From Planctomycetota bacterium (GTDB lineage Bacteria; Planctomycetota; B15-G4): a stretch of DNA of 64,000 nt. Location: positions 62,001-126,000 of the forward strand of contig JAJDEO010000028.1 of NCBI GenBank assembly GCA_029259745.1. Direction: 5' to 3'. The notes beneath the pieces are model-generated. The model was given only the letters and a program-made list of their open reading frames with translations. It was not told the origin of the DNA and did no database searches. Made by a program: the position numbers and the translations under genes. Of the stretch, positions 1-64,000 are shown piece after piece (position 1 is the stretch's first letter; each line of letters begins with the position of its first letter).

Positions 1-188
1 GCGACGGTGTGCCTGACGGTGGCGGCTGGGCGACGGTCGTGATTTCCGACGCGAACGGCTTCTGGCTCGCATTCCTTCCCGACGCGGGCGCTCCAGCAAT
101 TCTGTCGCCTGGTACTTACACACTCACCGCGACGACCGAGAACGGCACCGACACGTCCGCGGTGGTGATCCGCAGCTCGCTCGACTGA
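1..188 (+). CDS. C-terminal fragment of a secreted protein (5' end outside window)
   Basis: An open frame enters from the left edge and runs for about 61 codons to a TGA at 186-188. The visible peptide contains DANGFWLAFLPDAG and SPGTYTLTATTENGTD, the alternating pattern of a beta-sandwich of the carboxypeptidase-regulatory or Ig-like type, which is usual at the end of exported planctomycete proteins. Nothing catalytic is visible. A hairpin at 260-277 may terminate it. The function of the whole protein cannot be judged from this piece. Confidence 0.6.
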   Translation, partial: DGVPDGGGWATVVISDANGFWLAFLPDAGAPAILSPGTYTLTATTENGTDTSAVVIRSSLD

Positions 189-259
189 CGCGTCCGCGCA
201 GCGCGGAGAACAAGTGCGAGCGCCCTGTGCGCGCGATATCGTCACGGCGTTGTCGACGC

Positions 260-277
260 ACGCCTCGTGAGAGGCGT
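260..277 (+). terminator. Possible terminator hairpin after the first gene
   Basis: A perfect 7-bp stem (ACGCCTC / GAGGCGT) with a GTGA tetraloop lies 72 bases after the stop codon of the first frame. There is no T-run, so this is a weak call based only on the stem and position. Confidence 0.3.
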
Positions 278-463
278 AGCGGGCCGGAGCGGGTCGGCAA
301 CGTGGTTTGACGTGCGGCTGGCGGAATGCGGGTGACCGTCAGGGGCGCTCGCTGCCCTGAGAACCTGTCCTCGAGCGGAGCCTCCGCCCTGATGGAGCGG
401 ATGCGATGTCACAGCAGGCGTGTCCGCGTCGTCGAACCCGAGAGTTCCCGAGGAGGACCCCCG

Positions 464-2404
464 ATGATCCAACGCATCTTCGCTGTCACCGTTCCGGTGC
501 TCTTGAGTCTGGTGTTGATCGCTTCCGAGTCCGCCGCACTCGGTCCCCAGGGCTCCAAGTACGTCTTCCACTGAAGTTCCCCCAGTCCGGCCCCGTCGGG
601 GTCGGGAACGATCGTCATTGCAGGTGATGCGGCAGGTCCCAAGGCAGCGCCGACTTCGGGCGCTTCCAGCTTGGCCACGGGGGGGCGCAGATCGGTTCGC
701 TCGACCCGTGCGTCGACGGGTTCGGGTGGTGGTGTCCGTGGACGCAGCGGACGACGCGCGACGACCTCGACGCAGCGGCCGATCTCGTTCACGCGCGCCG
801 ACTGGGAGATCTGGTGGGAGATCAACCGTGACGCGGTCCTCGGCCGCCGAGGTTTCCTCGAGCGGACATCGGCGACGACGAATGTGGGTCCGCTCGCTGG
901 GCGCGGCCGCCGTTCGGCCGGAGTCGGGGACCGTCAGCACCAGGTTGAAGCGCAGATCCTACCCAGCCTGATGCGTGTTCTTCGTTCCGAGGACGACGCA
1001 GGGCTCGTGCAGCGCGCCGTTCTCGCGATGGCGCGTGTCTCGCCCGACCACCTCTCCAAGATCGTCAGCAGTCAGGTCCTCGAGACCATCGAGCACGCTG
1101 ACCGTACCGTGCGTCACTCCGCGACGCTGTCGCTCGGCCTCGCCAACTCGTCGGCGTCGATCAAGGCGCTCATCGATCTTGCGAGTGACACGCACTCGGG
1201 CCGCGGTCTCGTCGGTGGCCAGGTCCCGTGGCAGATCCGATCACGCGCCGCTCTTTCACTGGGAATCAGTCAGTCGCGCCTCAGCGTTTCGGTCCTCGAG
1301 TCGATCTTGCTCGACGAGCATGCACCAGATGACGTGCGCAGCTGCGCGGCGTTGGCGCTCGGTTTGACCTCGGGGCGTGCAGCGACGAAGGCCGTCAAGG
1401 TCCTGCGGACACTGGTCGACGACGACGCGGCAGACGAAGTCGTTCGCGCCCAGGCACTCGTGGGGCTCGGCAAGCTCGGCGACGTGACTGCACTGCCGTT
1501 GCTCGTCGCCGTACTGACCGACGATCGAGAGGATGCGCGGGTCCGTCAGTCGGCGGCAATCGCCGTCGGGCTCCTGGGCGAGGTGTCGCACGTCGGTGCC
1601 GTCGAGGCGCTTGCAGAAGTGTCGCGTGACGCGCGCGACGAGACGCTGCGCGGCTTTGCATTGATCGCGCTCGGACGGATCGCTGGGCGTGCTGCCGACA
1701 ATGGCGGCGACACGGCCGGCGCGCTCGAGACGGTCGTGCATGCGATGCGTCGTCCTCGTCACACGTCGGACCGCCCGTGGGCGGCGCTGGCGATCGGCCT
1801 CGTCGGTCTCGAACGCGGAGAGCTCGACCACGCGCTACAACTCGCGCTCACCAACGAGCATGAAAGTGAGTCGAACCCGACCACGAAAGGCGCCTTCGCG
1901 CTCGCCCTCGGACTCGCAGGCGTCGAGCGGGCGGGCGAGGATCTTCACGACGAGTTCTCCGACCGTCGCGACGAGGTCTACCGCGGCTATGCCGCCACGG
2001 GGCTCGCGCTCATGGGTCACTGGGACGTCGAGGGAGAGCTGCTTGCCGAGCTCGTCAGCAAGGGGACGCCGGAAGCCCTGCGCCTCCAGCTCGCCGGCGC
2101 GCTGTCCATCCTCGGCACGCCGGGGGCCACCGATGTCGTGATGGCCGCATTGCTCGAAGATGCCAACGACGACATGGGCTGGGCACTTGCACGCGCGCTC
2201 GGGCGGCTCGACGACTCGCGCGCCGTCGAATCGCTCGTGGCGATTGTCGACGATACGAGTCTGGCACCGCTGCCGCGCTCGTTGGCGTGCGCGTCGCTCG
2301 GGTTCATCGGCGAACTCGCGACCACACGCTGGAACACACCGCTCGTCGCCGACTTCAACTTCAAGGCACCAGTCGACACGCTCACGGCTCTCGTCGATCT
2401 CTGA
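464..2404 (+). CDS. Secreted HEAT-repeat protein, frame interrupted by an in-frame TGA at 572-574
   Basis: The long HEAT-repeat frame has its first ATG at 671, but that start lacks a signal peptide and a ribosome site. In the same frame, ATG 464 follows a GAGGAGG-type ribosome site and encodes a classic signal peptide (MIQRIFAVTVPVLLSLVLIA, then SESAALG). The frame then meets TGA at 572-574 and continues without another stop through a Ser/Gly/Arg-rich linker. It goes on into WEIWWEINRD and at least ten HEAT-type helical repeats such as ALALGLTSGRAATKAVKVL, ending at a TGA in 2402-2404. HEAT proteins of this layout (signal peptide, ALGP.GS linker, W..WW..N motif, HEAT array) are common in Planctomycetota and are thought to be protein-binding scaffolds. 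The TGA could be a nonsense mutation, a sequencing error or a read-through site. If translation starts at 671 the protein has 577 aa and stays in the cytoplasm. Confidence 0.8.
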
Positions 2405-2686
2405 GGGGTGAGCTGCTGTCGAGGGCTCGCCTGCTCAGCTGGCATCCATCGGATGCTCGCTCGTGTGATCTCGAACCATGGGAGTCGCTCGCAGGAGGCG
2501 TCGTCAGACGCGTTGACGCTTGGACGCGCTGGCTGTGCACCTCGCGGGATCCGGTGTACGGTCGACTGCCGGTGCCGCGGCCGGTCTCGTCAGAACGGGG
2601 CAGGCGCTTTGCCGAGAACGAGTGGCGTCACCGATGTCACCACCGACGTGCTCGCCATCCGGGTCAGTCGACGAGGAGGATGAACG

Positions 2687-4132
2687 ATGCTGCGGCGTGT
2701 GATTGCTGTTGCAGTCTCTGCGGCGCTCGCGTGGGGCGACGAGATCGTCGTCGAGCGCGGCGGGACGATCCAAGCGGCGTTGGATCGCGCGGCCTCGGGC
2801 GACACGGTCAGTGTGCCGGCGGGCACGTATGTCGAGTCGCTCACGATCTCCAAGCACGTCGAGTTGATCGCGCCGGATGGCCCGCTCGTCACGATCCTGA
2901 TGCCGGGCGCACCCAAACAACGCGTCGTGCACATCATGCCGGCGACCTTTCCGACGGTGACCGGGTTTACCATCACGCAGGGGGCGGCCGAGCGTGGTGG
3001 CGGGGTGCTCGTCGAGGGACAGTTGCAGCTGTTCGGCTGCGTCGTGTCAGCCAACGTCGCGGCCGACCGAGGTGGCGGCGTCTACGTCGACGGTCCCGCC
3101 GGCGGCGGGCTCTTGGCGTCAGGAAGTCGCTTCACGAACAACCGAGCCGTGCACGGTGGCGGCTTGGGCGCCGAGATGGCAGAGGGCGCTGTCGTGGAGG
3201 TTGTCGACTGCACGTTCGATGGCAATGCCGTCACGGGGAACGGCGGCGCGATCGAGCTGGTGCAGGGCGACAAGAACGCGTTCAACGTCTTGACGCTGAG
3301 GGACACGCGTCTGATCGGCAATACGGCCGGTGGTGATGGGGGCGGGCTGCACGCGGCGGTCGGTGCGGGCGCGCCGTTCACGTTCGCGGACGTCTCGCTC
3401 GTGAACTCGACGGTCATGCGCAATGTCGCCGGAGGGACGGGCGGGGGCGTCCGTGTGACGACGTCGAGTTTCCCCGCCAGCTCGCTGACGGTGACTCACT
3501 CGGTGTTGGTCGGGAACACGGCGGCGAGCGGAGGAGGCGTGAGTGCCGACGTGCAGTTCGGGATCGTCAACAACAGCATCGTGCGTGACAACGTTCCCGA
3601 CCCAGGCGTCGGCGTGCAGTTTCGCGAGAGCAATGTCGACGGCGGCGCAACCGGCGTTGGCGTGATCGACGCCGACCCGCTGTTCGTCGACCTCCACGGC
3701 GGAGACCTGCACTTGCTGGCCACGTCTCCTTGTCGCGATGGGGGTGTGGGGCTCGTGTTCCCGCTGGACATCGACGGCGACGAACGCCCGTTCGGCGCCG
3801 AGGTCGACATGGGTCTCGACGAGTTCGCTCCGCGCCTCTACGTGACCGCGGATCTTGCAGGTATACCGACGTCCGTCGGGCTCGTGGCTGTGCCGGGGGC
3901 CGGCGAGATGGTCCTCGCCACATCGGCGGCGTTCCTCGAGCAACCGATCCAGCTCGGTCCTGGACTGCTGTTCCTCGCGCCGCCCCTGACGTTGTTCGCC
4001 TTCGGAAGCGTTCCGTCCGAGGGGATCCTGACGTTCGCGATTCCACGCGGGGTGTCGCCCGGGTTCACGGTTGCACTTCAAGGCCTCGCGGGCGACACAT
4101 TGACGAACGGGCTCGTGCTGACGCTGCCGTGA
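2687..4132 (+). CDS. Secreted right-handed beta-helix protein with C-terminal anchor-type domain
   Basis: The 481-aa product starts at an ATG preceded by GAGGAGG and has a short signal peptide (MLRRVIAVAVSAALAWGDE). Residues of about 20-330 form a right-handed beta-helix. It begins with the GGTIQAALDRAASGDTVSVP motif typical of PbH1 or polymorphic outer membrane proteins and goes on with glycine-rich turns (GGGVLVEG, NNRAVHGGGLGAE, GNTAASGGGVS). Then comes DIDGDERPFGAEVDMGLDE, the Asp-rich signature of choice-of-anchor-Q type proteins. The last about 100 aa (ADLAGIPTSVGLVAVPGAG to TNGLVLTLP) look like a divergent copy of the C-terminal module shared by other exported proteins in this window. 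No catalytic residues are recognisable, so it may be an adhesin-like or polysaccharide-binding protein. It converges with the next gene, 35 bases away. Confidence 0.8.
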   Translation: MLRRVIAVAVSAALAWGDEIVVERGGTIQAALDRAASGDTVSVPAGTYVESLTISKHVELIAPDGPLVTILMPGAPKQRVVHIMPATFPTVTGFTITQGAAERGGGVLVEGQLQLFGCVVSANVAADRGGGVYVDGPAGGGLLASGSRFTNNRAVHGGGLGAEMAEGAVVEVVDCTFDGNAVTGNGGAIELVQGDKNAFNVLTLRDTRLIGNTAGGDGGGLHAAVGAGAPFTFADVSLVNSTVMRNVAGGTGGGVRVTTSSFPASSLTVTHSVLVGNTAASGGGVSADVQFGIVNNSIVRDNVPDPGVGVQFRESNVDGGATGVGVIDADPLFVDLHGGDLHLLATSPCRDGGVGLVFPLDIDGDERPFGAEVDMGLDEFAPRLYVTADLAGIPTSVGLVAVPGAGEMVLATSAAFLEQPIQLGPGLLFLAPPLTLFAFGSVPSEGILTFAIPRGVSPGFTVALQGLAGDTLTNGLVLTLP

Positions 4133-4167
4133 GAACGGGTGCGGGTCACGACGATCGCTGCGTCCCT

Positions 4168-7100
4168 TCAGGGGCGGTAGTCGATGGCGTAGTCGAGGGT
4201 GAAGCCGTCGGCGGTGTCGACTGAGTTGGGGCCGACCGCGACGATGATCTCGACGCCGGCTGCGAAGTTCGTCGCGGGCATCGAGAAAGTCACGGATCCG
4301 CCGGCCGGGACGATATGCACCTGCTGCACGGTGAGCACGCCGGCATCGATCGTCACGACGCCGACGACACCGCCGTTCGCGGCGCCCCCCGATCCAGGGA
4401 AGGTGAGCGCGCCACCGTCGATCTTGTACTCGCCGGCGAGTTTCGTCGTGTACGACGCGAGAACGTAGCGGTCGGCTGTCCCGGTCTGGCTCGACCCACG
4501 GCCCGGATGTCCGCCTGTGGGAGTGAAGGACGCGAAGGCGCCGGGGTTCGTCGTGGGGAACGCCAGCCCGTCGACTGTGTAGCGGCCAGCAGAGGGGTCC
4601 CAGTGGAGGTCGGCGTAGTTGGCCGGAAAGTTCACTGGTCCCAGGAGGTTCCAGCGGTAGCGCCATCCGTCGGTCGGGCTGCCTGGACGAAAGTCGTCGC
4701 GATAGTTTGCGACTTCACGCCACGCAGCGCCGAGCAGCGTGAACGTGACCGCGTACATCACGCCTGAGTCACCCGTCGCGCGTGCCGTGTGTGTCGCTGA
4801 TCCTGCACCGCCGAAGGGGCCGCCCGTGAAGAACGGGATGATGTGCGGCGGCACTGTGCTCGGGTTGATTGATGCCAGCGAGTTGAAGGACACGTACACA
4901 CCACCTTGTTCGTGGTCGAGGTTTGCGCGCAGACCGAAGCTCGTCGTTCCGAGGCGGGCCGGATCGACGACTGCACCGGGCTTGAGTTCCATCAAGTCGT
5001 CGCCCGTGGTGCCGTTCATGAGCGTGATGCTCGTCACTTGCGCGTTCCCGGCGTAGCTTTCGAGCATGAACTCATCGACGTGCTCGGGTCCGGTCATCGC
5101 GGACGTCGGCTGCGGTGTGGCGTGCGCCGTGTTCGTGACGAGTCCAGCAGGAATCACACCATGGACTTGTGCGGCGGGCTGGGATGGTTGACGGCGCGCG
5201 TCGTTCTTTGCCTTGAGCCCGTGGATCACCGGGAGCGCGCCGAGTCCGAAGCCGTCGACGCCTTGGGTGTGATGACACGTCAGACAGAAGGTATTGAGCG
5301 ACGAGTGCGGGCGTGGTGCGTTGTAGTAGAGCGGGCCCTCTGGAAAGTGCACGCTTGCGCGACGCCACTCGGTGCCTGCGGGAATCGTGCCTCGGTGAAC
5401 AGTGTTGTCGCCCGAACGATCGTGGAATGCGGCGTAGCGCGGGTTGGACGTTTCGCCGGCGTTGCGGAGGCGATCGCTGATCTCGTCGTGGACCCAGTCG
5501 GGGTAGCGATCGGCGTGGTCCGTGCGCCACGTGCCGGAGTACGTGTCGGGCAGCCCGATCAGCGTGGCGGCAGCGTGGTTGCATGCGGTCTCGAGGTCGA
5601 CGGAATGGGCGAAGATCTTGAGTTCATCGGTCCAGCCTGCGAAGCCGGGTTCGGGTTGCGCTGCGACCTTTCCGAGCGTCAACGCGCCGGCCGTCATCTG
5701 AAAGAGTGCTTTGCCGTCCGGGTGCCGCGTCCAACGATGGTAGAGGAGACCGTTCAGGTGCACGTCGACCTGTGAGCCGGCGTCGCTGACTTGGAAGCCG
5801 AGATGGGACCAGCCGAAGCGGGGCAGCAGGTCGGGCAGTCCACCGGTGGTCGGCGGCAGTGTCATCCTGTTGACGATCGTGCCGTTGGCGTCGGCAAAGA
5901 GGACTTGCGAGCGACCGTGCAGGAACACCGCAGTGCCGTCAGGGAATGTGAGCACGCGGCGTCGGACTCCGTCGTCGTCGAAACGGCAGTCGACGAAGAG
6001 TCCGATGTACCAGTCGTGGTCGGAGACGTCGGGATTCCCCTCGGCGGCAACTTGCAGCGGGACGTCGAAGCGCAGGCCGATCGTGCCGTCCATCCAGTAG
6101 CCCTTGCCGCGGACACCGCCGTTGGCAGCTGGCTCGAGTCGGCCCGGACCCTCGACGACGCCGTACGCCGGCGTCTTCCAACGCGTACCCGTGGCCCCGT
6201 TCTGCAGCTTCACAGGATCGGCACCGGGGTCCCATGCGACACCGTTCCAGCTCGTGTGGTGCTTCAACGAGCTGCCGTGGATCGCACTCGCCGAGACGCC
6301 TTGATTCCATGTGAGCGCGCCGGCCATGTTCGCGATCACGAACGCGTCCGGGTCCATGTGGTCGTCGAAGCCGAACTCCTCGGTCTGGCGCCCGTTCGTC
6401 ATCGTCCACACCACGTCTTGGAGGCGGATGAACCGAGCCGCGTCGTTCGCGTTGAGCTTGTTCTCGATCGAGTCGATGATGTTGCCGTTGTCGTTCTCGC
6501 CGGGCGGCATGATGCCGGTCGTGCGACCGTAACCGAGCACGAGCTTGCCATCGTGGACGCCGCTCGGATACGTGCCAGCCTGGTAGAGGTCGACAAGCCG
6601 AGCTTGAGGTGTGGGAGTGGCTGCGCCGTCACCGATCGCGTAGTCCATGTCGTTCAACAGGTTGTCGAGTTGGACGAGCTTGCCGTGGCCCCAAGAACCG
6701 ATGAACGAGACGCCTTGATGCGTGCCACTGTTCTCTCCGACCTCTGCGCCGTACCAGGTGTCGCCCGGCACTTGCTCCTGCGGGTAGCGTGACAGCAGAT
6801 TCCAGGTGGATCCTTGCTTGTATCGGAGCTGGTCGCGCACGGCTTCGAAGAACAGGTTCTTCGCGTCGCGGTCGATCCAAGGGTACGAGCCGCCAAGGTC
6901 TTGGCCCGACGTGATCGGGTTCCCGGCGCCGTCCCGGAACGGATGCTTCGCGAAGCCGAACTTTGTGTTGATGCGCGAGTCGTCAGGCGCGTACGTGATG
7001 GGGTAGATGTCGGTCCAGCGTGACGGGTCGGCCTGAGCGATGCCGGTGGGGTCGTAATACGAGTAGACGATGTCATGCCCCGGCGGCGACGTGATTGACG

Positions 7101-7851
7101 TGTCCGGGTGCGTGAACGTGTAGTCGTCCGAGGCGATACGGAGGACGAGCAGGCCGCCGTCGCCTGCGATCACGGGCTCGAAACCCGACCCGCCGAAGCC
7201 TGTCGTGCCTGCCGAGAACAGCGGCCCGGCAATCGTCGGTCCGGCGCGCACGATCGACTCGATCGATGCCGTGCTCGTCTTGGGGTTCGCGACGGTGATC
7301 TTCACTTTCGTCACGAAGAACTGGAACGTCCGACCGCCCGAGGTGTCGGGTTCATTCGTCGTGACGAAGACATCCACCTCGTAGACGTCCTTGCCGCCCA
7401 CGTCGATGGGCGGATCGGCGTCCCACAGGCATGCGTGACGCGCAGTCTTCACACCATCCGTGAAGTTGGCGTTGATGTAGGCCTGACTCGAGTTCCCGTC
7501 GAGGTACGCGAAGCCTGGATCGGTCATCGTGTATGAACTGCTTTGGTCGGTCGGTGATCCGCCCGGGTTCAAGAGGATCGGTGTCGTCGTCTTCTCGGGT
7601 TTGATGAGCGTGAAGCCTGGCACGCGCATCGTCGAGTTGCCCTCGACGATGACAGCGATGCGCCCATCAGCTGTCGAGCGAAAGCCGGGCACATGGGGGC
7701 GCGTGAAGTACGGGAAGTGCACGGGGTTCACGCCCGCGTCGATCACGCCGGTGACTTCGCGAAACGTCGACGGAACCTCGGGTTCGACTTGTTGTGCGCT
7801 TCCCAAGCACGCGGCCATGAGGACAGCCGCGATCACGGTCAGACTTTTCAT
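4168..7851 (-). CDS. Large exported LamG-domain protein with a single CXXCH haem-binding motif
   Basis: This 1227-aa protein has a signal peptide (MKSLTVIAAVLMAACLGSAQ, with a possible lipobox-like AACLG) and a GGGTGA ribosome site. Residues up to about 500 look like a seven-bladed or similar beta-propeller-type enzyme fold with repeated references to calcium-like DRDAKN and PDDS motifs. Residues of about 560-760 are a LamG/concanavalin-type sandwich (WYIGLFVDCRFDDDG, GWSHLGFQVSDAGSQVDVHL, GWTDELKIFAHSVDLE). Near 5275 the sequence CLTCHH gives one c-type haem-binding motif, which implies export and haem attachment outside the cytoplasm. The last 250 aa are beta-rich with no known catalytic motif. 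Similar LamG plus haem proteins occur in Planctomycetota, but their substrates are unknown. It reads toward the beta-helix gene and is preceded by a hairpin leader (7868-7884) and an R1 repeat. Confidence 0.8.
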   Translation of the reverse strand: MKSLTVIAAVLMAACLGSAQQVEPEVPSTFREVTGVIDAGVNPVHFPYFTRPHVPGFRSTADGRIAVIVEGNSTMRVPGFTLIKPEKTTTPILLNPGGSPTDQSSSYTMTDPGFAYLDGNSSQAYINANFTDGVKTARHACLWDADPPIDVGGKDVYEVDVFVTTNEPDTSGGRTFQFFVTKVKITVANPKTSTASIESIVRAGPTIAGPLFSAGTTGFGGSGFEPVIAGDGGLLVLRIASDDYTFTHPDTSITSPPGHDIVYSYYDPTGIAQADPSRWTDIYPITYAPDDSRINTKFGFAKHPFRDGAGNPITSGQDLGGSYPWIDRDAKNLFFEAVRDQLRYKQGSTWNLLSRYPQEQVPGDTWYGAEVGENSGTHQGVSFIGSWGHGKLVQLDNLLNDMDYAIGDGAATPTPQARLVDLYQAGTYPSGVHDGKLVLGYGRTTGIMPPGENDNGNIIDSIENKLNANDAARFIRLQDVVWTMTNGRQTEEFGFDDHMDPDAFVIANMAGALTWNQGVSASAIHGSSLKHHTSWNGVAWDPGADPVKLQNGATGTRWKTPAYGVVEGPGRLEPAANGGVRGKGYWMDGTIGLRFDVPLQVAAEGNPDVSDHDWYIGLFVDCRFDDDGVRRRVLTFPDGTAVFLHGRSQVLFADANGTIVNRMTLPPTTGGLPDLLPRFGWSHLGFQVSDAGSQVDVHLNGLLYHRWTRHPDGKALFQMTAGALTLGKVAAQPEPGFAGWTDELKIFAHSVDLETACNHAAATLIGLPDTYSGTWRTDHADRYPDWVHDEISDRLRNAGETSNPRYAAFHDRSGDNTVHRGTIPAGTEWRRASVHFPEGPLYYNAPRPHSSLNTFCLTCHHTQGVDGFGLGALPVIHGLKAKNDARRQPSQPAAQVHGVIPAGLVTNTAHATPQPTSAMTGPEHVDEFMLESYAGNAQVTSITLMNGTTGDDLMELKPGAVVDPARLGTTSFGLRANLDHEQGGVYVSFNSLASINPSTVPPHIIPFFTGGPFGGAGSATHTARATGDSGVMYAVTFTLLGAAWREVANYRDDFRPGSPTDGWRYRWNLLGPVNFPANYADLHWDPSAGRYTVDGLAFPTTNPGAFASFTPTGGHPGRGSSQTGTADRYVLASYTTKLAGEYKIDGGALTFPGSGGAANGGVVGVVTIDAGVLTVQQVHIVPAGGSVTFSMPATNFAAGVEIIVAVGPNSVDTADGFTLDYAIDYRP

Positions 7852-8412
7852 ACTTCACCCTTTCCCGGAGGGCGGATCGCCCTCACGATCATCGACGGCG
7901 CCGATCACGCCCTACCCGACGTGCACGGCGCACCATCTGACGGGGATGCTAGCAGCCTGTTGAAGAACTGCTCCGAGTGCGCCGTGCGTGACCGAGCGTG
8001 TCTGTGCGAGTGTGGGAATGCAGGCGAATCGGTGGATTCGTCGAGGCTCCCGCGCTCGCGCAGGCGCGCTCGGGTGTGTGCGGCGTGCCGGATGAGTTCT
8101 TCAACGGATGCTAGCGGGAGTTTCGAATCCGGTGAACGTGAGAACCGAGATCCGCGGGGATCGTCACGGACTCCGGGAGCATCCGTATTCGGAGTGAGAT
8201 GACGACGTGGTGTTGAGCTGTGTAAATGTCGAGTGCAGCTGTATCCATGTCGAGTGCGTTGGGCGCAGCGTCGTTCGGCAGGGTGCGCGCCGAGTGGCTG
8301 GGTGTGAGAGCGCAACGGCGTCGCCACCGGCGAACGTCTTGGCCGGCCGGACGTCGGCTCGCGATCAGTGCTCGACCGATGGAGAGCGACGGTCGTGGGA
8401 CGGGCGTGCGCG
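7852..8412. other. Intergenic region with leader hairpin and R1a
   Basis: Apart from R1a, this 561-bp gap holds a perfect 7-bp hairpin (GAGGGCG-GAT-CGCCCTC, 7868-7884) in the 5' leader of the LamG gene. Two near-identical ATGTCGAGTGC words about 26 bases apart lie near 8226 and 8252. No gene with a credible ribosome site is visible. Confidence 0.5.
7948..8115 (+). repeat. R1 palindromic repeat, copy a (MITE-like)
   Basis: This 168-bp element is bounded on both sides by GCTAGC. The left arm begins CAGCCTGTTGAAGAACTG and the right arm ends GATGAGTTCTTCAACGG, so the ends are inverted repeats. The interior is also imperfectly self-complementary, with its centre at CGAATC-GGTG-GATTCG. It recurs at 25061, 55548 and (inverted) 58705. 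It contains no transposase. Confidence 0.85.
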
Positions 8413-10449
8413 CTACTCCTCGGCAGCAAACGTCGCGAGGTAGCGACTGACGAACTCGCGGCCCTCGAGGCCTTCGGCCAGCGCAGCAGCGAGATCGGGC
8501 CGGCGAGCCTCGGGCTGCGTCGCCAGGAGCGCGTGCAGGAGCTGCACTCCGACACCGGCATCGCAGCGCGCGAGTGCGGCACGCGTCTGCGCGCCATCCG
8601 TGACGTCGACCTCGTTCGCCAGGGCGTCGGCGACTTCGCGCGGGCTCTGGTGAACGCCATCGCCGTCGACATCGAGCCAGACGGGGTTCGTCGCGCCCAG
8701 CGTGTACGGGTTGAGCAGCGGCCAATAGTGACCGTCGACGGCATCTCCGGTGACGACGCAGACGATCCAGGCGTCGTGCCGATGCGGCCAGGGCAGCGAC
8801 ATGTCCAACGTGACGTCGAGCGGGGCATCGCGCTCGACCGCCAGCTCGCGGCGAGCGATCTCGACGCCATTCGCGAAGACACGCGCCAGACGCGGACGCA
8901 CCCAGCCGGGCGCAGCCACGCGCAGACGCACATCGAGCGTGCCGTCGAGCGCCGCGGTCGCACCCATCGACGCACCTTCGACGAGCACATCGGTGAAGAT
9001 GCCCATGGAGATGGACGTTCGTCCGCCCGCGAGGTGCGTGCAGGCCGCATCGACATCGATCTTCGACGGATCGTCCGTCGTGCTGGGGACGTAGGTACGT
9101 CCGCCGCCCACCGGGTCGCCGACGGTATGCGAGTCGGAGGAGCCGACCGCGACGACGCGTTCGCCGGCGTTGAGCAGCGCGAACCAGTCCTCGAAGAGCG
9201 TCATCGCCGACGCCTCCTCGGTCGTGGCGTTGATCAACTCCGTGGCGTCGAAGGGGAGCGGGCGCGGGAGGTTCACATCACCGGTCCACGTGTCGAGTCC
9301 GAAGACACCCCAAGGCCCCGTGTCGTGAGCAGGCCAGCGCGGATGGTTCAGGATGACGACCTGCGCGCCCTTCGAGCGCATCCCTTCGACGAGCGTGACG
9401 AAGTCGGTGGAGCGGAAGCCGGGGATGTCGTCGCTGTGATCCATCGGGAACGCGTTGAAGTGTCCGACCTTGGTCGTGACTTCGTTGCCCATCACGGGCG
9501 TGAAGTACGACTCGAGTCCGAGGTTCTCCTGGTACGGCCGATAGTCGATGTTGTGGTTGTGATCTGTTGCGACGGCCAGCTCCACGCCCTCGCCCGCAAG
9601 CGTCACCATGCGTTCGTCGATCGAGGCGTCACCGTGTCCGCTGAACGTGAGTGTGTGGATGTGCGTATCGGCGGCGACGAAGCCGCGCGTGTCGACCTCG
9701 CGTGTCAGGGCAAGAGTCGCGCGCGCCGTTGCACCGTCGATGTCGACGCGGACCGCCGTGTGATCCAGGCTCCACTCGCTTCCACGCGTGGCGTAGATGT
9801 CGTACTCACCTTGCGCCAGTTCGAGTGCGACGCTTCCGGAACTCGTGTAGGCGACGCCGTCGCGCAGGGCCAGGTGTGACCCGTCGCCGAAGAACAGGGC
9901 CGGCCGATGGCCCGAGGCGTCGACGATCGTCACACGGGCGGGCAGCGCTGCACCAGACGCGGCATCGGTGACGCGAACGGTTAGCGGGGCCAGGTTGAAG
10001 TATTCGCGGAACGTGGCGTCGTACAGGCGGATGTCGCCGATCGTGATGTCGTCGTTGGGGTCCGTGGGGACGACGGCGAGGTCGTTGCTGCCGTCGCGGA
10101 GAACCCCTGGCGGGAGCGCCGCGAAGCGTTGTGCGGGCTGGCCGTCGCCGCGTGGGAGAACGCAGAGCTCGACGCCGTTGATCTCGATTCGCCAGGCGCT
10201 GTCCACGCTGCGTTGACGCCATGACAGCACGCGTTCGGCATCGTTCGCGCGCGCATCGAAGGACATGTCGAAACGCTTGCCTTCGGGGTCGACGGGCGCT
10301 TCGGTCCAGTCGGGCGTCGGGTCGTTGCCGAGGTGGTGAAACGCCCCTTCAAGCACGCGACCGTCGTCGGCGAGCACCGCAGTCGTCAGGAGAGCGCCCG
10401 CGAGCGCGAGGCGCCCCACGGGGAACGGCAAGCGACTTGGTGCAAGCAT
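8413..10449 (-). CDS. CehA/McbA family metallohydrolase (PHP-type), exported
   Basis: The 678-aa protein has an N-terminal signal peptide (LPFPVGRLALAGALLTTAVLA). About 200 residues of beta-sandwich follow, including an all-beta carboxypeptidase-regulatory-like stretch (LTVRVTDAASGAALPARVTI). The C-terminal half is a polymerase-and-histidinol-phosphatase-type metallohydrolase. Its expected metal ligands are visible in order: AADTHIHTLTFSGHG, AVATDHNHNID, VMGNEVTTKVGHFNAFP and VGSSDSHTVGDPVGGG. This arrangement is that of the CehA/McbA group, whose studied members hydrolyse carbamate-type esters, but the substrate here is unknown. The gene stands alone between two intergenic gaps. The start has no strong ribosome site. 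The signal peptide suggests the enzyme works in the periplasm or outside the cell. Confidence 0.85.
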   Translation of the reverse strand: MLAPSRLPFPVGRLALAGALLTTAVLADDGRVLEGAFHHLGNDPTPDWTEAPVDPEGKRFDMSFDARANDAERVLSWRQRSVDSAWRIEINGVELCVLPRGDGQPAQRFAALPPGVLRDGSNDLAVVPTDPNDDITIGDIRLYDATFREYFNLAPLTVRVTDAASGAALPARVTIVDASGHRPALFFGDGSHLALRDGVAYTSSGSVALELAQGEYDIYATRGSEWSLDHTAVRVDIDGATARATLALTREVDTRGFVAADTHIHTLTFSGHGDASIDERMVTLAGEGVELAVATDHNHNIDYRPYQENLGLESYFTPVMGNEVTTKVGHFNAFPMDHSDDIPGFRSTDFVTLVEGMRSKGAQVVILNHPRWPAHDTGPWGVFGLDTWTGDVNLPRPLPFDATELINATTEEASAMTLFEDWFALLNAGERVVAVGSSDSHTVGDPVGGGRTYVPSTTDDPSKIDVDAACTHLAGGRTSISMGIFTDVLVEGASMGATAALDGTLDVRLRVAAPGWVRPRLARVFANGVEIARRELAVERDAPLDVTLDMSLPWPHRHDAWIVCVVTGDAVDGHYWPLLNPYTLGATNPVWLDVDGDGVHQSPREVADALANEVDVTDGAQTRAALARCDAGVGVQLLHALLATQPEARRPDLAAALAEGLEGREFVSRYLATFAAEE

Positions 10450-10822
10450 GCGTGGTCATCTCGGCGGGAAAGAAGGAACCCCTCGACGGTAGCTGTCCCC
10501 ACGGAGTTCGCCAAGGCGCCGCAGTGAGGCGCCACGGGCGCGAAGCAGCGGTCGTCCTCGAACGTGTGCGACACGGCGCATGCGCGCGCGGACACGATTG
10601 CCGGTTTGGAGCGCATGCGGTCGCGCCGCGGAGGTCCTTGATCGAGAGCAGCGTCGCGCGTGCGCCGTCGCCATGCACAGCCCGTCGCGCCACGGGCGTC
10701 GTCGTCACGGTGCTCGGGAGCGGACGGTGTCGAGCGCGGCTTGCCCGCTCGATGACGCGGTCGAGCAGCAATCGCACGTCACCCGCTGGCGGCGATGTCG
10801 CAAAGGTTTCCGCCCGCGCGCT
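10450..10822. other. Intergenic gap, no gene seen
   Basis: This 373-bp stretch separates two minus-strand genes. Its open frames give Arg- and Ala-rich, low-complexity translations typical of GC-rich shadow frames. I see no start with a ribosome site, no hairpin longer than 7 bp and none of the three repeat families. Confidence 0.5.
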
Positions 10823-12430
10823 TCAGGGTGTCGTGCCGCGCACGCCGTGGCTCGCCGTGAATCCCACGGGCCCCGTGGCGTCGGCAATCCACGCCTGGAG
10901 CGAGACGTCGAAGCCCGCGGGCACGCCACTGGGCCACGTGGACGCCAGCAGCAGCTCGCCTGCGCCGTCGGTTGATAGTCCGATGATCAGGACGTCGGGG
11001 CTGGGGACGAGCACGCCGCCTTTGAGCGGAAGCCCGACACTCGTGAGGCCCGCGACGAGCGCCGTCGCTGCGGACGGCGCAGCGTGGCGTACTTCGAGCG
11101 TGATCGGTTGTCCACCCACGAGCGAGCTCTGCGGCTGCAGCACCGGCGTGCCGGCCTGACCCGCGAGCCCTTGGCCCAACCACGTCCATGCAGGTTCGAG
11201 CAGGTCGAAGACGAGCGCAGCGCCGTGGCTCGTGTCGGCGTTGGCATAGGACGCAGCGCCGAGGACGATCAAATCGCCGTCGAGTGCTGCGCTGACACCA
11301 AGCTGGTCTGGGGACTTTGCGGACGGGTCCATCAGACGCTCGAGGGGCTGCCAGGTGCCGCCGCCGTCGAGTCGGAACAGGACACCGGCGCCGCCCGGCC
11401 CGCCGGCAAGCGCGCCGAACGGGGCAGCGACGACGAGTTGATCGTCGTCCAGCGCAACAGCCGAGCCGAATCGATCGCCGGGCTGACCGGCGCCGTCGTT
11501 CAGTTCTTGCTCGAGTGACCAGTCACCGCTGACATCCTCGACAAACGTGAATGCCGAGCCGGCGTTGGTGTTGTCGTCGGGCGCACCGACGAGGATGCGG
11601 TCTCCGTCGATGGCCACGGCGTGACCGAAGTCTCCGCCCGAGGACACGAGGCCTTGCCCCTTGATCGAGTCGACGCGTGTCCACGCGCTGCCGTCGAAAC
11701 GTTGGAGGTGGACCATGCCGAACGGGGAGCTGAACTGGAACGTATGCGGTCCGCCGATCACGGCCGTATCGGCATCGATCGCGATGGCCGCGCCGTAGCG
11801 ACCATTGGCACCCGAGAAGCCCGTGATCGTCAGTGCGGCCTCGAAGGCCCAGCCGCCTGGGCCGAGGCGATAGGCGTAGGTCATGCCCGCGCCGTTGTTG
11901 GGTGGCACGTCGCGTCCCGGTGCACCCACGAGCAGCAGGTCGGGCCCGCAGGCGACGGCGAACCCGAACTCGTCCCAGGGCGCGGCGGACGGTCCGGACA
12001 GCTGCGTCTCGAGCGTCCATCCACCAGCGCCGTGGCGATACAGAAACACCGACCCGCCGTTGTCGTCGCCCGGCGCACCGACGGCGAGCCAGTGGCCATC
12101 CGGCGTGAGCGCCACGGACTTCCCGAACTCGTCGTAGTCCTCACCGTCGATGGGTTCGAGCACCTGCTCCTCGACCCAGGCGACTCCGTCCCAACGGTGC
12201 ACCGAGGCGCGACCGATCGAGAGCTCCGTGCCGATGTCGTACCCGGGCGAGCCGATCACGAGGACGTCGCCGGCCAGGGCCGTGGAGGCACCGCTGCCCT
12301 CGAAGAACTGCACATTGCTGGGCACGATCGCAGCGAGGGGTAGCTCGTCGGCGAGGACATCAGTGGCGCAGACGGCGGTGAGCAGCGCACCCAGCGCAAC
12401 GCTCGGAACACGATTCTGGCGGTCGGTCAT
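10823..12430 (-). CDS. Secreted FG-GAP/integrin-like repeat protein with C-terminal FKGG-type module
   Basis: The start at 12430 is chosen because AGGAGAG lies just upstream and a signal peptide follows (RVPSVALGALLTAVCATDVLADE). The frame is open further upstream but has no start features there. The 535-aa product contains about seven FG-GAP-like units, each of the form FG.SVALDGD.LLVGAPGDD..GGSVFL (for example VFLYRHGAGGW, FGFAVACGPDLLLVGAPGRD). These form a beta-propeller like the integrin alpha head, with Asp-rich calcium loops. The last about 110 aa are the common C-terminal module, with the variant LPLKGGVLVPSPDVLI and the ending VPAGFDVSLQAWIADATG. It is probably a surface or extracellular binding protein. 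It is divergent to the next gene, with a 289-bp gap that carries no clear feature. Confidence 0.85.
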   Translation of the reverse strand: MTDRQNRVPSVALGALLTAVCATDVLADELPLAAIVPSNVQFFEGSGASTALAGDVLVIGSPGYDIGTELSIGRASVHRWDGVAWVEEQVLEPIDGEDYDEFGKSVALTPDGHWLAVGAPGDDNGGSVFLYRHGAGGWTLETQLSGPSAAPWDEFGFAVACGPDLLLVGAPGRDVPPNNGAGMTYAYRLGPGGWAFEAALTITGFSGANGRYGAAIAIDADTAVIGGPHTFQFSSPFGMVHLQRFDGSAWTRVDSIKGQGLVSSGGDFGHAVAIDGDRILVGAPDDNTNAGSAFTFVEDVSGDWSLEQELNDGAGQPGDRFGSAVALDDDQLVVAAPFGALAGGPGGAGVLFRLDGGGTWQPLERLMDPSAKSPDQLGVSAALDGDLIVLGAASYANADTSHGAALVFDLLEPAWTWLGQGLAGQAGTPVLQPQSSLVGGQPITLEVRHAAPSAATALVAGLTSVGLPLKGGVLVPSPDVLIIGLSTDGAGELLLASTWPSGVPAGFDVSLQAWIADATGPVGFTASHGVRGTTP

Positions 12431-12719
12431 CGGACTCTCCTCTGCTGTTCCATTCGCTCTGTCTGACCAAGTCCCCGATGTGGCTTGCCCTGGCGACAGG
12501 TTAACCGAGGTGATCAGTGCTCTGCTGCGACGACGTCGTTCGGCGCCATTCGCACTTCCGAACGAGTCCTTCAGTACGACAAAGCGCAGGAGAGCGCGCC
12601 CGAGCGAAAAGACCATGCGGATTCGGTGGATCTCGTGTGCCGCGCCGCGCCGTGCGCGTTCGGCGCGTGCGGGTATCATGCCCAGGCCGAATCTCCCCGC
12701 CCTCTCCCAGGCTCCGCAC

Positions 12720-14057
12720 ATGCCCCTCTCCCGCATGGTCCGCGGCGCACTCGTGGCTGCTGTCGCGATGTCGCCCGCTCCTTTCAGCCAGACGTTCGTC
12801 GACCGTCTCGTTTCCGACGATCTTCGCGTCGTCTCGTACAACGTTCTCTGGGACACGATCTTCCCCAACGAGGACGCGATCCAGGCGGCGAAGTTCGAGC
12901 GCGTCGTGCTCGCACTCGAGCCCGATGTCTTGGCGCTTCAGGAGATCGGCTTCAGCGTTCCCGTCTCGAACGTCATCAACCTGATGAACGACATCGCGCC
13001 GATCCCCGGCGGCTGGCACGGCCACAAGGCGGGCGACTGCGTCACGCTCAGCCGTTGGCCGCTGACGATGAAGGCCACGGAGACGATTCCCGAGGGCGAC
13101 AAGGACCAAGCCATGGCGCTGGTCGATCTTCCCGACGCGTCGTACCCCTTCGACCTGTACGTGATGAACAATCACTACAAGTGCTGCGGTGGGTTCGATG
13201 ATCGCCGGCAGGACCAGTCCGACTCGATCATCGCGTGGATGCGTGACGCGCGTCAGCCGGGCGGGTTCATCACGCTGCCCGTCGGGACGCCGATGATGGT
13301 GGTGGGGGATCTCAACATCGTGGGTGGTCCGCAGCCGCTGCAGACGCTCGTCGACGGCAACGTCATCGATGAGTCATCCTACGGCGCCGACTCACCGCCC
13401 GACTGGGACGGAACCGACTCGTTCGACGAGCGCCCGCTGCACAACGTCGTCGGGCCGGCCGACTGGACGTGGTCGAGCCCGGGGCCCTTTCCTCCCGGAC
13501 GACTCGACTTCGTGATCGTCACCGAGAGCGTGCTCGCGTCGGTGCATTCGTTTGCCCTCAACACGACGACGATGACGTCGCAGGCCTTGGCCGCGGCGGG
13601 CTTGCAGAGCAACGACGTGACCGTCGACTCACAGGGCGTCGACTTCGATCACCTGCCGCTCGTCGTCGACTATCGCGTTGCGCTCGACCCGTGGTCAGAT
13701 CTCGGTGGTCCGCTTGCGGGCACGGCGGGGGTTCCCGAGCTGAGCGGTGAATGTCCGCTTGCCGCGGGGACTCCGGTGTCGTTGGCACTGGTCGGTGCGC
13801 GCCCGCTCGCGGCGACGACGCTCGTGGTCGGACTGTCCACGCTCGGCGTTCCGTTCAAGGGCGGCACGCTCGTCCCGGCGCTCGATCTGCTCGTCAGCGG
13901 GCTGACCACCGACGCGGCCGGCGCGCTCGAGATCCTGTCGACGTGGCCCGTCGGCGTTCCGTCGGGCACCGATTTCGCGTTCCAGCACTGGATCGTCGAC
14001 CCGACCGGTCCCCAAGGTCTCGCGGCGAGCAACGGCGTGGGCGCAACGGTGCCCTGA
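12720..14057 (+). CDS. Secreted endonuclease/exonuclease/phosphatase-family protein with FKGG-type C-terminal module
   Basis: I place the start at 12720 because MPLSRMVRGALVAAVAMSPA is a signal peptide; ATG 12735 is an alternative. The 445-aa product has the EEP (DNase I-like) fold. Visible catalytic elements are SYNVLWDTI, DVLALQEIGF (metal-binding Glu), MVVGDLNIVGG (GDLN motif), PPGRLDFVIV and GVDFDHLPLVVDY (catalytic Asp-His). Substrates in this superfamily include DNA, phospholipids and phosphoinositides, so the target is open. The terminal about 115 aa are the shared module (GVPFKGGTLVPALDLLVSGL, ending DPTGPQGLAASNGVGATVP), the most typical copy in the window. It is followed 55 bases later by the isomerase gene. 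Confidence 0.85.
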   Translation: MPLSRMVRGALVAAVAMSPAPFSQTFVDRLVSDDLRVVSYNVLWDTIFPNEDAIQAAKFERVVLALEPDVLALQEIGFSVPVSNVINLMNDIAPIPGGWHGHKAGDCVTLSRWPLTMKATETIPEGDKDQAMALVDLPDASYPFDLYVMNNHYKCCGGFDDRRQDQSDSIIAWMRDARQPGGFITLPVGTPMMVVGDLNIVGGPQPLQTLVDGNVIDESSYGADSPPDWDGTDSFDERPLHNVVGPADWTWSSPGPFPPGRLDFVIVTESVLASVHSFALNTTTMTSQALAAAGLQSNDVTVDSQGVDFDHLPLVVDYRVALDPWSDLGGPLAGTAGVPELSGECPLAAGTPVSLALVGARPLAATTLVVGLSTLGVPFKGGTLVPALDLLVSGLTTDAAGALEILSTWPVGVPSGTDFAFQHWIVDPTGPQGLAASNGVGATVP

Positions 14058-14112
14058 GTGCGCGCGGTTCGTCTTTCCTGTCCCACTGTCTTTTCACCGA
14101 GGACCTGCGGTC

Positions 14113-15024
14113 ATGACACGCGATGGCTCATTCCCCGACCGGCGCGCGTTCCTCGTCGGCGGACTCGCCGCCACGGCGCTCGTCTCGACCGGGCGCGCCG
14201 TGATGTCATCGGTGCCTGCGAAGCGGCGGATCAAAAAGGCCGTCAAGATCGGCATGGTTCAGGTCGACGGCACGCTGACTGAAAAGTTCGCGCTGCTCGC
14301 TGAGCTGGGCTTCGACGGCGTGGAGCTCGACGGGCCGGGCGGTCCCTCGGCGGACGAGGTCAAGGCCGCGAAGGACACCACGGGTCTCGAAGTGCCCGGC
14401 GTGGTGAACGCGGTTCACTGGTCGAAACCCTTCTCCCATCCCGACCCGGCCGTGCGCGCCGAAGGGCTCGCCGCGATGCAACAGGCGCTGCGCGATGCGA
14501 AGGCCTACGGCGCGAGTTCGGTGCTGCTCGTGCCGGCCGTGGTCGGGAAGACGGTGAGCTACCAAGACGCCTGGGATCGCTCCGTCGCCGAGATCCGCAA
14601 GCTCGTTCCGCTCGCCGAGGAGCTCGGCGTCGACATCGCGTTCGAGAACGTCTGGAACAACTTCCTGCTCAGCCCGCTCGAGGCCGCGCGCTACGTCGAC
14701 ACCTTCGAGTCCGAGCGCGTCGGCTTCTATTTCGACGTCGGAAACGTCGTGCTCTACGGCTGGCCCGAGCAGTGGATCGCCACGCTCGGGCCGCGCATCA
14801 AGAAGCTCGACATCAAGGAGTACAGCCGCAAGAAGCTCGACGACGAAGGTCGCTGGAATGGCTTCGCCGTCGAGCTCCTCGAGGGCGACTGCGACTGGCC
14901 GGCCGTGATGGCCGCGCTCGACGACATCGGCTACGCGGGCTGGGGCACGGCCGAGATTCCCGGCGGCGGTCGCGCACGCCTCGCCGAGATCGCCGAGCGC
15001 ATGGACCGCATCTTCGCGAGCTGA
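14113..15024 (+). CDS. Tat-exported sugar phosphate isomerase/epimerase family protein
   Basis: The 303-aa protein begins with a twin-arginine signal (DRRAFLVGGLAATALVSTGR) and continues as an AP endonuclease family 2/xylose isomerase-like TIM barrel. Visible landmarks are KIGMVQVDGTLTEKFALLAE, GFDGVELDGPGG, VDIAFENVWNNFLLSP (a metal-ligand Glu in the strand), YFDVGNVVLYGWPEQWI and IKKLDIKEYSRKK. In Planctomycetota such Tat-exported isomerases commonly lie beside Gfo/Idh/MocA oxidoreductases, as they do here (the next gene, convergent), and are thought to process unusual sugars. The exact substrate cannot be read from the sequence. The stop is followed directly by a terminator-like hairpin. 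Confidence 0.85.
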   Translation: MTRDGSFPDRRAFLVGGLAATALVSTGRAVMSSVPAKRRIKKAVKIGMVQVDGTLTEKFALLAELGFDGVELDGPGGPSADEVKAAKDTTGLEVPGVVNAVHWSKPFSHPDPAVRAEGLAAMQQALRDAKAYGASSVLLVPAVVGKTVSYQDAWDRSVAEIRKLVPLAEELGVDIAFENVWNNFLLSPLEAARYVDTFESERVGFYFDVGNVVLYGWPEQWIATLGPRIKKLDIKEYSRKKLDDEGRWNGFAVELLEGDCDWPAVMAALDDIGYAGWGTAEIPGGGRARLAEIAERMDRIFAS

Positions 15025-15055
15025 GGCCAGGTGTCGCGGTCGACACCCGTCTCAG
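15021..15055 (+). terminator. Hairpin terminator after the isomerase gene
   Basis: A perfect 7-bp stem GGTGTCG / CGACACC with loop CGGT is flanked by the outer pair CTGAG / CTCAG, starting within the stop codon. A second stem, GGTCGC-TCGG-GCGACC, lies at 15098-15113 and may serve the convergent oxidoreductase gene. No T-run follows either. Confidence 0.45.
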
Positions 15056-15191
15056 AAAGCGGTTCGGCCGTCCAGCATGCGGTCGATCGATGCATGCGGT
15101 CGCTCGGGCGACCACCGTCGTCGAAAAGAGCCGGGCGTCGATGGAGGTGTCGAGTCAGTGTGGGGGGCGAGTGCGCGTGTTCGCGCCACCC

Positions 15192-16541
15192 TCACACCAC
15201 GCGTGTGACGCCCGGCACGGCGATCGGGTAGCGACCGTTCGCGTCGGGGAGGCTCGGCGGCTGACCGTCCCAGGCGTAGGCCGTCGGGGCCAGGCGCACG
15301 TCGGAGGCGAGGGCTTCGTCCCAACTCACGGGGCGTCCCGAGTACGTGGCCATGCGCCCGAGGACGCTCGTCATCGTGCTGTGCGCGCCGAGCTCGGCCT
15401 CGTTGTGGTCCTTGCCGTCGCGGATGGCTGCGAAGAGGACGTCGTGCTCGACCTGGTAGGGGTTGACGTCTTCCTTGTCGTAGCGCCAGGTCCAGCCGCC
15501 CGACGACTCGAGCCGCCCCGCACCGATGTCGGCCGTGCCGCGCGAACCGTGCGCGTGCTCGCTCACCGACGACCAGCAGCCTTTGATGTGACGACACTGG
15601 CTCAGCATCTTCGTGCCGTCCGCGTAGGTGAACTCGACCATGTGGTGATCGAAGATCTCGCCCGTGTCGTCGCCGACGCGCACCTGGCGACCGCCCTGTC
15701 CCTGGGCCATCACCGGCGGGCCGCCCTTCACCCAGTTGCAGACGTCGAGGTTGTGGATGTGCTGCTCGACGATGTGATCGCCGCAGAGCCAGTTGAAGTA
15801 GTACCAGTTGCGCATCTGGTACTCCATTTCACTCATGCCTGCCTCGCGCGGACGCGTCCACACGCCGGAGCTGTTCCAGTAGCAGCGCATGAAGACGATG
15901 TCGCCGATCGCGCCGTCGCGCAGACGTGCGACCGTCTCTTGATACTTGGGGTCGTGGTGACGTTGCAGGCCGACGCCGACCTTGAGGTTCTTGCTCTTGG
16001 CCTCGTCGGCGGCAGCGAGCACGGCGCGGACGCCGGGGCCGTCGACGGCCACCGGCTTCTCCATGAAGATGTGCCGGTTCTTCTTCACGGCGTACTCGAA
16101 GTGCATCGGACGGAAGCCCGGCGGCGTCGTGAGGATGACGACGTCCACGTCGGAGTCGATGGCGCGCTGGTAGGCGTCGAAGCCGACGAAGCGGCGCTCT
16201 TCGGGCACGTCGACGAGGTCGCCGTGGATCTCGGTCAGGTAGTCGAGGCAGCCCGTCAGCCGATCTTCGAAGGCGTCGGCGACGGCGACCAAGCGCACGG
16301 CCCCCGACGTGCTCAACGCCTGCGCGGCCGCGCCCGTTCCGCGTCCACCGCAGCCCACGAGGGCAACGCGCAACTCATCTGCGCCGCGCGCGCGTCCGGC
16401 CGGGTGCGGCTGGGCTTCGGGAGCTTGCGCACTCGCGGCCGTGCCCGTCACCGCGACGGCGGCTGCCGCTGCGGCCGAGGACGCCTTGAGGAACGAGCGA
16501 CGCGTGGCGCCGGTGGGATCGTCGTGGTTGGTCGTGGACAC
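15192..16541 (-). CDS. Tat-exported Gfo/Idh/MocA family oxidoreductase
   Basis: The 449-aa protein appears to start at a GTG and carries a twin-arginine signal (TRRSFLKASSAAAAAAVAV). A Rossmann NAD(P)-binding domain follows, with the motif RVALVGCGGRGTGAA. The family's catalytic segment IFMEKPVAVDGPGVRAV has the EKP motif, and the sugar-binding part reads WYYFNWLCGDHIVEQHIHNLD, with the DH...H residues expected of active members. The enzyme would oxidise or epimerise a sugar ring carbon. Exported members are abundant in Planctomycetota and often sit beside isomerases and sulfatases, as in this window. The substrate is unknown. A convergent neighbour lies 167 bases away. Confidence 0.9.
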   Translation of the reverse strand: MSTTNHDDPTGATRRSFLKASSAAAAAAVAVTGTAASAQAPEAQPHPAGRARGADELRVALVGCGGRGTGAAAQALSTSGAVRLVAVADAFEDRLTGCLDYLTEIHGDLVDVPEERRFVGFDAYQRAIDSDVDVVILTTPPGFRPMHFEYAVKKNRHIFMEKPVAVDGPGVRAVLAAADEAKSKNLKVGVGLQRHHDPKYQETVARLRDGAIGDIVFMRCYWNSSGVWTRPREAGMSEMEYQMRNWYYFNWLCGDHIVEQHIHNLDVCNWVKGGPPVMAQGQGGRQVRVGDDTGEIFDHHMVEFTYADGTKMLSQCRHIKGCWSSVSEHAHGSRGTADIGAGRLESSGGWTWRYDKEDVNPYQVEHDVLFAAIRDGKDHNEAELGAHSTMTSVLGRMATYSGRPVSWDEALASDVRLAPTAYAWDGQPPSLPDANGRYPIAVPGVTRVV

Positions 16542-16876
16542 AGAGTCAGCTCACAGCTGCAGAGAATCGGGGGACGCCTTGCACGTCGGGTGCCTCGTCA
16601 CTCAGGCCGGGCGGGCTGAGCGCGGGGGCAGCGACGGGCGGGGCCACATCCTAGCCCGAATCGCCCACGACGATCGCGAAGAGGGCGCGACGTGCTTGCC
16701 GGCTGGGTGAAGCGGTGCTTCGGACGCGGGGACCGAGGAGGGCTGTCTGAGTGCTCGAGGATCCGCAAGAGATCGGCGCGAGGCGTGCGAGTCGGCTCCA
16801 GGCGTATGCGTCGCGGAGTAACTCAGGTCGCGCGGACGGCTGCCGGCGATTCATCCAGCGATGAGCCGCAGATCCG
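16542..16876. other. Intergenic gap, nothing recognised
   Basis: This 335-bp gap lies upstream of the oxidoreductase and downstream of the CIA30 gene (both minus strand). I see no credible gene, RNA, repeat copy or strong hairpin in it. Confidence 0.45.
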
Positions 16877-17920
16877 TCAGTGGGCGGGCTTGCGATCGGT
16901 CATCTCGCTGCGTCGCATCGGCATCACGTCGATCAGCGCGAAGACTTCGTGGAGGTCGACCGGTGACGACCAGCGCTGCTTCACGCCGCCGTCCTTGCCG
17001 ACGAGCACCACCGACCAGCGCCGCGCGTCGAGGTCCCAGCGTTCGCGCAGTTCGTCGGCGTGGTCGACCGACAGGGTGCGTCCGGCCATGCGTCCGCCGC
17101 GGCGCCCCATGAGCTGGACGACGCGCAGGTCGCGGGCGGTGAGTGCGCTGCGCTCGACTGCGATACGAGCCGTCTGTGCCGACGATGTCGCGTCGAGTTC
17201 CGAGGGGGCCGAGATCACGAGCAGACGTTCGTCCCACTGCGTCATCGTGACGAGCGCCGCTGCGTCGACGCCGGAGTCGATGGCCGCAGCGAGCGCCGCC
17301 GTGCGCTCACGTTCGGCCATGCGGCTTCCGGGGAGCAGCTCGTCGCCACCGCGCCAGGCGTCGATGGACGCGACGTCGAGCACGTACTCACCGTCCTGCT
17401 TGTCGGAGATCGAGACGCCGATCTGGGTGATGCGCGAGGCGTCGAGCGGCGGTGCGTCGGTGACAAGGCGCCCGCGCCAGGTCGGTGCGAAGTCCTCGAA
17501 CGCCAGCGTCGCGTCGACCCAACGGTTCGCGACCGTGGCGAAGGACGCCTGCCAACTCACGCCGCTCCACTGGCCGTCGCCACGCAGGCTCAGCTTGTAG
17601 ACCTGGCCGTCGCCGAGGACACGCACGCGCAGCCCGTCGTACTCGCTCAAATCGGGGAGGCGTGTGCCGATGCGAAACGACGCGAAGCCGCCGTTGTTGT
17701 CGAGCGAGAGATCGCCGCTGAGGCGCACGGCGCCGTCGACGGCCGTCGCCCGCCCGCTCGACACGCCGCCCATGACGCCGTCGTGGACGGGACGAAGCGC
17801 CTCGACGGCGCGACTTTCGGAGAAGTCGAAGAGGCGCATGGTGTCGGTGTCCGTCGCGGTGAGCGCGGGCGCAAGGGCGAAGAGGATCAGGGTCGCGAGC
17901 AGGATGTTTCGAGGAGTCAT
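16877..17920 (-). CDS. CIA30-like domain protein fused to a C-terminal DUF4174 domain
   Basis: The 347-aa protein has a signal peptide (NILLATLILFALAPALTATD). Residues of about 28-195 match the complex I intermediate-associated protein 30 (CIA30) beta-sandwich: DFSESRAVEALRPVHDGVMG, GGVSSGRA, GDLSLDNNGGFASFR, and the C-terminal strand VLDVASIDAW. Residues of about 225-340 match DUF4174: DERLLVISAPSE, a central RDLRVVQLMG and the family's closing block WSVVLVGKDGGVKQRWSSPV then LIDVMPMRRSEM, which ends exactly as the domain usually does. I know the two domains mainly as separate proteins. The function is unknown; DUF4174 has a thioredoxin-like appearance but no CXXC is present here. Confidence 0.8.
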   Translation of the reverse strand: MTPRNILLATLILFALAPALTATDTDTMRLFDFSESRAVEALRPVHDGVMGGVSSGRATAVDGAVRLSGDLSLDNNGGFASFRIGTRLPDLSEYDGLRVRVLGDGQVYKLSLRGDGQWSGVSWQASFATVANRWVDATLAFEDFAPTWRGRLVTDAPPLDASRITQIGVSISDKQDGEYVLDVASIDAWRGGDELLPGSRMAERERTAALAAAIDSGVDAAALVTMTQWDERLLVISAPSELDATSSAQTARIAVERSALTARDLRVVQLMGRRGGRMAGRTLSVDHADELRERWDLDARRWSVVLVGKDGGVKQRWSSPVDLHEVFALIDVMPMRRSEMTDRKPAH

Positions 17921-17975
17921 GCCCGTTGATTCGTGTGACGGAGCAGCGTGGATTCAAGATCGTGCGCGCCTTCGT

Positions 17976-20579
17976 TCAGACGCCGATCACGAACACCAAG
18001 ACCGGGCTGACGTCGGAAGCCGCCGGGTCGGGCGACCACTGCTGAGTGAGGGTCTCGTCGTCGATCGTGATCGACACGTTCAGGCGCTCCCGCGGGACGC
18101 GCGCACGCGACGTCATCGCCGGAGGTCCCATCGGTGTGACGGGAACTGCGGCTCGGTACACGGAGTGAGACGTGATCAGCCGACCATCGGCGGTACGGAC
18201 AACCACGCTCATCGACGTGGCATCCGAGCCGCGGATCTCGCCGGACTCGAACTTCGCCATCATGTCGGCGATACGGTCCTCGCGTGTCGCCGAGGCCGGC
18301 GGCCACGTCATCTCTCCGCTGGCGGCCGGGCCGCGCGTCACCACGAGAATGTCGAGTTCGACCCGATCCGCTTCACCGAGAACGAGATCTTGGCGCGCGG
18401 TCAGCGGAGCCGTCAGGTCGAACGATCGCTCGGCGACTTCGAGCTTCTCACCGAAGATCCTACTGCCGGGGGACGCCTCCACGTGGATCGTCTTCGCAGG
18501 GAGCTCGGTGGCGTGTACCTCGCCGAGGTGATCAGTCTCGAGATGCCTGACTGCAGTGAATGGACGCGCTCCGGGCACCATGATCTGCTTCCCGTCTGAC
18601 GAGAAGCCGACCTTCGCCCCTTCGACGGGCACGCCGGACGTGTCGAGCACGCGCAGGTGGAGTTCTCGCAGCGGGAGCAGCACAGCGTCGACGACGTGAA
18701 CGCCGACGTCGTACTCGTCGCTCTCCGACCCGAAGTGCGCATAGCCTTCGGCGTGAAAGGAGACGGACTTCTCACCGGGCAGATAACCCGAGATCATGTA
18801 GCGGCCGTCGTCGCTTTCGATCTTACGGTTCCACCCCGAAGATCCCTCGATGACGGCCACCGAGAACGACGGAAGTGGTGCGCCCGTGAGGGCATCCGTG
18901 ACGCGCCCGCTGAATCCGACGCCCGTCACGACATCGTGGTCGAGCACAACCCGCTGGTCGGTGATCCCCGCCGCGGCGCGGACCTGGACGCGCAGCGTGT
19001 GGTCGTCAGGATGCTGAGCGGTGATCGTGAAGGGCCCGGCGTAGAGGTGGTCGAACGTGAACGCGCCGTCTGCCCCGGTCGAGACCGACGCGTCGGAAGC
19101 GAGCGATTCCCATGTGACCTTCGGGGTCTGGTTGAACTGCTCGAGGACCCGTTCGCCTTCGATCGAAACCCAGGCGCCGTCGATCGGTTTTCCCTCGCCG
19201 TCGACGACGGCGCCGGCGAGCTGCAGCGCTGGCTCGAGCGCGATGTCGACCGGTGGGTGGGGCGTGTTCTCCTCGATGATGAGCGGCTCGCGCACGTGCA
19301 CGGCGTGACCCTCGGCACGAACGCCGAGAAAGCCTTGGTCGGTGGGAGCCAACCCGCGAAACGAGAAGACGCCGTCCGAGTCGGTGTTCGTCGAGTGGCG
19401 AGATGACCGAGGCGACGTGTTGAATCGAACGTAGGCGCCGCTGAGCGGCGAGCCGTCCGACCCGACGACGCGCCCTCTCAGCGTGCCGCCGGTCTCGAGA
19501 CGCACGACGAGCTCGGGGTCGCCGGGCGCATGAGTCCCGTGCCACTTCGGGAACCCGTCGGCGTCGACGGTGATGTCGAGGTTGCGACTCGCAACACGTT
19601 CGAGTTCGAAGCGGCCGGACTCGGCCGAAACGGATACGACCGGAAGCGGGCCCTCCTCCTCGGCCTTGCTCTGTGAAGGTGTGGGGGACCATCCGTCGAC
19701 CGACGCCTCGACGCGGGCATCGGCGATGCTCGTGCCACGCGCGTCGACGACACGTCCGCGGATCGTCCGTGCGGGAGAGAGGACGATTCGCAGGTCGTCG
19801 ATCGCGTCGTGCTCCGTGGGCCACGATGAGGTGAGCGTGATGTGGCCGACGAGCTTCGCTGTCTCGGCCGTCAGTGTGAACGTCGGACCGAGGCCGTCGA
19901 GGTGGAAGTGCCCCGCCGTGTCGGTCTCCGTCTCGGCGGCGTCGAGCGCGGAGTGGAGCTGGGTCACGCGGTCGAAGTCCATCGACCAGGCGCGGACGCG
20001 CGCTCCGGCCACGGGGATGTCGTCGAGGTCGACGACCATTCCAGCGAGGGTGATCGTGCGCGGAAGGCGGATGTCGCGCGTGATCTCGTCGGCCGGGGCC
20101 ACGGTGACGCGCCAGGTGCGCTCGAGGTGTTGCGGCCAGGTTGCGCCAGCGAGAACCTCGAGCCCCTCGAGATCCCACTGCGCGACGACGGGGGCGGCGA
20201 TGACATAGCGTCCTTGCGCATCCGTCGCGGCTCGGTGCGTCGTGCGCTCTGCGTCACGCTTGACGTGCGCGATGACGGTCGCGCCGACGACGGGCTCACC
20301 GCTGGCATCGAGGACGACGGTTCCCGTGATGATCGCATCGGCGGTCTGCGCGGACGAAGGCGTCGCGGACACCTCGATGTCGGGCGTGACGTCGAGACGT
20401 TCCGCGACCGGGCCGCGACCGTCGCGTGCCATCCCCGGATCCGTGCCGGTGACGGACACATCGTCCCCGGGAGCGACGAGCGCGACATCGATGTCACGTC
20501 CCTTCGCGTTGTCCTGCACCCCCAAGAACCACACGCCGACCGCGACCAACACCAACACGACTGCCCCCATGATCTTCAT
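17976..20579 (-). CDS. Membrane-anchored protein of tandem carboxypeptidase-regulatory-like domains
   Basis: The product is about 867 aa, starting at ATG 20579; a GTG one codon upstream is also possible. Residues of about 1-22 are an uncleaved-looking membrane anchor (MGAVVLVLVAVGVWFLGVQD). The rest is made of six or seven carboxypeptidase-regulatory-like (prealbumin-type) beta-sandwich units. Each has the pattern G.V.D..G.P..GA.V......T..T..DG.F.F..L..G, for example ITLAGMVVDLDDIPVAGARV, GRVVDARGTSIADARVEA and GRVVGSDGSPLSGAYVRFN. No catalytic residues are seen. It is similar in layout and anchor to the 45500-48379 protein. The last codons and the first bases after the stop are identical over 26 bp with the end of the neighbouring gene. 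Confidence 0.8.
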   Translation of the reverse strand: MKIMGAVVLVLVAVGVWFLGVQDNAKGRDIDVALVAPGDDVSVTGTDPGMARDGRGPVAERLDVTPDIEVSATPSSAQTADAIITGTVVLDASGEPVVGATVIAHVKRDAERTTHRAATDAQGRYVIAAPVVAQWDLEGLEVLAGATWPQHLERTWRVTVAPADEITRDIRLPRTITLAGMVVDLDDIPVAGARVRAWSMDFDRVTQLHSALDAAETETDTAGHFHLDGLGPTFTLTAETAKLVGHITLTSSWPTEHDAIDDLRIVLSPARTIRGRVVDARGTSIADARVEASVDGWSPTPSQSKAEEEGPLPVVSVSAESGRFELERVASRNLDITVDADGFPKWHGTHAPGDPELVVRLETGGTLRGRVVGSDGSPLSGAYVRFNTSPRSSRHSTNTDSDGVFSFRGLAPTDQGFLGVRAEGHAVHVREPLIIEENTPHPPVDIALEPALQLAGAVVDGEGKPIDGAWVSIEGERVLEQFNQTPKVTWESLASDASVSTGADGAFTFDHLYAGPFTITAQHPDDHTLRVQVRAAAGITDQRVVLDHDVVTGVGFSGRVTDALTGAPLPSFSVAVIEGSSGWNRKIESDDGRYMISGYLPGEKSVSFHAEGYAHFGSESDEYDVGVHVVDAVLLPLRELHLRVLDTSGVPVEGAKVGFSSDGKQIMVPGARPFTAVRHLETDHLGEVHATELPAKTIHVEASPGSRIFGEKLEVAERSFDLTAPLTARQDLVLGEADRVELDILVVTRGPAASGEMTWPPASATREDRIADMMAKFESGEIRGSDATSMSVVVRTADGRLITSHSVYRAAVPVTPMGPPAMTSRARVPRERLNVSITIDDETLTQQWSPDPAASDVSPVLVFVIGV

Positions 20580-20614
20580 CACGGAAGTCTACCAGTCGGC
20601 TCGTTCGCCTTCGT

Positions 20615-21313
20615 TCAGACGCCGATCACGAGCTCGACGGCGTTCGAGAAGCGGAAGCTGTCGCCGTTGGCGTCGATCACTTGCATGTAGACGGGCGTGG
20701 GGGCGCCGGCCGAACCAGGCACCGGGAGGCTGATGCGGCCAAAGGTGTCGGCGGAGAGCGGAAGCAGGATCGTCCAAGGCAGCGGGACGAGTGTGCCGCC
20801 CTTGAACGGGGTCGGCGCGTTCGTCACGCCGATGGGCGCGAAGACGACCTGACCCGGCGTCGCGTTGTAGACGTTCAGCGTCGCGCTGCTGCCGGGTGTC
20901 GTCAGTGCATCGCCGCACACCGTGAGCGTCATGCCGCCGGCACTCCCCGCACCGAGGTTCGTCTGGCAGACCGTCGGCTGGTCGACGGTGAAGAGCAGGA
21001 AGGTCGTGATGTCGTCGAAGATGTTGATGCCAGTGCGATAGTCGACGACGTCACCGGCGCCGTTCTCGAGTTCGATGAGGTACGCGCCGATGGGGGGCTG
21101 CAAGACAAACTCACCCGACGCTGTGAGCGCCTGCGACCCAGAGAAGGGGAAGGCGCCTTCGAGGTGCGTCACGACGGCCGTGAGGTTCGTGACAGGTGCG
21201 CCATTCGAGTCGGTGACGAAGCCGTGCAAGATGCCGCTGCCGGCAGCGTTCGCGAAGGCGGGGGTCGAGAGCAGGAGCAGTAGCGTGATGCGTGCGATGA
21301 GGGTGTTCGTCAT
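20615..21313 (-). CDS. Small secreted protein: carboxypeptidase-regulatory-like domain plus FKGG-type module
   Basis: The 232-aa product has a signal peptide (MTNTLIARITLLLLLSTPAFANA). One carboxypeptidase-regulatory-like unit follows (GILHGFVTDSNGAPVTNLTA to GEFVLQPPIGAYLIELENG). The C-terminal module then carries the typical motif NAPTPFKGGTLVPLPWTIL and ends SFRFSNAVELVIGV. This is the shortest member of the module-bearing group in the window. The upstream gap to the divergent gene at 21693 is 379 bp. No enzymatic motif is visible. It is exported, and a role in surface attachment is only an inference from the shared module. Confidence 0.75.
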   Translation of the reverse strand: MTNTLIARITLLLLLSTPAFANAAGSGILHGFVTDSNGAPVTNLTAVVTHLEGAFPFSGSQALTASGEFVLQPPIGAYLIELENGAGDVVDYRTGINIFDDITTFLLFTVDQPTVCQTNLGAGSAGGMTLTVCGDALTTPGSSATLNVYNATPGQVVFAPIGVTNAPTPFKGGTLVPLPWTILLPLSADTFGRISLPVPGSAGAPTPVYMQVIDANGDSFRFSNAVELVIGV

Positions 21314-21692
21314 GTCACGATTCCGTGGAATTTGCGACGCGGTGCGTGCGTTGATCTTATGTCGTCTTCACGAATCACCCATGGGCACGAGCGTGGCGTA
21401 TCTGCGTTGCATCGCAGCGCACCCTCGCATGCGTTGAGACCCGCGTCGTCTTGAATCGAGACTCGCTCAGCTGCTGCAGGAACGCGGCGTCGTGAGACAT
21501 CGGCAGACCCACAGCGCGTCACAGGCACGCCCATGCGTCCGGTCGGTTCGTCGGGTGGGGCGCGCCTTGCTTCAGGTCGTGTCTCGGTTCTGCACGCAGG
21601 AGCCTCGTGAACGAGTATCATCGCGAACGGTTACTCCGGGCAGGGGTATTCGCCGGAGCTCTGTCACAGCAATCTCCAGGTTTGAGACATCC
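21314..21692. other. Divergent intergenic region, probably with two promoters
   Basis: This 379-bp region separates two divergently transcribed exported-protein genes, so both promoters should lie in it. I could not identify a convincing -35/-10 pair. No repeat copy or small gene is visible. Confidence 0.4.
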
Positions 21693-23201
21693 ATGATCAC
21701 CATTCAGTCAATTGCGTGCGCATCGCTCGCGCTCGGCCTCATGCCGACGATGGCACTTGCGGCCAACGACGTTCCGTCCGACGTGCAGATCCAGCTCGTC
21801 GATGCCAACAGCTTCCCGGTCGAAGGCGTCGACATCTTCGTGTCTGACGCCAGCGGGCGGACGATCATCGCCGAGGCCGGCGCCGCGAGCACGCTCTCCG
21901 CGTTCGCGCTGGGGGACACGGTCACCATCTCGCTTCCGACGCTCGGCACGACGTTCGACGTTGCGCTCACGGATGGCCCCGCCACCGCGATCACGCTCGA
22001 AGTCGGCGGCGACAAGCGCGCGGCATCCGTGTCTTCCGTGAAGACGCTGAACTCCTTCGGCTACACCGGCGTCGGTGGCGTCCTCGTGAACGACGACTGC
22101 GCCAACGCGCTTCCGATCAGCGACGGCGACACCTCGTTCACGACGATCGGTGCAACCACGGACGGCACCGTCGGCTCGAACAACAACGACATCTGGTACC
22201 TGTACACGGCGAGCTGCAGCGGTGTTGCAACGTTCAGCACCTGCAACCAGGCCGACTTCGACACCGACCTGATCTTGATGGTCGACGACAACTGTGGCGC
22301 CCAGGTCGCTCTGGCGATCAACGACGACGTCGGCGGCTGTCTCGGCAACACGTCGATCCTCTCCGCGCCTGTCACGGCGGGTACGACCTACCTCCTGAGC
22401 GTCGGCGGCTTCGGTGCCGGTGACGCGGGCTCGGGCACGCTGACCGTCAGCTGCGCGCCCGCGACGGCGAACGATCTGTGCGAGAACGCCGAACCCCTCG
22501 CCGTCAACTCGTCGGTGACGTTCAACAACTCGGCGAACTCGAACAGTGCGTCCGACCCGATCTTCAGCTGCATCTTCTCGGGTGTAGGCTTCGGCTCGAC
22601 GTGGTTCAGCGTCGTGCCCGAGTCGACGTCGATCTTCCTCGACACGAGCGCAAGCACGGGCTCGACGGACACGGTCGTGGCGGTCTACTCCGGCGATTGC
22701 GGCAGCCTCGTCGAAGTCGCCTGTAACGACGACATCGATCTCGGTGCTGGTCTGTTCTTGTCGAACCTCCTCGCCGAGGGGCTGACGCCCGGTGACGAGT
22801 ACCTGATCCGCGTCTCGACGTTCGCTGAAGCGTCTGCCGGTGACATCACGCTCGAGGTCACCGATGCTGGCTCGGGCTTCCAGGTCTGCAATGGCAGTGG
22901 CATCAACACGGCGACGCTCTCGGGCGACACGCTTCCCGCCATCGGCCAGGACTTCACCGTTGTCGCCAGTCCCGCGGGTGCAGGCCTGCTTGCAATCTCG
23001 CTGGCCGGTGATCAGCTCCTCGTCCCGACGGGTGAGTTGCTGGTCGACCGCAACTTCGTCGCACTGCTTCCCTCGGACGACGGCTCCTACACGCTGTCGG
23101 TGCCGGATGACGCGGTCTTCGTCGGTTTCACGGTCTACCTGCAGGCGCTCGCAGGGGACGGCACGCTCACGAACGCGCTCAAGGGCGACGTCGGCGAGTA
23201 G
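21693..23201 (+). CDS. Secreted protein with PPC-like domains and a divergent C-terminal module
   Basis: ATG 21693 begins a signal peptide (ITIQSIACASLALGLMPTMA, then LAANDVP). The frame is open upstream without start features. The 502-aa product has an N-terminal beta-sandwich (VQIQLVDANSFPVEGVDIFV). Two pre-peptidase C-terminal (PPC)-like domains follow: NDIWYLYTASCSGVATFSTC with DTDLILMVDDNCG, and STWFSVVPESTSIFLDTSAS with DTVVAVYSGDCG. Paired cysteines suggest disulphides. The last about 100 aa resemble a divergent version of the shared module, with LLVPTGELLVDRNFVALLP in place of FKGGTLVP. No protease domain accompanies the PPC domains, so it is likely a binding protein. The stop is followed by a hairpin at 23217-23246. 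Confidence 0.8.
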   Translation: MITIQSIACASLALGLMPTMALAANDVPSDVQIQLVDANSFPVEGVDIFVSDASGRTIIAEAGAASTLSAFALGDTVTISLPTLGTTFDVALTDGPATAITLEVGGDKRAASVSSVKTLNSFGYTGVGGVLVNDDCANALPISDGDTSFTTIGATTDGTVGSNNNDIWYLYTASCSGVATFSTCNQADFDTDLILMVDDNCGAQVALAINDDVGGCLGNTSILSAPVTAGTTYLLSVGGFGAGDAGSGTLTVSCAPATANDLCENAEPLAVNSSVTFNNSANSNSASDPIFSCIFSGVGFGSTWFSVVPESTSIFLDTSASTGSTDTVVAVYSGDCGSLVEVACNDDIDLGAGLFLSNLLAEGLTPGDEYLIRVSTFAEASAGDITLEVTDAGSGFQVCNGSGINTATLSGDTLPAIGQDFTVVASPAGAGLLAISLAGDQLLVPTGELLVDRNFVALLPSDDGSYTLSVPDDAVFVGFTVYLQALAGDGTLTNALKGDVGE

Positions 23202-23216
23202 ACGAGATGGTGTGCC

Positions 23217-23246
23217 TCGGCGTGGTGCATGCACCGCGTCCCGAGA
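23217..23246 (+). terminator. Hairpin terminator after the PPC-domain gene
   Basis: A stem built on CTCGG...CCGAG encloses the perfect palindrome GGTGCATGCACC with flanking G-C pairs, 16 bases past the stop codon. The hairpin is strong, but there is no T-run. Confidence 0.5.
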
Positions 23247-23389
23247 CACGGCTCGTTGAACATTGCAGTCTCGACCGGCTCGATCTCCTGGCCTCGCCCG
23301 GAGGTCGGGCCGGTTGTGCGTGATGCCCGCCAACCGGGTCGTGGCGAGGTGTCGCGACTCGACTGCCCTGACATGCTTGGGAGACGTTC

Positions 23390-23737
23390 ATGACGATCAC
23401 CCGCGTCGCCGCGTGTTCCCCTGCTCTACTGGGGCGCCGACACGATGGTGCCCGGGCACTCGGTCGTCCTCTGTCAGGCACTGTGGACGCTCGGGCCGAT
23501 CTACTACGCGACGAGCAATCACGTGACAGGTGGTGAGGGTCGGATGTGCCTTCCCGTCGGCGCCGCAGGGCTGGGCATGATCTCGTGGGCCTCGGTGGCG
23601 CGCCATTCGCTCGAGGAAGACTTCGTGCCCCGCGGACCGTTCGGGGCGCTGTGGATCGACGATCGGTGGGGGCCGATGCGTCACCGACGGCAAGAGCGAG
23701 CCGTTCGTGTCGTTGTTCTGGATGCGGATTCCGCTTT
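23390..23737 (+). pseudogene. Possible frameshifted remnant of a small membrane protein gene
   Basis: No single frame covers this stretch, but three frames join into a plausible protein. The frame from ATG 23390 gives MTITRVAACSP. A second frame near 23421-23680 gives LLYWGADTMVPGHSVVLCQA, LGPIYYATSNHVTGGEG and AAGLGMISWASVARHSLEED. A third near 23680-23737 ends CVTDGKSEPFVSLFWMRIPL followed by a stop. The pieces look like a helical membrane or lipid-associated protein broken by two frameshifts, or by sequencing errors. I do not recognise the family. The alternative is that the region is non-coding. It lies just downstream of the YafY-type regulator, in the opposite orientation. Confidence 0.3.
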
Positions 23738-23821
23738 GATCGTGTGGTGCCGCGGAACGCGTGCAGGCTCACGATGTCGGCGAAGAGGAACTCAGGAGCG
23801 GTCGTCGTGGCGATGCGACGT

Positions 23822-24511
23822 TCAGCTTCCCTCTTGCTCGCGGGCGACCTTTTCCATGAGCGCGTCGAGGTCGCGGCCGGGCTCGTGCTCGAAGGTCTCG
23901 TCGAGGAGTTCGAGGCCGGTCATGCGCTGCGGGACGAAGTGTCGGAAGTCACTGCGAAGCTCGCACCACGCCGCGGCCGTCCACGTCGTCCCCCAGAAGG
24001 CGAGGCCGAGGGGACGGACGGTGCGCCGCGACTGCGCGCCCTTGCGATCCTCGTAGGCGAAGCGAACCTTGTGGCGCGTGTCGACACCTTGGCGAAACAG
24101 CTCGACGCGATCGCGTTCTTCGACGGGAAGGTCGGGCGGCACGAACATGGCAACCGCCTCGAGGCGCGGGCGCAGGCGTTCGGGGAGCGCGGTCTCGACC
24201 TTGGCCAGCACGCTCCGTGCGCGCTGCGCCAGCGTGCGACTGCCCCAGGCCTCGACCATGCGCATGCCGAGCACGAGCGCGCCGATCTCGTCTTCGTCGA
24301 ACATCAGTGGTGGGAGGTCGAAGCCGCGCGGCAGGCAGTAGCCCACGCCCGCCTCGCCCTCGATCGGGACGCCCGACGCCATGAGGTCGGCCACGTCGCG
24401 ATAGACGGTGCGGGCGGAAACTTCCAGCTCCTGCGCGAGGTCGGCCGCCGTGACGACGCGACGCCCGCGCAGGAGTTGAACGATCTGGAAAAGGCGGTCG
24501 GCGCGGCGCAT
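23822..24511 (-). CDS. YafY-type transcriptional regulator (HTH plus WYL domain)
   Basis: The 229-aa protein starts with a winged helix-turn-helix of the DeoR-like HTH_11 type (RADRLFQIVQLLRGRRVVTA, then LAQELEVSARTVYRDVADL). The rest is a WYL-type ligand-sensing domain (RFAYEDRKGAQSRRTVRPLG then FWGTTWTAAAWCELRSDFRH). The classical W-Y-L triad is altered to W-T-A, as in many YafY-like members. Such regulators often control the gene beside them. Here that is the VOC-family gene in the same orientation, 118 bp upstream of the regulator, with an R2 repeat between the two. The ligand is unknown. Confidence 0.9.
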   Translation of the reverse strand: MRRADRLFQIVQLLRGRRVVTAADLAQELEVSARTVYRDVADLMASGVPIEGEAGVGYCLPRGFDLPPLMFDEDEIGALVLGMRMVEAWGSRTLAQRARSVLAKVETALPERLRPRLEAVAMFVPPDLPVEERDRVELFRQGVDTRHKVRFAYEDRKGAQSRRTVRPLGLAFWGTTWTAAAWCELRSDFRHFVPQRMTGLELLDETFEHEPGRDLDALMEKVAREQEGS

Positions 24512-24531
24512 GGCTCCGGTCTATCCGACCC

Positions 24532-24632
24532 AACCCGGATTCTCCACGGTGTTCTGCTGCGGTTGCATCTGAGTTCTTCCTGGCGAGACCCAGCTGCATC
24601 CGCAGCAAATCGTCCGTGAATGATCCGGGCTA
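24532..24632 (+). repeat. R2 palindromic repeat, short copy a
   Basis: This element of about 100 bp runs from AACCCGGATTCTCCACGG, followed by CTGCTGCGG, to its inverted counterpart GCAAATCGTCCGTGAATGAT then CCGGGCTA. The longer copies lie at 58869 and 60319. The last three bases (CTA, read TAG on the minus strand) form the stop codon of the VOC gene. Confidence 0.75.
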
Positions 24633-25034
24633 CTTCTGGTCCGCGCCGGCTTGGAGGGAGGCGGGGTCGAAGCTCGGGTCGGGCTTCGTGAGGTAGAGCC
24701 CGATGCCGTTCGGGTCGGCGACGACGCAGCCGCGGCCCCACGGCATGTCCTCGGGCGGCTTGATGGCAGCCGCGCCGGTAGATGTCAGGCGCGCCCACTC
24801 GCTGTCGACGTCCTCGACTTCCAGCGACCAGAACAGGCCTTGGGCGTCGCCGGGACGCGTTGCTGCGTCCTCGGGGGCTGGCACCATGAAGGCCACGGTG
24901 GCCGCTCCGTTGCGGAGCTCCATGTAACCGGGCGCATCGATGGTGATCGTGAAGCCCATGTGGTCGGTATAGAAGGCACGCGTCTCATCGAGACGCTCGG
25001 TGATGAACAGAGGGACGAAGGCGTTGATGCGCAT
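24630..25034 (-). CDS. VOC family protein (glyoxalase/bleomycin-resistance fold)
   Basis: The 134-aa protein shows the vicinal oxygen chelate pattern: an N-terminal beta-alpha-beta unit RINAFVPLFITERLDETRAF with YTDHMGFTI, and a C-terminal unit WSLEVEDVDSEWARLTSTGA, PWGRGCVVADPNGIGLYLTK. These small proteins bind metals or act as isomerases, dioxygenases or resistance proteins. The metal ligands are not clear enough here to choose. It sits beside the YafY-type regulator, a common pairing that suggests the regulator controls it. The stop codon TAG is the outermost triplet of the R2a repeat, and an R1 element begins 27 bases upstream of the start. Confidence 0.85.
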   Translation of the reverse strand: MRINAFVPLFITERLDETRAFYTDHMGFTITIDAPGYMELRNGAATVAFMVPAPEDAATRPGDAQGLFWSLEVEDVDSEWARLTSTGAAAIKPPEDMPWGRGCVVADPNGIGLYLTKPDPSFDPASLQAGADQK

Positions 25035-25060
25035 CGGATCGACTTCCGGTGAGGCGTGGA

Positions 25061-25223
25061 TAGCAGCCTGTTGAAGAACTGCTCCGAGTGCGCCGTGCGT
25101 GACCGAGTGTGTCTTTGCGAGTGTGGGAACGCAGGCGAATCGGTGGATTCGTCGACGCTCCCACGCTTGCTCAGGCGCACTCGGGTGCGTGCGGCGCGCC
25201 GGATGAGTTTTTCACGGGTTGAT
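25061..25223 (+). repeat. R1 palindromic repeat, copy b
   Basis: This 163-bp copy is in the same orientation as copy a. It runs from TAGCAGCCTGTTGAAGAACT to GATGAGTTTTTCACGGGTTG followed by ATA, with the central CGAATC-GGTG-GATTCG hairpin. It lies directly upstream of the VOC gene, so that gene's promoter may lie inside it or be separated from it by only 26 bases. Confidence 0.85.
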
Positions 25224-25495
25224 AGCCCGCCGACTCGTACGGGCGGGACTTGTGCTCTCAGGTGTACCGACCCCGTACTGACAGCGTGCTGTCAGGAGCC
25301 TCGGAGAAAATCTCGAAGTCCCTCGCTCGCGTGCGTGCGGCGCGCCGAATGAGTTTTTCAACGCGCTGGTAGGGGGGCTCATGGCCAGCGGGATCTCTGC
25401 ATGGCTTCGTGTCGAAGCAGCGCCTTGCGCTTCATGGGAACGGAACGGCGTCGCGGGGCAGTGACGCCGAATCACAAGGTTCATAGGAGAGATCC
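25224..25495. other. Intergenic region upstream of the small secreted operon
   Basis: This region includes the R1e fragment. Between 25224 and 25324 there is a pair of short inverted words (CCCGCCGACTCGTACGGGCG) but no gene. The operon's promoter must lie in the last 120 bases, but no convincing motif is visible. Confidence 0.35.
25325..25372 (+). repeat. R1 right-end fragment (copy e)
   Basis: This stretch matches only the right arm of R1: CGTGCGTGCGGCGCGCCGAA, then TGAGTTTTTCAACGCGCTGG. The left part is absent, so this looks like a deletion remnant about 100 bp from the full copy b. Confidence 0.65.
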
Positions 25496-25936
25496 GTGTT
25501 CACACAAACCTCGAAAGACGTCGCGCGTCGCCTTGCGACACTCGCGCTCATCCCGTTGCTCGCGTGCGTCCTTGCCGCGCCCGCGCAGCAGACACAAGTC
25601 CCCGGGCAGCAGCAGGTGAAGCCCACGGTCGTCCCGGCAATCACGCAGTCGTTCACGTGGAATCTCACGTCGAACCCTGCAACGCGTTCGCCCGCGACAG
25701 CCTCCGTCACGATCGGTTGGGTGGCCACCTCGCCCCCCGAGCTGCTCGTCGCCGATCTCCATTGCTACGACGGCGAGACCGTCGTGCCGGACTTCAAGTT
25801 CGTCGAGTTCGTCCCCGGCTCCGTCGGCGGATTCTTCGAGTGGACGAACCTCGATCCGAGCTCGATCTACACCGCCAACCTCACGGCGACCTTCCCCAAT
25901 GGGGATGTCGCCGAAGCCAACACGCTCTACTTCTAA
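25496..25936 (+). CDS. Small secreted beta-rich protein of unknown function
   Basis: The start is a GTG at 25496 with AGGAGAG just upstream. The 146-aa product has an Arg-containing n-region and hydrophobic core (RRLATLALIPLLACVLAAPA) that look like a signal peptide, possibly with the lipobox-like LLAC. The mature part is a single beta-sandwich-like domain (SVTIGWVATSPPELLVADLH, EFVPGSVGGFFEWTNLDPSS). I do not recognise the family. It is the first gene of a two-gene unit: its stop is followed 11 bases later by the start of the next gene, which has its own AAGGAGAGAG site. Confidence 0.7.
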   Translation: MFTQTSKDVARRLATLALIPLLACVLAAPAQQTQVPGQQQVKPTVVPAITQSFTWNLTSNPATRSPATASVTIGWVATSPPELLVADLHCYDGETVVPDFKFVEFVPGSVGGFFEWTNLDPSSIYTANLTATFPNGDVAEANTLYF

Positions 25937-25947
25937 GGAGAGAGACG

Positions 25948-26361
25948 ATGAAGACAAAGACACTCGAGATGTTCGCGTCGTTCGTTCTCATCGCGGCGAC
26001 GCTGTTCACCGTGCACGACCCGCGGGATGATGGAGCGCGCGTCGATGTGCCTGACGTTTCCGACACGTACGCCTCGGGAAGCTACGGCGGGGGGTACTTC
26101 GTCAAGAGCGTCAACGGTTCGACCTGGAACATCAAGGTCACCGACAACGGCGACGGCACAGGCACCTACAAGAAGATCGACAGCAACGGCAACACCACCG
26201 ATCAAGGCACGATGACGATCACGACGGGCGCACTCCTCTTCAACTCCGAGTGGAGCGACTGCGAGGGCTTCCTGCTCGAGGACGAAGACGACCCGGGGTA
26301 CTTCACGTGGGTCGCCATTTGCGATGGAGTCCCCGACGGCGGATTGGCGCGCAAGAAGTAG
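25948..26361 (+). CDS. Small secreted protein of unknown function, second gene of the pair
   Basis: ATG 25948 follows a near-perfect ribosome site (AAGGAGAGAG) 11 bases after the previous stop. The 137-aa product begins with a signal peptide (TLEMFASFVLIAATLFTVHD). It is then rich in Asp, Gly and Thr with short beta-hairpins (YVASGSYGG-like YASGSYGGGYFVKSVNGS, KVTDNGDGTGTYKKIDSNGN). The EDEDDPGYFTWVAIC stretch carries one of the two cysteines (the other is in SDCEGF), which could form a disulphide. There is no family I can name. The acidic, Gly-rich composition suggests calcium binding, as an inference only. A strong hairpin lies 73 bases past the stop. Confidence 0.7.
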   Translation: MKTKTLEMFASFVLIAATLFTVHDPRDDGARVDVPDVSDTYASGSYGGGYFVKSVNGSTWNIKVTDNGDGTGTYKKIDSNGNTTDQGTMTITTGALLFNSEWSDCEGFLLEDEDDPGYFTWVAICDGVPDGGLARKK

Positions 26362-26433
26362 GACGGCACAAGGCCTCGGCGAGGGCGTGGCGCGAGGACG
26401 GCGCGTCACGCTCCCGGCCCTGCCCCAGCACGA

Positions 26434-26453
26434 AGCGTGCGCTGTCGCACGCT
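26434..26453 (+). terminator. Terminator hairpin after the small secreted operon
   Basis: A perfect 8-bp stem AGCGTGCG-CTGT-CGCACGCT lies 73 bases downstream of the second gene and 168 bases before the giant surface protein gene. This suggests the two are separate transcription units. There is no T-run. Confidence 0.5.
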
Positions 26454-26620
26454 CAGTTCGAGGCAGCGATGGCGAGGTTCGCACCGCGCGTTCGTCGGAT
26501 TCGATGCGGAAAGTTGGCGGTGTCTTCGGGTGGTCTGCGCTCTCCACGATGCGAGGGCTCTCCACCCGAGGGCTCCCGCTGACGTCTCCCTGCGCACCAT
26601 CGAATAGGACACCGAGCGGC

Positions 26621-29600
26621 ATGAGCGTACCCACGGCTTCGCACCTCCGATCGCACGTCATCCAGACGTCCCGCATCCGTCCGTGGGGCGCAGCCCTCGC
26701 CGTGCTGCTGAGCTGCGTCTCGGTTCGGGCCGCCGATGAGGACGTCATCCCGATCGCGTTCGGCGACGTCGTCGAAGGAGCGATCGACTTCACAACCGAC
26801 GTCGACTGCTATGGCTTCACGGCGTCGGAGGGTCAGACCGTCTTCCTCGATCGCCTCTCGTCCGACAACCTCAACGGGCTGAACTGGAGTCTCGAGGACG
26901 CGTTCGGCCGAGTGCTGCTCTCAGCGGGCCAGTTCGCCGACCTCGGAGCTGTCACGCTCATGGGGGGCGAGTACACGGTCGTCGTCGAGGGCGAACTTCA
27001 CGACGTCGGAAGCTATGCGTTCACGATCCGTGAACCGGGTGTCGACGCCGCGACGATCACGCTCGACACGGAGTTCACGGGCTCGATCGACGTTCCCGGT
27101 GACGTGGATCGTTGGACCTACGACTCGTTGCCTGGCGACGTCGTGTCGCTCGACCTGCGTTCCTCCAGCGCGGCCACCCAGATGGAGTGGCGACTCGTCG
27201 ATGCCGCGGGGCGCGAGTTGCTCGTGCCGGGCAACAGTCTCTCCGACGCCGGACCGTTCGTGCTCAACGGTGGCCCCGTGCTGCTCGAGGTGCGCGGCGA
27301 GGACGGCAACGACGCCGTCGGCACCTACGAGTTCGCCCTTCTCACCGTGCCCGCAGGGACACAATCGAGCGTTGCACTGGGCGATTCGATCGACGGCGAG
27401 ATCACGGTCTGGGGCGAGCGCGATCGCTTCACGTTCGACGCGCTCCCCGGTGCGCGCCTCTCGATCGATGTCGTGTCGTCGTCGGCGTCGAGCTGGCTCA
27501 ATCTCGAACTCCGCGACGCGTTCGGTCGTGCCGTGCTCGGGCCGACGAACGCCCTCACCGATCAACCGACCGTCACGCTGATGGGCGGCGAGTACACCCT
27601 CGAGATCACAGCTGAGCTCGGAGCTGTGGGCACCTACGCGATCGACCTGCTCGAACCGCAGCCGACCGTCGTCACGAACGTCGCGATCGGCGACACGATC
27701 TTCGGCGGCATCGAGACGTATGGTGAGCTGGAGGAGTGGGTCTTCGACGCGCCCGCCGGTGCGATCGTGTCGCTCGATGTCGCGCAGAACTCGATCAGCA
27801 CTCTCAACTGGGAGCTCGTCGACGAGGTCGGTCGTGCCGTCCTCCCGAAAACCAACACACTGCGCGACGAAGATCGCCTGGCGCTGATGGGTGGCGAGTA
27901 CCGCATTCGCGTCACGGCCGAGCAGGGGCAGAGTGCTCCGTACGAGTTCATTCTCCACGACGTCGTCGACTCCGACACTCCGATGACACTCGACACGCCC
28001 GTTGCTGCGGCCCTCGCCGCGCCGGGTGAACGCGATCGCTACCACTTCAATGCAGCGCCGGGTCAAGTCGTGCTGCTCGACCAGCTCAGCACGTCGAACC
28101 CGTTTGGACTCGGCGTCAACTGGCTGCTCGAGGATGAACGCGGACGCGAAGTCCTCCCGCGCACGAGCAATTTCGGCGATCAAGGTCCGTTCACGCTCAT
28201 GGGCGGCGACTATGTGCTGACCATCCTTGGCGAGACGGGCGTCACAGCCGACTACGAGTTTGCAGTCGTGGATCAGGGCATCGACCTCTCGTACGTCGCA
28301 CCCGCGGCGACGGACGCTCTCGGCGACACGATCGAAGGCGAGCTCGCGGATGTCGGCGCCACGGAGATCTATGCGTTCGAGAGTGCCGGCGAGACCGTGT
28401 TGCTCGACCTCACGTCAGGCAACAGCCAGCTCCGTTGGACGCTCCGCGATCCCGTCGGACAAGTTGTGTTCGAGACGGCCGTGATGAACAACACGACGAC
28501 CAACGACCAAGGTCCTTTCGCGCTCGCCGCCGGCACCTATGCGATCGAGGTCAGTGGCACCGGTTCGAGCGCGCCGTCGTACGCGTTCGACCTCGTCGAG
28601 GTGATCGACGGCGAGGCACGGCTGGCGCTGGACGTCTCGCTCGTCGGAGCGCTCGCCAGTGGCGGAGCCGTCAACGGCTACGTGCTGTCGCTCCCGATAG
28701 ACACGCACGTCTATTTCGACCTCATCGACGGTGACGGCGCGCTCGACTGGACGCTCTACGACCCCGTCGACCAGCCGGTGTTTGCGACGTCGTCGGCGAA
28801 CAACTCCAACAGCCACGATCAAGGTCCCTTCATGCTGCGCGCCGGCGACTACCGCCTCGAACTCGATGCCGACGGAGGATCCGCGCCGTCGTTCGAGTTC
28901 GTGGTGGGTGAAGTCTTCGACGGCACCTCCGTCATCGCGATCGGCGCGCCGGTGCTCGGAAGCGTCACGAAGGCCGGTGGCACGGAAGTGTTCCTCCTGG
29001 ACGTCAGTGACGGGCAGCGCCTCGTGTTCGACAACCAACTGGGCAGCAACTCACTGCTGTGGGAGCTGCTCGATCCCGTCGGTCAACCGGTCTTTGGTGC
29101 AACGGGAACCGGCAGTGCGAACAACGGTGACGAGGGCCCGATCTCCTTGGCGGCGGGGCAGTACAAACTCACTTTCGACGCGACCTACGCGAACACGTTC
29201 GACTTTGCGTTCCAGGTCTGGGAGGCACTCGACATCCACGATGCTCTCGCGCTCGACGTCGACATCACGGCGACGAGCAGCGTTCCGCAGCAGCAGTTCC
29301 GGTACGCACTGAACGTCCCAGCAGATGGACGCCTGTTCTTCGACGGTCAGTTCGGCGTCAACAACATGGTCTGGACGCTCATCGACGCGGAGGGCCAGGT
29401 GATCTTCGGGCCGAGCGAGTTTCACACGGGCAACAGCGACCGCGGCCCGATCGGCTTGTTCGCCGGCGACTACGAGTTGATTGTCGAGAACGGCTACATC
29501 CTCGACGGGAGTTTCGGCTTCTCGGTGCACACCGTCGACGACATCGTCGCGCCGGTCGCGATCGGTGACGTCGTTTCCGAAACGGTGCCGGGTCCGGGTT

Positions 29601-32600
29601 CGGTGCGTCTGTACGACCTCACGGTGTCGCCCGGTCAGCGCGTCTTGTTCTCGGTCACCGAGGGTTCGAGCGACGTGCTCTGGACGTTAAGCGACGAACA
29701 CGGCGAGACGGGCGGGCTCTTCGCCGACGCGAAGGCGACCATCGTGGGCAACCACGACCAAGGTCCGTTCGAGCTCGCGGGGGGTGACTATCGGCTCGAG
29801 CTCCGCGGTGCCAACGAAGCTGTGCCCGACTTCTCGTTCTCCATTCGGAACGTCGACCAAGACCTTCGCCCCGAGTCGGTCACGTTGTCCATGCCGGTTC
29901 TCTTCGAAGGTGACCTTGCACGACAGACGGACGTGACCTGGACGGTTCGCAACCTCGGTGGTCCCGACGATCTGCTCGGTTCGTGGACCGATCGGATTGT
30001 CCTTTCGAACGACACGAAGCTTGGCGACGCCGACGACGTCGTGCTGGGTGAGTTCGCGATCACCGGACCGGTGGCGAGCCTCGATGTCTACGAACAAACC
30101 AGAACCGTCACGATCCCCGACGAGTCGATCCTCGGCGACTACCGTGTGTTCGTCGTGATCGACGCGTTCGACGACATCGTCGAGGTCGGCGGCGAACTCG
30201 ACAACGACATCGCCGCGTCGCTCTCGATTGTGCCCGAGCCGACAGGCGGCGACGACTGCATCGTCTTCGACCAGCTCGAAGGCGCCGAGTACCCGGCCGG
30301 GACGCTGCTTGCGTTGTCCGGTCGCGCGCAGACGATCGAAGGATCGGTCAACGTCGTCTACGTCCTCGATGTCTCGACGAGCACTCAAGGAGTCTGCGGC
30401 TTCGACAGCAACTTCGATGGCGTGCTCGATGAACTCGATGACATCAACGGCGATGCCGGTGTGTCGTCGCAACCCGATGGCTGCGAGTTCGGCACGATCC
30501 TCGACTCTGAACTCGGGGCGACCCTGCTGCTCGACTCATACCTCGGCCAGGCGTCTGATCTTTCCCATGCCGTCGTGGTCTTCTCCGCCTCGGCCGCGAG
30601 CGCCGACCTCGGCCCCGAGGACGCCAAGCAAGTTTGGATCGCTCCGTGGGACCGCGACCAAGATGGCGACGGCGCACTCGATCTCGACACCGTCTTGCGC
30701 AGCGCCTACTCGATTGGCTTCCTCGCCTGCGCACTCGGCACAGGTCTCGACGAGTTCACGAAGGTGAACGTCGGCTGCGGCACCAACTTCCGCGCCGCGC
30801 ACCTTGCGACGTACGACGCACTGCTCGGCGCGGCGCCCGCCGGCCGCAACGTGATCGTGTTCCTGTCGGATGGCGAGGCGTTTCCCGACACGGCCGTTCC
30901 GACGCCCGACGAGATCGTTGCGCTCGCGGCCCTCGGTGTCGACTTCCGCGGCTACCAGCTCGGCGGTGAAGTCGTCACGCCGTCGCTGCAGGCGCTTGCC
31001 GATGCCATCGACGCCGAGTCCAACTCGACGGGTTCGGCCCGTTCGGTACTCGATCTCGACGATCTCCTCTTCGAGCTCGTGCAGAGTGTCGCGGTCCAAG
31101 CCGTGACGGTGAACGGCGTCGACGTCGACAGCCTCGATGCCACGGGTCGCTTCTTCCACGCCGTCGAGATCCAGCCAGGCCCGAACGTGTTCTTCGTGGA
31201 GGCGATCGACAGTGATGGCTCGGCGTGCCTGTCGACGATCACCCTCAACGGCGTCACGCCCGAAGACGGCGCGTTCGAGAATCTCTCCGTCGTCACGACC
31301 TCGCTCGAAACCGACTGGAAGGACTCGACCTTCAACCAGTTCGATGACACCTACGTCGTCTCGGCCCGCGCAACGAACACGGGCGAGGCGCTCGTGCGCG
31401 GTCCGTTGTTGATGGTGATCGACGGCCCGACCGACCCGACCGTCACGGTGGCCAATCCCGACGGATATGCGCCCGACGGACGCCCGTTCTTCACGTTCCT
31501 CGACACGACGGTCGATGCCGAGCTCGAGCCCGGCGCCTGGACGCCGACCCGCACGCTGCGCTTCTCGAATCCCGGGCAGGTCGGCGTCGACTTCGACGTC
31601 GAGTGGCTTGCCCTCGGCAACGCCGCACCGTTCATCACGAGCGCTCCGCCGCTCGCGGCCGTCGCCGATGTCGCCTACTCCTACGCCGTGACGGCCGCCG
31701 ACCCTGACGGTCATGCGCTGACGCACGACCTGCTCTCGGCGCCCGTCGGGATGCTGATCGATGCCGACACGGGGCTCATTTCCTGGTTGCCCACGCTCGA
31801 CGACGTCGGGTCGCACGGCGTTGTCGTGGCCGTCGATGACGGGTGGGGCGGCCGCGCCGAGCAGAGCTTCACGCTCGTCGTGGCGCCGGACGCCGTGAAC
31901 CACGCACCGACGTTCACGTCGACTCCGCCGACGAGCATCCCGGTCGGTGCGGCCTACACGTACGCCGCGAGTGCGAGTGACCCCGACGGCGATGCGCTCA
32001 CCTTCGAACTCCTTGCCGGGCCCGCGAACATGGTGGCGAGCGTCAACGGCGTCGTGTCTTGGCCGTTTGCGCTGCAGGGCGAGTACCTCGTCGCGTTGCG
32101 CGTGAGTGATCCCGCCGGCGCCTCTGCCGAGCAGACCTGGACACTCACCGCCGGCGCGACGTCGACAGGGCCGCTGCCGCCGATCGTCTTCGGCGCGCCG
32201 TCGTCGGTGGGCGCCGTTGCGAGCCTCTACTTCTACGCACCGGGCGTCGACAGCTCGGCACCCGTGACGTTCAGCCTGGCGAGCGCGCCACTCGGTATGG
32301 AGGTCGACACGACCACCGGTCGCGTGACGTGGACGCCGGTGGACGCGGATGTCGGGAGCCATCCCGTCTCGCTCGTGGCTGACAACGGCAGTGGCACGGC
32401 CGCGCAGTCGTGGACCATCACGGTGTTCGACGAACCGCTGAATCTGCCGCCCGTCATCACGTCGCTGCCGACACTCAGCGCCTTCGTCGACGAGGCCTGG
32501 AGCTACGACGCCGAGGGCATCGACCCCGAGGGAACGGCGTTGAGCTGGAGCCTTGTGTCGGCACCGCCAGGTGCGACGATCAACGCCTCGACGGGCGTGA

Positions 32601-35600
32601 TCGAGTGGACACCGAGCGCTGCTCCTGACAGCGTCCTCATCGCCGTGCGCGCGACGGACGTCGAAGGCGCAACGGGGGGCCAATCCTTCACGCTCTCCGT
32701 GTTCCCGACCAACTCGCCACCCGTCTTCACGTCGTCGCCCGTCACGGTCGCTTCGGCAGGTGAGACCTACACGTACGACGCCAATGCCGAAGACGCCGAC
32801 GGCCACGTTCCACACTTCGCGCTGATCGACGCTCCGACCGGGATGGTGGTGAACGCGCTCACGGGGGCCGTGACGTGGACACCCGCGCCCGCTGACATCG
32901 GCGGCGCCTCGGTCGCGCTCGCCGTCACTGACGGCTTCGGCGGTCTCGACGAGCAGTCGTGGACGATCGTCGTGTCCGAAGACACCACACCGCCGAACGT
33001 CACGCTGTTCGTCTCGCAATCACCGGGCGTGGCCTTCGAGCCGGTTCAGGTCTGTGTCCAAGCGAGCGACGCGGCAACGATCGTCTCGCGCATGCTGACG
33101 GCAGACGGCGTCGAGGTCGCGCTGGACGCAGCCGGATGTGCCTTCGTGACGCCGACCATGCCCGGTGCGATCGCGCTCGTCGGCATGGCCACCGATGCCT
33201 CGGGCAACACGGGCAGCGACAGTCGCTTGCTTCCGATCGGTCCCGACGTGAGCAGCCCGCTCGTCGAGGTCATCTCGCCCGTGCCGGGGTCGATCCTCAC
33301 GAAGCCCACCGACATCGTCGTGTCCATCACGGACGACAGTCCCGGCCTGAGTTGGACCATCGACGTGCGTCGTTCGGGAACGGATCCCTCCGAGGCCGTC
33401 GTGATCGGCTCGGGAACGGGTGAGGTCTTGAGCGATATCATCGCGACGTTCGACCCGACGACGCTGCCGAACGATACGTGGCTCGTACGCATCCTCGTCA
33501 ACGACGGCTTCACGCTCGGCGGCGTCGAGTACGCCTATGAGTTGTCGGGCGCACTCAAGCCCGCGCTCTTCACGATCGAGTTCGATGACCTCGTCACCAC
33601 GCTTGCCGGCGTGCCGATCGCGATCACGCGTCGCTACTCGAGCCTCGATCGGTCGCCGGGCGACTTCGGTCCCGGCTGGCGCCTCGGTTTCTACGGTGAC
33701 GTCGATGACGGCCCGGTCGAGTCGACCAGCACTCAGCCACTCGTGCAACTGCTCGGCGATGAGCCCTTCCGACAGGGCAGTCGGATCTACGTCACGCGTC
33801 CCGACGGAACGCGCGTGGGCTTCACGTTCACGGGCCAACAGATCGGTTTCCCGACGCCGGCGCTGTGGTCGGCGAACTTCGAGCCCGACCCCGGCGTCGA
33901 CGATGTGCTCGAGGCGCTCGACGCCGTGCCGGTCATGAGCAACATCGGCGGGCTCTTCTTCAACTTCGCGATTCCCTACAACCCCGAGCTCTACAAGCTG
34001 ACGACGAAGGGTGGGGCCGCGTACATCATCCATGAGCGCGACGGTTTGCAGTCGATCGAGGATGCACAAGGCAACATCATCACCGTGACGCCTGACGGGC
34101 TCTTCGCCGAGTCGGGCGAGGCGATCGTCTTCGAGCGCAACGCTGCCGGCTTCATCACGCGCATCGTCGAGCCGCCCGTTCCGGGTGACATCGACGGGCC
34201 GGCCGCCCTCGAGTACCTCTACGACGCCGTCACGGGCGATCTGCTCGCTGCGATCGATCAGAACGAAGCAGCGACGACGTTCGCGTACGACCAAGCAGGG
34301 CTCGATCACTACCTCACGGAGATCATGGACCCGCTCGGCCGACCGCTCGTGCGTTCGGTGTACGACGAGGCGGGCTTGCTGCTGGCCTACTGCAACGGCG
34401 AGGCCGATGTCGACACGCTCGAGCGCTGCGTGCAGTTCGACACAGACGTCATCGCGCTGCAGCAGACGATCACGACGGCCAAGGGGCGGCGCATCGACTT
34501 CCTCTTCGACGATCGCGGAAACGTCGTGAAGGAGATCCGCTTCCTCGACGACGGATCGTTGCGTCAGATCTGCCGCACGTTCGACGAAGACGACAACCTC
34601 ACGAGCGAGATCGACCCGGCCGGCAACGCGACGTTCTTCACGTACGACGACCGCGGCAACGTCATCTCGCGCACGGACCCGGCGGGGCGCACGTGGACGT
34701 TCGCATACAACGACTGCGGCGAGATCACTCTTGCCTGCGACCCCATGGGAAACTGCACGCAGTCGATCTACGATGACGACTGCAACCTCGTCACCGAAGT
34801 GATGCCCGACGGCGCGACGCGTCACTGGACGTACGACGATCTCGGCCGGCAGCTCACGTACACCGATGCGACGAGCAACACGTGGGTCGCATCGTACAGC
34901 GATGGTGTCGGCGGACTCGAGGTCTTCGACTCCGACTTGCCGATGGGCGATGTCGCGTTCACGCAGTACGGGCCGAACCAGGAGGTGCTCTACCGCGTCG
35001 ATCGCGATGGGCGTCGGATCGACTACGCCTACGACGATGCCCATCAGATGGTGAGCGAAACGTGGGATGACGGAACGGTGTTCGACTTCACCCACGACGC
35101 AGCGGGGCAGGTCGTCGCGATGGCGACCGCCGACGCCGCCTTGTCGATGGAGTTCTCGGCGCTCGGCGCGATCACGCGTGTCGACAATGTAGGCACACCG
35201 GGCGCGCCGAACGTCGTGCTCGACTACACCTACGATGCGCACGTGGCCGTGACGTCCGTGAGCGATTCGCTCGGCGGGCTGACGAACTACGTGTACGACG
35301 ATCTCGACCGGCTTGTGTCGGTCCAGCAGCAGACGATCGCAGCAGCGAGCGGGCGCGGGCGCTCAGGACTGTCCGCGTCGGGTGCGGCCTCGGGGATCTC
35401 GATGGCCATCGGCGCAGGCAAGGCCCTCGGCGCCAGTCCGCTCGAGCGTCGCGTCGACTTTGTCTATGACGACGCCGACCTCGTGCGTTCCATCCACCGC
35501 GCGTCCGATCTCGGCGGCGCCTTGGGCGTCACCGAGACGTTCCTCGACTACGACTGCGGCGGCTGCGAGCAGACGCTCGTGCAACTTCATCATCGGCGTG

Positions 35601-36736
35601 CGTCCGACGGTTCGACTGTCCACGACATCGACCTCGTGCGCGACGACGCAGGCAACATCATCGAAGTGCTGGATTCCGAGGGGCTGCACCTCTATCAGCA
35701 CGATGGGCGTGGACGGCTCCTCGGCGTTCAGCACGTCGGCGGTCTCCAGCCCGGTGAGGCCTACGTCTATGACGGCGAGGGCAACCGTACCGACAGCCAC
35801 CTCGACACGCTCCCGCCGGTCTACAGCTATGAGTCAGGCGAGGGTGGGACGCGGCTGCTGTCCGACGATGCCTTCACGCGGCAGTACGACGGCGAAGGGC
35901 GACTCGTGCTCTCGACGGACAACGTGACGGGGGCGTCGACGAGCTACGCGTGGGATCACCGCGGACGTCTCGGCGAGGTTGTGCTGCTTGACCCTGTCGG
36001 CATCGAGATCGATCGCGCGACCTACGTCTACGATCCGCTCGACCGCCGCATCCGCAGCACGGAGTCAGGCATCACGCAGCACGTTGTCTGGGACGCTCGC
36101 AACCCGATCCTCTTCCTCGATGACACCGGCGCCGTCGTGGAGCGGCGTATGTACACGCGCGAGATCGACGAGATCCTGGCCGACGAAGTCGACGGAGCCA
36201 ACCGCTGGTATCACGTCGACCAAGTCGGGACTCTGCGCGACCTGACGGACGACGACGGCGTCACGCTCGGTCACTACGTCTATGACACGTTCGGCAACGT
36301 GATCTCCGCGCCGACCAACCCGGTGGCGGAAACAACCGTCGGCTTCCAGGGCCGCGACTTCAGTCGGCTCACAGGGCTCGGCGACTTCCGCTCGCGCTGG
36401 TACGACCCATCGGTCGGCCGCTTCATCTCACTCGATCCCGTCATGCCGATGCAGTACGTCGGCTTCGAGAATGCCCCGCATCGACTCACCGATCCACGCG
36501 GTCTGACGGCGGCGATCTCGTATGCGTGCCTGGCCGTCGCTGCCTACAACAACGCGGTCACGATCACGAAGCCGTCCATCTACGTATGGAAGCACTGGAC
36601 TCCGAAGGCGCTCGCCGGGCTCACCGGCGGGCCCGAGAACGTGCCACCAGGTTTCCCGGACCTCCCCCTCGCGGCCAAGGCCCTGATCAAGGGTGTCTGC
36701 TCGATCACCGGCAGCGCCTTCCCGGGGGCCAAGTGA
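26621..36736 (+). CDS. Giant exported surface protein: PPC-like repeats, CARDB-like, vWA, Ig-like and YD/RHS domains
   Basis: The start is put at 26621, where a long signal peptide begins (RIRPWGAALAVLLSCVSVRA). The product has 3371 aa. Residues of about 45-1075 are ten PPC-like repeats of about 105 aa, each with a .W.L.D..G..V core and a GPF.L.GGDY.L closing motif. About 1085-1205 is CARDB-like (DVTWTVRNLGGPDDLLGSWT). About 1240-1450 is a von Willebrand A domain with the DVSTS metal site and an acidic DSNFDGVLDELDDINGD insert. About 1665-2310 are six or seven Ig/cadherin-like domains (PPVITSLPTLSAFVDEAWSY). About 2315-3245 are an RHS N-domain and many YD repeats (YDDRGNVISRTDPAGRTW). The RHS core (DFRSRWYDPSVGRFISLDPV) is at about 3256-3275, followed by only about 75 residues of tip. 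RHS shells can enclose toxins, but no recognised toxin or immunity gene is seen. Confidence 0.9.
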   Translation: MSVPTASHLRSHVIQTSRIRPWGAALAVLLSCVSVRAADEDVIPIAFGDVVEGAIDFTTDVDCYGFTASEGQTVFLDRLSSDNLNGLNWSLEDAFGRVLLSAGQFADLGAVTLMGGEYTVVVEGELHDVGSYAFTIREPGVDAATITLDTEFTGSIDVPGDVDRWTYDSLPGDVVSLDLRSSSAATQMEWRLVDAAGRELLVPGNSLSDAGPFVLNGGPVLLEVRGEDGNDAVGTYEFALLTVPAGTQSSVALGDSIDGEITVWGERDRFTFDALPGARLSIDVVSSSASSWLNLELRDAFGRAVLGPTNALTDQPTVTLMGGEYTLEITAELGAVGTYAIDLLEPQPTVVTNVAIGDTIFGGIETYGELEEWVFDAPAGAIVSLDVAQNSISTLNWELVDEVGRAVLPKTNTLRDEDRLALMGGEYRIRVTAEQGQSAPYEFILHDVVDSDTPMTLDTPVAAALAAPGERDRYHFNAAPGQVVLLDQLSTSNPFGLGVNWLLEDERGREVLPRTSNFGDQGPFTLMGGDYVLTILGETGVTADYEFAVVDQGIDLSYVAPAATDALGDTIEGELADVGATEIYAFESAGETVLLDLTSGNSQLRWTLRDPVGQVVFETAVMNNTTTNDQGPFALAAGTYAIEVSGTGSSAPSYAFDLVEVIDGEARLALDVSLVGALASGGAVNGYVLSLPIDTHVYFDLIDGDGALDWTLYDPVDQPVFATSSANNSNSHDQGPFMLRAGDYRLELDADGGSAPSFEFVVGEVFDGTSVIAIGAPVLGSVTKAGGTEVFLLDVSDGQRLVFDNQLGSNSLLWELLDPVGQPVFGATGTGSANNGDEGPISLAAGQYKLTFDATYANTFDFAFQVWEALDIHDALALDVDITATSSVPQQQFRYALNVPADGRLFFDGQFGVNNMVWTLIDAEGQVIFGPSEFHTGNSDRGPIGLFAGDYELIVENGYILDGSFGFSVHTVDDIVAPVAIGDVVSETVPGPGSVRLYDLTVSPGQRVLFSVTEGSSDVLWTLSDEHGETGGLFADAKATIVGNHDQGPFELAGGDYRLELRGANEAVPDFSFSIRNVDQDLRPESVTLSMPVLFEGDLARQTDVTWTVRNLGGPDDLLGSWTDRIVLSNDTKLGDADDVVLGEFAITGPVASLDVYEQTRTVTIPDESILGDYRVFVVIDAFDDIVEVGGELDNDIAASLSIVPEPTGGDDCIVFDQLEGAEYPAGTLLALSGRAQTIEGSVNVVYVLDVSTSTQGVCGFDSNFDGVLDELDDINGDAGVSSQPDGCEFGTILDSELGATLLLDSYLGQASDLSHAVVVFSASAASADLGPEDAKQVWIAPWDRDQDGDGALDLDTVLRSAYSIGFLACALGTGLDEFTKVNVGCGTNFRAAHLATYDALLGAAPAGRNVIVFLSDGEAFPDTAVPTPDEIVALAALGVDFRGYQLGGEVVTPSLQALADAIDAESNSTGSARSVLDLDDLLFELVQSVAVQAVTVNGVDVDSLDATGRFFHAVEIQPGPNVFFVEAIDSDGSACLSTITLNGVTPEDGAFENLSVVTTSLETDWKDSTFNQFDDTYVVSARATNTGEALVRGPLLMVIDGPTDPTVTVANPDGYAPDGRPFFTFLDTTVDAELEPGAWTPTRTLRFSNPGQVGVDFDVEWLALGNAAPFITSAPPLAAVADVAYSYAVTAADPDGHALTHDLLSAPVGMLIDADTGLISWLPTLDDVGSHGVVVAVDDGWGGRAEQSFTLVVAPDAVNHAPTFTSTPPTSIPVGAAYTYAASASDPDGDALTFELLAGPANMVASVNGVVSWPFALQGEYLVALRVSDPAGASAEQTWTLTAGATSTGPLPPIVFGAPSSVGAVASLYFYAPGVDSSAPVTFSLASAPLGMEVDTTTGRVTWTPVDADVGSHPVSLVADNGSGTAAQSWTITVFDEPLNLPPVITSLPTLSAFVDEAWSYDAEGIDPEGTALSWSLVSAPPGATINASTGVIEWTPSAAPDSVLIAVRATDVEGATGGQSFTLSVFPTNSPPVFTSSPVTVASAGETYTYDANAEDADGHVPHFALIDAPTGMVVNALTGAVTWTPAPADIGGASVALAVTDGFGGLDEQSWTIVVSEDTTPPNVTLFVSQSPGVAFEPVQVCVQASDAATIVSRMLTADGVEVALDAAGCAFVTPTMPGAIALVGMATDASGNTGSDSRLLPIGPDVSSPLVEVISPVPGSILTKPTDIVVSITDDSPGLSWTIDVRRSGTDPSEAVVIGSGTGEVLSDIIATFDPTTLPNDTWLVRILVNDGFTLGGVEYAYELSGALKPALFTIEFDDLVTTLAGVPIAITRRYSSLDRSPGDFGPGWRLGFYGDVDDGPVESTSTQPLVQLLGDEPFRQGSRIYVTRPDGTRVGFTFTGQQIGFPTPALWSANFEPDPGVDDVLEALDAVPVMSNIGGLFFNFAIPYNPELYKLTTKGGAAYIIHERDGLQSIEDAQGNIITVTPDGLFAESGEAIVFERNAAGFITRIVEPPVPGDIDGPAALEYLYDAVTGDLLAAIDQNEAATTFAYDQAGLDHYLTEIMDPLGRPLVRSVYDEAGLLLAYCNGEADVDTLERCVQFDTDVIALQQTITTAKGRRIDFLFDDRGNVVKEIRFLDDGSLRQICRTFDEDDNLTSEIDPAGNATFFTYDDRGNVISRTDPAGRTWTFAYNDCGEITLACDPMGNCTQSIYDDDCNLVTEVMPDGATRHWTYDDLGRQLTYTDATSNTWVASYSDGVGGLEVFDSDLPMGDVAFTQYGPNQEVLYRVDRDGRRIDYAYDDAHQMVSETWDDGTVFDFTHDAAGQVVAMATADAALSMEFSALGAITRVDNVGTPGAPNVVLDYTYDAHVAVTSVSDSLGGLTNYVYDDLDRLVSVQQQTIAAASGRGRSGLSASGAASGISMAIGAGKALGASPLERRVDFVYDDADLVRSIHRASDLGGALGVTETFLDYDCGGCEQTLVQLHHRRASDGSTVHDIDLVRDDAGNIIEVLDSEGLHLYQHDGRGRLLGVQHVGGLQPGEAYVYDGEGNRTDSHLDTLPPVYSYESGEGGTRLLSDDAFTRQYDGEGRLVLSTDNVTGASTSYAWDHRGRLGEVVLLDPVGIEIDRATYVYDPLDRRIRSTESGITQHVVWDARNPILFLDDTGAVVERRMYTREIDEILADEVDGANRWYHVDQVGTLRDLTDDDGVTLGHYVYDTFGNVISAPTNPVAETTVGFQGRDFSRLTGLGDFRSRWYDPSVGRFISLDPVMPMQYVGFENAPHRLTDPRGLTAAISYACLAVAAYNNAVTITKPSIYVWKHWTPKALAGLTGGPENVPPGFPDLPLAAKALIKGVCSITGSAFPGAK

Positions 36737-36783
36737 TGCCCCGACGCGTTCATACATCCTCACTGCATCCGGAGACCGATCCC

Positions 36784-37860
36784 ATGAGACCCAACCGAAT
36801 CGTCGCGCTTGGAGCGGCTCTCGCCTGCACGGCGCTGCTGTCCGCGGTGCCGACGCATGCGCACGACGGGTCGCCGAGCGCAGAGGATGCGACGGCGCCG
36901 ACGCCGACGACGCTCTGGCGCGGGCCTGGGACGACGACGCCCTCGAGTTGGTCGGGGACGGCCGAGGCGGGGCTCGTAAACGGTGACTTTGCAGACGGCC
37001 TCGACGCATGGAGCGCGGCGGAGTCGGGCGGCGGAAGCGCGCCGGGTGCCGTGTTGGGCGTGGATGGGGAGGCGCGATTGTTCGAAGGCGACTCGTTCCT
37101 CGTCAGCCTCGCGCAGTCGTTCGTTCTACCCGCGGGTACGACGTCGCTTTCGTTCGATGTTCTCCAGGTGCCGGGCTTCGATCTCACGGACAACTTCCTT
37201 CCCGACGCTTTCGAGGCGACGCTGCTCACCGAAGGCGGTTTTCCGGCTGTCGACCCTTGGGCGCCATTCGCGACATCGTTCTTCAACCTCCAAGAAGACG
37301 GTTCGACGAACCTCGGAAGCGGGACGACGTTCGACGGCACGCGCGTGTCGGTGCTGGTCGACGCCGTGCCAGCTGGCGAGACGCTGACGCTCGTCTTCGA
37401 CATGATCGGTGCCGACGGTGACACGGCGGGCGGCCTCGCCGTCGACACGGTGACACTCGACTTCGAGTGTGATGTCCCCGCGTCGTGGAGTCACTACGGC
37501 AGCGCGTTCCCGGGCGCGAATGGTGCGCCTGTGCTCACGCCGTTGTCGACTCGCGCGATCGGCGCGACGTACGACATCGACATCACGAACCCCACCGGTG
37601 CGCTCACGTCCGCCATCGGATTCATCGGCTTGACGCCCGCCGCGACGCCGACGCCGCTCGGTGGCGTGCTTTTGCTCGACCCCGTGACGATTGTCGCGTT
37701 CGACCTTCCGCCCGCTGGCAAGGTCGTGCCGCACACGAATGATCCGGACATCGCCCTCTGTGGTCTGGCGGTATACGCGCAGGTGATCATCGCTGATGCG
37801 ACGGCGCCGGGCGGTTACACGTTCAGCGAGGGGCTGGAGATCATCATCGGCAGCCCGTGA
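36784..37860 (+). CDS. Exported beta-sandwich protein with C-terminal module
   Basis: ATG 36784, 47 bases after the giant gene, begins a signal peptide (RIVALGAALACTALLSAVPT, then HAHDG). The 358-aa product has a central carbohydrate-binding-like beta-sandwich (LVNGDFADGLDAWSAAESGG, LAQSFVLPAGTTSLSFDVLQ). This pattern is that of choice-of-anchor or discoidin-like domains that bind sugars or surfaces. The last about 115 aa are a divergent member of the shared C-terminal module: GVPVLT-like NGAPVLTPLSTRAIGATYDI, PTPLGGVLLLDPVTI instead of FKGGTLVP, and the ending GYTFSEGLEIIIGSP. It may be co-transcribed with the giant gene. It converges with the kinase gene, with 16 bases between them. Confidence 0.7.
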   Translation: MRPNRIVALGAALACTALLSAVPTHAHDGSPSAEDATAPTPTTLWRGPGTTTPSSWSGTAEAGLVNGDFADGLDAWSAAESGGGSAPGAVLGVDGEARLFEGDSFLVSLAQSFVLPAGTTSLSFDVLQVPGFDLTDNFLPDAFEATLLTEGGFPAVDPWAPFATSFFNLQEDGSTNLGSGTTFDGTRVSVLVDAVPAGETLTLVFDMIGADGDTAGGLAVDTVTLDFECDVPASWSHYGSAFPGANGAPVLTPLSTRAIGATYDIDITNPTGALTSAIGFIGLTPAATPTPLGGVLLLDPVTIVAFDLPPAGKVVPHTNDPDIALCGLAVYAQVIIADATAPGGYTFSEGLEIIIGSP

Positions 37861-37876
37861 CGCTGTGCGTTGTGCT

Positions 37877-40567
37877 TCAGGGCGCGTGGGCGGCGGCCCA
37901 ACGGTCGGCGTCGTCGTCTTCGCCGAACTCACGCAGGTCGGCCGTGGTGGTTTCGATCGCGGCTCGTTGTTCATCTGCCGGCAACGCCTCGATGAGGCGT
38001 TCGAGCTCGGCGAAGGCCTCGGTCGTGTCGGCCTGCCGGACACACAGCACGACGGCGAGACAGCGCTGCGCCTGGACCATGCCCTCAGTGTCGTTCGGGG
38101 CGAGCCGCAGACGTCCCGCGATGCCCATGCGCACGAGCGCTTCGGCTTCGTCATGCAGGCCCCAGTAGGCGACAAAGCGCGCGGAGTTCTCGTGGTACGC
38201 GAAGGGTGCGACGTGGTCGAGGTGCTGGTCGAGTTCGAGCTCGAGCAATGCCTGGCATTCGCGACGGACTCCGTCCGCATCGCTTGCCATGTAGAGCATG
38301 TGGATGAGGTTGCAGCGCGCCAGCACCGTTTCTGGCGCGCGCGGCGACGTCAGTGAGCGCGCGACGATGACCTCGCGCGTGAGGCGCGCAGCCGACGCGG
38401 TGTCACCTGTCTTGAGACGCAGCACGGCGAGGTTCGAGAGGTCGCCGAGCACGGCCGGGTGGTCGGCCGGGAGCGTGGCGCGGCGCGCCGTGATGACTTC
38501 GTCCATCAAGGCCGCGCTGCGGTCGTAGTCGCCGAGAGCGACGCAGACGCTTGCGAGGTTCGCCAGGGCCGTCAGCGTCGCGGGGTGTCGACTGCCGAGC
38601 CGTGCCTGCAGGAGCGGCACCGTCTCGAGGAGCAGCGCGTGGGAGTCTTCCCAGCGGGCCATCGATTGGTAGAGCGCGGCGAGGTTCGACCTGATGCGCA
38701 GGACGAGTTCGTCGTCATCCGGGAGTCTGCGGCGCACGACTTCGATGGCCTTGCGGTAGAGCGCCTCGGCAGGACGCGTTTCGCCGCGCGCGTGGTGAAG
38801 GAGTGCGAGTTCGGCCCACGCCATCGCGGTGTCGGTGTGATCTTCGCCGAGCAGAGTGAGACGCTGTTCGAGCACCGCCTCGAGATCAGCGGCGGCGTCC
38901 TCGTAGCGCTTGGCCTCGCGGTGGACGGCGCCGCGTGCGGCAAGTGCGGAGAGCTTCTCCTTGCCGTCGGCGAGTGATAGGGCGAGCGTGAAATGTCGCT
39001 CGGCCCCTGCGTGGAGGCCGAGGTTGTAATGCAGTCGACCGAGAACGGAGTGGAGCGAGGCGCTCAGCTGGGGCTGGTCGGCGAGCGAGATGCCGAGCTG
39101 TTCGTCAGCGCGCGCCAGGACATCGACGACGCGGACGTCGTTCCCGTCGAGTGCCGGGTCGGGCGAGCGCACGAGCTCGACGACGAAGTCCGTGACGGCT
39201 TTCGCGAGGGCGCTCTCCGCCTCGGCGCGAGCGCGCTCCTCTTCTGCGCGCGTGCGTTGAACTTCCGCTTCCAAGCGCTCGGCCTCGGCCCGTGTGCGCT
39301 GCAACTCGGCCTCGACACGCTCGGAGTCCGCGCGCCGTTCGTTCTCCTCCGCGACGAACATCCAGACCGTCGTGCTGACGAGACCGACGAGCAGGGTCAG
39401 CGCCACGGCCGTCGTCGCGAAGACCCCAAACCGATGCCGCCGCACGAAGCTGCGAATACGGTAGCCCGCGCCGGGTGGCCCGGCTGCGACGGGTTCGCGC
39501 GCGAGGAAACGTCGGACGTCAGCAGCCAGCTCCGACGCGCTCGCGTAGCGCCGTTCAGGGTCGTGGGCGACAGCCTTGGCGACGATCCAGTCGAGATCCT
39601 CGGAGATGTCGGGGCGCAACTGACTCGGTCGTCGTGGACGTGTCTCACGGATGCGCCGCGCGATCTCCGTCAGCGACGCGCCTTCGAGATCGTGCAGTGG
39701 GGCCCCGCACAGCAGCTCGTGCAGCACGGCGCCGAGCGCGTAGACGTCCGTGCGTGCGTCGACGCGCTCGGGGTCGCCGTCGAGCTGTTCGGGACTCATT
39801 GTCCGGAGCGTCCCGAGGAGCTCGCCAGCCTGCGTCAAGCGTGTGCGGTCCTCGTCGTTGGTCACGGCGCGTGCAACGCCGAAGTCGATCACCTTCGCGT
39901 GACCATCGGCGTCGACGAGGATGTTGGCTGGCTTGAGGTCGCGATGGATCACGCCGTGTTGGTGCCCGTGCTGAATCGCATCGCAGACTTCGGCGAAGAG
40001 TTCGAGCGTGGTGCGCCGGTCGAAGTTGTGCGCGACGACGGCCGTCGTGATCGGGTCTGCACCCTCGATGAGCTCGAGCGCGAACCACGGCACGTTCTGT
40101 CCCGATGCGTCGGTCTCGACGCCGGCGGCGTAGATCTGCGAGATACCTCGATGACGAAGCCGGCCGAGGAGCTCGGCTTCCCAGCGAAAGCGGGCCGTCG
40201 TCTGGGGCGTCACGGTGCCCGGCCGCAGAACTTTCAGCGCCACGCGCCGGTGCGGCTTCGCTTGCTCGGCCTCGTAGACCGTGCCCATGCCGCCCGACCC
40301 GAGCGTGCCGAGGATCTTCAGACCTGCGAAGGTCGTTCCGGCGCGCCAACCCGTGATGGAGTGGGTGAAAGCGGCATGGCGAGCAGCGGCATCCGGCGCC
40401 TCGAGGAAATCGTCGGCGACGTCGAGTGCGAGGAGACGGTCGACTTCCTCGCGCAGCGCGCCGTCGTGACCGCACGCGGCATTCAGTTCCGCCTCGCGCT
40501 GATCCGACGGGAGCTCTCTGATCGACTCGAAGATGGCGCGCACGCGGGTCCACTGGTTGTCGGTCAC
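37877..40567 (-). CDS. Membrane Ser/Thr protein kinase with C-terminal TPR region
   Basis: The 896-aa kinase starts with GTG at 40567, whose GTGA overlaps the stop of the sigma-factor gene. The kinase domain spans about residues 83-355: glycine loop GTLGSGGMGTVYEAE, catalytic Lys in VALKVL, HRDLKPANILVDADG, DFGVARA and TMSPEQL. One membrane helix follows at about 381-405 (FGVFATTAVALTLLVGLVST). Next is an Arg/Glu coiled coil (ERVEAELQRTRAEAERLEAE), then about 450 residues of tetratricopeptide-like helices (LAALYQSMARWEDSHALLLE). This is the Planctomycetota-typical PknB-type receptor kinase. The overlap with an ECF sigma gene suggests coupled synthesis and that the pair works in one signalling pathway, perhaps by phosphorylation of the sigma factor. 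Confidence 0.9.
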   Translation of the reverse strand: MTDNQWTRVRAIFESIRELPSDQREAELNAACGHDGALREEVDRLLALDVADDFLEAPDAAARHAAFTHSITGWRAGTTFAGLKILGTLGSGGMGTVYEAEQAKPHRRVALKVLRPGTVTPQTTARFRWEAELLGRLRHRGISQIYAAGVETDASGQNVPWFALELIEGADPITTAVVAHNFDRRTTLELFAEVCDAIQHGHQHGVIHRDLKPANILVDADGHAKVIDFGVARAVTNDEDRTRLTQAGELLGTLRTMSPEQLDGDPERVDARTDVYALGAVLHELLCGAPLHDLEGASLTEIARRIRETRPRRPSQLRPDISEDLDWIVAKAVAHDPERRYASASELAADVRRFLAREPVAAGPPGAGYRIRSFVRRHRFGVFATTAVALTLLVGLVSTTVWMFVAEENERRADSERVEAELQRTRAEAERLEAEVQRTRAEEERARAEAESALAKAVTDFVVELVRSPDPALDGNDVRVVDVLARADEQLGISLADQPQLSASLHSVLGRLHYNLGLHAGAERHFTLALSLADGKEKLSALAARGAVHREAKRYEDAAADLEAVLEQRLTLLGEDHTDTAMAWAELALLHHARGETRPAEALYRKAIEVVRRRLPDDDELVLRIRSNLAALYQSMARWEDSHALLLETVPLLQARLGSRHPATLTALANLASVCVALGDYDRSAALMDEVITARRATLPADHPAVLGDLSNLAVLRLKTGDTASAARLTREVIVARSLTSPRAPETVLARCNLIHMLYMASDADGVRRECQALLELELDQHLDHVAPFAYHENSARFVAYWGLHDEAEALVRMGIAGRLRLAPNDTEGMVQAQRCLAVVLCVRQADTTEAFAELERLIEALPADEQRAAIETTTADLREFGEDDDADRWAAAHAP

Positions 40568-41127
40568 GGGGAGGTCATGCTCCCTCGCAGCCAGGCGCGT
40601 GCCGTCGACCAGCCGCGCTCGAGTGTGCGCAACGGAATGTCCATGACTTCGGCGGCCTCGCGGTTCGTGAGCCCGCCGAAGAAGCGCAACTCGACGATGC
40701 GCAGCAGCTGTTCGTCCATCTCGGCGAGCTTTGCCAGCGCGGCGTCCAGCTCGACGAGGTCGTGCACCTTGTCCTCGTAGACGACGACGGCGTGATCGAG
40801 CGACTCGCGCCCCCGGGCGCCTCCACGCTTCGCCGCGCGACGCGCCCGGGCGTGGTCGACGAGTACGTTGCGCATGACGTGCGATGCGAGGCCGAAGAAC
40901 TGCCGTCGGTCACTCGGCCCTGCACCCAACTCGCCGACGAGCCGCAGCCATGCCTCGTGGACGAGCGCGGTCGGCTGCAGCGTGTGTCCGGGTGACTCGC
41001 GACCCATCTGGCGTTCGGCGAGTCGTCGAAGTTCGTCGTACACCAGCGGGAGGAGCTCTTCCGTCGCCGCTGTCTCACCGGCTTCGAGCCGACGGAGCAA
41101 GAGCGTTGTGCGACTGAGATCGGCCAT
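40564..41127 (-). CDS. ECF-type RNA polymerase sigma factor
   Basis: Start 41127 is chosen because MADLSRTTLLLRRLEAGETA fits the start of the family; the frame is open upstream without support. The 187-aa product has sigma region 2 (YDELRRLAERQMGRESPGHT, then LQPTALVHEAWLRLVGE) and region 4 (LAEMDEQLLRIVELRFFGGL, then TNREAAEVMDIPLRTLERGW). Its form, with QPTALVHEA(W/Y)LRL, is that of the ECF-like sigma factors abundant in Planctomycetota, which are often partnered with protein kinases instead of anti-sigma factors. Its last bases overlap the GTG of the kinase gene. No anti-sigma gene is seen nearby. Confidence 0.9.
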   Translation of the reverse strand: MADLSRTTLLLRRLEAGETAATEELLPLVYDELRRLAERQMGRESPGHTLQPTALVHEAWLRLVGELGAGPSDRRQFFGLASHVMRNVLVDHARARRAAKRGGARGRESLDHAVVVYEDKVHDLVELDAALAKLAEMDEQLLRIVELRFFGGLTNREAAEVMDIPLRTLERGWSTARAWLRGSMTSP

Positions 41128-41313
41128 GGGGGCGTGACGTATGGGGGACCTGCGGGACAGACAACTCCAGACTAGCAGCCTGGCACGCGGGTGCTGGAAG
41201 ACGTCACGAACTGACGTGCGTTGATCTGAGACGGCGACGCGCCCGGGGTGCATTCCGATGACTGGGCCAGGGCGCTTCGTTGCCGGCAGACCGCGCTCGG
41301 GCACTCGATGGCA

Positions 41314-42936
41314 TCAGGCGCTGTCGCTTGCTGGAACTGCAGTCGCCGCGCTGCTCTTGCTTCGACTTCCGTCGAGCATGTGCGCGATGAGCTGCTCGGC
41401 CAACGCTGCGGTCGCGCCACGGCCGTCGAGCTTCAGCAAGGCGTGACCTTCGTCAGGCGTCGGCGCTTCGAACCGCGCGTGGAGCTCGGCCGTGACGGCG
41501 GCGTCCGCGTCGCTGATGTTGCCCGCCTCGTCTTGGCGGGCCGTGGCGCGTTGCTGCGCCGTTGCGACATCGATGTCCACGTGCGCGATGAGGAGCTCGC
41601 TGCCGGCCTCTGCGGATGCCTTCGCTGCGCGCTGGCGATGGTGTGCCGAGGGGAAGTTGCCGTCGATCAGCACGACGGTCGCGCCGGTCGCCGATCGCTG
41701 CCGAGCCTGCTCGAGCAGCGCGGCGTAGGTGCGCTCGGAGAACTCGCGCGTGTAGTGCTCGGCCGCAGCGTGTTCGGTCGCGCCGATGCCGGCGAGCTCC
41801 TTGCGCACGACGTCGGTGGACAGATGCGGCCAGTGCGTCGTCGCCGCGAGTTCACGGCACAGGCGGCTCTTGCCGCTCGCCGGCGGGCCGCAGACGACGA
41901 CCCACCACGGGCCCCGAGTCTCTACAGCGTAGGCGCTGGCGAGCACGAGGTGTCGACGGGCCGACGCGCGCGCGCCGGAGCGGTCGTCGGCGGAGATCTC
42001 CGACTCGGCAGCGGCGAGCGCGGCGACCTTCGCGCGGACCATGGCGCGATAGCTGCACAAGGTCGGCAAGAGGCTCGGCAGTTGTGCATCGCCACTGCGG
42101 TCGACGTAGGCGCCCACGAAGGTGGCTGCCAGCGAAGCGGCTCCCCGGTAGCGCAGATCCATGGCCAAGAACGCGACCTCGGTGGCGACGTCGCCACAGC
42201 GAAACGCCGGCTCGAACTCGATGCAGTCGTAGACGGTCGGTGGGGCGGTCATGCAGACGTTGCGTGCGTGCAGGTCGCCATGTCCATCGACGACGAAGCC
42301 GTTGTCGGCGCGCTGTCGGAGCAAAGGAAGCAACGCGTCGAAGTCGTCGGCCGTGGCGCGTGCCAGGCGTGCGAGGAGTGCGGCAGGAAGTGCGTGATCG
42401 GGCACGGCGTCGAGCTCGGTGAAGTTGGCGCGCGCGAACCCGGCCAGCTTTGCGGGGTCGCCGTGGGCCGTCACGTCGGGGCCGCGCTGGGCCTCGCGGT
42501 GGAAGCGGGCGATCAGTTCGGCCAGCTCGATGATCTCGGCCTCCGAGACGTCGCCCACCTTGACGAGTTCATCGAGCATCCGCTCTTGCGGCAGTCGCTT
42601 CATGACGACGGCGACGTCGATGTCGTCGCTGCTCTCGTCGTCGCCGATCGCCGCGAAGCGCAGCACGCCGTCGATGCGTCGAAGCGCAGCAGTGCCGAGA
42701 TAGGTGTCGGGGCAGAGTCGGCGATTGAACAGGACCTCGTCGCGGCAGGCCCGTCGGCGCGCCTCGAGTTCGGCGAAGTCGACAAACGGTAGCGTGATGG
42801 CCTTCTTGAGCTTGAAGACGAGGTCGCCCGCGAGACAGACGACGGAGAGGTGCGTCTGAATCACGTCGACGACCGCCGGGGAACCGGGGAAGCAGCTCCC
42901 ACTCTTCAGTTCATCGACCAGCGCTTCGGCTGTCAT
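41314..42936 (-). CDS. Bifunctional aminoglycoside phosphotransferase-like/AAA ATPase (P-loop kinase) protein
   Basis: Start 42936 (MTAEALVDEL) is preferred over ATG 42954 because family members start at this point and AAAGG lies at a fair distance upstream. The product has 540 aa. The N-terminal half is an APH-like domain (FKLKKAITLPFVDFAELEAR, FVVDGHGDLHARNVCMTAPP with the catalytic HGD.H..N). The C-terminal half is a P-loop kinase-like ATPase with Walker A GPPASGKSRLCRELAATTHW, and IDGNFPSAHHRQRAA as a likely lid region. Similar fusion proteins are widespread, and their substrates are largely unknown. Resistance to aminoglycosides should not be assumed. Two 15-bp direct repeats lie immediately upstream. 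Confidence 0.85.
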   Translation of the reverse strand: MTAEALVDELKSGSCFPGSPAVVDVIQTHLSVVCLAGDLVFKLKKAITLPFVDFAELEARRRACRDEVLFNRRLCPDTYLGTAALRRIDGVLRFAAIGDDESSDDIDVAVVMKRLPQERMLDELVKVGDVSEAEIIELAELIARFHREAQRGPDVTAHGDPAKLAGFARANFTELDAVPDHALPAALLARLARATADDFDALLPLLRQRADNGFVVDGHGDLHARNVCMTAPPTVYDCIEFEPAFRCGDVATEVAFLAMDLRYRGAASLAATFVGAYVDRSGDAQLPSLLPTLCSYRAMVRAKVAALAAAESEISADDRSGARASARRHLVLASAYAVETRGPWWVVVCGPPASGKSRLCRELAATTHWPHLSTDVVRKELAGIGATEHAAAEHYTREFSERTYAALLEQARQRSATGATVVLIDGNFPSAHHRQRAAKASAEAGSELLIAHVDIDVATAQQRATARQDEAGNISDADAAVTAELHARFEAPTPDEGHALLKLDGRGATAALAEQLIAHMLDGSRSKSSAATAVPASDSA

Positions 42937-42957
42937 GGTTCGGCGGCCTTTCATGTC

Positions 42958-42989
42958 GTCAAGAGTGACACCACGTCGAGAGTGACATC
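42958..42989 (-). promoter_or_regulatory. Two 15-bp direct repeats upstream of the APH-ATPase gene
   Basis: The words GTCAAGAGTGACACC (42958-42972) and GTCGAGAGTGACATC (42975-42989) differ at two positions and are spaced 17 bp start to start. Tandem half-sites at this spacing just upstream of a start are the usual shape of an operator. The protein that would bind is unknown. Confidence 0.35.
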
Positions 42990-43222
42990 TGTTCCGACTC
43001 TAGCATTGTGACGCAGCTCGCAGGCGGGGCGTTGCCGCGTGCGATGTGCGCGAGTCCGAACTCCAGAACCCGCGTGCGTTCACGCCACTCCGTCCCCCCG
43101 GTTCCACGGTTGTGCGCTCAAATGTCGGGGGCGGGACCAACCACGCGGAGGCCGTGGCACCGGAGCGTCGGGGCCTTCACGCAACCTTCGTCTCGGTGGC
43201 GGATCCCGCTCACTCAAAGCTG

Positions 43223-44134
43223 ATGAACCACTCGACTCCACGGACACGACCCATGCTCTCGATGCGCTTCGCACTCGCTCTCGCCTTCCTTGGTGCCCCG
43301 CTCGTCCAGGCTCAGATCTCCGAGAAAGCGGCGGTCGAACGCCTCGAGGATGCGATCGACGAAGCCGACGACGAGTTCAAGGATGCGCTGAAGGCCGCGA
43401 GCAAGAACGGTGTGGCGTTGATCAAGGCCTATGGCAAGGATGTCGAGAGCGGGGGCTTCGCGCAGATCTTCCTCGAAGACTTTCACGACGACCTCGCCGA
43501 CGTGCAGCGCCAGATTCGCGACGCCTACGATGCCGCGCTCCTCTCGATCTCGACGGCGGGAAGCGCTGCGCTCGTCGCCTACGCCGGAGACGCCGAGCCG
43601 GACAGCCTCGCGGGGATCTACCCAAAGCCGTTCTACGAGCGTCAGGGCGGACTTCTGTCCAAGGTGCGTGGGGGCATGGACAAGCGCGTCGCGAAGGTGA
43701 CGCGGAAGCTGGCGAGCTTGCTGAAGAAGACGTTCAAGGACATCGAGAAGGACACGGGGTATCCGATCTCGTTCCACATCGCGGCCGTCGGTCCGACGGT
43801 CGACATCACGATGCGTCAGGAGGGGGCGGTCGCCGGTAACGGGCGCACGCAGACCGACGTCACGATCGACCTGGTCTTCTCGTGGAGCAACCCCGAGACG
43901 GTGGGCGCCGGGCGTGTCATGGCCGGCGGGACCTCGGGAGTCGACACCGTGGCTACGCTCGGGTTCGCGGTCGGAGAAGCCGGGGCGTCATCGGCCTTCA
44001 AGCTCACGCCGCTGAACCAGCGTTGGAGCAAGGTCTTCTTTGCGGACGAGGGGAACTACGTCGTGAGCGTCTACCAGGACACCGACGCGGACTTCGACGG
44101 CGACGGACCGTCCGTCGCGATCGGCGTGCGCTGA
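43223..44134 (+). CDS. Secreted protein with N-terminal helical domain, function unknown
   Basis: The 303-aa product has a signal peptide (MRFALALAFLGAPLVQAQ). ATG 43223 is used, although ATG 43253, 30 bases downstream, begins closer to the hydrophobic core. Residues of about 35-190 are alpha-helical and highly charged (AAVERLEDAIDEADDEFKDA, DLADVQRQIRDAYDAALLSI, MDKRVAKVTRKLASLLKKTF), with a coiled-coil-like heptad pattern. The last 110 aa are beta-rich with DTDADFDGDGPSVAIGV, which has a calcium-loop-like appearance. I do not recognise the family. The gene stands alone, divergent to the APH-ATPase gene and convergent to the DUF4344 gene. Confidence 0.65.
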   Translation: MNHSTPRTRPMLSMRFALALAFLGAPLVQAQISEKAAVERLEDAIDEADDEFKDALKAASKNGVALIKAYGKDVESGGFAQIFLEDFHDDLADVQRQIRDAYDAALLSISTAGSAALVAYAGDAEPDSLAGIYPKPFYERQGGLLSKVRGGMDKRVAKVTRKLASLLKKTFKDIEKDTGYPISFHIAAVGPTVDITMRQEGAVAGNGRTQTDVTIDLVFSWSNPETVGAGRVMAGGTSGVDTVATLGFAVGEAGASSAFKLTPLNQRWSKVFFADEGNYVVSVYQDTDADFDGDGPSVAIGVR

Positions 44135-44225
44135 CACGACGCAGCGCGGCGCCGATCCGATGCGTGTGAAGCCGTCGGGCTTGACGTCGGCCGCTCGCCG
44201 CGTCGCCTACGAGCTTCTCGAGCTT

Positions 44226-44242
44226 CTCGCGTGCAACGCGAG
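44226..44242 (+). terminator. Possible terminator hairpin between convergent genes
   Basis: A 6-bp stem CTCGCG-TGCAA-CGCGAG lies in the 161-bp gap between the two convergent genes and could serve both. The stem is short and no T-run follows, so confidence is low. Confidence 0.3.
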
Positions 44243-44295
44243 TGCGACTTCGCCAACGACATGGCGAGTTTGATCGCCGTTCGCTTCCGCGATGC

Positions 44296-45402
44296 TCAGC
44301 GCGGGGTCGCAGCGGGCTGGGGCGGTGTCGCTCGCGAGGTCTCGGCGCGTCCCTGTTCGACGAAGCGGCGGACATACTCGCCGTGCACCGTCACCGTGCG
44401 CTTCGAGCGACTCCAGCCCGCGCCGCCGTCGCCACCGACGAAGCGCACCGTCACCTGCGAGTGCCAATCGAAGCGCGACAACGCCGCGCGGATCTCGTCC
44501 ACGAGCGAGTCGGCGCAGAGCTGGGCAAGGAGCGGATCGTCGCTCTCGCAGACGACGCGCGATTCGGTCGACGTCACGTCACCGGGCATCCAGAGCGGTG
44601 CGAGCGTGCGGCGCCACGAGCGATGGATCTCGGAGCCGTAGTCGCGGCTGGCGCGGCGGTCGCGTGCGGACATGTCGACGAGGTCGGCCACCGACGCGTA
44701 GCGCTCGGGATCGGCTGCGACGGCGAGCGCGGCGATCTGGTACGCGCGGCGAGCGTCGCTGTTGTGCTCGCCCGTGACGGTCCACACCTCACGATCGACG
44801 TCGCGCGCCTCGCTCATCAGAGACGTGACGCGCGCCTCGAGCACGGCGACGGCACGTTCGGGCAAGTGATACGTGAGGAAGTGCGTTGCGAAGGAATCGG
44901 CGAGGGTTTCCTCGTTGCCGAGGATGGGGAGGTCGAACTCGCGGACCAGGGCGTGACCGAGTTCGTGCAGGACGACGTGCAGCGTGACGTCGCGAGCGAA
45001 GTCCGAGAGCGTGAGGGTCTCGTCGGGCTCAGACTCATCGCTATGGCGGCCTCCGCCCTCGTGTCCGCAGTTGACGTGCCGGAAGCGCTCCACTTCGGCT
45101 TCCAGGTCGGCGTCCGTCAATCCGAAGTGCTCGGCCGCGGCACTCAACAGAGCGTCACCCGTCGCGAAGCGCGTTTCGGCGTTCTCGAGGAACGCGTCGA
45201 CATCGTCACTCTCGCGCAGCACGCCGAGCATCAGCGCGTTCGAGACGATGTCCTTCATGTGCCCCGCGTTCGTGAGGTCGAGCGAGCACGCGGCAACCAT
45301 CTCCTGCGCGGGCGTGGGAAGACAGCCCATGCCCACGACGGCGAGCGACAGGGCCACGCGCAGCAGCCGCGCTCGTGCCAGCTTCGGCGGTGCGTCGATC
45401 AT
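44296..45402 (-). CDS. Putative DUF4344-type metallopeptidase, exported
   Basis: Start 45402 (MIDAPPKLARARLLRVALSL) gives a signal peptide continuing AVVGMGCLPTPAQE, with a lipobox-like MGC. The frame is open further upstream but has no start features there. The 368-aa product has the zinc-metallopeptidase signature HVVLHELGHALVREFDLPIL, that is HEXXH with a further acidic residue shortly after (GNEETLADSFATHF). This layout is that of DUF4344 putative metallopeptidases. Those proteins are exported and of unknown physiological substrate. The region after the active site is mostly alpha-helical. The small gap of 97 bases to the next minus-strand gene upstream suggests possible co-transcription. 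Confidence 0.8.
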   Translation of the reverse strand: MIDAPPKLARARLLRVALSLAVVGMGCLPTPAQEMVAACSLDLTNAGHMKDIVSNALMLGVLRESDDVDAFLENAETRFATGDALLSAAAEHFGLTDADLEAEVERFRHVNCGHEGGGRHSDESEPDETLTLSDFARDVTLHVVLHELGHALVREFDLPILGNEETLADSFATHFLTYHLPERAVAVLEARVTSLMSEARDVDREVWTVTGEHNSDARRAYQIAALAVAADPERYASVADLVDMSARDRRASRDYGSEIHRSWRRTLAPLWMPGDVTSTESRVVCESDDPLLAQLCADSLVDEIRAALSRFDWHSQVTVRFVGGDGGAGWSRSKRTVTVHGEYVRRFVEQGRAETSRATPPQPAATPR

Positions 45403-45499
45403 TGCGGATACTCCCAAGAGCCAGTGGCGAGGACCTCGTCGACTTGACTTGTAGCCGCCACCGATGTTGCGGTGACAGGGCCGAGGAGAGCGACGAACG

Positions 45500-48379
45500 T
45501 CATCCGTCCTGGGTCGAAGCATGGACGTTCAACTTCACGTCCTGAAGCGCGGTGACTTCGAAACGCTGCTGTTCGGCGAGTGCGGGAAGCTCGATACCTG
45601 GCTCGCCGCGGAGACCGTCGCCGAGGCCGAGCTCCGCTTGCCGGAACGTCGCGAGGTCAAGCGACCAGCTGCCTGGCTCGACCTGCTCGAACTCGAAGGT
45701 GTTGTTGTAGACCTGCTCGACGCGGTAGCCAGCGATGCCGTCCGTGCGACGGAGATGGGCGAAGCCGGTGAAGTCGTCACCCGCGTCGAGGTGGATCACT
45801 CCACGGACGCGCGCGGCAGGATGGAGGACGAGCGAGATGCCGTCGATGGTCTCACCGGCGCTGACGTCGACGGGGCCGTGCCGGATCGGCAGCGACATCG
45901 ACTGGTTGCACATGAGGGTGTAGCTGCCTGGCGTGAGCGGCCCGTAGGAGAAGTGACCGTTCGCATCGGGGCGGATGTAGCCGCGGTGCTCGTCGAAACG
46001 CGTCACGTAGATCGAGGTGTCTTCGGGCAGCGGCCGGCTCGGATCGCTCATGGTGACGCGCCCCGTGAGATGGGCTGTGCCGAAGTCGACTTGGAGGTGA
46101 GGCGCGTCACCTTCCTCGGCCACGACTTGGCGTCGCTCCCACACATTGCTGCGCGAGATCAAGAAGATCTGGTAGGTGTCGGCACCGGGTAACGCGAGGC
46201 GGAACACGCCCTTCCCGTCACTGCGGGTCGAGACGGAGTTGCCCAATCCCTTGGGGTCGGTGGAGGCGATGACGCGGACTTGCGGAAGTGGGTCTTGCCC
46301 GGTGAGTGTGCGCCCCGTGAGCGTGAGCGTAGGCGCGAGCTGAAGTTGCACGTCGAGTTCCTCGCGTGCCTCGACGGTGATGTGGCGCTCAACGCCGGGT
46401 TTGGCGCGCAGCACCCACGCGCCGGGCTTCAGTCCGTGGAAGGCGAAACGTCCCAGCCGATCGGAGCGTGTCGGCATGGATGTCGTGACGCCTGACTTGG
46501 CCGAAGCGGCGTTGGGCACAAGTGTCGCGTCGATCCGGTGCGCCACCGCGGGGGTGCCATCTGCGTCAATGATCGTGCCGACGATGTCTGCGCCGCGTGT
46601 CAGCACGACCTCGATCTCGGTTGCGGGGGATGTGCTGTCGATGCCCTTGAGTTCAAAGCGCGGGTAGCCGTGCTTGAAGACGCCGAGGCTCCACACGCCC
46701 GCATCGAGTGCCTCGAATGTGAAGCGACCGTCATTCGTCGTGAGTTGCTGTTCGAACTCGAGGAAGTCGTCGAAGATGTCCCACTCTGTGCTGAGCCAGA
46801 CCTCGGCTCCGGCGACAGGGTCGCCCTTTTCATCGACGACGCGTCCGGTCACGGGCTCACCGGGCCCGAGGGTGACGACGATGTCACGATGTTCACCCGG
46901 CTGGCACGGTTCGACGTCGACGCGTTGTGGAATGCAGCCCGGTGCGCTCACGAACACCACGGTCCCGAGCCTGCCGGGTCGGTGAACGACGCGACCGTCG
47001 TCGACGGCGAGCGGAGTGAATGCGTTCTCGAGGAACGCCGGGAACGGCTCTTCGCGGAAACCCGTCCGCGCGACGGCGATGAGTTCGGCATCGGTGATCG
47101 GTTCGCCGTCGCTTGCGCGCCGCACGTCGACATTCAGGCGCGCCTCGGGGAGCAAGCGAATGTCGATGTGAGTCGTGCTCGGAGCGATCGACTGCACGTG
47201 TTTGATGTCGAACCCGGGAGCCATGGCGAAGAGCGACACGGCGTCCATGTCATGCGAGAGTCCACCGAGCTCGAAGGTGCCGTCGCTGTCGGTGCGGGTC
47301 GTGAGCGGGCTGTCGCGCGCGAAGCGGAGCACGACGTTCGTGAGGTCGATTTCACCTGGGGCCTTGTCGAGAGCGCGTTCGGCGAGGGTGCTCGCGAGCG
47401 CCGTGATGTGCACGTCGGCAAGCGGCGCACCGTGGTCGTCGAGGACCACTCCGGCAACGGCGAAGCCCTTCGTCATCACGACGTCGTCGAGATCGGCGTG
47501 TTCCCCGGCGGGGAGCTCGACCCGCAGGTGTTGCGTGACGAATCCCGCCTTGCTGAATGAGACGTTCATGCGGCTCGGCCAGCGGTGCGCGTCGCGCAGC
47601 CGCCCGTCCGCGTCCGTGACTCCGAGCGCGCGCAACGTCATGAAACCCGGCGGGCTCGGGTCGTCGTCAGCCGCCGACTGGTAGGAACGTGACGTCACCT
47701 GCGCGAGCACATCGGGCACCGGTTCACCGCGTTCGTCGACGACGCGCAGCGAAATGCTCGCGCCGGGGTGTGCAAGCACGAGGTCGCCGAGGTCCATCGC
47801 CTCGCCGTCGAAGCCGAGTGCGGGGTGTCCCTGCCATGCCATGCCCTGCGCTGTGATGGCGATCGACGGATCAGCGTCGGACGACCGCCATGACGTGCCG
47901 AGCTCTCGCTCGTACCACGGCCCGCGCAGCTCGAAGCGCCCGCTCGCATCGGTCAGCGTACGCGGCAGCTCGGCGTGCGGAGCATGAGCAGGAACGGTCG
48001 AGCTGCTCGGGTCTGCCTCGAGTTCATCACGGGTGCGGCGGTCGGGAGCGAATACCACCGTGGCGCCCGGCCAGGGATGGCCCCGCTCGTCGACGACGCG
48101 TCCACTCAGCGAAACCTCGGTGACGCCGGGCGGCCAAGGTCGGTTGGGGGCGAGGCTCGCGACTGTCGGTGCGTCGAGAGGGACGGCCTCGGTGGTCGAG
48201 GTGCCGAGCGGCTCCGTCCCGGAGCTGCGGTCCCGGGCGGGTGTGCTCTGGGCGATCTCGGACGCCTGCTGGACCGAGGGCACCGCCTGCGAGTCGTTCC
48301 CCATGGTGAGGAACCACACGGTGCCGACGAGCACGACGGCGGCGGCTGCTGCGATGAGAATCTGCGTTCGCTGTGACAC
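45500..48379 (-). CDS. Membrane-anchored protein of tandem carboxypeptidase-regulatory-like domains (second paralogue)
   Basis: A GTG at 48379 preceded by GGGGAG is the best start; the frame has an ATG further upstream but no ribosome site there. The 959-aa product has an N-terminal membrane anchor (IAAAAAVVLVGTVWFLTMGN), a Ser/Pro-rich linker and about eight carboxypeptidase-regulatory-like sandwich units. Examples are VSLSGRVVDERGHPWPGATV, GVVLDDHGAPLADVHITALA and GRVVDEKGDPVAGAEVWLST. No catalytic residues are visible. Size, anchor (VWFL core) and repeat type match the 17976-20579 protein, so the two are probably paralogues that extend from the membrane. The role of such proteins in Planctomycetota is not known to me. 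Confidence 0.8.
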   Translation of the reverse strand: MSQRTQILIAAAAAVVLVGTVWFLTMGNDSQAVPSVQQASEIAQSTPARDRSSGTEPLGTSTTEAVPLDAPTVASLAPNRPWPPGVTEVSLSGRVVDERGHPWPGATVVFAPDRRTRDELEADPSSSTVPAHAPHAELPRTLTDASGRFELRGPWYERELGTSWRSSDADPSIAITAQGMAWQGHPALGFDGEAMDLGDLVLAHPGASISLRVVDERGEPVPDVLAQVTSRSYQSAADDDPSPPGFMTLRALGVTDADGRLRDAHRWPSRMNVSFSKAGFVTQHLRVELPAGEHADLDDVVMTKGFAVAGVVLDDHGAPLADVHITALASTLAERALDKAPGEIDLTNVVLRFARDSPLTTRTDSDGTFELGGLSHDMDAVSLFAMAPGFDIKHVQSIAPSTTHIDIRLLPEARLNVDVRRASDGEPITDAELIAVARTGFREEPFPAFLENAFTPLAVDDGRVVHRPGRLGTVVFVSAPGCIPQRVDVEPCQPGEHRDIVVTLGPGEPVTGRVVDEKGDPVAGAEVWLSTEWDIFDDFLEFEQQLTTNDGRFTFEALDAGVWSLGVFKHGYPRFELKGIDSTSPATEIEVVLTRGADIVGTIIDADGTPAVAHRIDATLVPNAASAKSGVTTSMPTRSDRLGRFAFHGLKPGAWVLRAKPGVERHITVEAREELDVQLQLAPTLTLTGRTLTGQDPLPQVRVIASTDPKGLGNSVSTRSDGKGVFRLALPGADTYQIFLISRSNVWERRQVVAEEGDAPHLQVDFGTAHLTGRVTMSDPSRPLPEDTSIYVTRFDEHRGYIRPDANGHFSYGPLTPGSYTLMCNQSMSLPIRHGPVDVSAGETIDGISLVLHPAARVRGVIHLDAGDDFTGFAHLRRTDGIAGYRVEQVYNNTFEFEQVEPGSWSLDLATFRQAELGLGDGLRGEPGIELPALAEQQRFEVTALQDVKLNVHASTQDG

Positions 48380-48512
48380 CGTCGTCGCTCCCCGTTCGAT
48401 GGTTGAGATCCGCTTGAGAGTGTATGCGACGTGGGCTGGCCTCGCCCGCACGATCGAAGCTCGTGAACGCCGGTGCAGGCGGGCATCAACGCGGGCCTCG
48501 GTGCACGGAGCG

Positions 48513-48552
48513 ACACGGGGCTGGACGGCGTGCGCGCCGTCCAGCCCCGTGT
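48513..48552 (-). terminator. Strong terminator hairpin after the metalloprotease gene
   Basis: A perfect 18-bp inverted repeat (arms 48513-48530 and 48535-48552, ACACGGGGCTGGACGGCG and its complement) has a TGCG loop. It lies 26 bases downstream of the minus-strand metalloprotease stop and before the next gene's start. This is the strongest hairpin in the window and fits intrinsic termination, although no T-run is present. Confidence 0.65.
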
Positions 48553-48577
48553 GAGTGCTGCGTGTTCTGCTGTCAGC

Positions 48578-50254
48578 TCAAGGAACGATCAGTTCGAACG
48601 CGACGCCGTTCGTCGACGACCAGAGGTTGCTGCCGTCCTTGAACCAAGCCTGCGTGACGAGCTCGATACCGTCGGGAAGACCCGAGACCGGCCCGCCCAG
48701 GCTCTGCGTCGCTCCGCCCGGCGCGAGGTTGATCGCGATGTCGGGCGAGGGCACGAGCGTGCCACCCTTGAACGGCGCGTTGATCTGCGACGCCGAGATG
48801 TAGAGCACGCCGGGAGCACCGGGCGTCAGGTTCGTGAGCGTGAGGTCGAGCGTGTTCGCTCCCGTCGTGAACGACACGTCGAGGTTGGGCACCCCGTTCG
48901 CGCCGGCCTTCGCCGCGCCGAGATCTTCCGTGAACACGCCCGCGAACAGCGGCATGCAGCTGTTCACGATCGCACTGCGTACGGTGTTGACGACTTCAGG
49001 ATGGAAGAACGTCGTGACGTTCTCCAGGCCGCCGTCGCAGAGGTGGCAGTAGCTCATGATCGTGCCGACGGGCGTGCACTGTTCCGACGTCTGACACTGA
49101 CCGAAGTAGCCATCGGGCGCGCACTGGTCGATCGGCGGGCAGTAGTCGTGCGTGTGAGGCGTCGCGAAGTTGTGACCGAACTCGTGCGCCGTGACCATGA
49201 AGTCCCAGTTGAACGCGTTGTTCGGGATGATCGGGATCGGCGTCAGCGCGGCGAGGTTGCCACTGACCGAGAAGCCGTAGTCTTGGTCGCAGAGCACATC
49301 GAGATACGCGACGCCACCACCGAGGCCCGCACCGCTCCAGAGCGTGTAGAGGTCGGCGGTCACGGGCGCGGCGCCGTTGTCCCAGGCATCCTGGAACTCG
49401 TAGAGGACATCGATGCTGCTGCCGCCGAGGTCCTGGTTCACCCACGGGTCGTTGTTGGACGTGTAGAAGCCGACGTAGGGCATCGAGAAGATGGCGCCGA
49501 CCTGCTCGCGGTAGCGGTCGCTCACCGCGCCGAAGAGGCTGAAGGCATAGACCTGCGTCGCCGGCAGGTCGTTGAACAGCTGGTAGAACTGGTAGTCGGT
49601 CTCGAGCGCGATGCGCGCGTCGTAGTAGGGGAGCGTACCGCCGGAGTACGAGGCTTCAGGCGAGCTGCCCTGCGGCATGGGAAGCGACGGCTGCGTCGCG
49701 TGGCGCACAGAGTCGGAGTGACACGCGAGCTCGGGGCCGACGCCGAGCTCGGTGAGCATCGACTGGCGCACGAACGAGTTCGTCGACTTGGCCCAACCCG
49801 CAACGGCGTCGGGCTGGACAGCGAGGTGGATCGTTTCGTTGCCGCGCGAGATCCAGCCGCGCGAGCCGAAGCTCGAGAACGAGAGGAAGACGTCGCTCCC
49901 GCGCTCACCGCGCACCGAGCCCTTCCAGAGCGACAGGTTCAGGTGCGACGTGTCGGAGCCGACGTGTTCGCCGTCGACGTAGATGGCTGTGCCGTCGGGC
50001 GCCACGGCGATGCGTTCGAGGTCGAGCGTCGCGGGTGCCATGTCTGGCAGCGCGACGTCGATGAACGTGACGCGGTCGAGGGGCGCGAGGCTGCGGATCA
50101 GCGACGGGATGGGTTCGAGGGTGATGGCGTCGGTCGATTCCGAGTCGATGGCGCGCAGCGGAAAGGGCTGGACGTGATCGTCCTTGGCGTCGAGCGGAGC
50201 GTTCAGTGCTGCGACGAGTGCAAAGCCGATGAGGGCGGGGCGAGAGGAGAGCAA
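48578..50254 (-). CDS. Secreted M12B/reprolysin-like metalloprotease with FKGG-type C-terminal module
   Basis: A TTG at 50254 preceded by GGAG seven bases upstream is the most likely start. It gives a signal peptide (LSSRPALIGFALVAALNAPL). The 558-aa product has a propeptide-like region to about residue 200, then a metalloprotease domain with FMVTAHEFGHNFATPHTHDY (HEXXHXXXXXH) and a Met-turn-like GTIMSYC, both typical of the metzincin group M12B. Cysteines (DYCPPIDQCAPDGYFGQC, QTSEQC) are numerous near the active site. The last about 110 aa are the shared module (INAPFKGGTLVPSPDIAINL, ending SSTNGVAFELIVP). It is probably an extracellular protease. An 18-bp hairpin follows the gene. Confidence 0.85.
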   Translation of the reverse strand: MLSSRPALIGFALVAALNAPLDAKDDHVQPFPLRAIDSESTDAITLEPIPSLIRSLAPLDRVTFIDVALPDMAPATLDLERIAVAPDGTAIYVDGEHVGSDTSHLNLSLWKGSVRGERGSDVFLSFSSFGSRGWISRGNETIHLAVQPDAVAGWAKSTNSFVRQSMLTELGVGPELACHSDSVRHATQPSLPMPQGSSPEASYSGGTLPYYDARIALETDYQFYQLFNDLPATQVYAFSLFGAVSDRYREQVGAIFSMPYVGFYTSNNDPWVNQDLGGSSIDVLYEFQDAWDNGAAPVTADLYTLWSGAGLGGGVAYLDVLCDQDYGFSVSGNLAALTPIPIIPNNAFNWDFMVTAHEFGHNFATPHTHDYCPPIDQCAPDGYFGQCQTSEQCTPVGTIMSYCHLCDGGLENVTTFFHPEVVNTVRSAIVNSCMPLFAGVFTEDLGAAKAGANGVPNLDVSFTTGANTLDLTLTNLTPGAPGVLYISASQINAPFKGGTLVPSPDIAINLAPGGATQSLGGPVSGLPDGIELVTQAWFKDGSNLWSSTNGVAFELIVP

Positions 50255-50743
50255 AGCGAGACTCCGAATCGGGGAACGGACCGGTCGCCATGCAGCCCGA
50301 TGTCGACGGTGCGTTTCAGTCGAGAGACGCGCAGCGACAGGAGAGACGGGATCCACGGCTGGGAGGTCCACGCTAACACGCGCCTCTCGAAGTGAGGGGC
50401 GCGATGCGTTTTCGTGAAGCGGTAGGCACGCTCCAGACCGACGTGACGCATGCGCCGTCTCGCTGATCGAGGCCCAGCATCTGCGGCGGCCGTTCGTCGC
50501 TCGATGCGAACAAGGCTCGCGTCGCGATGGGCACACGAAACACAGGCGAGTTGCTCACTCTCGCGCTCCCTACACGCAGTGAGGCGCGCTCGCGAGCCTG
50601 CGATGAGAATGGAATCCGCAGCGCGTTGTCAGGGAAGTGTCCGGCTTGCCGGCAAGGCAACAAACACGAGCACCCGCCTCGCGCCGCGCGCAAGACGGGT
50701 GCTCGTCGGCATGCGTGATGTCACTCGTCACCCGAGCACGCGC
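50255..50743. other. Intergenic region, only a terminator recognised
   Basis: This gap is 489 bp and lies between two minus-strand genes. It holds the hairpin at 50667-50705 and a perfect 12-bp palindrome CTTGCCGGCAAG at 50645-50656. The upstream part near 50255-50640 should contain the promoter of the metalloprotease gene, but I see no convincing motif and no small gene. Confidence 0.45.
50667..50705 (-). terminator. Terminator hairpin after the FKGG protein gene
   Basis: A perfect 10-bp stem CGAGCACCCG / CGGGTGCTCG (50667-50676 and 50696-50705) encloses a GC-rich loop. It is 38 bases past the minus-strand stop at 50744. Confidence 0.55.
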
Positions 50744-52090
50744 TCACTGGAAGACGAGCTGCACTCCGTTTGTCGCCGACAAGCCGAACGAAGAACCCGG
50801 GTCTTGGACCCACGCCTGAGTGAAGAGTTCGAGCCCGGTCAGACCCGGCGGCGTGAGGAACGGCAGGCTCGCTCCGCCGAGCGGGTCGAGCGGCAACGGG
50901 ATCAGGAAGTCAGGCGTCGGGACGAGGATGCCGCCCTTGAAAGGCGCCGAGAGGTCGTCGAGTCCGACGACGAACGTCGTGGGCGCACCGGGGAGGCCGT
51001 TGATGATGTCGAACTGACTCGGCTGTCCGGGTAGCAGCGTGCCGAAGCCGAGCAGGTCCGGGACAGCCGTGTTGCTCGCCTGCTTGCCGCTTCCCGGGAC
51101 GCGCGTCCAGGGGAAGTCGAGCGGCGGGAGGCCGAGGCACAGCACGTCGTCTTCGGCGTCGAGTTCACCTTCGAGTGCACCGAGCACATCGGTGCCGAGC
51201 ACGACGAGGTCGAACGGCGAGGTGTTCACGAGCACGGCTTGGTTCTCGATGAAGACGGGCCCGTTGTCCGTGATGATCTCGAGCTGATCGATCATGAGCA
51301 TGTCGAAGAGCCCGAACGCACCCAGGCTCGTGAATCCGTTCTTGAGCAGGATGCCGTAGTCGTCGAGATCTTGGATGACGTCGATCTGCCCGACGAGCGG
51401 GATCGGCGGGAGTGCGCCGAGCACGGCTTGCGGGAGGATCGTGTGCGGGAAACCCGACGGGATCGCCGGGATGTCGACAACCTGACCGCCGTGGTGCAGC
51501 AGGACGTGATCGTAGGCGTCGTAGTCACGACCCGTGGCACCGCTCGTCGTCGGCACCAACGTCTTGGTCTTCTTGTCACCCTGAGGTGGCGCCGCTTTGG
51601 GCCACTTCAGCGTGTCGTCCTCGAACTCCCACACGGCCTTGACGGCCTTGAGCCAGGCCTTGCCGAGTAGGTTCGACCCCGCCTTCGTCTTGTCGCAGAT
51701 GACCGTGATCGCGATCGTTGCGCAGCACTCATTACCCTTCGAGTCCTTGACGGCGATCTTCAACGGCTTGGTGACGGCGTACTCGATCGACGAGCCGTCC
51801 GCGACCGTGAACGACTTCTTCTTGGGCTTCGTCGGATCGCCGGGGTCGGGCTCGAAGTAGGTCATCACGGGGTCGCCGGCGGCATCGAGCAGGCCGCAGT
51901 CCTTGGCGTTCGCTCGTGACAGTTCGCTGGCGGCTTCGCCGGTTGCGCCCGAGTCGAGCGTCATCGACTTCGTGCACGTTCCCGTTCCGACGGTGAACGT
52001 CGCGTCGACTTTCTTCGTCTGAGCGGCGGCGCCCGAGGCCACGACTGCAAGGATCAGCAGGCCGGCTGTCAGGGTGTTTCGGATCTTCAT
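50744..52090 (-). CDS. Exported protein with C-terminal FKGG-type module, otherwise unknown
   Basis: The 448-aa protein begins with a signal peptide (RNTLTAGLLILAVVASGAAA). The N-terminal region (KKVDATFTVGTGTCTKSMTL to CCATIAITVICDKTKAG) is beta-rich with paired cysteines. The middle portion (FGLFDMLMIDQLEIITDNG, QIDVIQDLDDYGILLKNGFT) does not match a family I know. The last about 100 aa are the shared module (LSAPFKGGILVPTPDFLIPL, ending SFGLSATNGVQLVFQ), one of the closest copies to the EEP protein and the metalloprotease. The function is unknown; export and the module imply a surface or extracellular location. Confidence 0.75.
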   Translation of the reverse strand: MKIRNTLTAGLLILAVVASGAAAQTKKVDATFTVGTGTCTKSMTLDSGATGEAASELSRANAKDCGLLDAAGDPVMTYFEPDPGDPTKPKKKSFTVADGSSIEYAVTKPLKIAVKDSKGNECCATIAITVICDKTKAGSNLLGKAWLKAVKAVWEFEDDTLKWPKAAPPQGDKKTKTLVPTTSGATGRDYDAYDHVLLHHGGQVVDIPAIPSGFPHTILPQAVLGALPPIPLVGQIDVIQDLDDYGILLKNGFTSLGAFGLFDMLMIDQLEIITDNGPVFIENQAVLVNTSPFDLVVLGTDVLGALEGELDAEDDVLCLGLPPLDFPWTRVPGSGKQASNTAVPDLLGFGTLLPGQPSQFDIINGLPGAPTTFVVGLDDLSAPFKGGILVPTPDFLIPLPLDPLGGASLPFLTPPGLTGLELFTQAWVQDPGSSFGLSATNGVQLVFQ

Positions 52091-52253
52091 CTCGTCCTCT
52101 CCTTCATCTTCTTCATCATGAAGCGACCGGGGGACGGCTGATGATCAGTCGCCTGCCAACACGGCCATCCAGAGAGGCGCGATCGACTCACGCGGTGTGC
52201 AAATGTCCATCACGTCACATACGTGCAGGCCGAGGGCGGAGCTTGACGGTGCG

Positions 52254-53081
52254 TCAGAGGTAGACGCAGTGAAAGAGACGCGAAGTGACGTCTTGGCGCG
52301 ACGCGGGGCGTCGGTTGCCGATCTGTTGCGGCGTCATTCCGCTGAAAGCGCGGGCGTCGTGGGACATGTGCGCTTGATCGGTGTATCCGTAGGCCGATGC
52401 GATGGCGGCCAGGCTTTTCGTCCCACGCCGGAGCGCCGGGAGCGCCGACTGGAACCGCATGACGCGTGAGTAGGTCTTCGGCGACAGGCCGATGTCCTCG
52501 CCGAAGCAGCGCGCAAGGTGCCGCTGTGAGAGGCCGAGGTCATGGGCGACCGCCCGCACGGTCCTGTGCGTGCGTGACGTCCCGAGGCATTGGGCGGCGT
52601 GGCGGACGATGTCGCGGGGAACACGCGCTCTCGTGGCGTGAAGGGTGTCGAGGAAAGAGAGCGCGATGCGCGCTCGCGCTGTGAGTCCGCGCGCGGCGTT
52701 GAGGTGGTCCTCGAGCCACGCGACTTCGCCGTTGTCGATGAACTCACTCAGCGGGGCGTAGGCATCCGAAGCGGACGAGCAGCCCGGCAAGAGGCTTGGC
52801 GCGCTCCAGGGGTAGAGGCTGATGACGAGCAAGTCATGACGTCCGCGGATCACGGGCACGACGGGCCGCGTGCGCTGACCCGTCACGTACATCGACGGCA
52901 GGGCACGGCCGGCGTCGACGTCGATGTGCACGATCGGATCACCGAAGTTGAAGATGATCTCGACCGTGCCGGTGGGCAGCACCGTGCGCGGTGGGTCGTT
53001 TGCCGGTGCGTCGCCCGACGAGCCCCAGAGCCCCTCGACGACGTGCTCGAGCGATGCGGGGATGAGGCGCGAAGTCAGCAT
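52254..53081 (-). CDS. AraC-family transcriptional regulator
   Basis: Start 53081 (MLTSRLIPASLEHVVEG) is preferred because GGGAG lies six bases upstream; a GTG at 53102 is the alternative. The 275-aa product has an N-terminal sensor region (EIIFNFGDPIVHIDVDAGRA) of the type found in DUF6597-like AraC proteins. The C-terminal AraC DNA-binding domain follows, with LGLSQRHLARCFGEDIGLSP, KTYSRVMRFQSALPALRRGT and the closing YGYTDQAHMSHDARAFSGMT. The target is unknown. Its neighbours are an FKGG protein and a LamG-type protein, and either could be regulated. Confidence 0.9.
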   Translation of the reverse strand: MLTSRLIPASLEHVVEGLWGSSGDAPANDPPRTVLPTGTVEIIFNFGDPIVHIDVDAGRALPSMYVTGQRTRPVVPVIRGRHDLLVISLYPWSAPSLLPGCSSASDAYAPLSEFIDNGEVAWLEDHLNAARGLTARARIALSFLDTLHATRARVPRDIVRHAAQCLGTSRTHRTVRAVAHDLGLSQRHLARCFGEDIGLSPKTYSRVMRFQSALPALRRGTKSLAAIASAYGYTDQAHMSHDARAFSGMTPQQIGNRRPASRQDVTSRLFHCVYL

Positions 53082-53108
53082 GGCTTGCTCCCGGAGGCGC
53101 ACCGCATC

Positions 53109-54209
53109 TCACATACCTCCCTCGACGTGCACACCCGGGGTGGGATGCAGGCGCGCCGTCAGTCCCCAGCCGCCGAAGTCTTCCGTGACCGCAATGGCGA
53201 GCACGTGACGTCCAGCGGTGAGGGGAAGGATGACGGTGTCGTGAAGACCGACGGTTCCGAGGAAGCGGTAGTCGGGTCCGGCGTAGTTGCGCGTCCCGCG
53301 GTAGAGCAGCTGCCCGTCGAGGTACACGGCCGCGCGATCGCTGAAGCCGAAGTCGAGAGCGACCCGGCGCTCCTCCTCGCTCGTGATCGTCGTGCGTGCG
53401 ACGACGGTGTTCGGGCCGCCCGGCGTGGCGACCTCGGCCAGGTTCGCGATGCCGCGGATCGTCGCGCTGACCGGTGACCACGTTGTCCCGAGTGGTCCGG
53501 TTGGGTCGTCGTCCGCGAGCCGTTCTTCGTCGAAGGCCTCCGAGACGAGCCAGGTCGTGATCATGCCGTCAGGTGCTGGGCCGATCGGTCGCTGCTCGTC
53601 TGTGAGCATGGGCGGTGTCTTCGTGTCGATGCGCAGGTTCGCGAACCATGCCGGCGCGTGGCTCGCCGTCAGGGCGACTCCGCCGCCGGGCTTCGCGCGC
53701 AGGAGCGGGCGGACCTGGAGGAGCGGCTCGGTGTCGTCGACGAACACGTCGGCGCCATCTGGTGCGACGACGAGGCGCACGTGTTGCCACGAGTCGAAGC
53801 TGTGTTTGCGCGGGTTCGCGTACCTCTCCCCGTAGCAGAGCTGCCAAGCCGCATGTCCGTTCACGACGGGCTGGTATTGACTCGCATCCGGGTTACCCGA
53901 CTGGTGCGGGCGCAGGTAGAAGTGCTCGTAGTTGAATGCATCGTCGATGTGGAACTTCGCCCCGACGAAGCCACGAGCGTCACCGAAAGCGATGTCGAAC
54001 TCGATCGTGCCGTACTCGAAGTCGAGTTCGGCGACGGTCGCGCTTCCCTGTCGAAGGAACATCGCGTCGCGATCGAGGTGACGTCCGAACTCGCAGTGCT
54101 CAGCGGTGAGCGCGAATGACCCGGCGTCCATCGCGATCGACTGACCTGCGAGCGACGTGGCAAAGATGAGTAGCGATGCGATCGGGAAGATTGACGAGGC
54201 GCTTGGCAT
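53109..54209 (-). CDS. Exported concanavalin/LamG-type protein
   Basis: Start 54209 (MPSASSIFPIASLLIFATSL, signal peptide) has GGAG five bases upstream. The 366-aa product contains a jelly-roll domain of the concanavalin A/DUF1080 type (ELDFEYGTIEFDIAFGDARG, FHIDDAFNYEHFYLRPHQSG, WQHVRLVVAPDGADVFVDD). A second sandwich at the C-terminus ends in TAGRHVLAIAVTEDFGGWGL, like the carbohydrate-binding modules seen in planctomycete glycan-active proteins. No catalytic residues are evident, so binding to polysaccharide is the safest reading. It reads away from the MBL gene, sharing a 168-bp divergent gap. Confidence 0.75.
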   Translation of the reverse strand: MPSASSIFPIASLLIFATSLAGQSIAMDAGSFALTAEHCEFGRHLDRDAMFLRQGSATVAELDFEYGTIEFDIAFGDARGFVGAKFHIDDAFNYEHFYLRPHQSGNPDASQYQPVVNGHAAWQLCYGERYANPRKHSFDSWQHVRLVVAPDGADVFVDDTEPLLQVRPLLRAKPGGGVALTASHAPAWFANLRIDTKTPPMLTDEQRPIGPAPDGMITTWLVSEAFDEERLADDDPTGPLGTTWSPVSATIRGIANLAEVATPGGPNTVVARTTITSEEERRVALDFGFSDRAAVYLDGQLLYRGTRNYAGPDYRFLGTVGLHDTVILPLTAGRHVLAIAVTEDFGGWGLTARLHPTPGVHVEGGM

Positions 54210-54377
54210 GACGACTCCAGCAGCGAGGTGACCACGATCATGGCAGCCGAGCACGCTGAGTGTGAGGCGCAAGTGAGGCGTTGAGAGGATGTCCGATTCT
54301 TACAAGACGGCGCGGGTCCCGTGCTGTTCCGTGAGTGCTCATGGCCCGATCTCGTGTCCCACTGTTGGAGCAGTCCC

Positions 54378-55475
54378 ATGCCCACGATCGCACAGCTGTT
54401 GTCACTGTTACTCAGCACCTGCTTCACGTCGCTCGCCACGGCCGCGCCTCTGGGTGATCCGTTCGAGTGGACGTTCGATGAACTCTCACCCGATGTCTGG
54501 GCTGGCGTGCGTGAGGACGCCGGGCGCACGCCCGTCATGGGGGCGACGATGTTCGTGGTGACCGACGTCGGCGTCGTGGTGTTCGACGGTGGGGGCGTGC
54601 CCCTCATGAGCGAGCGTCTCGTCGCGAAGATCCAAGAGGTGACGGATCTCCCGGTGACGCACATCGTGATCAGTCACTGGCATGGCGACCACTGCTTCGG
54701 CATCGCGCGCATCCGCGACGTCTACCCGCAGGTGGAGATCGTCGCTCACGCCTTCACGCGTGCCGCCATGACGGGCAGCCGGATCACGTACATCCACCGG
54801 CGCCCGCAGGTCGTCGGCAGTCTGCGCGGGATCTACTTGGACATGGTCGAGAAACGGGTCGACGAGGAAGGCGTCGAGATTCCACCGCACGCCTTGGCGC
54901 GCGCTCAGGAGTTCTTGGACGACGCGGACGTCATCGATGCTGAGTACAACCGGCTCGAGCTCGTCTTGCCCACTGTCAGCTTCCGCGAGGCGCTGACGAT
55001 TCATTCCGGTGAGCGCGACATTGAGCTGCTGTTCCTCGGCGATGGAAACACGGCCGGCGATGTCGTCATGTGGCTTCCAGAGGAGCGCATCGTCGCCACT
55101 GGTGATCTCGTCGTGCACCCGACGCCGTACGGCTTCAACGTTCCACCAAGCCGCTGGGCCGACACGCTGCGTCGCCTTCAGGACCTCGAGTACCGCACGC
55201 TCGTGCCGGGTCATGGCGACATCCAGCGCGACACCAGCTACGTCGATCTCTTGATCGAGGTCTGTGACTCAGTCGTCGAACAGCGCGATCGCATGGTTGC
55301 CGAGGGAGTACCGAGTGACGAGATCGGAGCGAAGCTCGACGTCTCGGGCTTCGAAGAACGCTTCACGGGTGGCGACCCCGGCCACGCGGATCTCTTCGAG
55401 TCGTACTTCACGGCCCCGATGCGCCGGGCGGCGTTGAAGGAACTCAGTGGGATACCGATGGTCGACGTGAAATGA
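54378..55475 (+). CDS. Exported MBL-fold metallo-hydrolase
   Basis: ATG 54378 has GGAG eight bases upstream and begins a signal peptide (TIAQLLSLLLSTCFTSLATA). The 365-aa product has the metallo-beta-lactamase fold: HIVISHWHGDHCFGIARI with the HxHxDH zinc motif, FLGDGNTAGDVVMW, VATGDLVVHPTPYG and LVPGHGDIQRD. This is the order expected for an active member. Known activities of the superfamily range from lactam hydrolysis to thioester and phosphodiester cleavage, and none can be chosen from the sequence. The gene stands alone and is followed by a terminator hairpin and repeat R1c. Confidence 0.85.
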   Translation: MPTIAQLLSLLLSTCFTSLATAAPLGDPFEWTFDELSPDVWAGVREDAGRTPVMGATMFVVTDVGVVVFDGGGVPLMSERLVAKIQEVTDLPVTHIVISHWHGDHCFGIARIRDVYPQVEIVAHAFTRAAMTGSRITYIHRRPQVVGSLRGIYLDMVEKRVDEEGVEIPPHALARAQEFLDDADVIDAEYNRLELVLPTVSFREALTIHSGERDIELLFLGDGNTAGDVVMWLPEERIVATGDLVVHPTPYGFNVPPSRWADTLRRLQDLEYRTLVPGHGDIQRDTSYVDLLIEVCDSVVEQRDRMVAEGVPSDEIGAKLDVSGFEERFTGGDPGHADLFESYFTAPMRRAALKELSGIPMVDVK

Positions 55476-55522
55476 ACCACGCGGACCCGCCCGCGGTCGT
55501 GGCCGGGGCGAGTCCGCGTGGT
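55476..55522 (+). terminator. Terminator hairpin after the MBL-fold gene
   Basis: A perfect 11-bp inverted repeat, ACCACGCGGAC / GTCCGCGTGGT (55476-55486 and 55512-55522), starts one base after the stop codon. The loop is about 25 bases and GC-rich. Confidence 0.55.
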
Positions 55523-55547
55523 GATGCGGGCGGAGTCCGCTGCGTGC

Positions 55548-55714
55548 TTAGCAGCCTGTTGAAGAACTGCTCCGAGTGCGACGTGCGTGACCGCGAGTGT
55601 CTGTGCGAGTGTGGGAACGCAGGCGAATCGGTGGATTCGTCGAGGCTCCCGCGCTCGTACAGGCGCACTCGTGTGCGTGCGGCGCGCCGGATGAGTTTTT
55701 CAACGGGCTGTTGG
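55548..55714 (+). repeat. R1 palindromic repeat, copy c
   Basis: This is a full-length copy of about 166 bp, in the same orientation as copies a and b. It runs from TTAGCAGCCTGTTGAAGAAC to GATGAGTTTTTCAACGGGCT followed by GTT. Folding the whole element on itself pairs most of the left half with the right half around the central CGAATC-GGTG-GATTCG. It lies between the MBL gene and the convergent carboxymuconolactone decarboxylase-like gene. Confidence 0.85.
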
Positions 55715-55723
55715 GATGTCGAC

Positions 55724-56269
55724 TCAGGTGTCGGCGAGCGCCGGGGCGCGCGGGAAGTCGATCTCGGTGTCGGCCACGTGGTTGAAGAAGTTCGTGAACG
55801 TGTTGAGCGCGACGTGTCCCACGATCTCGGTGATGTCACCGTTGGTGAAACCGAGGTCGCGAAGGTTCTGGAGGTCGTCGTCCTCGACGAAACCGCGCGT
55901 CTCCTGGATCTTCCGCGCGAAGGCGAGTGCGGCGTCGTTGCGCTCGTCGTCGGCGCCACCACGGCGTGCTGCTTCGACGGCGTCATCGCTCAGGCCCGCG
56001 CCCTTGCCAATCGCCGTGTGGGCTGCGACGCAGTAGTTGCAACCGTTGGCTTCACCCACGGAAAGGGCGAGTTGCTCGCGGAGCTTGGGGTCGAGCGACC
56101 CGCCTCCGAGGGCGCCCGAGAGGCCGAGCAGCCCCTCGAGTGCGGCCGGCGAGTTGCCGACTGCGCGGTAGATGTTGGGGACCATTCCGATCTTGCTCTT
56201 CACGCCGTCGAGAAGATCTTTGGTCTTGCCTTCGGCTGCGGCGGGGTCAACGAGTGGGATGCGGTTCAT
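55724..56269 (-). CDS. Carboxymuconolactone decarboxylase/AhpD-like protein
   Basis: The 181-aa protein starts RIPLVDPAAAEGKTKDLLDG and carries the CxxC-x3-H signature NGCNYCVAAHTAIGKGAGLS of the alkylhydroperoxidase AhpD-like branch of the carboxymuconolactone decarboxylase family. The HEC/CMD fold is all-helical. The two Cys and the His support a peroxide-reducing role, although many members have other or unknown activities. The C-terminal FTNGDITEIVGHVALNTFTN fits the family. No partner reductase is nearby. It is the only recognisable redox-stress-type gene here besides the MsrB homologue at 60628. Confidence 0.85.
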   Translation of the reverse strand: MNRIPLVDPAAAEGKTKDLLDGVKSKIGMVPNIYRAVGNSPAALEGLLGLSGALGGGSLDPKLREQLALSVGEANGCNYCVAAHTAIGKGAGLSDDAVEAARRGGADDERNDAALAFARKIQETRGFVEDDDLQNLRDLGFTNGDITEIVGHVALNTFTNFFNHVADTEIDFPRAPALADT

Positions 56270-56766
56270 TGCTCTTCGTCTTTCGTAAGAAGGCTCGCGT
56301 TGAGCGCCGTCATGGCGCTGTGTTCGTCACGTTCGGCTTCGGATGCCGCACCCGACGAGAGGTTTCAGGACTTCGGTGCGCTGGCTCTCAGCCGCTCGAG
56401 AACATCGCCTCGGCCCAGCTTGACCACGTGTCACTGATGCCGATCGTGAGGCTTGGCACGACGGTCATCGCGAACGCGATCCACGTCGCCGCGTGGAGAC
56501 GTCCGAGGCGCTTGAAGCTCGTTGCTGTGTATGAAGAAACTGCGTGCGAACCCCGCGAGCACGACACGGAGCAGCAGGAGCGACGAGGCGACGAAGAACC
56601 GCTCGCCGGTGGTGTGCGTGGCGTCGTGCCGAAGACGCAAGTCCACGAACGGTGAACGACGAACGCGCGTGACACGCCGCGTCCGGCAGAGTGTGGGAAG
56701 AACGACAGTGCGCGCTGGGGGCGAACCCTCGACGTCGCCTTCGAAGCCCGCGTGTTTCGGAGCCGT
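56270..56766. other. Intergenic region, possible remnant of a membrane gene
   Basis: This gap is 497 bp. On the minus strand two frames give hydrophobic stretches that could come from one damaged gene: RFFVASSLLLLRVVLAGFAR in one frame and LHAATWIAFAMTVVPSLTIG, ending at a stop near 56388, in another. The match is not good enough to name a family, and I do not call a gene. No repeat copies or hairpins are seen. Confidence 0.25.
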
Positions 56767-57126
56767 CTACGCGGCCGCGGCGGCGCCGTTCTTTCCGCGT
56801 CGGCGGAACCAGGTCACGATGTAGACGAGCGAGAGCACGGCCATGATCGACTGACTGATCACTGCGGCCGGGTTCGCGGCGGTTCCGTCGACCAGGGAGC
56901 CGATCTTCGCGAGGCCCGGAGCCGAGCCGCCAAGGCCGGCGAGCACGAGCACGAGTGCGACGATGGCGAGGGCCGGCTTCGTGTCGACGCCGCGCGCGAG
57001 AAGCGCCAGCGGGATCCCGAAGAACGCGGGGATCAAGGCCGTGACGCTCACGGCTCCAGTGAGGGCGTAGCCGGCGATGCCGAGCACGATCAGGGCGATA
57101 CCGAGGGACAGCGTGGCCGACTTCAT
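56767..57126 (-). CDS. Small integral membrane protein, unknown
   Basis: ATG 57126 has GGAGAG upstream. The 119-aa product has four likely membrane helices: ATLSLGIALIVLGIAGYALT, VTALIPAFFGIPLALLARGV, ALAIVALVLVLAGLGGSAPG and ISQSIMAVLSLVYIVTWFRR, with a basic C-terminus. The family is not recognised. No operon partner is evident, because the nearest genes are about 226 and 497 bases away. Confidence 0.75.
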   Translation of the reverse strand: MKSATLSLGIALIVLGIAGYALTGAVSVTALIPAFFGIPLALLARGVDTKPALAIVALVLVLAGLGGSAPGLAKIGSLVDGTAANPAAVISQSIMAVLSLVYIVTWFRRRGKNGAAAAA

Positions 57127-57352
57127 CGGTTTCTCTCTCCGAAAACCAAGGTGCCGGGCTATAGCACCCGACGAAGACGCCTGCACTCGGACGTCGCGCC
57201 CATCCTACGCGTGTCGGGAGCGTCGCCGCGACGGCCTGGTCGACGCTCGACGAGGCGCCACGCCGAGCTATCCCGCGGCGGCCACTTCGCGATACTGAAG
57301 CTGCTGCGGCGGTCGCCGGCCGCACGTCGACCCGTCTCATGAGCCAGCTCCC

Positions 57353-58096
57353 TTGATTCAGCGCATCGTCGAGACTCTCCGCGCGGCAGGTGCCGTCGGC
57401 CCGATCGCGCTCTACACGGTGGCGATGCCGGCGATATCCGTACCGATCCTCGCGGCCACGCAGCAGAGCTGGTATCCGCAGCTGGTAGAGGCGGGCGGCG
57501 CGATCGCTCCGTGGTACGTGCTCGGGGGAGCGATTCTCGCGGGACTGTCCCTGGTTCCGACGCACGCCGTTTCGCTCGTCGCCGGGCTGCTGTTCGGGAG
57601 CGCCGTCGGTTCCGTCGTCGCGTTGATCAGTGTCATGCTCGGGGCCGCGCTCGGGTACGGGGTGTTTCGGCCACTCGCCGCGCCGCGCGCGCTGACGGGG
57701 CTCGCCGCGCGCCCGCGCGCCGCGGCCGTCCACCGCGCGCTCGTCCGCAGCGGCGCACGCCAGACGATCGGGCTCATCGTGCTCGTGAGGCTCTCTCCCA
57801 TCATGCCTTTCGCCGGGACGAATCTCCTGATGGCCGGAGCGGGCGTGAGTTGGCGCGAGTTCCTGCTCGGTTCGGGGATCGGACTTGCGCCGCGCGTGAT
57901 CGCTGTCGCCGTCGTAGGAGCGGGACTCGCGGAGCTCGACTTCTCGAGTTCACTCGGTCGCTCCTGGTTGATCGCCGGGCTGATCGCAACGATCGCAGCC
58001 GTCGTCATCATCGGACGAGCTGCCAAGCGCGTTCTCGACCGAGAACTCGATCGAAACGCTGTTCCGCATCCTGATCGTGGCACCGGCGTCGGTTGA
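57353..58096 (+). CDS. VTT/DedA-like (TVP38/TMEM64) membrane protein
   Basis: The frame opens with no in-frame ATG near the beginning; a TTG at 57353 is the likely start, with ATG 57425 (MPAISVPILAATQQSWYPQL) as an alternative. The product has 247 aa and about five or six membrane helices. It has the VTT/SNARE-associated motif pattern of DedA family proteins, with ILAGLSLVPTHAVSLVAGLL, GSAVGSVVALISVMLGAALG and IVLVRLSPIMPFAGTNLLMA, where R-L-S-P-P-type and G..N-type residues recur. Some members act as lipid flippases for undecaprenyl phosphate or phosphatidylethanolamine. The role here is inferred from family only. Confidence 0.75.
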   Translation: MIQRIVETLRAAGAVGPIALYTVAMPAISVPILAATQQSWYPQLVEAGGAIAPWYVLGGAILAGLSLVPTHAVSLVAGLLFGSAVGSVVALISVMLGAALGYGVFRPLAAPRALTGLAARPRAAAVHRALVRSGARQTIGLIVLVRLSPIMPFAGTNLLMAGAGVSWREFLLGSGIGLAPRVIAVAVVGAGLAELDFSSSLGRSWLIAGLIATIAAVVIIGRAAKRVLDRELDRNAVPHPDRGTGVG

Positions 58097-58188
58097 CGTG
58101 TGGACGGCACGGGCGGCTCGACCGCGGCCGTGCGTTGGGCGCGTGATGTACACTTCGGCGCGTTGAACGACTCACCGCGGAGAATCCG

Positions 58189-58707
58189 ATGAAGGTCCTG
58201 AAAGTCCTGTTCGTGCTGGCCGTTGTCGCAGTGCTCGGCGTCGTCGGCCTCGGCCTCGCCGTGCCACAGGTTGACTACTCCGTCTCCATCAACGTCGAGC
58301 GTCCCGCGGATGTCGTCTGGGACGCGTTCCACGATCATGAGAAAGCGACGTCTTGGATTTCCGGTCTCGAATCGTTCGAGCTCGTCTCCGGCAACGGCAT
58401 CGAAGAAGGCACGAAGTACCGCATGACCTTCATCGAGAAAGGCGAGAAGCTCGTCATCGACGAGACGATCGAGACGGTCGTGCCGCACGAACGCTTCGTG
58501 TTCAGCTCGACGGGCGAATCGATGATGATGCGTGCCGACACGGAGTTCGAGCCGAACGCGAACGGCACGACGGTCACGTCGCACGTGACGATGGAGGGGG
58601 AGGGGATCTTGATGAGTGCGCTTCTCCCGCTCATGAAGGGCAAGATCGCAGAACGTCAGCAGGGCGACCTCGAGGCGCTCAAGGCGCTGATCGAGGGAGG
58701 CGCCTAA
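58189..58707 (+). CDS. SRPBCC-fold (START-like) protein with N-terminal membrane anchor
   Basis: The 172-aa protein starts with a single anchor or signal peptide (VLKVLFVLAVVAVLGVVGLG). The rest is the Bet v 1/START helix-grip fold: YSVSINVERPADVVWDAFHD, then GTKYRMTFIEKGEKLVIDET and FEPNANGTTVTSHVTMEGEG. Such domains bind hydrophobic ligands in a deep pocket. The stop codon TAA (58705-58707) is the first triplet of the R1d repeat, so the last codons of the gene abut the element directly. Confidence 0.8.
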   Translation: MKVLKVLFVLAVVAVLGVVGLGLAVPQVDYSVSINVERPADVVWDAFHDHEKATSWISGLESFELVSGNGIEEGTKYRMTFIEKGEKLVIDETIETVVPHERFVFSSTGESMMMRADTEFEPNANGTTVTSHVTMEGEGILMSALLPLMKGKIAERQQGDLEALKALIEGGA

Positions 58708-58870
58708 CAGCCCGTTGAAAAACTCATCCGGCGCGCCGCACGCACCCGAGCGCGCCTGTGCGAGAGCGGGAGCCTCGACGAATCCACCGATTCGCCTGCG
58801 ATCCCACACTCGCGCAGACACACTCGGTCACGCACGGCACACTCGGAGCAGTTCTTCAACAGGCTGCTAA
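58705..58870 (-). repeat. R1 palindromic repeat, copy d (inverted)
   Basis: This copy is in the opposite orientation to copies a-c. It runs from TAACAGCCCGTTGAAAAACT to TTCAACAGGCTGCTAA. Its first triplet supplies the stop of the SRPBCC gene. It touches an R2 copy that starts at 58869, so the two elements are fused end to end. Confidence 0.85.
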
Positions 58871-59035
58871 CCCGGATTGTTCACGGACGATCTGCTGCGG
58901 TCGCCTCCGAATCTTTCTTGGCAGCGTTGAAACAACCGTTCTGATCCTCAACGGCCAAGACAGGACGTCTCCGGTCAGAAACGTCGCTTCGCCTTGCTAA
59001 CACGGCCCGGCTGCAACCTCGCGACGATCGTCCAT
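58869..59035 (+). repeat. R2 palindromic repeat, copy b
   Basis: The element runs from AACCCGGATTGTTCACGGAC (then GATCTGCTGCGGTCG) to GCGACGATCGTCCAT. It follows R1d directly. The two arms are imperfect inverted repeats, with the interior also partly self-complementary. Its right end is shorter than that of copy c. It is about 80% like the 60319 copy by eye. Confidence 0.75.
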
Positions 59036-59051
59036 AAAGAGCGCATGCTGA

Positions 59052-59069
59052 TAACAGCCCGTTGAAGAA
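59052..59069 (-). repeat. R1 end fragment (copy f)
   Basis: TAACAGCCCGTTGAAGAA matches the outer end of R1 copy d and nothing more. It lies 20 bases upstream of a small gene, next to R2b. Confidence 0.6.
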
Positions 59070-59090
59070 GCGGCGTCGAGGAGCCAAGTC

Positions 59091-59222
59091 ATGACCGACG
59101 ATGAGAGACCGCGCCCCAAGCTCGGCGCCTTCCCGATCGTGCTTGCGCTGTTGCTCGTGGCGATGTCGGCGTGGGTGGTGCTCGAATGGTTCGACACGAT
59201 GCGCGCCGCCGGCGATGGTTGA
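59091..59222 (+). CDS. Small single-pass membrane protein (43 aa), unknown
   Basis: ATG 59091 is preceded by GAGGAG at a good distance. The 43-codon frame gives a charged N-terminus (TDDERPRPKLGAF), one membrane helix (PIVLALLLVAMSAWVVLEWF) and a short tail. The frame is short, so the evidence is the ribosome site, the clean helix and the stop codon. I know no family. It sits between R1/R2 debris and the universal stress protein gene, 159 bases before that start. Confidence 0.6.
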   Translation: MTDDERPRPKLGAFPIVLALLLVAMSAWVVLEWFDTMRAAGDG

Positions 59223-59340
59223 CGTGCGCGGCGTGCCAGGGTTCGGCGAGCGAACGGGCGCGTCGTCACGCGGGTTCTCGAGGTCGCGCGAACACGGCGC
59301 GTGATACAACGGATGTGTCTGATCCGGCACTTTCCATGAC

Positions 59341-59360
59341 GGCGCGCTCGCGAGCGCGCC
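59341..59360 (+). promoter_or_regulatory. 20-bp perfect palindrome in the leader of the universal stress gene
   Basis: GGCGCGCTCGCGAGCGCGCC reads the same on both strands. It is 9 bases ahead of the AGGAG ribosome site of the gene starting at 59381. It could be an operator or a leader hairpin. Confidence 0.4.
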
Positions 59361-59380
59361 CGTCCCTCAGGAGTCGCCTC

Positions 59381-60274
59381 GTGTCCACATTCCCACCGCG
59401 TTCCGCCGCCGTCGGCACTGACGGAAGCCTGCTCACAGAAGGCGCGCTCAACGTCGCCGCGTCTTGGGCCGAGTCGTCCGGAACCCGGCTGCATCTCGTG
59501 CGCGCCGTCGACGTCAGCCACGTGTCGTCCGAGCGCGTCGAAGAAACGCTTGGCGAGCGCGCGCGTGAGCTCGACATGTTGCTCGAGGCGCGCCTGTCCG
59601 GTGCGCGGTTGTCGACGCTCGACCCGGCGCCGGAGGTGCACTGTCGCCCCGGGCACGCCGCCGAAGTGCTGCTGGATGTGGCGCGTCAACAGGAGGTCGA
59701 CATGCTCGTGCTCGGAGAGCACAAGCGTCGTGGCCTGCTCGACCATGGGTCGACGGCGCGCGCGGTGCTCGCCCACGCGCCGTGCCCGGTGTGGACGCAG
59801 GTCGGCCCGGTGCGCGTCGTGCGGCGCGTGCTCGTCGCCGTCGACTTGTCGGAAGAAAGTCGCGTGGCGCTCGAACTCGCCTGTGCGGTCGCTCGGGCGA
59901 CCGGCGCGTCGATCCAAGCCGTGCATGTGTTCCGCCTGCCCGACTTCGCGGGCGGGCTCGAGGATGAACTTCCGGGGCCGACCTACGTCATCGACGGGCT
60001 CAAGGATACGGCGGACGAGGAGTTCGTCGCGTTCCTCGACGCCCACGTGCCCACGGATGTCACGGTGCAGAAGGAGCTGCTCGTCGGCGATCCGATCCAC
60101 GAGTTGGTGGGACGGGCCAAGGCCGGCGCGGATCTCGTCGTTCTCGGCACTCACGGCCGCACGGGCCTATCGGCGTGGTTGCTCGGGAGCGTGGCGCGCG
60201 GAGTCATCGGACAGAGCCCGATTCCCGTGCTCACGACGCGCGCCTCCGACCGCGAATGGCGCTTGAAGGCCTAG
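59381..60274 (+). CDS. Tandem-domain universal stress protein
   Basis: A GTG at 59381 with AGGAG seven bases upstream is the likely start; an ATG upstream at 59336 lacks such a site. The 297-aa product has two USP domains. The second domain (residues of about 145-290) keeps the ATP-binding loop as VVLGTHGRTGLSAWLLGSVA. The first (residues 1-140) has a degenerate version (VLGEHKRRGLLDHGSTARAV), which suggests that only one domain binds ATP. The stop TAG (60272-60274) is immediately followed by a short R3 element. A 20-bp perfect palindrome lies in the leader at 59341-59360. USPs are general stress proteins. Confidence 0.85.
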   Translation: MSTFPPRSAAVGTDGSLLTEGALNVAASWAESSGTRLHLVRAVDVSHVSSERVEETLGERARELDMLLEARLSGARLSTLDPAPEVHCRPGHAAEVLLDVARQQEVDMLVLGEHKRRGLLDHGSTARAVLAHAPCPVWTQVGPVRVVRRVLVAVDLSEESRVALELACAVARATGASIQAVHVFRLPDFAGGLEDELPGPTYVIDGLKDTADEEFVAFLDAHVPTDVTVQKELLVGDPIHELVGRAKAGADLVVLGTHGRTGLSAWLLGSVARGVIGQSPIPVLTTRASDREWRLKA

Positions 60275-60317
60275 TGGTGTGATTCAAGAGTTCGCGTCTT
60301 TTGACGCACACCACGAG
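60272..60317 (+). repeat. R3 palindromic repeat, short copy a
   Basis: The element starts TAGTGGTGTGATTCAAGAGT and then ends after a short loop in CACACCACGAG. It is a deletion form of the longer copy at 61189. Its first triplet is the stop of the universal stress gene. It is joined directly to an R2 copy. Confidence 0.7.
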
Positions 60318-60318
60318 C

Positions 60319-60499
60319 TAGCCCGGGTACTTGCGGACGATCTGCTGCGGTCGCATCTGAAGCCTTCCGGGCCGCGTTGAAGCGAGGCTCCTGATCCTCA
60401 GCGGCCAAAACACGCTGTGTCCGGTCAGACACCTCGCTGCGCCTTGCCAGCAACGCCCACCTGCGACTGCACGACGATCGTCCATGAACCACCCGGGTG
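60319..60499 (+). repeat. R2 palindromic repeat, copy c
   Basis: This is the longest copy (about 180 bp), from TAGCCCGGGTACTTGCGGAC (then GATCTGCTGCGGTCG) to CACGACGATCGTCCATGAAC then CACCCGGGT. The ends are imperfect inverted repeats beginning ACCCGGGT on both strands. The two halves are similar to each other in reverse. No transposase is seen. Confidence 0.8.
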
Positions 60500-60627
60500 G
60501 TGCGCTATCAACTCAATCGGGTGTCACCGAGACGCCCCGCTGACATCCGAGCAGCGCAGCGCTCGCACGCGTCGCTTGCCCGGACTGTCATCCCCGCTTC
60601 TCTTTCTCTCCCGCCGAGCCGTCGCCC

Positions 60628-61191
60628 ATGTCCCGATCCTTGCAATTCACCGGCGTCGCGGCCGTCCTCGCTCTGCTCGCGGCATGCGCGGACCAACAAC
60701 TCGTTCCGGTCGTAGGGACGTCCGATGCCGAAGTGGCCGACACGACCGGCGCCGTCGTCGCGACCGACAAGCCGTCGCTCGAGAAGGTCGAACTCACAGA
60801 GGACGAGTGGCGCGAGCGGCTCACGCCGATACAGTTCGCCGTTCTGCGCGAGGAGGACACCGAGCGCCCCCGCACCGGAGAACTCTGGGACTCGAAGGCG
60901 GTGGGTACGTACCGTTGCGCCGGTTGTGACCTCGCCCTGTTTGCGTCTGCCACGAAGTTCGAGTCGGGCACGGGCTGGCCGAGCTACTGGGCGCCGATCG
61001 ATGAAGCCCATGTCGGCACGAAGTCCGACTTCGCGTTCGGCTGGATCCGCACGGAGGCTCACTGTGCACGTTGCGACGGTCACCTCGGTCACGTGTTCGA
61101 CGATGGACCCGAGCCCACCGGCCAACGCTGGTGTATCAACAGTGCCTCGCTCGTGCTCGACAGCGGCGAGCCCACGATCGCTGATCGCTAG
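60628..61191 (+). CDS. msrB: Peptide methionine-R-sulfoxide reductase, exported lipoprotein
   Basis: The 187-aa protein has a lipoprotein signal (LQFTGVAAVLALLAACADQQ, lipobox LAAC). It is the MsrB fold, with zinc-binding pairs CAGC and CARCDG, the conserved SGTGWPSYWAP and HLGHVFDDGPEPTGQRWCIN, in which the Cys of RWCINS is the catalytic residue. It reduces methionine-R-sulfoxide in proteins. A lipid anchor and export place it on the periplasmic side of a membrane, where it would repair oxidised exported proteins. The stop TAG (61189-61191) is immediately followed by repeat R3b. Confidence 0.9.
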   Translation: MSRSLQFTGVAAVLALLAACADQQLVPVVGTSDAEVADTTGAVVATDKPSLEKVELTEDEWRERLTPIQFAVLREEDTERPRTGELWDSKAVGTYRCAGCDLALFASATKFESGTGWPSYWAPIDEAHVGTKSDFAFGWIRTEAHCARCDGHLGHVFDDGPEPTGQRWCINSASLVLDSGEPTIADR

Positions 61192-61349
61192 TGGTGTGAT
61201 TCAAAAGTTCGCGAACTTGGTTTTGGGTCATCGTCGTCGCTGGCAAGGCGCGTCGACGCAGGCGGTGGATTCGTCGAGGAGCTACAACACAGCCAGCGGC
61301 GAGGAGGGCGCGAAACAGATGACGCGAACTTTTGAATCACACCACGAGC
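61189..61349 (+). repeat. R3 palindromic repeat, full copy b
   Basis: A perfect 23-bp terminal inverted repeat is visible (61191-61213 and 61324-61346; each arm begins GTGGTGTGATTCAAAAGTTC). The interior has a partial inner inverted repeat. The element is 161 bp and has no open frame. Its first triplet is the stop codon of the msrB-like gene. It is followed directly by a degraded R2 copy. Confidence 0.85.
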
Positions 61350-61440
61350 AGCGTTGAAGCGAACAGGCCGGCTCCTCACCCCACATCGCCTTGAAGCAGG
61401 CCCATCTGCGGCCTCCCGCACGATCGTCACGACTCGGGCT
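61350..61440 (+). repeat. R2 degraded fragment (copy d)
   Basis: The words CGTTGAAGCGA, CGCCTTGAAGCAGGCCCATC and CACGATCGTCACGACTCGGG match the second half of R2c in order with several changes. The first half is missing. Confidence 0.5.
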
Positions 61441-61525
61441 CGTGGCGTCGTCACTGCTGGCGAGGCGAGGCAGGCGTCACGTTGAGGGTTCCGGCACAGC
61501 GTCGTCATGGTTGCGTGCGCGCGGG

Positions 61526-62464
61526 CTACGGCGACGTCGCGCTGTTCGCGAGCACCGCGAGGTCAGCCTCAGCGGCGATGTGTCCGAACGCGGCCCAGCT
61601 CGTCTCGTCGGCGATGCGCCGCAGCAGATCTTCGGCGTCGTCGACATGTCCGTGCGCCCGCAGCCAACCGGCGTATCCGTAGGCGTAGCTCGCCGCGCTC
61701 GGGTCGACTCCGACGTCGTCGAGGTGCGCACCGGCGGCCGGAGGGCCGGAGCGATACAGCTCGATGAGATCGCGGTAGCTGTGGTTCTCGACGACGACGA
61801 GGTTCACGGGGATCGACTCGATCAGTCGTCGCGCGTCGTCGGGGCGTCCGAGCCGCTGCAGGCATTGCCAGCTCCAGTGACCCGCCGAGACGACCTTGTC
61901 GGCATTGCTCAGCGGCGTCGCGAGGCTGTCACGGAACGCGTCGTGTGAGGTCTCGAAGTCGCCCAGGAGATAGTGGGCGAGGCCGAGGTGGTATTGGATG
62001 TTCGACCACGTGGAGCTGATCGGGATGCCGGCGGCATTCGGTGCACCGTCGGGCTCGACGCGGTCGGGTTCGTCGCGTGCGAGCTCGGCGGCGCGCGCGA
62101 GGTCGGCGACGGCGCGCTCGAACTTTCGCAACGTGATCCAACGATGCCCGCGATGGCGGAGCAGGCGCGCACTGTTCGGGTGTCGCTCGAGTGCGGTGCT
62201 GAAAGTGTCGACGGCGTCGCGGTACCGGCCGAGGTAGGCCTGGCGACGTCCGTACCAGACCCAGCTCATCTCGTCGCTCTCGTTGCCGTGGAGCGCCTCC
62301 CGCGCGATGTGCAGATCAAGCTCGAGACGCTCACGGGTTTCTGCGTCGAGAACCGGGCGCATCAAAGGCGCGCCAAGCAGAGACGTGGCTTCGCGACGCT
62401 CTGTGGACGATATGCAGGCAGGAAGCGCGATGCAGACGACGAGCAAACAGGTGAGGAGTTTCAT
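61526..62464 (-). CDS. TPR-containing lipoprotein
   Basis: Start 62464 (MKLLTCLLVVCIALPACISS) gives a lipoprotein signal with the LPAC lipobox. The 312-aa product has at least four tetratricopeptide-like repeats: WVWYGRRQAYLGRYRDAVDT, HRGHRWITLRKFERAVADLA, WSNIQYHLGLAHYLLGDFET and a more divergent set near the C-terminus. TPRs mediate protein-protein interactions, and as a lipoprotein it would act in the periplasm. The upstream sulfatase gene ends 164 bases away in the same orientation, but no operon is certain. The function is unknown. Confidence 0.75.
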   Translation of the reverse strand: MKLLTCLLVVCIALPACISSTERREATSLLGAPLMRPVLDAETRERLELDLHIAREALHGNESDEMSWVWYGRRQAYLGRYRDAVDTFSTALERHPNSARLLRHRGHRWITLRKFERAVADLARAAELARDEPDRVEPDGAPNAAGIPISSTWSNIQYHLGLAHYLLGDFETSHDAFRDSLATPLSNADKVVSAGHWSWQCLQRLGRPDDARRLIESIPVNLVVVENHSYRDLIELYRSGPPAAGAHLDDVGVDPSAASYAYGYAGWLRAHGHVDDAEDLLRRIADETSWAAFGHIAAEADLAVLANSATSP

Positions 62465-62628
62465 GAATCCGAGCGTAACCAACGCGTCCCCGGCTCTCAC
62501 GAATCGCTTCCGTCTGCGCGACCCTCGTTTCCGGCGAACGTTCGTCGCCGCGATCGACCGACGCTTGGAGCAGCGCCTCCGTGGGGCGGGCAGCACGTGT
62601 TACCGCGGAGAGCCAATGCTCGTGAAAC

Positions 62629-64000
62629 TCAGGGTACGGTGTCGCCGTACTCGATACGGAGTTCCTCGAGGCGCAGGGCAAGCGCGGCGCGCACGTCGCG
62701 GTAGGCCGGCTCGTCGTGCACGCTGCGTAGCTCGTCGGGATCGTCGGCGAGATCGAAGAGCTCCCACTCGCCATGCTCGTAGTACGAGATGAGCTTGTAG
62801 CGATCGGTGCGGACGCCGACGTGGCGCGCGACGCGATGCGGCTGGGGGTACTCGGTGTAGTGGTAGTAGACGGCGTCGCGCCAGGCGGGCGGCGTCGTGC
62901 CTGACATGAACGGCAGGAGGCTCGCACCGTGCGTGTCCATCGGGGTCTCGACGCCCGCGACGTCGAGCAACGTTGCCGCGAAGTCGGTGTTCTGCGTGAG
63001 AGCTTCGATGCGCGTGCCTGGGTCGATCACACGCGGCCACTTCATCACGAGCGGCATGCGTAGGCTCTCCTCGTACATCCAGCGCTTGTCGTACCAGCCG
63101 TGATCACCGAGGTAGAAACCCTGGTCGGAGCAGTAGATGACGAGCGTGTCGTCGGACAGCTCGAGGTCGTCGAGGGTCTCCAAGAGTTCGCCGATGCCAT
63201 CGTCGACAGCCGCGACGCAGCGCAGGTAATCCTTCATGTAGCGCTGATACTTCCAGCGGACGAGATCGTCGCCCTGGAGGTTCGCGTTGCGGAAGGCGGC
63301 ATTGCGCGGCTCGTAGGCGCGACGCCACGCCTCGCGCTGATCAGGGGACATACGATCGAGGCGCCCCTGCGCCCAGCGATCCGGGCCCGTGAGTTCGGCG
63401 TCGTCGGCTGGCGCGACCTTGAGGTCATAGAACTCCCAGAGGTGGTCTGCGATGGACATCTCACTATCACGCGCGACCGAGGCGCGTCCTTCGTAGTCGT
63501 CGAACAACGTCGCCGGCTCGGGGAGATCGCGGCCTTCGAAGAGTGCGTGGTGTTCGGGGCCCGGCATCCACTCGCGATGCGGCGCCTTGTGCTGCACCAT
63601 CAACAGGAACGGTTCGTCGTCCGAGCGCTCCGTGTGCAGCCAGTCGATGGCGAGGTCGGTGATGATGTCGGTGACGTAGCCTTCGCGCTGCTGACTGCCC
63701 GTGGCCGTCTTGAAGTCGGGGTTGTAGTAGTGCCCCTGGCCGGGCAGGACGTCCCACGAGTCGAACCCCGTCGGGTCGCTGCGCAGATGCCACTTGCCGA
63801 TCAGGGCGGTCTGGTAGCCGGCGTCTTGGAGGCGCTGCGGAAACGTGGCAAGCGTCCCATCGAAGGTCTCCGAGTTTCCGCGGACGCCGTGGGCGTGGCT
63901 GTGAAGTCCCGTCAAGATCGTGGCGCGGCTCGGCGCGCAGATCGAGTTGCCGCAGAACGTGTTCGTGAAGAGGGCGCCGTCGGCGGCGAGGGCGTCGATG
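62629..64000 (-). CDS. Sulfatase, C-terminal part (N-terminus outside window)
   Basis: The frame continues past the right edge, so the start is not seen. At the edge, FTNTFCGNSICAPSRATILT carries the sulfatase signature C-x-P-S-R, in which the Cys becomes formylglycine. Downstream are GLHSHAHGVRGN, GKWHLRSDPTGFDSWDVLPG (with the GKWHL motif), IYCSDQGFYLGDHGWYDKRW and RMPLVMKWPR, in the usual order. The C-terminus (EYPQPHRVARHVGVRTDRYK, ELFDLADDPDELRSVHDEPA) is typical of the S1 sulfatases found in large numbers in Planctomycetota. It probably removes sulfate from algal or other sulfated polysaccharides. The exact substrate cannot be set. Confidence 0.9.
   Translation of the reverse strand, partial: IDALAADGALFTNTFCGNSICAPSRATILTGLHSHAHGVRGNSETFDGTLATFPQRLQDAGYQTALIGKWHLRSDPTGFDSWDVLPGQGHYYNPDFKTATGSQQREGYVTDIITDLAIDWLHTERSDDEPFLLMVQHKAPHREWMPGPEHHALFEGRDLPEPATLFDDYEGRASVARDSEMSIADHLWEFYDLKVAPADDAELTGPDRWAQGRLDRMSPDQREAWRRAYEPRNAAFRNANLQGDDLVRWKYQRYMKDYLRCVAAVDDGIGELLETLDDLELSDDTLVIYCSDQGFYLGDHGWYDKRWMYEESLRMPLVMKWPRVIDPGTRIEALTQNTDFAATLLDVAGVETPMDTHGASLLPFMSGTTPPAWRDAVYYHYTEYPQPHRVARHVGVRTDRYKLISYYEHGEWELFDLADDPDELRSVHDEPAYRDVRAALALRLEELRIEYGDTVP

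Follow-up and report, generated by a model that had tools for sequence, protein, structure and literature searches.

A recurrent, nearly always C-terminal module of exported proteins in an order of Planctomycetota and its candidate role in attachment

Why should exported proteins with unrelated bodies end in the same sequence? The question is raised by the window studied here, the whole stretch of 64,000 nucleotides that was analysed (G000:C21:62001-126000), from a 5.88 Mb Planctomycetota genome in 70 contigs, referred to below as the host. An earlier note on this DNA had read several protein ends in it as a common C-terminal module without a transmembrane segment, carried by exported proteins of unrelated kinds, and had suggested a shared sorting, anchoring or assembly step. 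In this work, that reading was partly supported. How planctomycetes position proteins beyond the cell is, to our knowledge, still poorly understood.

The module in the window, its sequence and predicted fold

The motif P[FL]KGG[TVI]LVP was found in all five window proteins for which it had been proposed. It reads PFKGGTLVP in the EEP-family protein, the M12B protease at 48578 and the protein at 20615, PFKGGILVP in the protein at 50744, and LPLKGGVLVP in the FG-GAP protein. Its measured distance from the stop is 64-68 residues in each case, within the range of 60-75 residues from the C-terminus given before. The conserved unit is the whole of the last ~111 residues (~113 in the alignment A1 of six window ends) and not the motif alone. 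Alignment A1 reads AGxxGxPxLxG ... PFKGGTLVPxPD ... PxGxPxG ... QAWIxD ... ASNGV, and the consensus of 67 modules ends in ASNGLxxTTP. Among three further ends that had been listed as divergent versions, that of the 36784 protein clearly belongs (67 bits), whereas that of the 21693 protein is marginal (11-15 bits) and that of the 2687 protein weaker (about 12 bits). The bodies in front of the module are unrelated by Pfam (FG-GAP, M12B, EEP and others), as had been claimed. The FG-GAP and EEP genes are divergently transcribed, and their starts, near 12430 (-) and 12720 (+), lie inside long open reading frames and were judged from signal peptides and codon usage (Table 1).

Table 1. Copies of the module in the window, the genes that carry them, and the three host-sample modules that are not C-terminal (window positions, except where a contig is named)
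Feature	Position	Strand	Remarks
FG-GAP protein, C-terminal module	10832..11164	-	126.6 bits; match ends 2 residues before C-terminus
FG-GAP protein CDS	10823-12430	-	start inferred at signal peptide MTDRQNRVPSVALG...; FG-GAP_2 body E=1.2e-43
EEP-family protein, C-terminal module	13716..14048	+	129.3 bits; match ends 2 residues before C-terminus
EEP-family protein CDS	12720-14057	+	start inferred at MPLSRMVRGALVAAVAM...; Exo_endo_phos body E=5.2e-13
232-aa protein 20615-21313, C-terminal module	20630..20950	-	78.4 bits; 4 residues from C-terminus; body weakly CarboxypepD_reg (Pfam)
36784-37860 protein, divergent C-terminal module	37510..37842	+	67.1 bits; 5 residues from C-terminus
M12B (reprolysin-like) protease 48578 to about 50281, C-terminal module	48599..48907	-	73.7 bits; 6 residues from C-terminus; body Reprolysin_5 E=4.9e-14
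448-aa protein 50744-52090, C-terminal module	50756..51073	-	108.7 bits; 3 residues from C-terminus; body without any Pfam match
Possible divergent relative, end of protein starting 21693	22911..23168	+	11-15 bits, E 0.024-0.0012 by search; marginal
Possible divergent relative, end of beta-helix protein 2687-4132	3815..4129	+	about 12 bits (11.6), E about 0.02 (0.017); not established
Exception: signal peptide - module - metallo-beta-lactamase-type body	G000:C12:234893-236188		host
Exception: module ahead of IPT domain			host sample
Exception: module ahead of FG-GAP-like sequence			host sample; weak match (E=2e-4)

The window also encodes large proteins without the module. A giant open reading frame of 3470 aa (26324-36736, +), with an inferred signal peptide, contains pre-peptidase-like repeats in its N-terminal part and Rhs/YD-type sequence near its end. 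Two other large proteins, which have a signal sequence or signal anchor and are exported or surface-located, are encoded at 4168-7851 (-), with a possible lectin-like region, and at 45500-48451 (-), with repeated carboxypeptidase-regulatory-like domains.

Across the 67 aligned modules, Gln94 is invariant (67/67), Gly54 is present in 66, Asp99 in 65 and Gly73 in 64/66, and the [ST]109-Asn110 pair is nearly invariant (all in structure numbering). The wider core is P[FL]xGGxLVP ... Q-x-W-x-x-D ... [ST]-N-[GA]; the Lys of PFKGG is kept only near the host lineage, and outside the order the motif takes the form P[FL]xGGxLVP. The module has no basic C-terminus, and only 1/67 modules exceeds a mean hydropathy of 1.9 over 19 residues, in agreement with the earlier remark that there is no transmembrane segment. 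Two AlphaFold runs with different first sequences agreed on a beta-sandwich with seven to eight strands (pTM 0.73; mean pLDDT 80.1 and 81.7) from shallow alignments of 9-10 sequences, and the predicted fold of about 111 residues is an Ig-like beta-sandwich. In Foldseek the resemblance is to Ig-like structures and holds for the fold alone (TM about 0.45-0.6, best E about 1e-3); FN3, CBM56, CARDB and adhesin domains are weakly similar. PFKGGTLVP, the stretch that is conserved best, lies within the sole segment with pLDDT <50. A conserved stretch outside the confident core has the look of a recognition site, which we only infer because the AlphaFold alignments are shallow; the low-confidence loop may reflect a shallow alignment and not a binding loop. 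No family in Pfam, NCBIfam or the PDB sequences covers the module, and the literature search found no description of it. The domain is therefore uncatalogued, in that it matches no curated Pfam or NCBIfam model.

Copy number, position and export of the carriers

An exact DNA pattern for PFKGG matched the host genome 82 times, against 0 matches for the reversed control pattern, and it had 0 matches in viral contigs. The profile search of the host genome that the earlier note had proposed, made with profile A1 from the six window ends, gave at least 150 copies at E<=0.001, a lower bound because the scoring covered only 150 of the 233 candidates. Of these 150 matches, at least 144 lie outside the training set, and shuffled tails gave 0 matches below E=0.01. 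Chance or low complexity is ruled out by the empty reversed-pattern and shuffled-tail controls. Relative to roughly 4,000 genes, a total estimated from the gene density of the sample described below, the copies amount to about 4% or more of genes. The host sample comprised ~1.2 Mb of contigs with 824 genes from a codon-usage caller, 77 of which contain the module, one copy each; the corresponding 9% is an upper estimate, because the sampled contigs were picked for having matches. In the host's order, all 14 sampled genomes are positive, 12 of them with at least 34 copies, where counts stopped at 80 per genome, and the other two with 16 and 4. Across the phylum-wide sample, the module occurs in 75 of 392 Planctomycetota genomes, which belong to a limited set of families.

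The excess at C-termini is pronounced, and its absence was one of two patterns that the earlier note had counted against its own reading. For 74 of the 77 host-sample modules the match ends no more than 15 residues before the stop, the commonest gap being 2, and 16/77 carriers end exactly in TTP. Tandem copies were found within none of the 77 proteins. In the three exceptions, the module comes straight after the signal peptide (Table 1). Among 40 stretches from other genomes, 52 of 54 modules are C-terminal; one of the remaining two, at L124:3256-4594 in G160, which is of a different family, again has the layout signal peptide - module - metallo-beta-lactamase (body 51% identity), and the other is a weak 16-bit match. 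This layout, seen in two families, is the clearest N-terminal placement on a mature protein. The module thus occupies one terminus of the mature protein; the C-terminus is nearly always the one used but is not obligatory.

The other such pattern was occurrence in cytoplasmic proteins, and neither of the two was observed. Signal-peptide-like starts were called in 69 of 77 carriers (about 90%) against 250 of 747 other genes (33%; Fisher p=2e-22), by a home-made heuristic (positive start, uncharged hydrophobic core, small cleavage-site residues) and not by SignalP. Several of the 8 signal-negative carriers are start-call errors with a signal peptide visible nearby. Furthermore, lipobox-like signals are avoided, being found in 2/69 carriers against 55/250 others among the signal-peptide-positive genes (p=6e-5), and internal hydrophobic segments are rarer in carriers (3/77) than in other genes (136/747). 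Pfam searches on 63 carriers identified FG-GAP propellers in at least 20 and a beta-helix in two, and single carriers with M12B, M10, C25, trypsin, EEP, metallophosphatase, glucose/sorbosone dehydrogenase and metallo-beta-lactamase domains. The host's only two detected C25 (gingipain-type) peptidases, G000:C5:78351-79328 and G000:C13:44244-45236, both carry the module.

Tails on homologous enzymes

The EEP enzyme of the window was searched across 392 genomes. Its homologues carry the module only in the host's order. Elsewhere they have dockerin-like repeats at 13 loci, a PEP-CTERM tail at L108 and dockerin plus PEP-CTERM at L011; the homologue L012 is a lipoprotein (lipobox) without a tail, and one other has a different beta-domain. 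Among GSDH homologues, those of the host's order at L163, L164, L177 and L210-L212 have the module, those of families f18, f5 and f87 have dockerin-like repeats, and elsewhere the added domain is cytochrome-c-like or there is none. That homologues differ in their tails in this way supports a common role of the module in attachment, sorting or assembly. The role proposed in the earlier note is backed to this extent, and a dedicated sorting peptidase or T9SS- or PEP-CTERM-type machinery is not. On the genome level, at least 10 PEP-CTERM or dockerin copies occur in 0/15 genomes with at least 10 modules vs 11/43 others (58 genomes), a borderline result (p=0.05) in which genomes were treated as independent of relatedness.

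The EEP modules are about 46-51% identical, compared with 70-74% for the EEP bodies. In the module tree, EEP modules from three genomes do not group; support exceeds 0.9 at only 20/116 nodes, and therefore tail exchange between paralogues is not concluded. In a published model of freshwater Planctomycetes, M12B proteases are attached through dockerin and cohesin in a 'planctosome', and dockerin function in Planctomycetota is described as largely hypothetical (PMC6461901). The M12B protease of the window ends in the module where the planctosome model has dockerin. Dockerin-like repeats end EEP or GSDH enzymes at L112-L117, L119-L122 and L174-L192. In family f18 they are followed by a Cys-containing end (..CP). 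Such ends are possibly another lineage-specific attachment tail.

Proposed function and alternative readings

The probable role of the module is to hold secreted proteins at the cell surface or on a scaffold that they share. We hypothesize that it is a folded attachment domain, recognised by a common partner and dockerin-like in its action, and we give this reading a probability only just above one half (about 0.5). Carriers, each with one Ig-like beta-sandwich appended at one end of the mature protein and nearly always at the C-terminus, would leave the cytoplasm via the Sec pathway, as their predicted signal peptides suggest. Recognition by the common partner, beyond the inner membrane, would involve the PFxGGxLVP loop together with the Q..W..D / [ST]N[GA] edge. 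The module would then keep its carrier at the cell surface or within an assembly outside the cell, serving attachment and not transit. Its mode of action would resemble that of a dockerin or of some other domain that attaches non-covalently, and it may take the place of dockerin repeats, PEP-CTERM tails and lipid anchors in this lineage. An attachment domain fits best because of the replacement, the single terminal copy, the avoidance of lipid anchors and the tolerance of an N-terminal position. The modules that directly follow a signal peptide speak for a folded attachment domain rather than a tag cleaved at the C-terminus, and the rare N-terminal layout is expected if such a domain needs a free end and not the C-terminus. 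On the other hand, Ig-like sandwiches are generic, which counts against the attachment reading. More tentatively, and with odds somewhat below even, the exported products of about 4% or more of genes would be docked by their Ig-like terminal domain to a single dedicated envelope receptor or translocon, in an undescribed system of this branch of Planctomycetota that replaces exosortase and dockerin/cohesin. The searches for exosortase, C25, SprA and secretin identified no receptor or machinery for the module.

The C-terminal domains (CTDs) of T9SS are seven-stranded IgSF sandwiches, with the motifs PxGxYVV and KxxxK (PMC5445135), and the type A CTD resembles the module in being a folded Ig-like C-terminal domain, many per genome, on Sec-exported proteins with unrelated bodies. 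The module might therefore be a secretion signal for an outer-membrane translocon, to which it would bring the folded protein from the periplasm, perhaps being cleaved or swapped for an anchor, and its one copy per protein, its nearly always C-terminal position with a fixed end (TTP in 16/77), its signal peptides and its bodies, with two C25 peptidases and many propellers among them, would all agree with such a signal. We nevertheless consider it unlikely, since PxGxYVV and KxxxK occur in 0/77 carriers and the module differs from the type A CTD in having other conserved residues, in that it may directly follow the signal peptide and in being planctomycete. No T9SS component was detected; SprA (PF14349) had no match in the 58 genomes and none in any control genome either, so this search lacks a positive control. 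The C25 family (PF01364, PorU-type sortases) is absent from G001, G002, G003, G007, G011 and G013, with the module-rich G001, G002, G003 and G011 among them; a C25 sortase was rejected because it is not co-distributed with the module and the host's two C25 proteins are carriers themselves. Secretins are present in 58/58 genomes and thus offer a general outer-membrane exit, one that does not set module-bearing genomes apart. Moreover, the N-terminal placement in the metallo-beta-lactamase protein is conserved from family to family and cannot be reconciled with a signal that is strictly C-terminal. A divergent PEP-CTERM/exosortase-type sorting tail would have the same distribution logic, with many copies per genome, signal peptides and unrelated bodies (PMC1569441), and PEP-CTERM takes the same place on the EEP homologues L108 and L011. 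Such an identity is hardly credible and is refuted by the end features and the lack of exosortase: the module is a folded domain of ~111 residues and not a motif with a transmembrane helix and a basic cluster, a PEP motif occurs in the last 35 residues of 0/77 carriers, PEP-CTERM (PF07589) has 0 matches in the host and is rare in the order, and exosortase (PF09721) has 0 matches in the host and in 9/14 genomes of the order. Exosortase was found in 20/58 relatives, and across the 58 genomes it shows no association with the module (p=0.75). The co-occurrence with a sorting peptidase that the earlier note had looked to was thus borne out neither for exosortase nor for C25.

The module could also be a beta-sandwich of an ordinary kind, structural or ligand-binding, such as a carbohydrate-binding or stabilising domain, that domain shuffling has spread and that has neither a common receptor nor a part in sorting. 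Its predicted fold, a beta-sandwich by Foldseek like generic Ig-like, FN3, CARDB, CBM56 and adhesin domains, would suit this explanation, as would the N-terminal position now and then, the fast divergence of the EEP modules compared with their bodies, and the divergent relatives in other families. We regard it as doubtful, because the module is always a single terminal copy and never tandem, unlike stalk or CBM arrays. It is also found on about 4% or more of all genes, with bodies that have no obvious common substrate, and lipid anchors are nearly excluded while the tail is swapped for dockerin and PEP-CTERM on two enzymes. No sequence or structural match to Ig-like, FN3, CARDB or CBM56 domains falls below E=0.001. 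The planctomycete dockerin repeats (PF00404) are similar to the module as a terminal attachment unit on secreted enzymes and stand in the same place on EEP and GSDH homologues, but the sequence and fold of the module are unrelated to them, being a beta-sandwich without paired Ca-binding repeats; dockerin had 0 matches in 67 modules, and PF00404 had 0 in the host genome. The LPXTG motif is absent from the module consensus, which has neither a transmembrane helix nor a basic tail.

Much of what the order exports bears this one uncatalogued domain, so that a single profile picks out a candidate surface or extracellular proteome for dozens of genomes. The module is a concrete handle for fishing out a receptor or secretion route, and the homologous enzymes with swappable tails provide a ready comparative test of its role.

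Weaker relatives with a Q-W-D and SNA core end dehydrogenases, mainly in family f32 (18-31 bits). At L165-L173, L175, L178 and L190, GSDH enzymes, mainly of f32, have divergent end domains, most of them with Cys (RCVGG ... YWxRDP ... SNA ... FC). These end domains look distantly related to the module and could constitute a second family.
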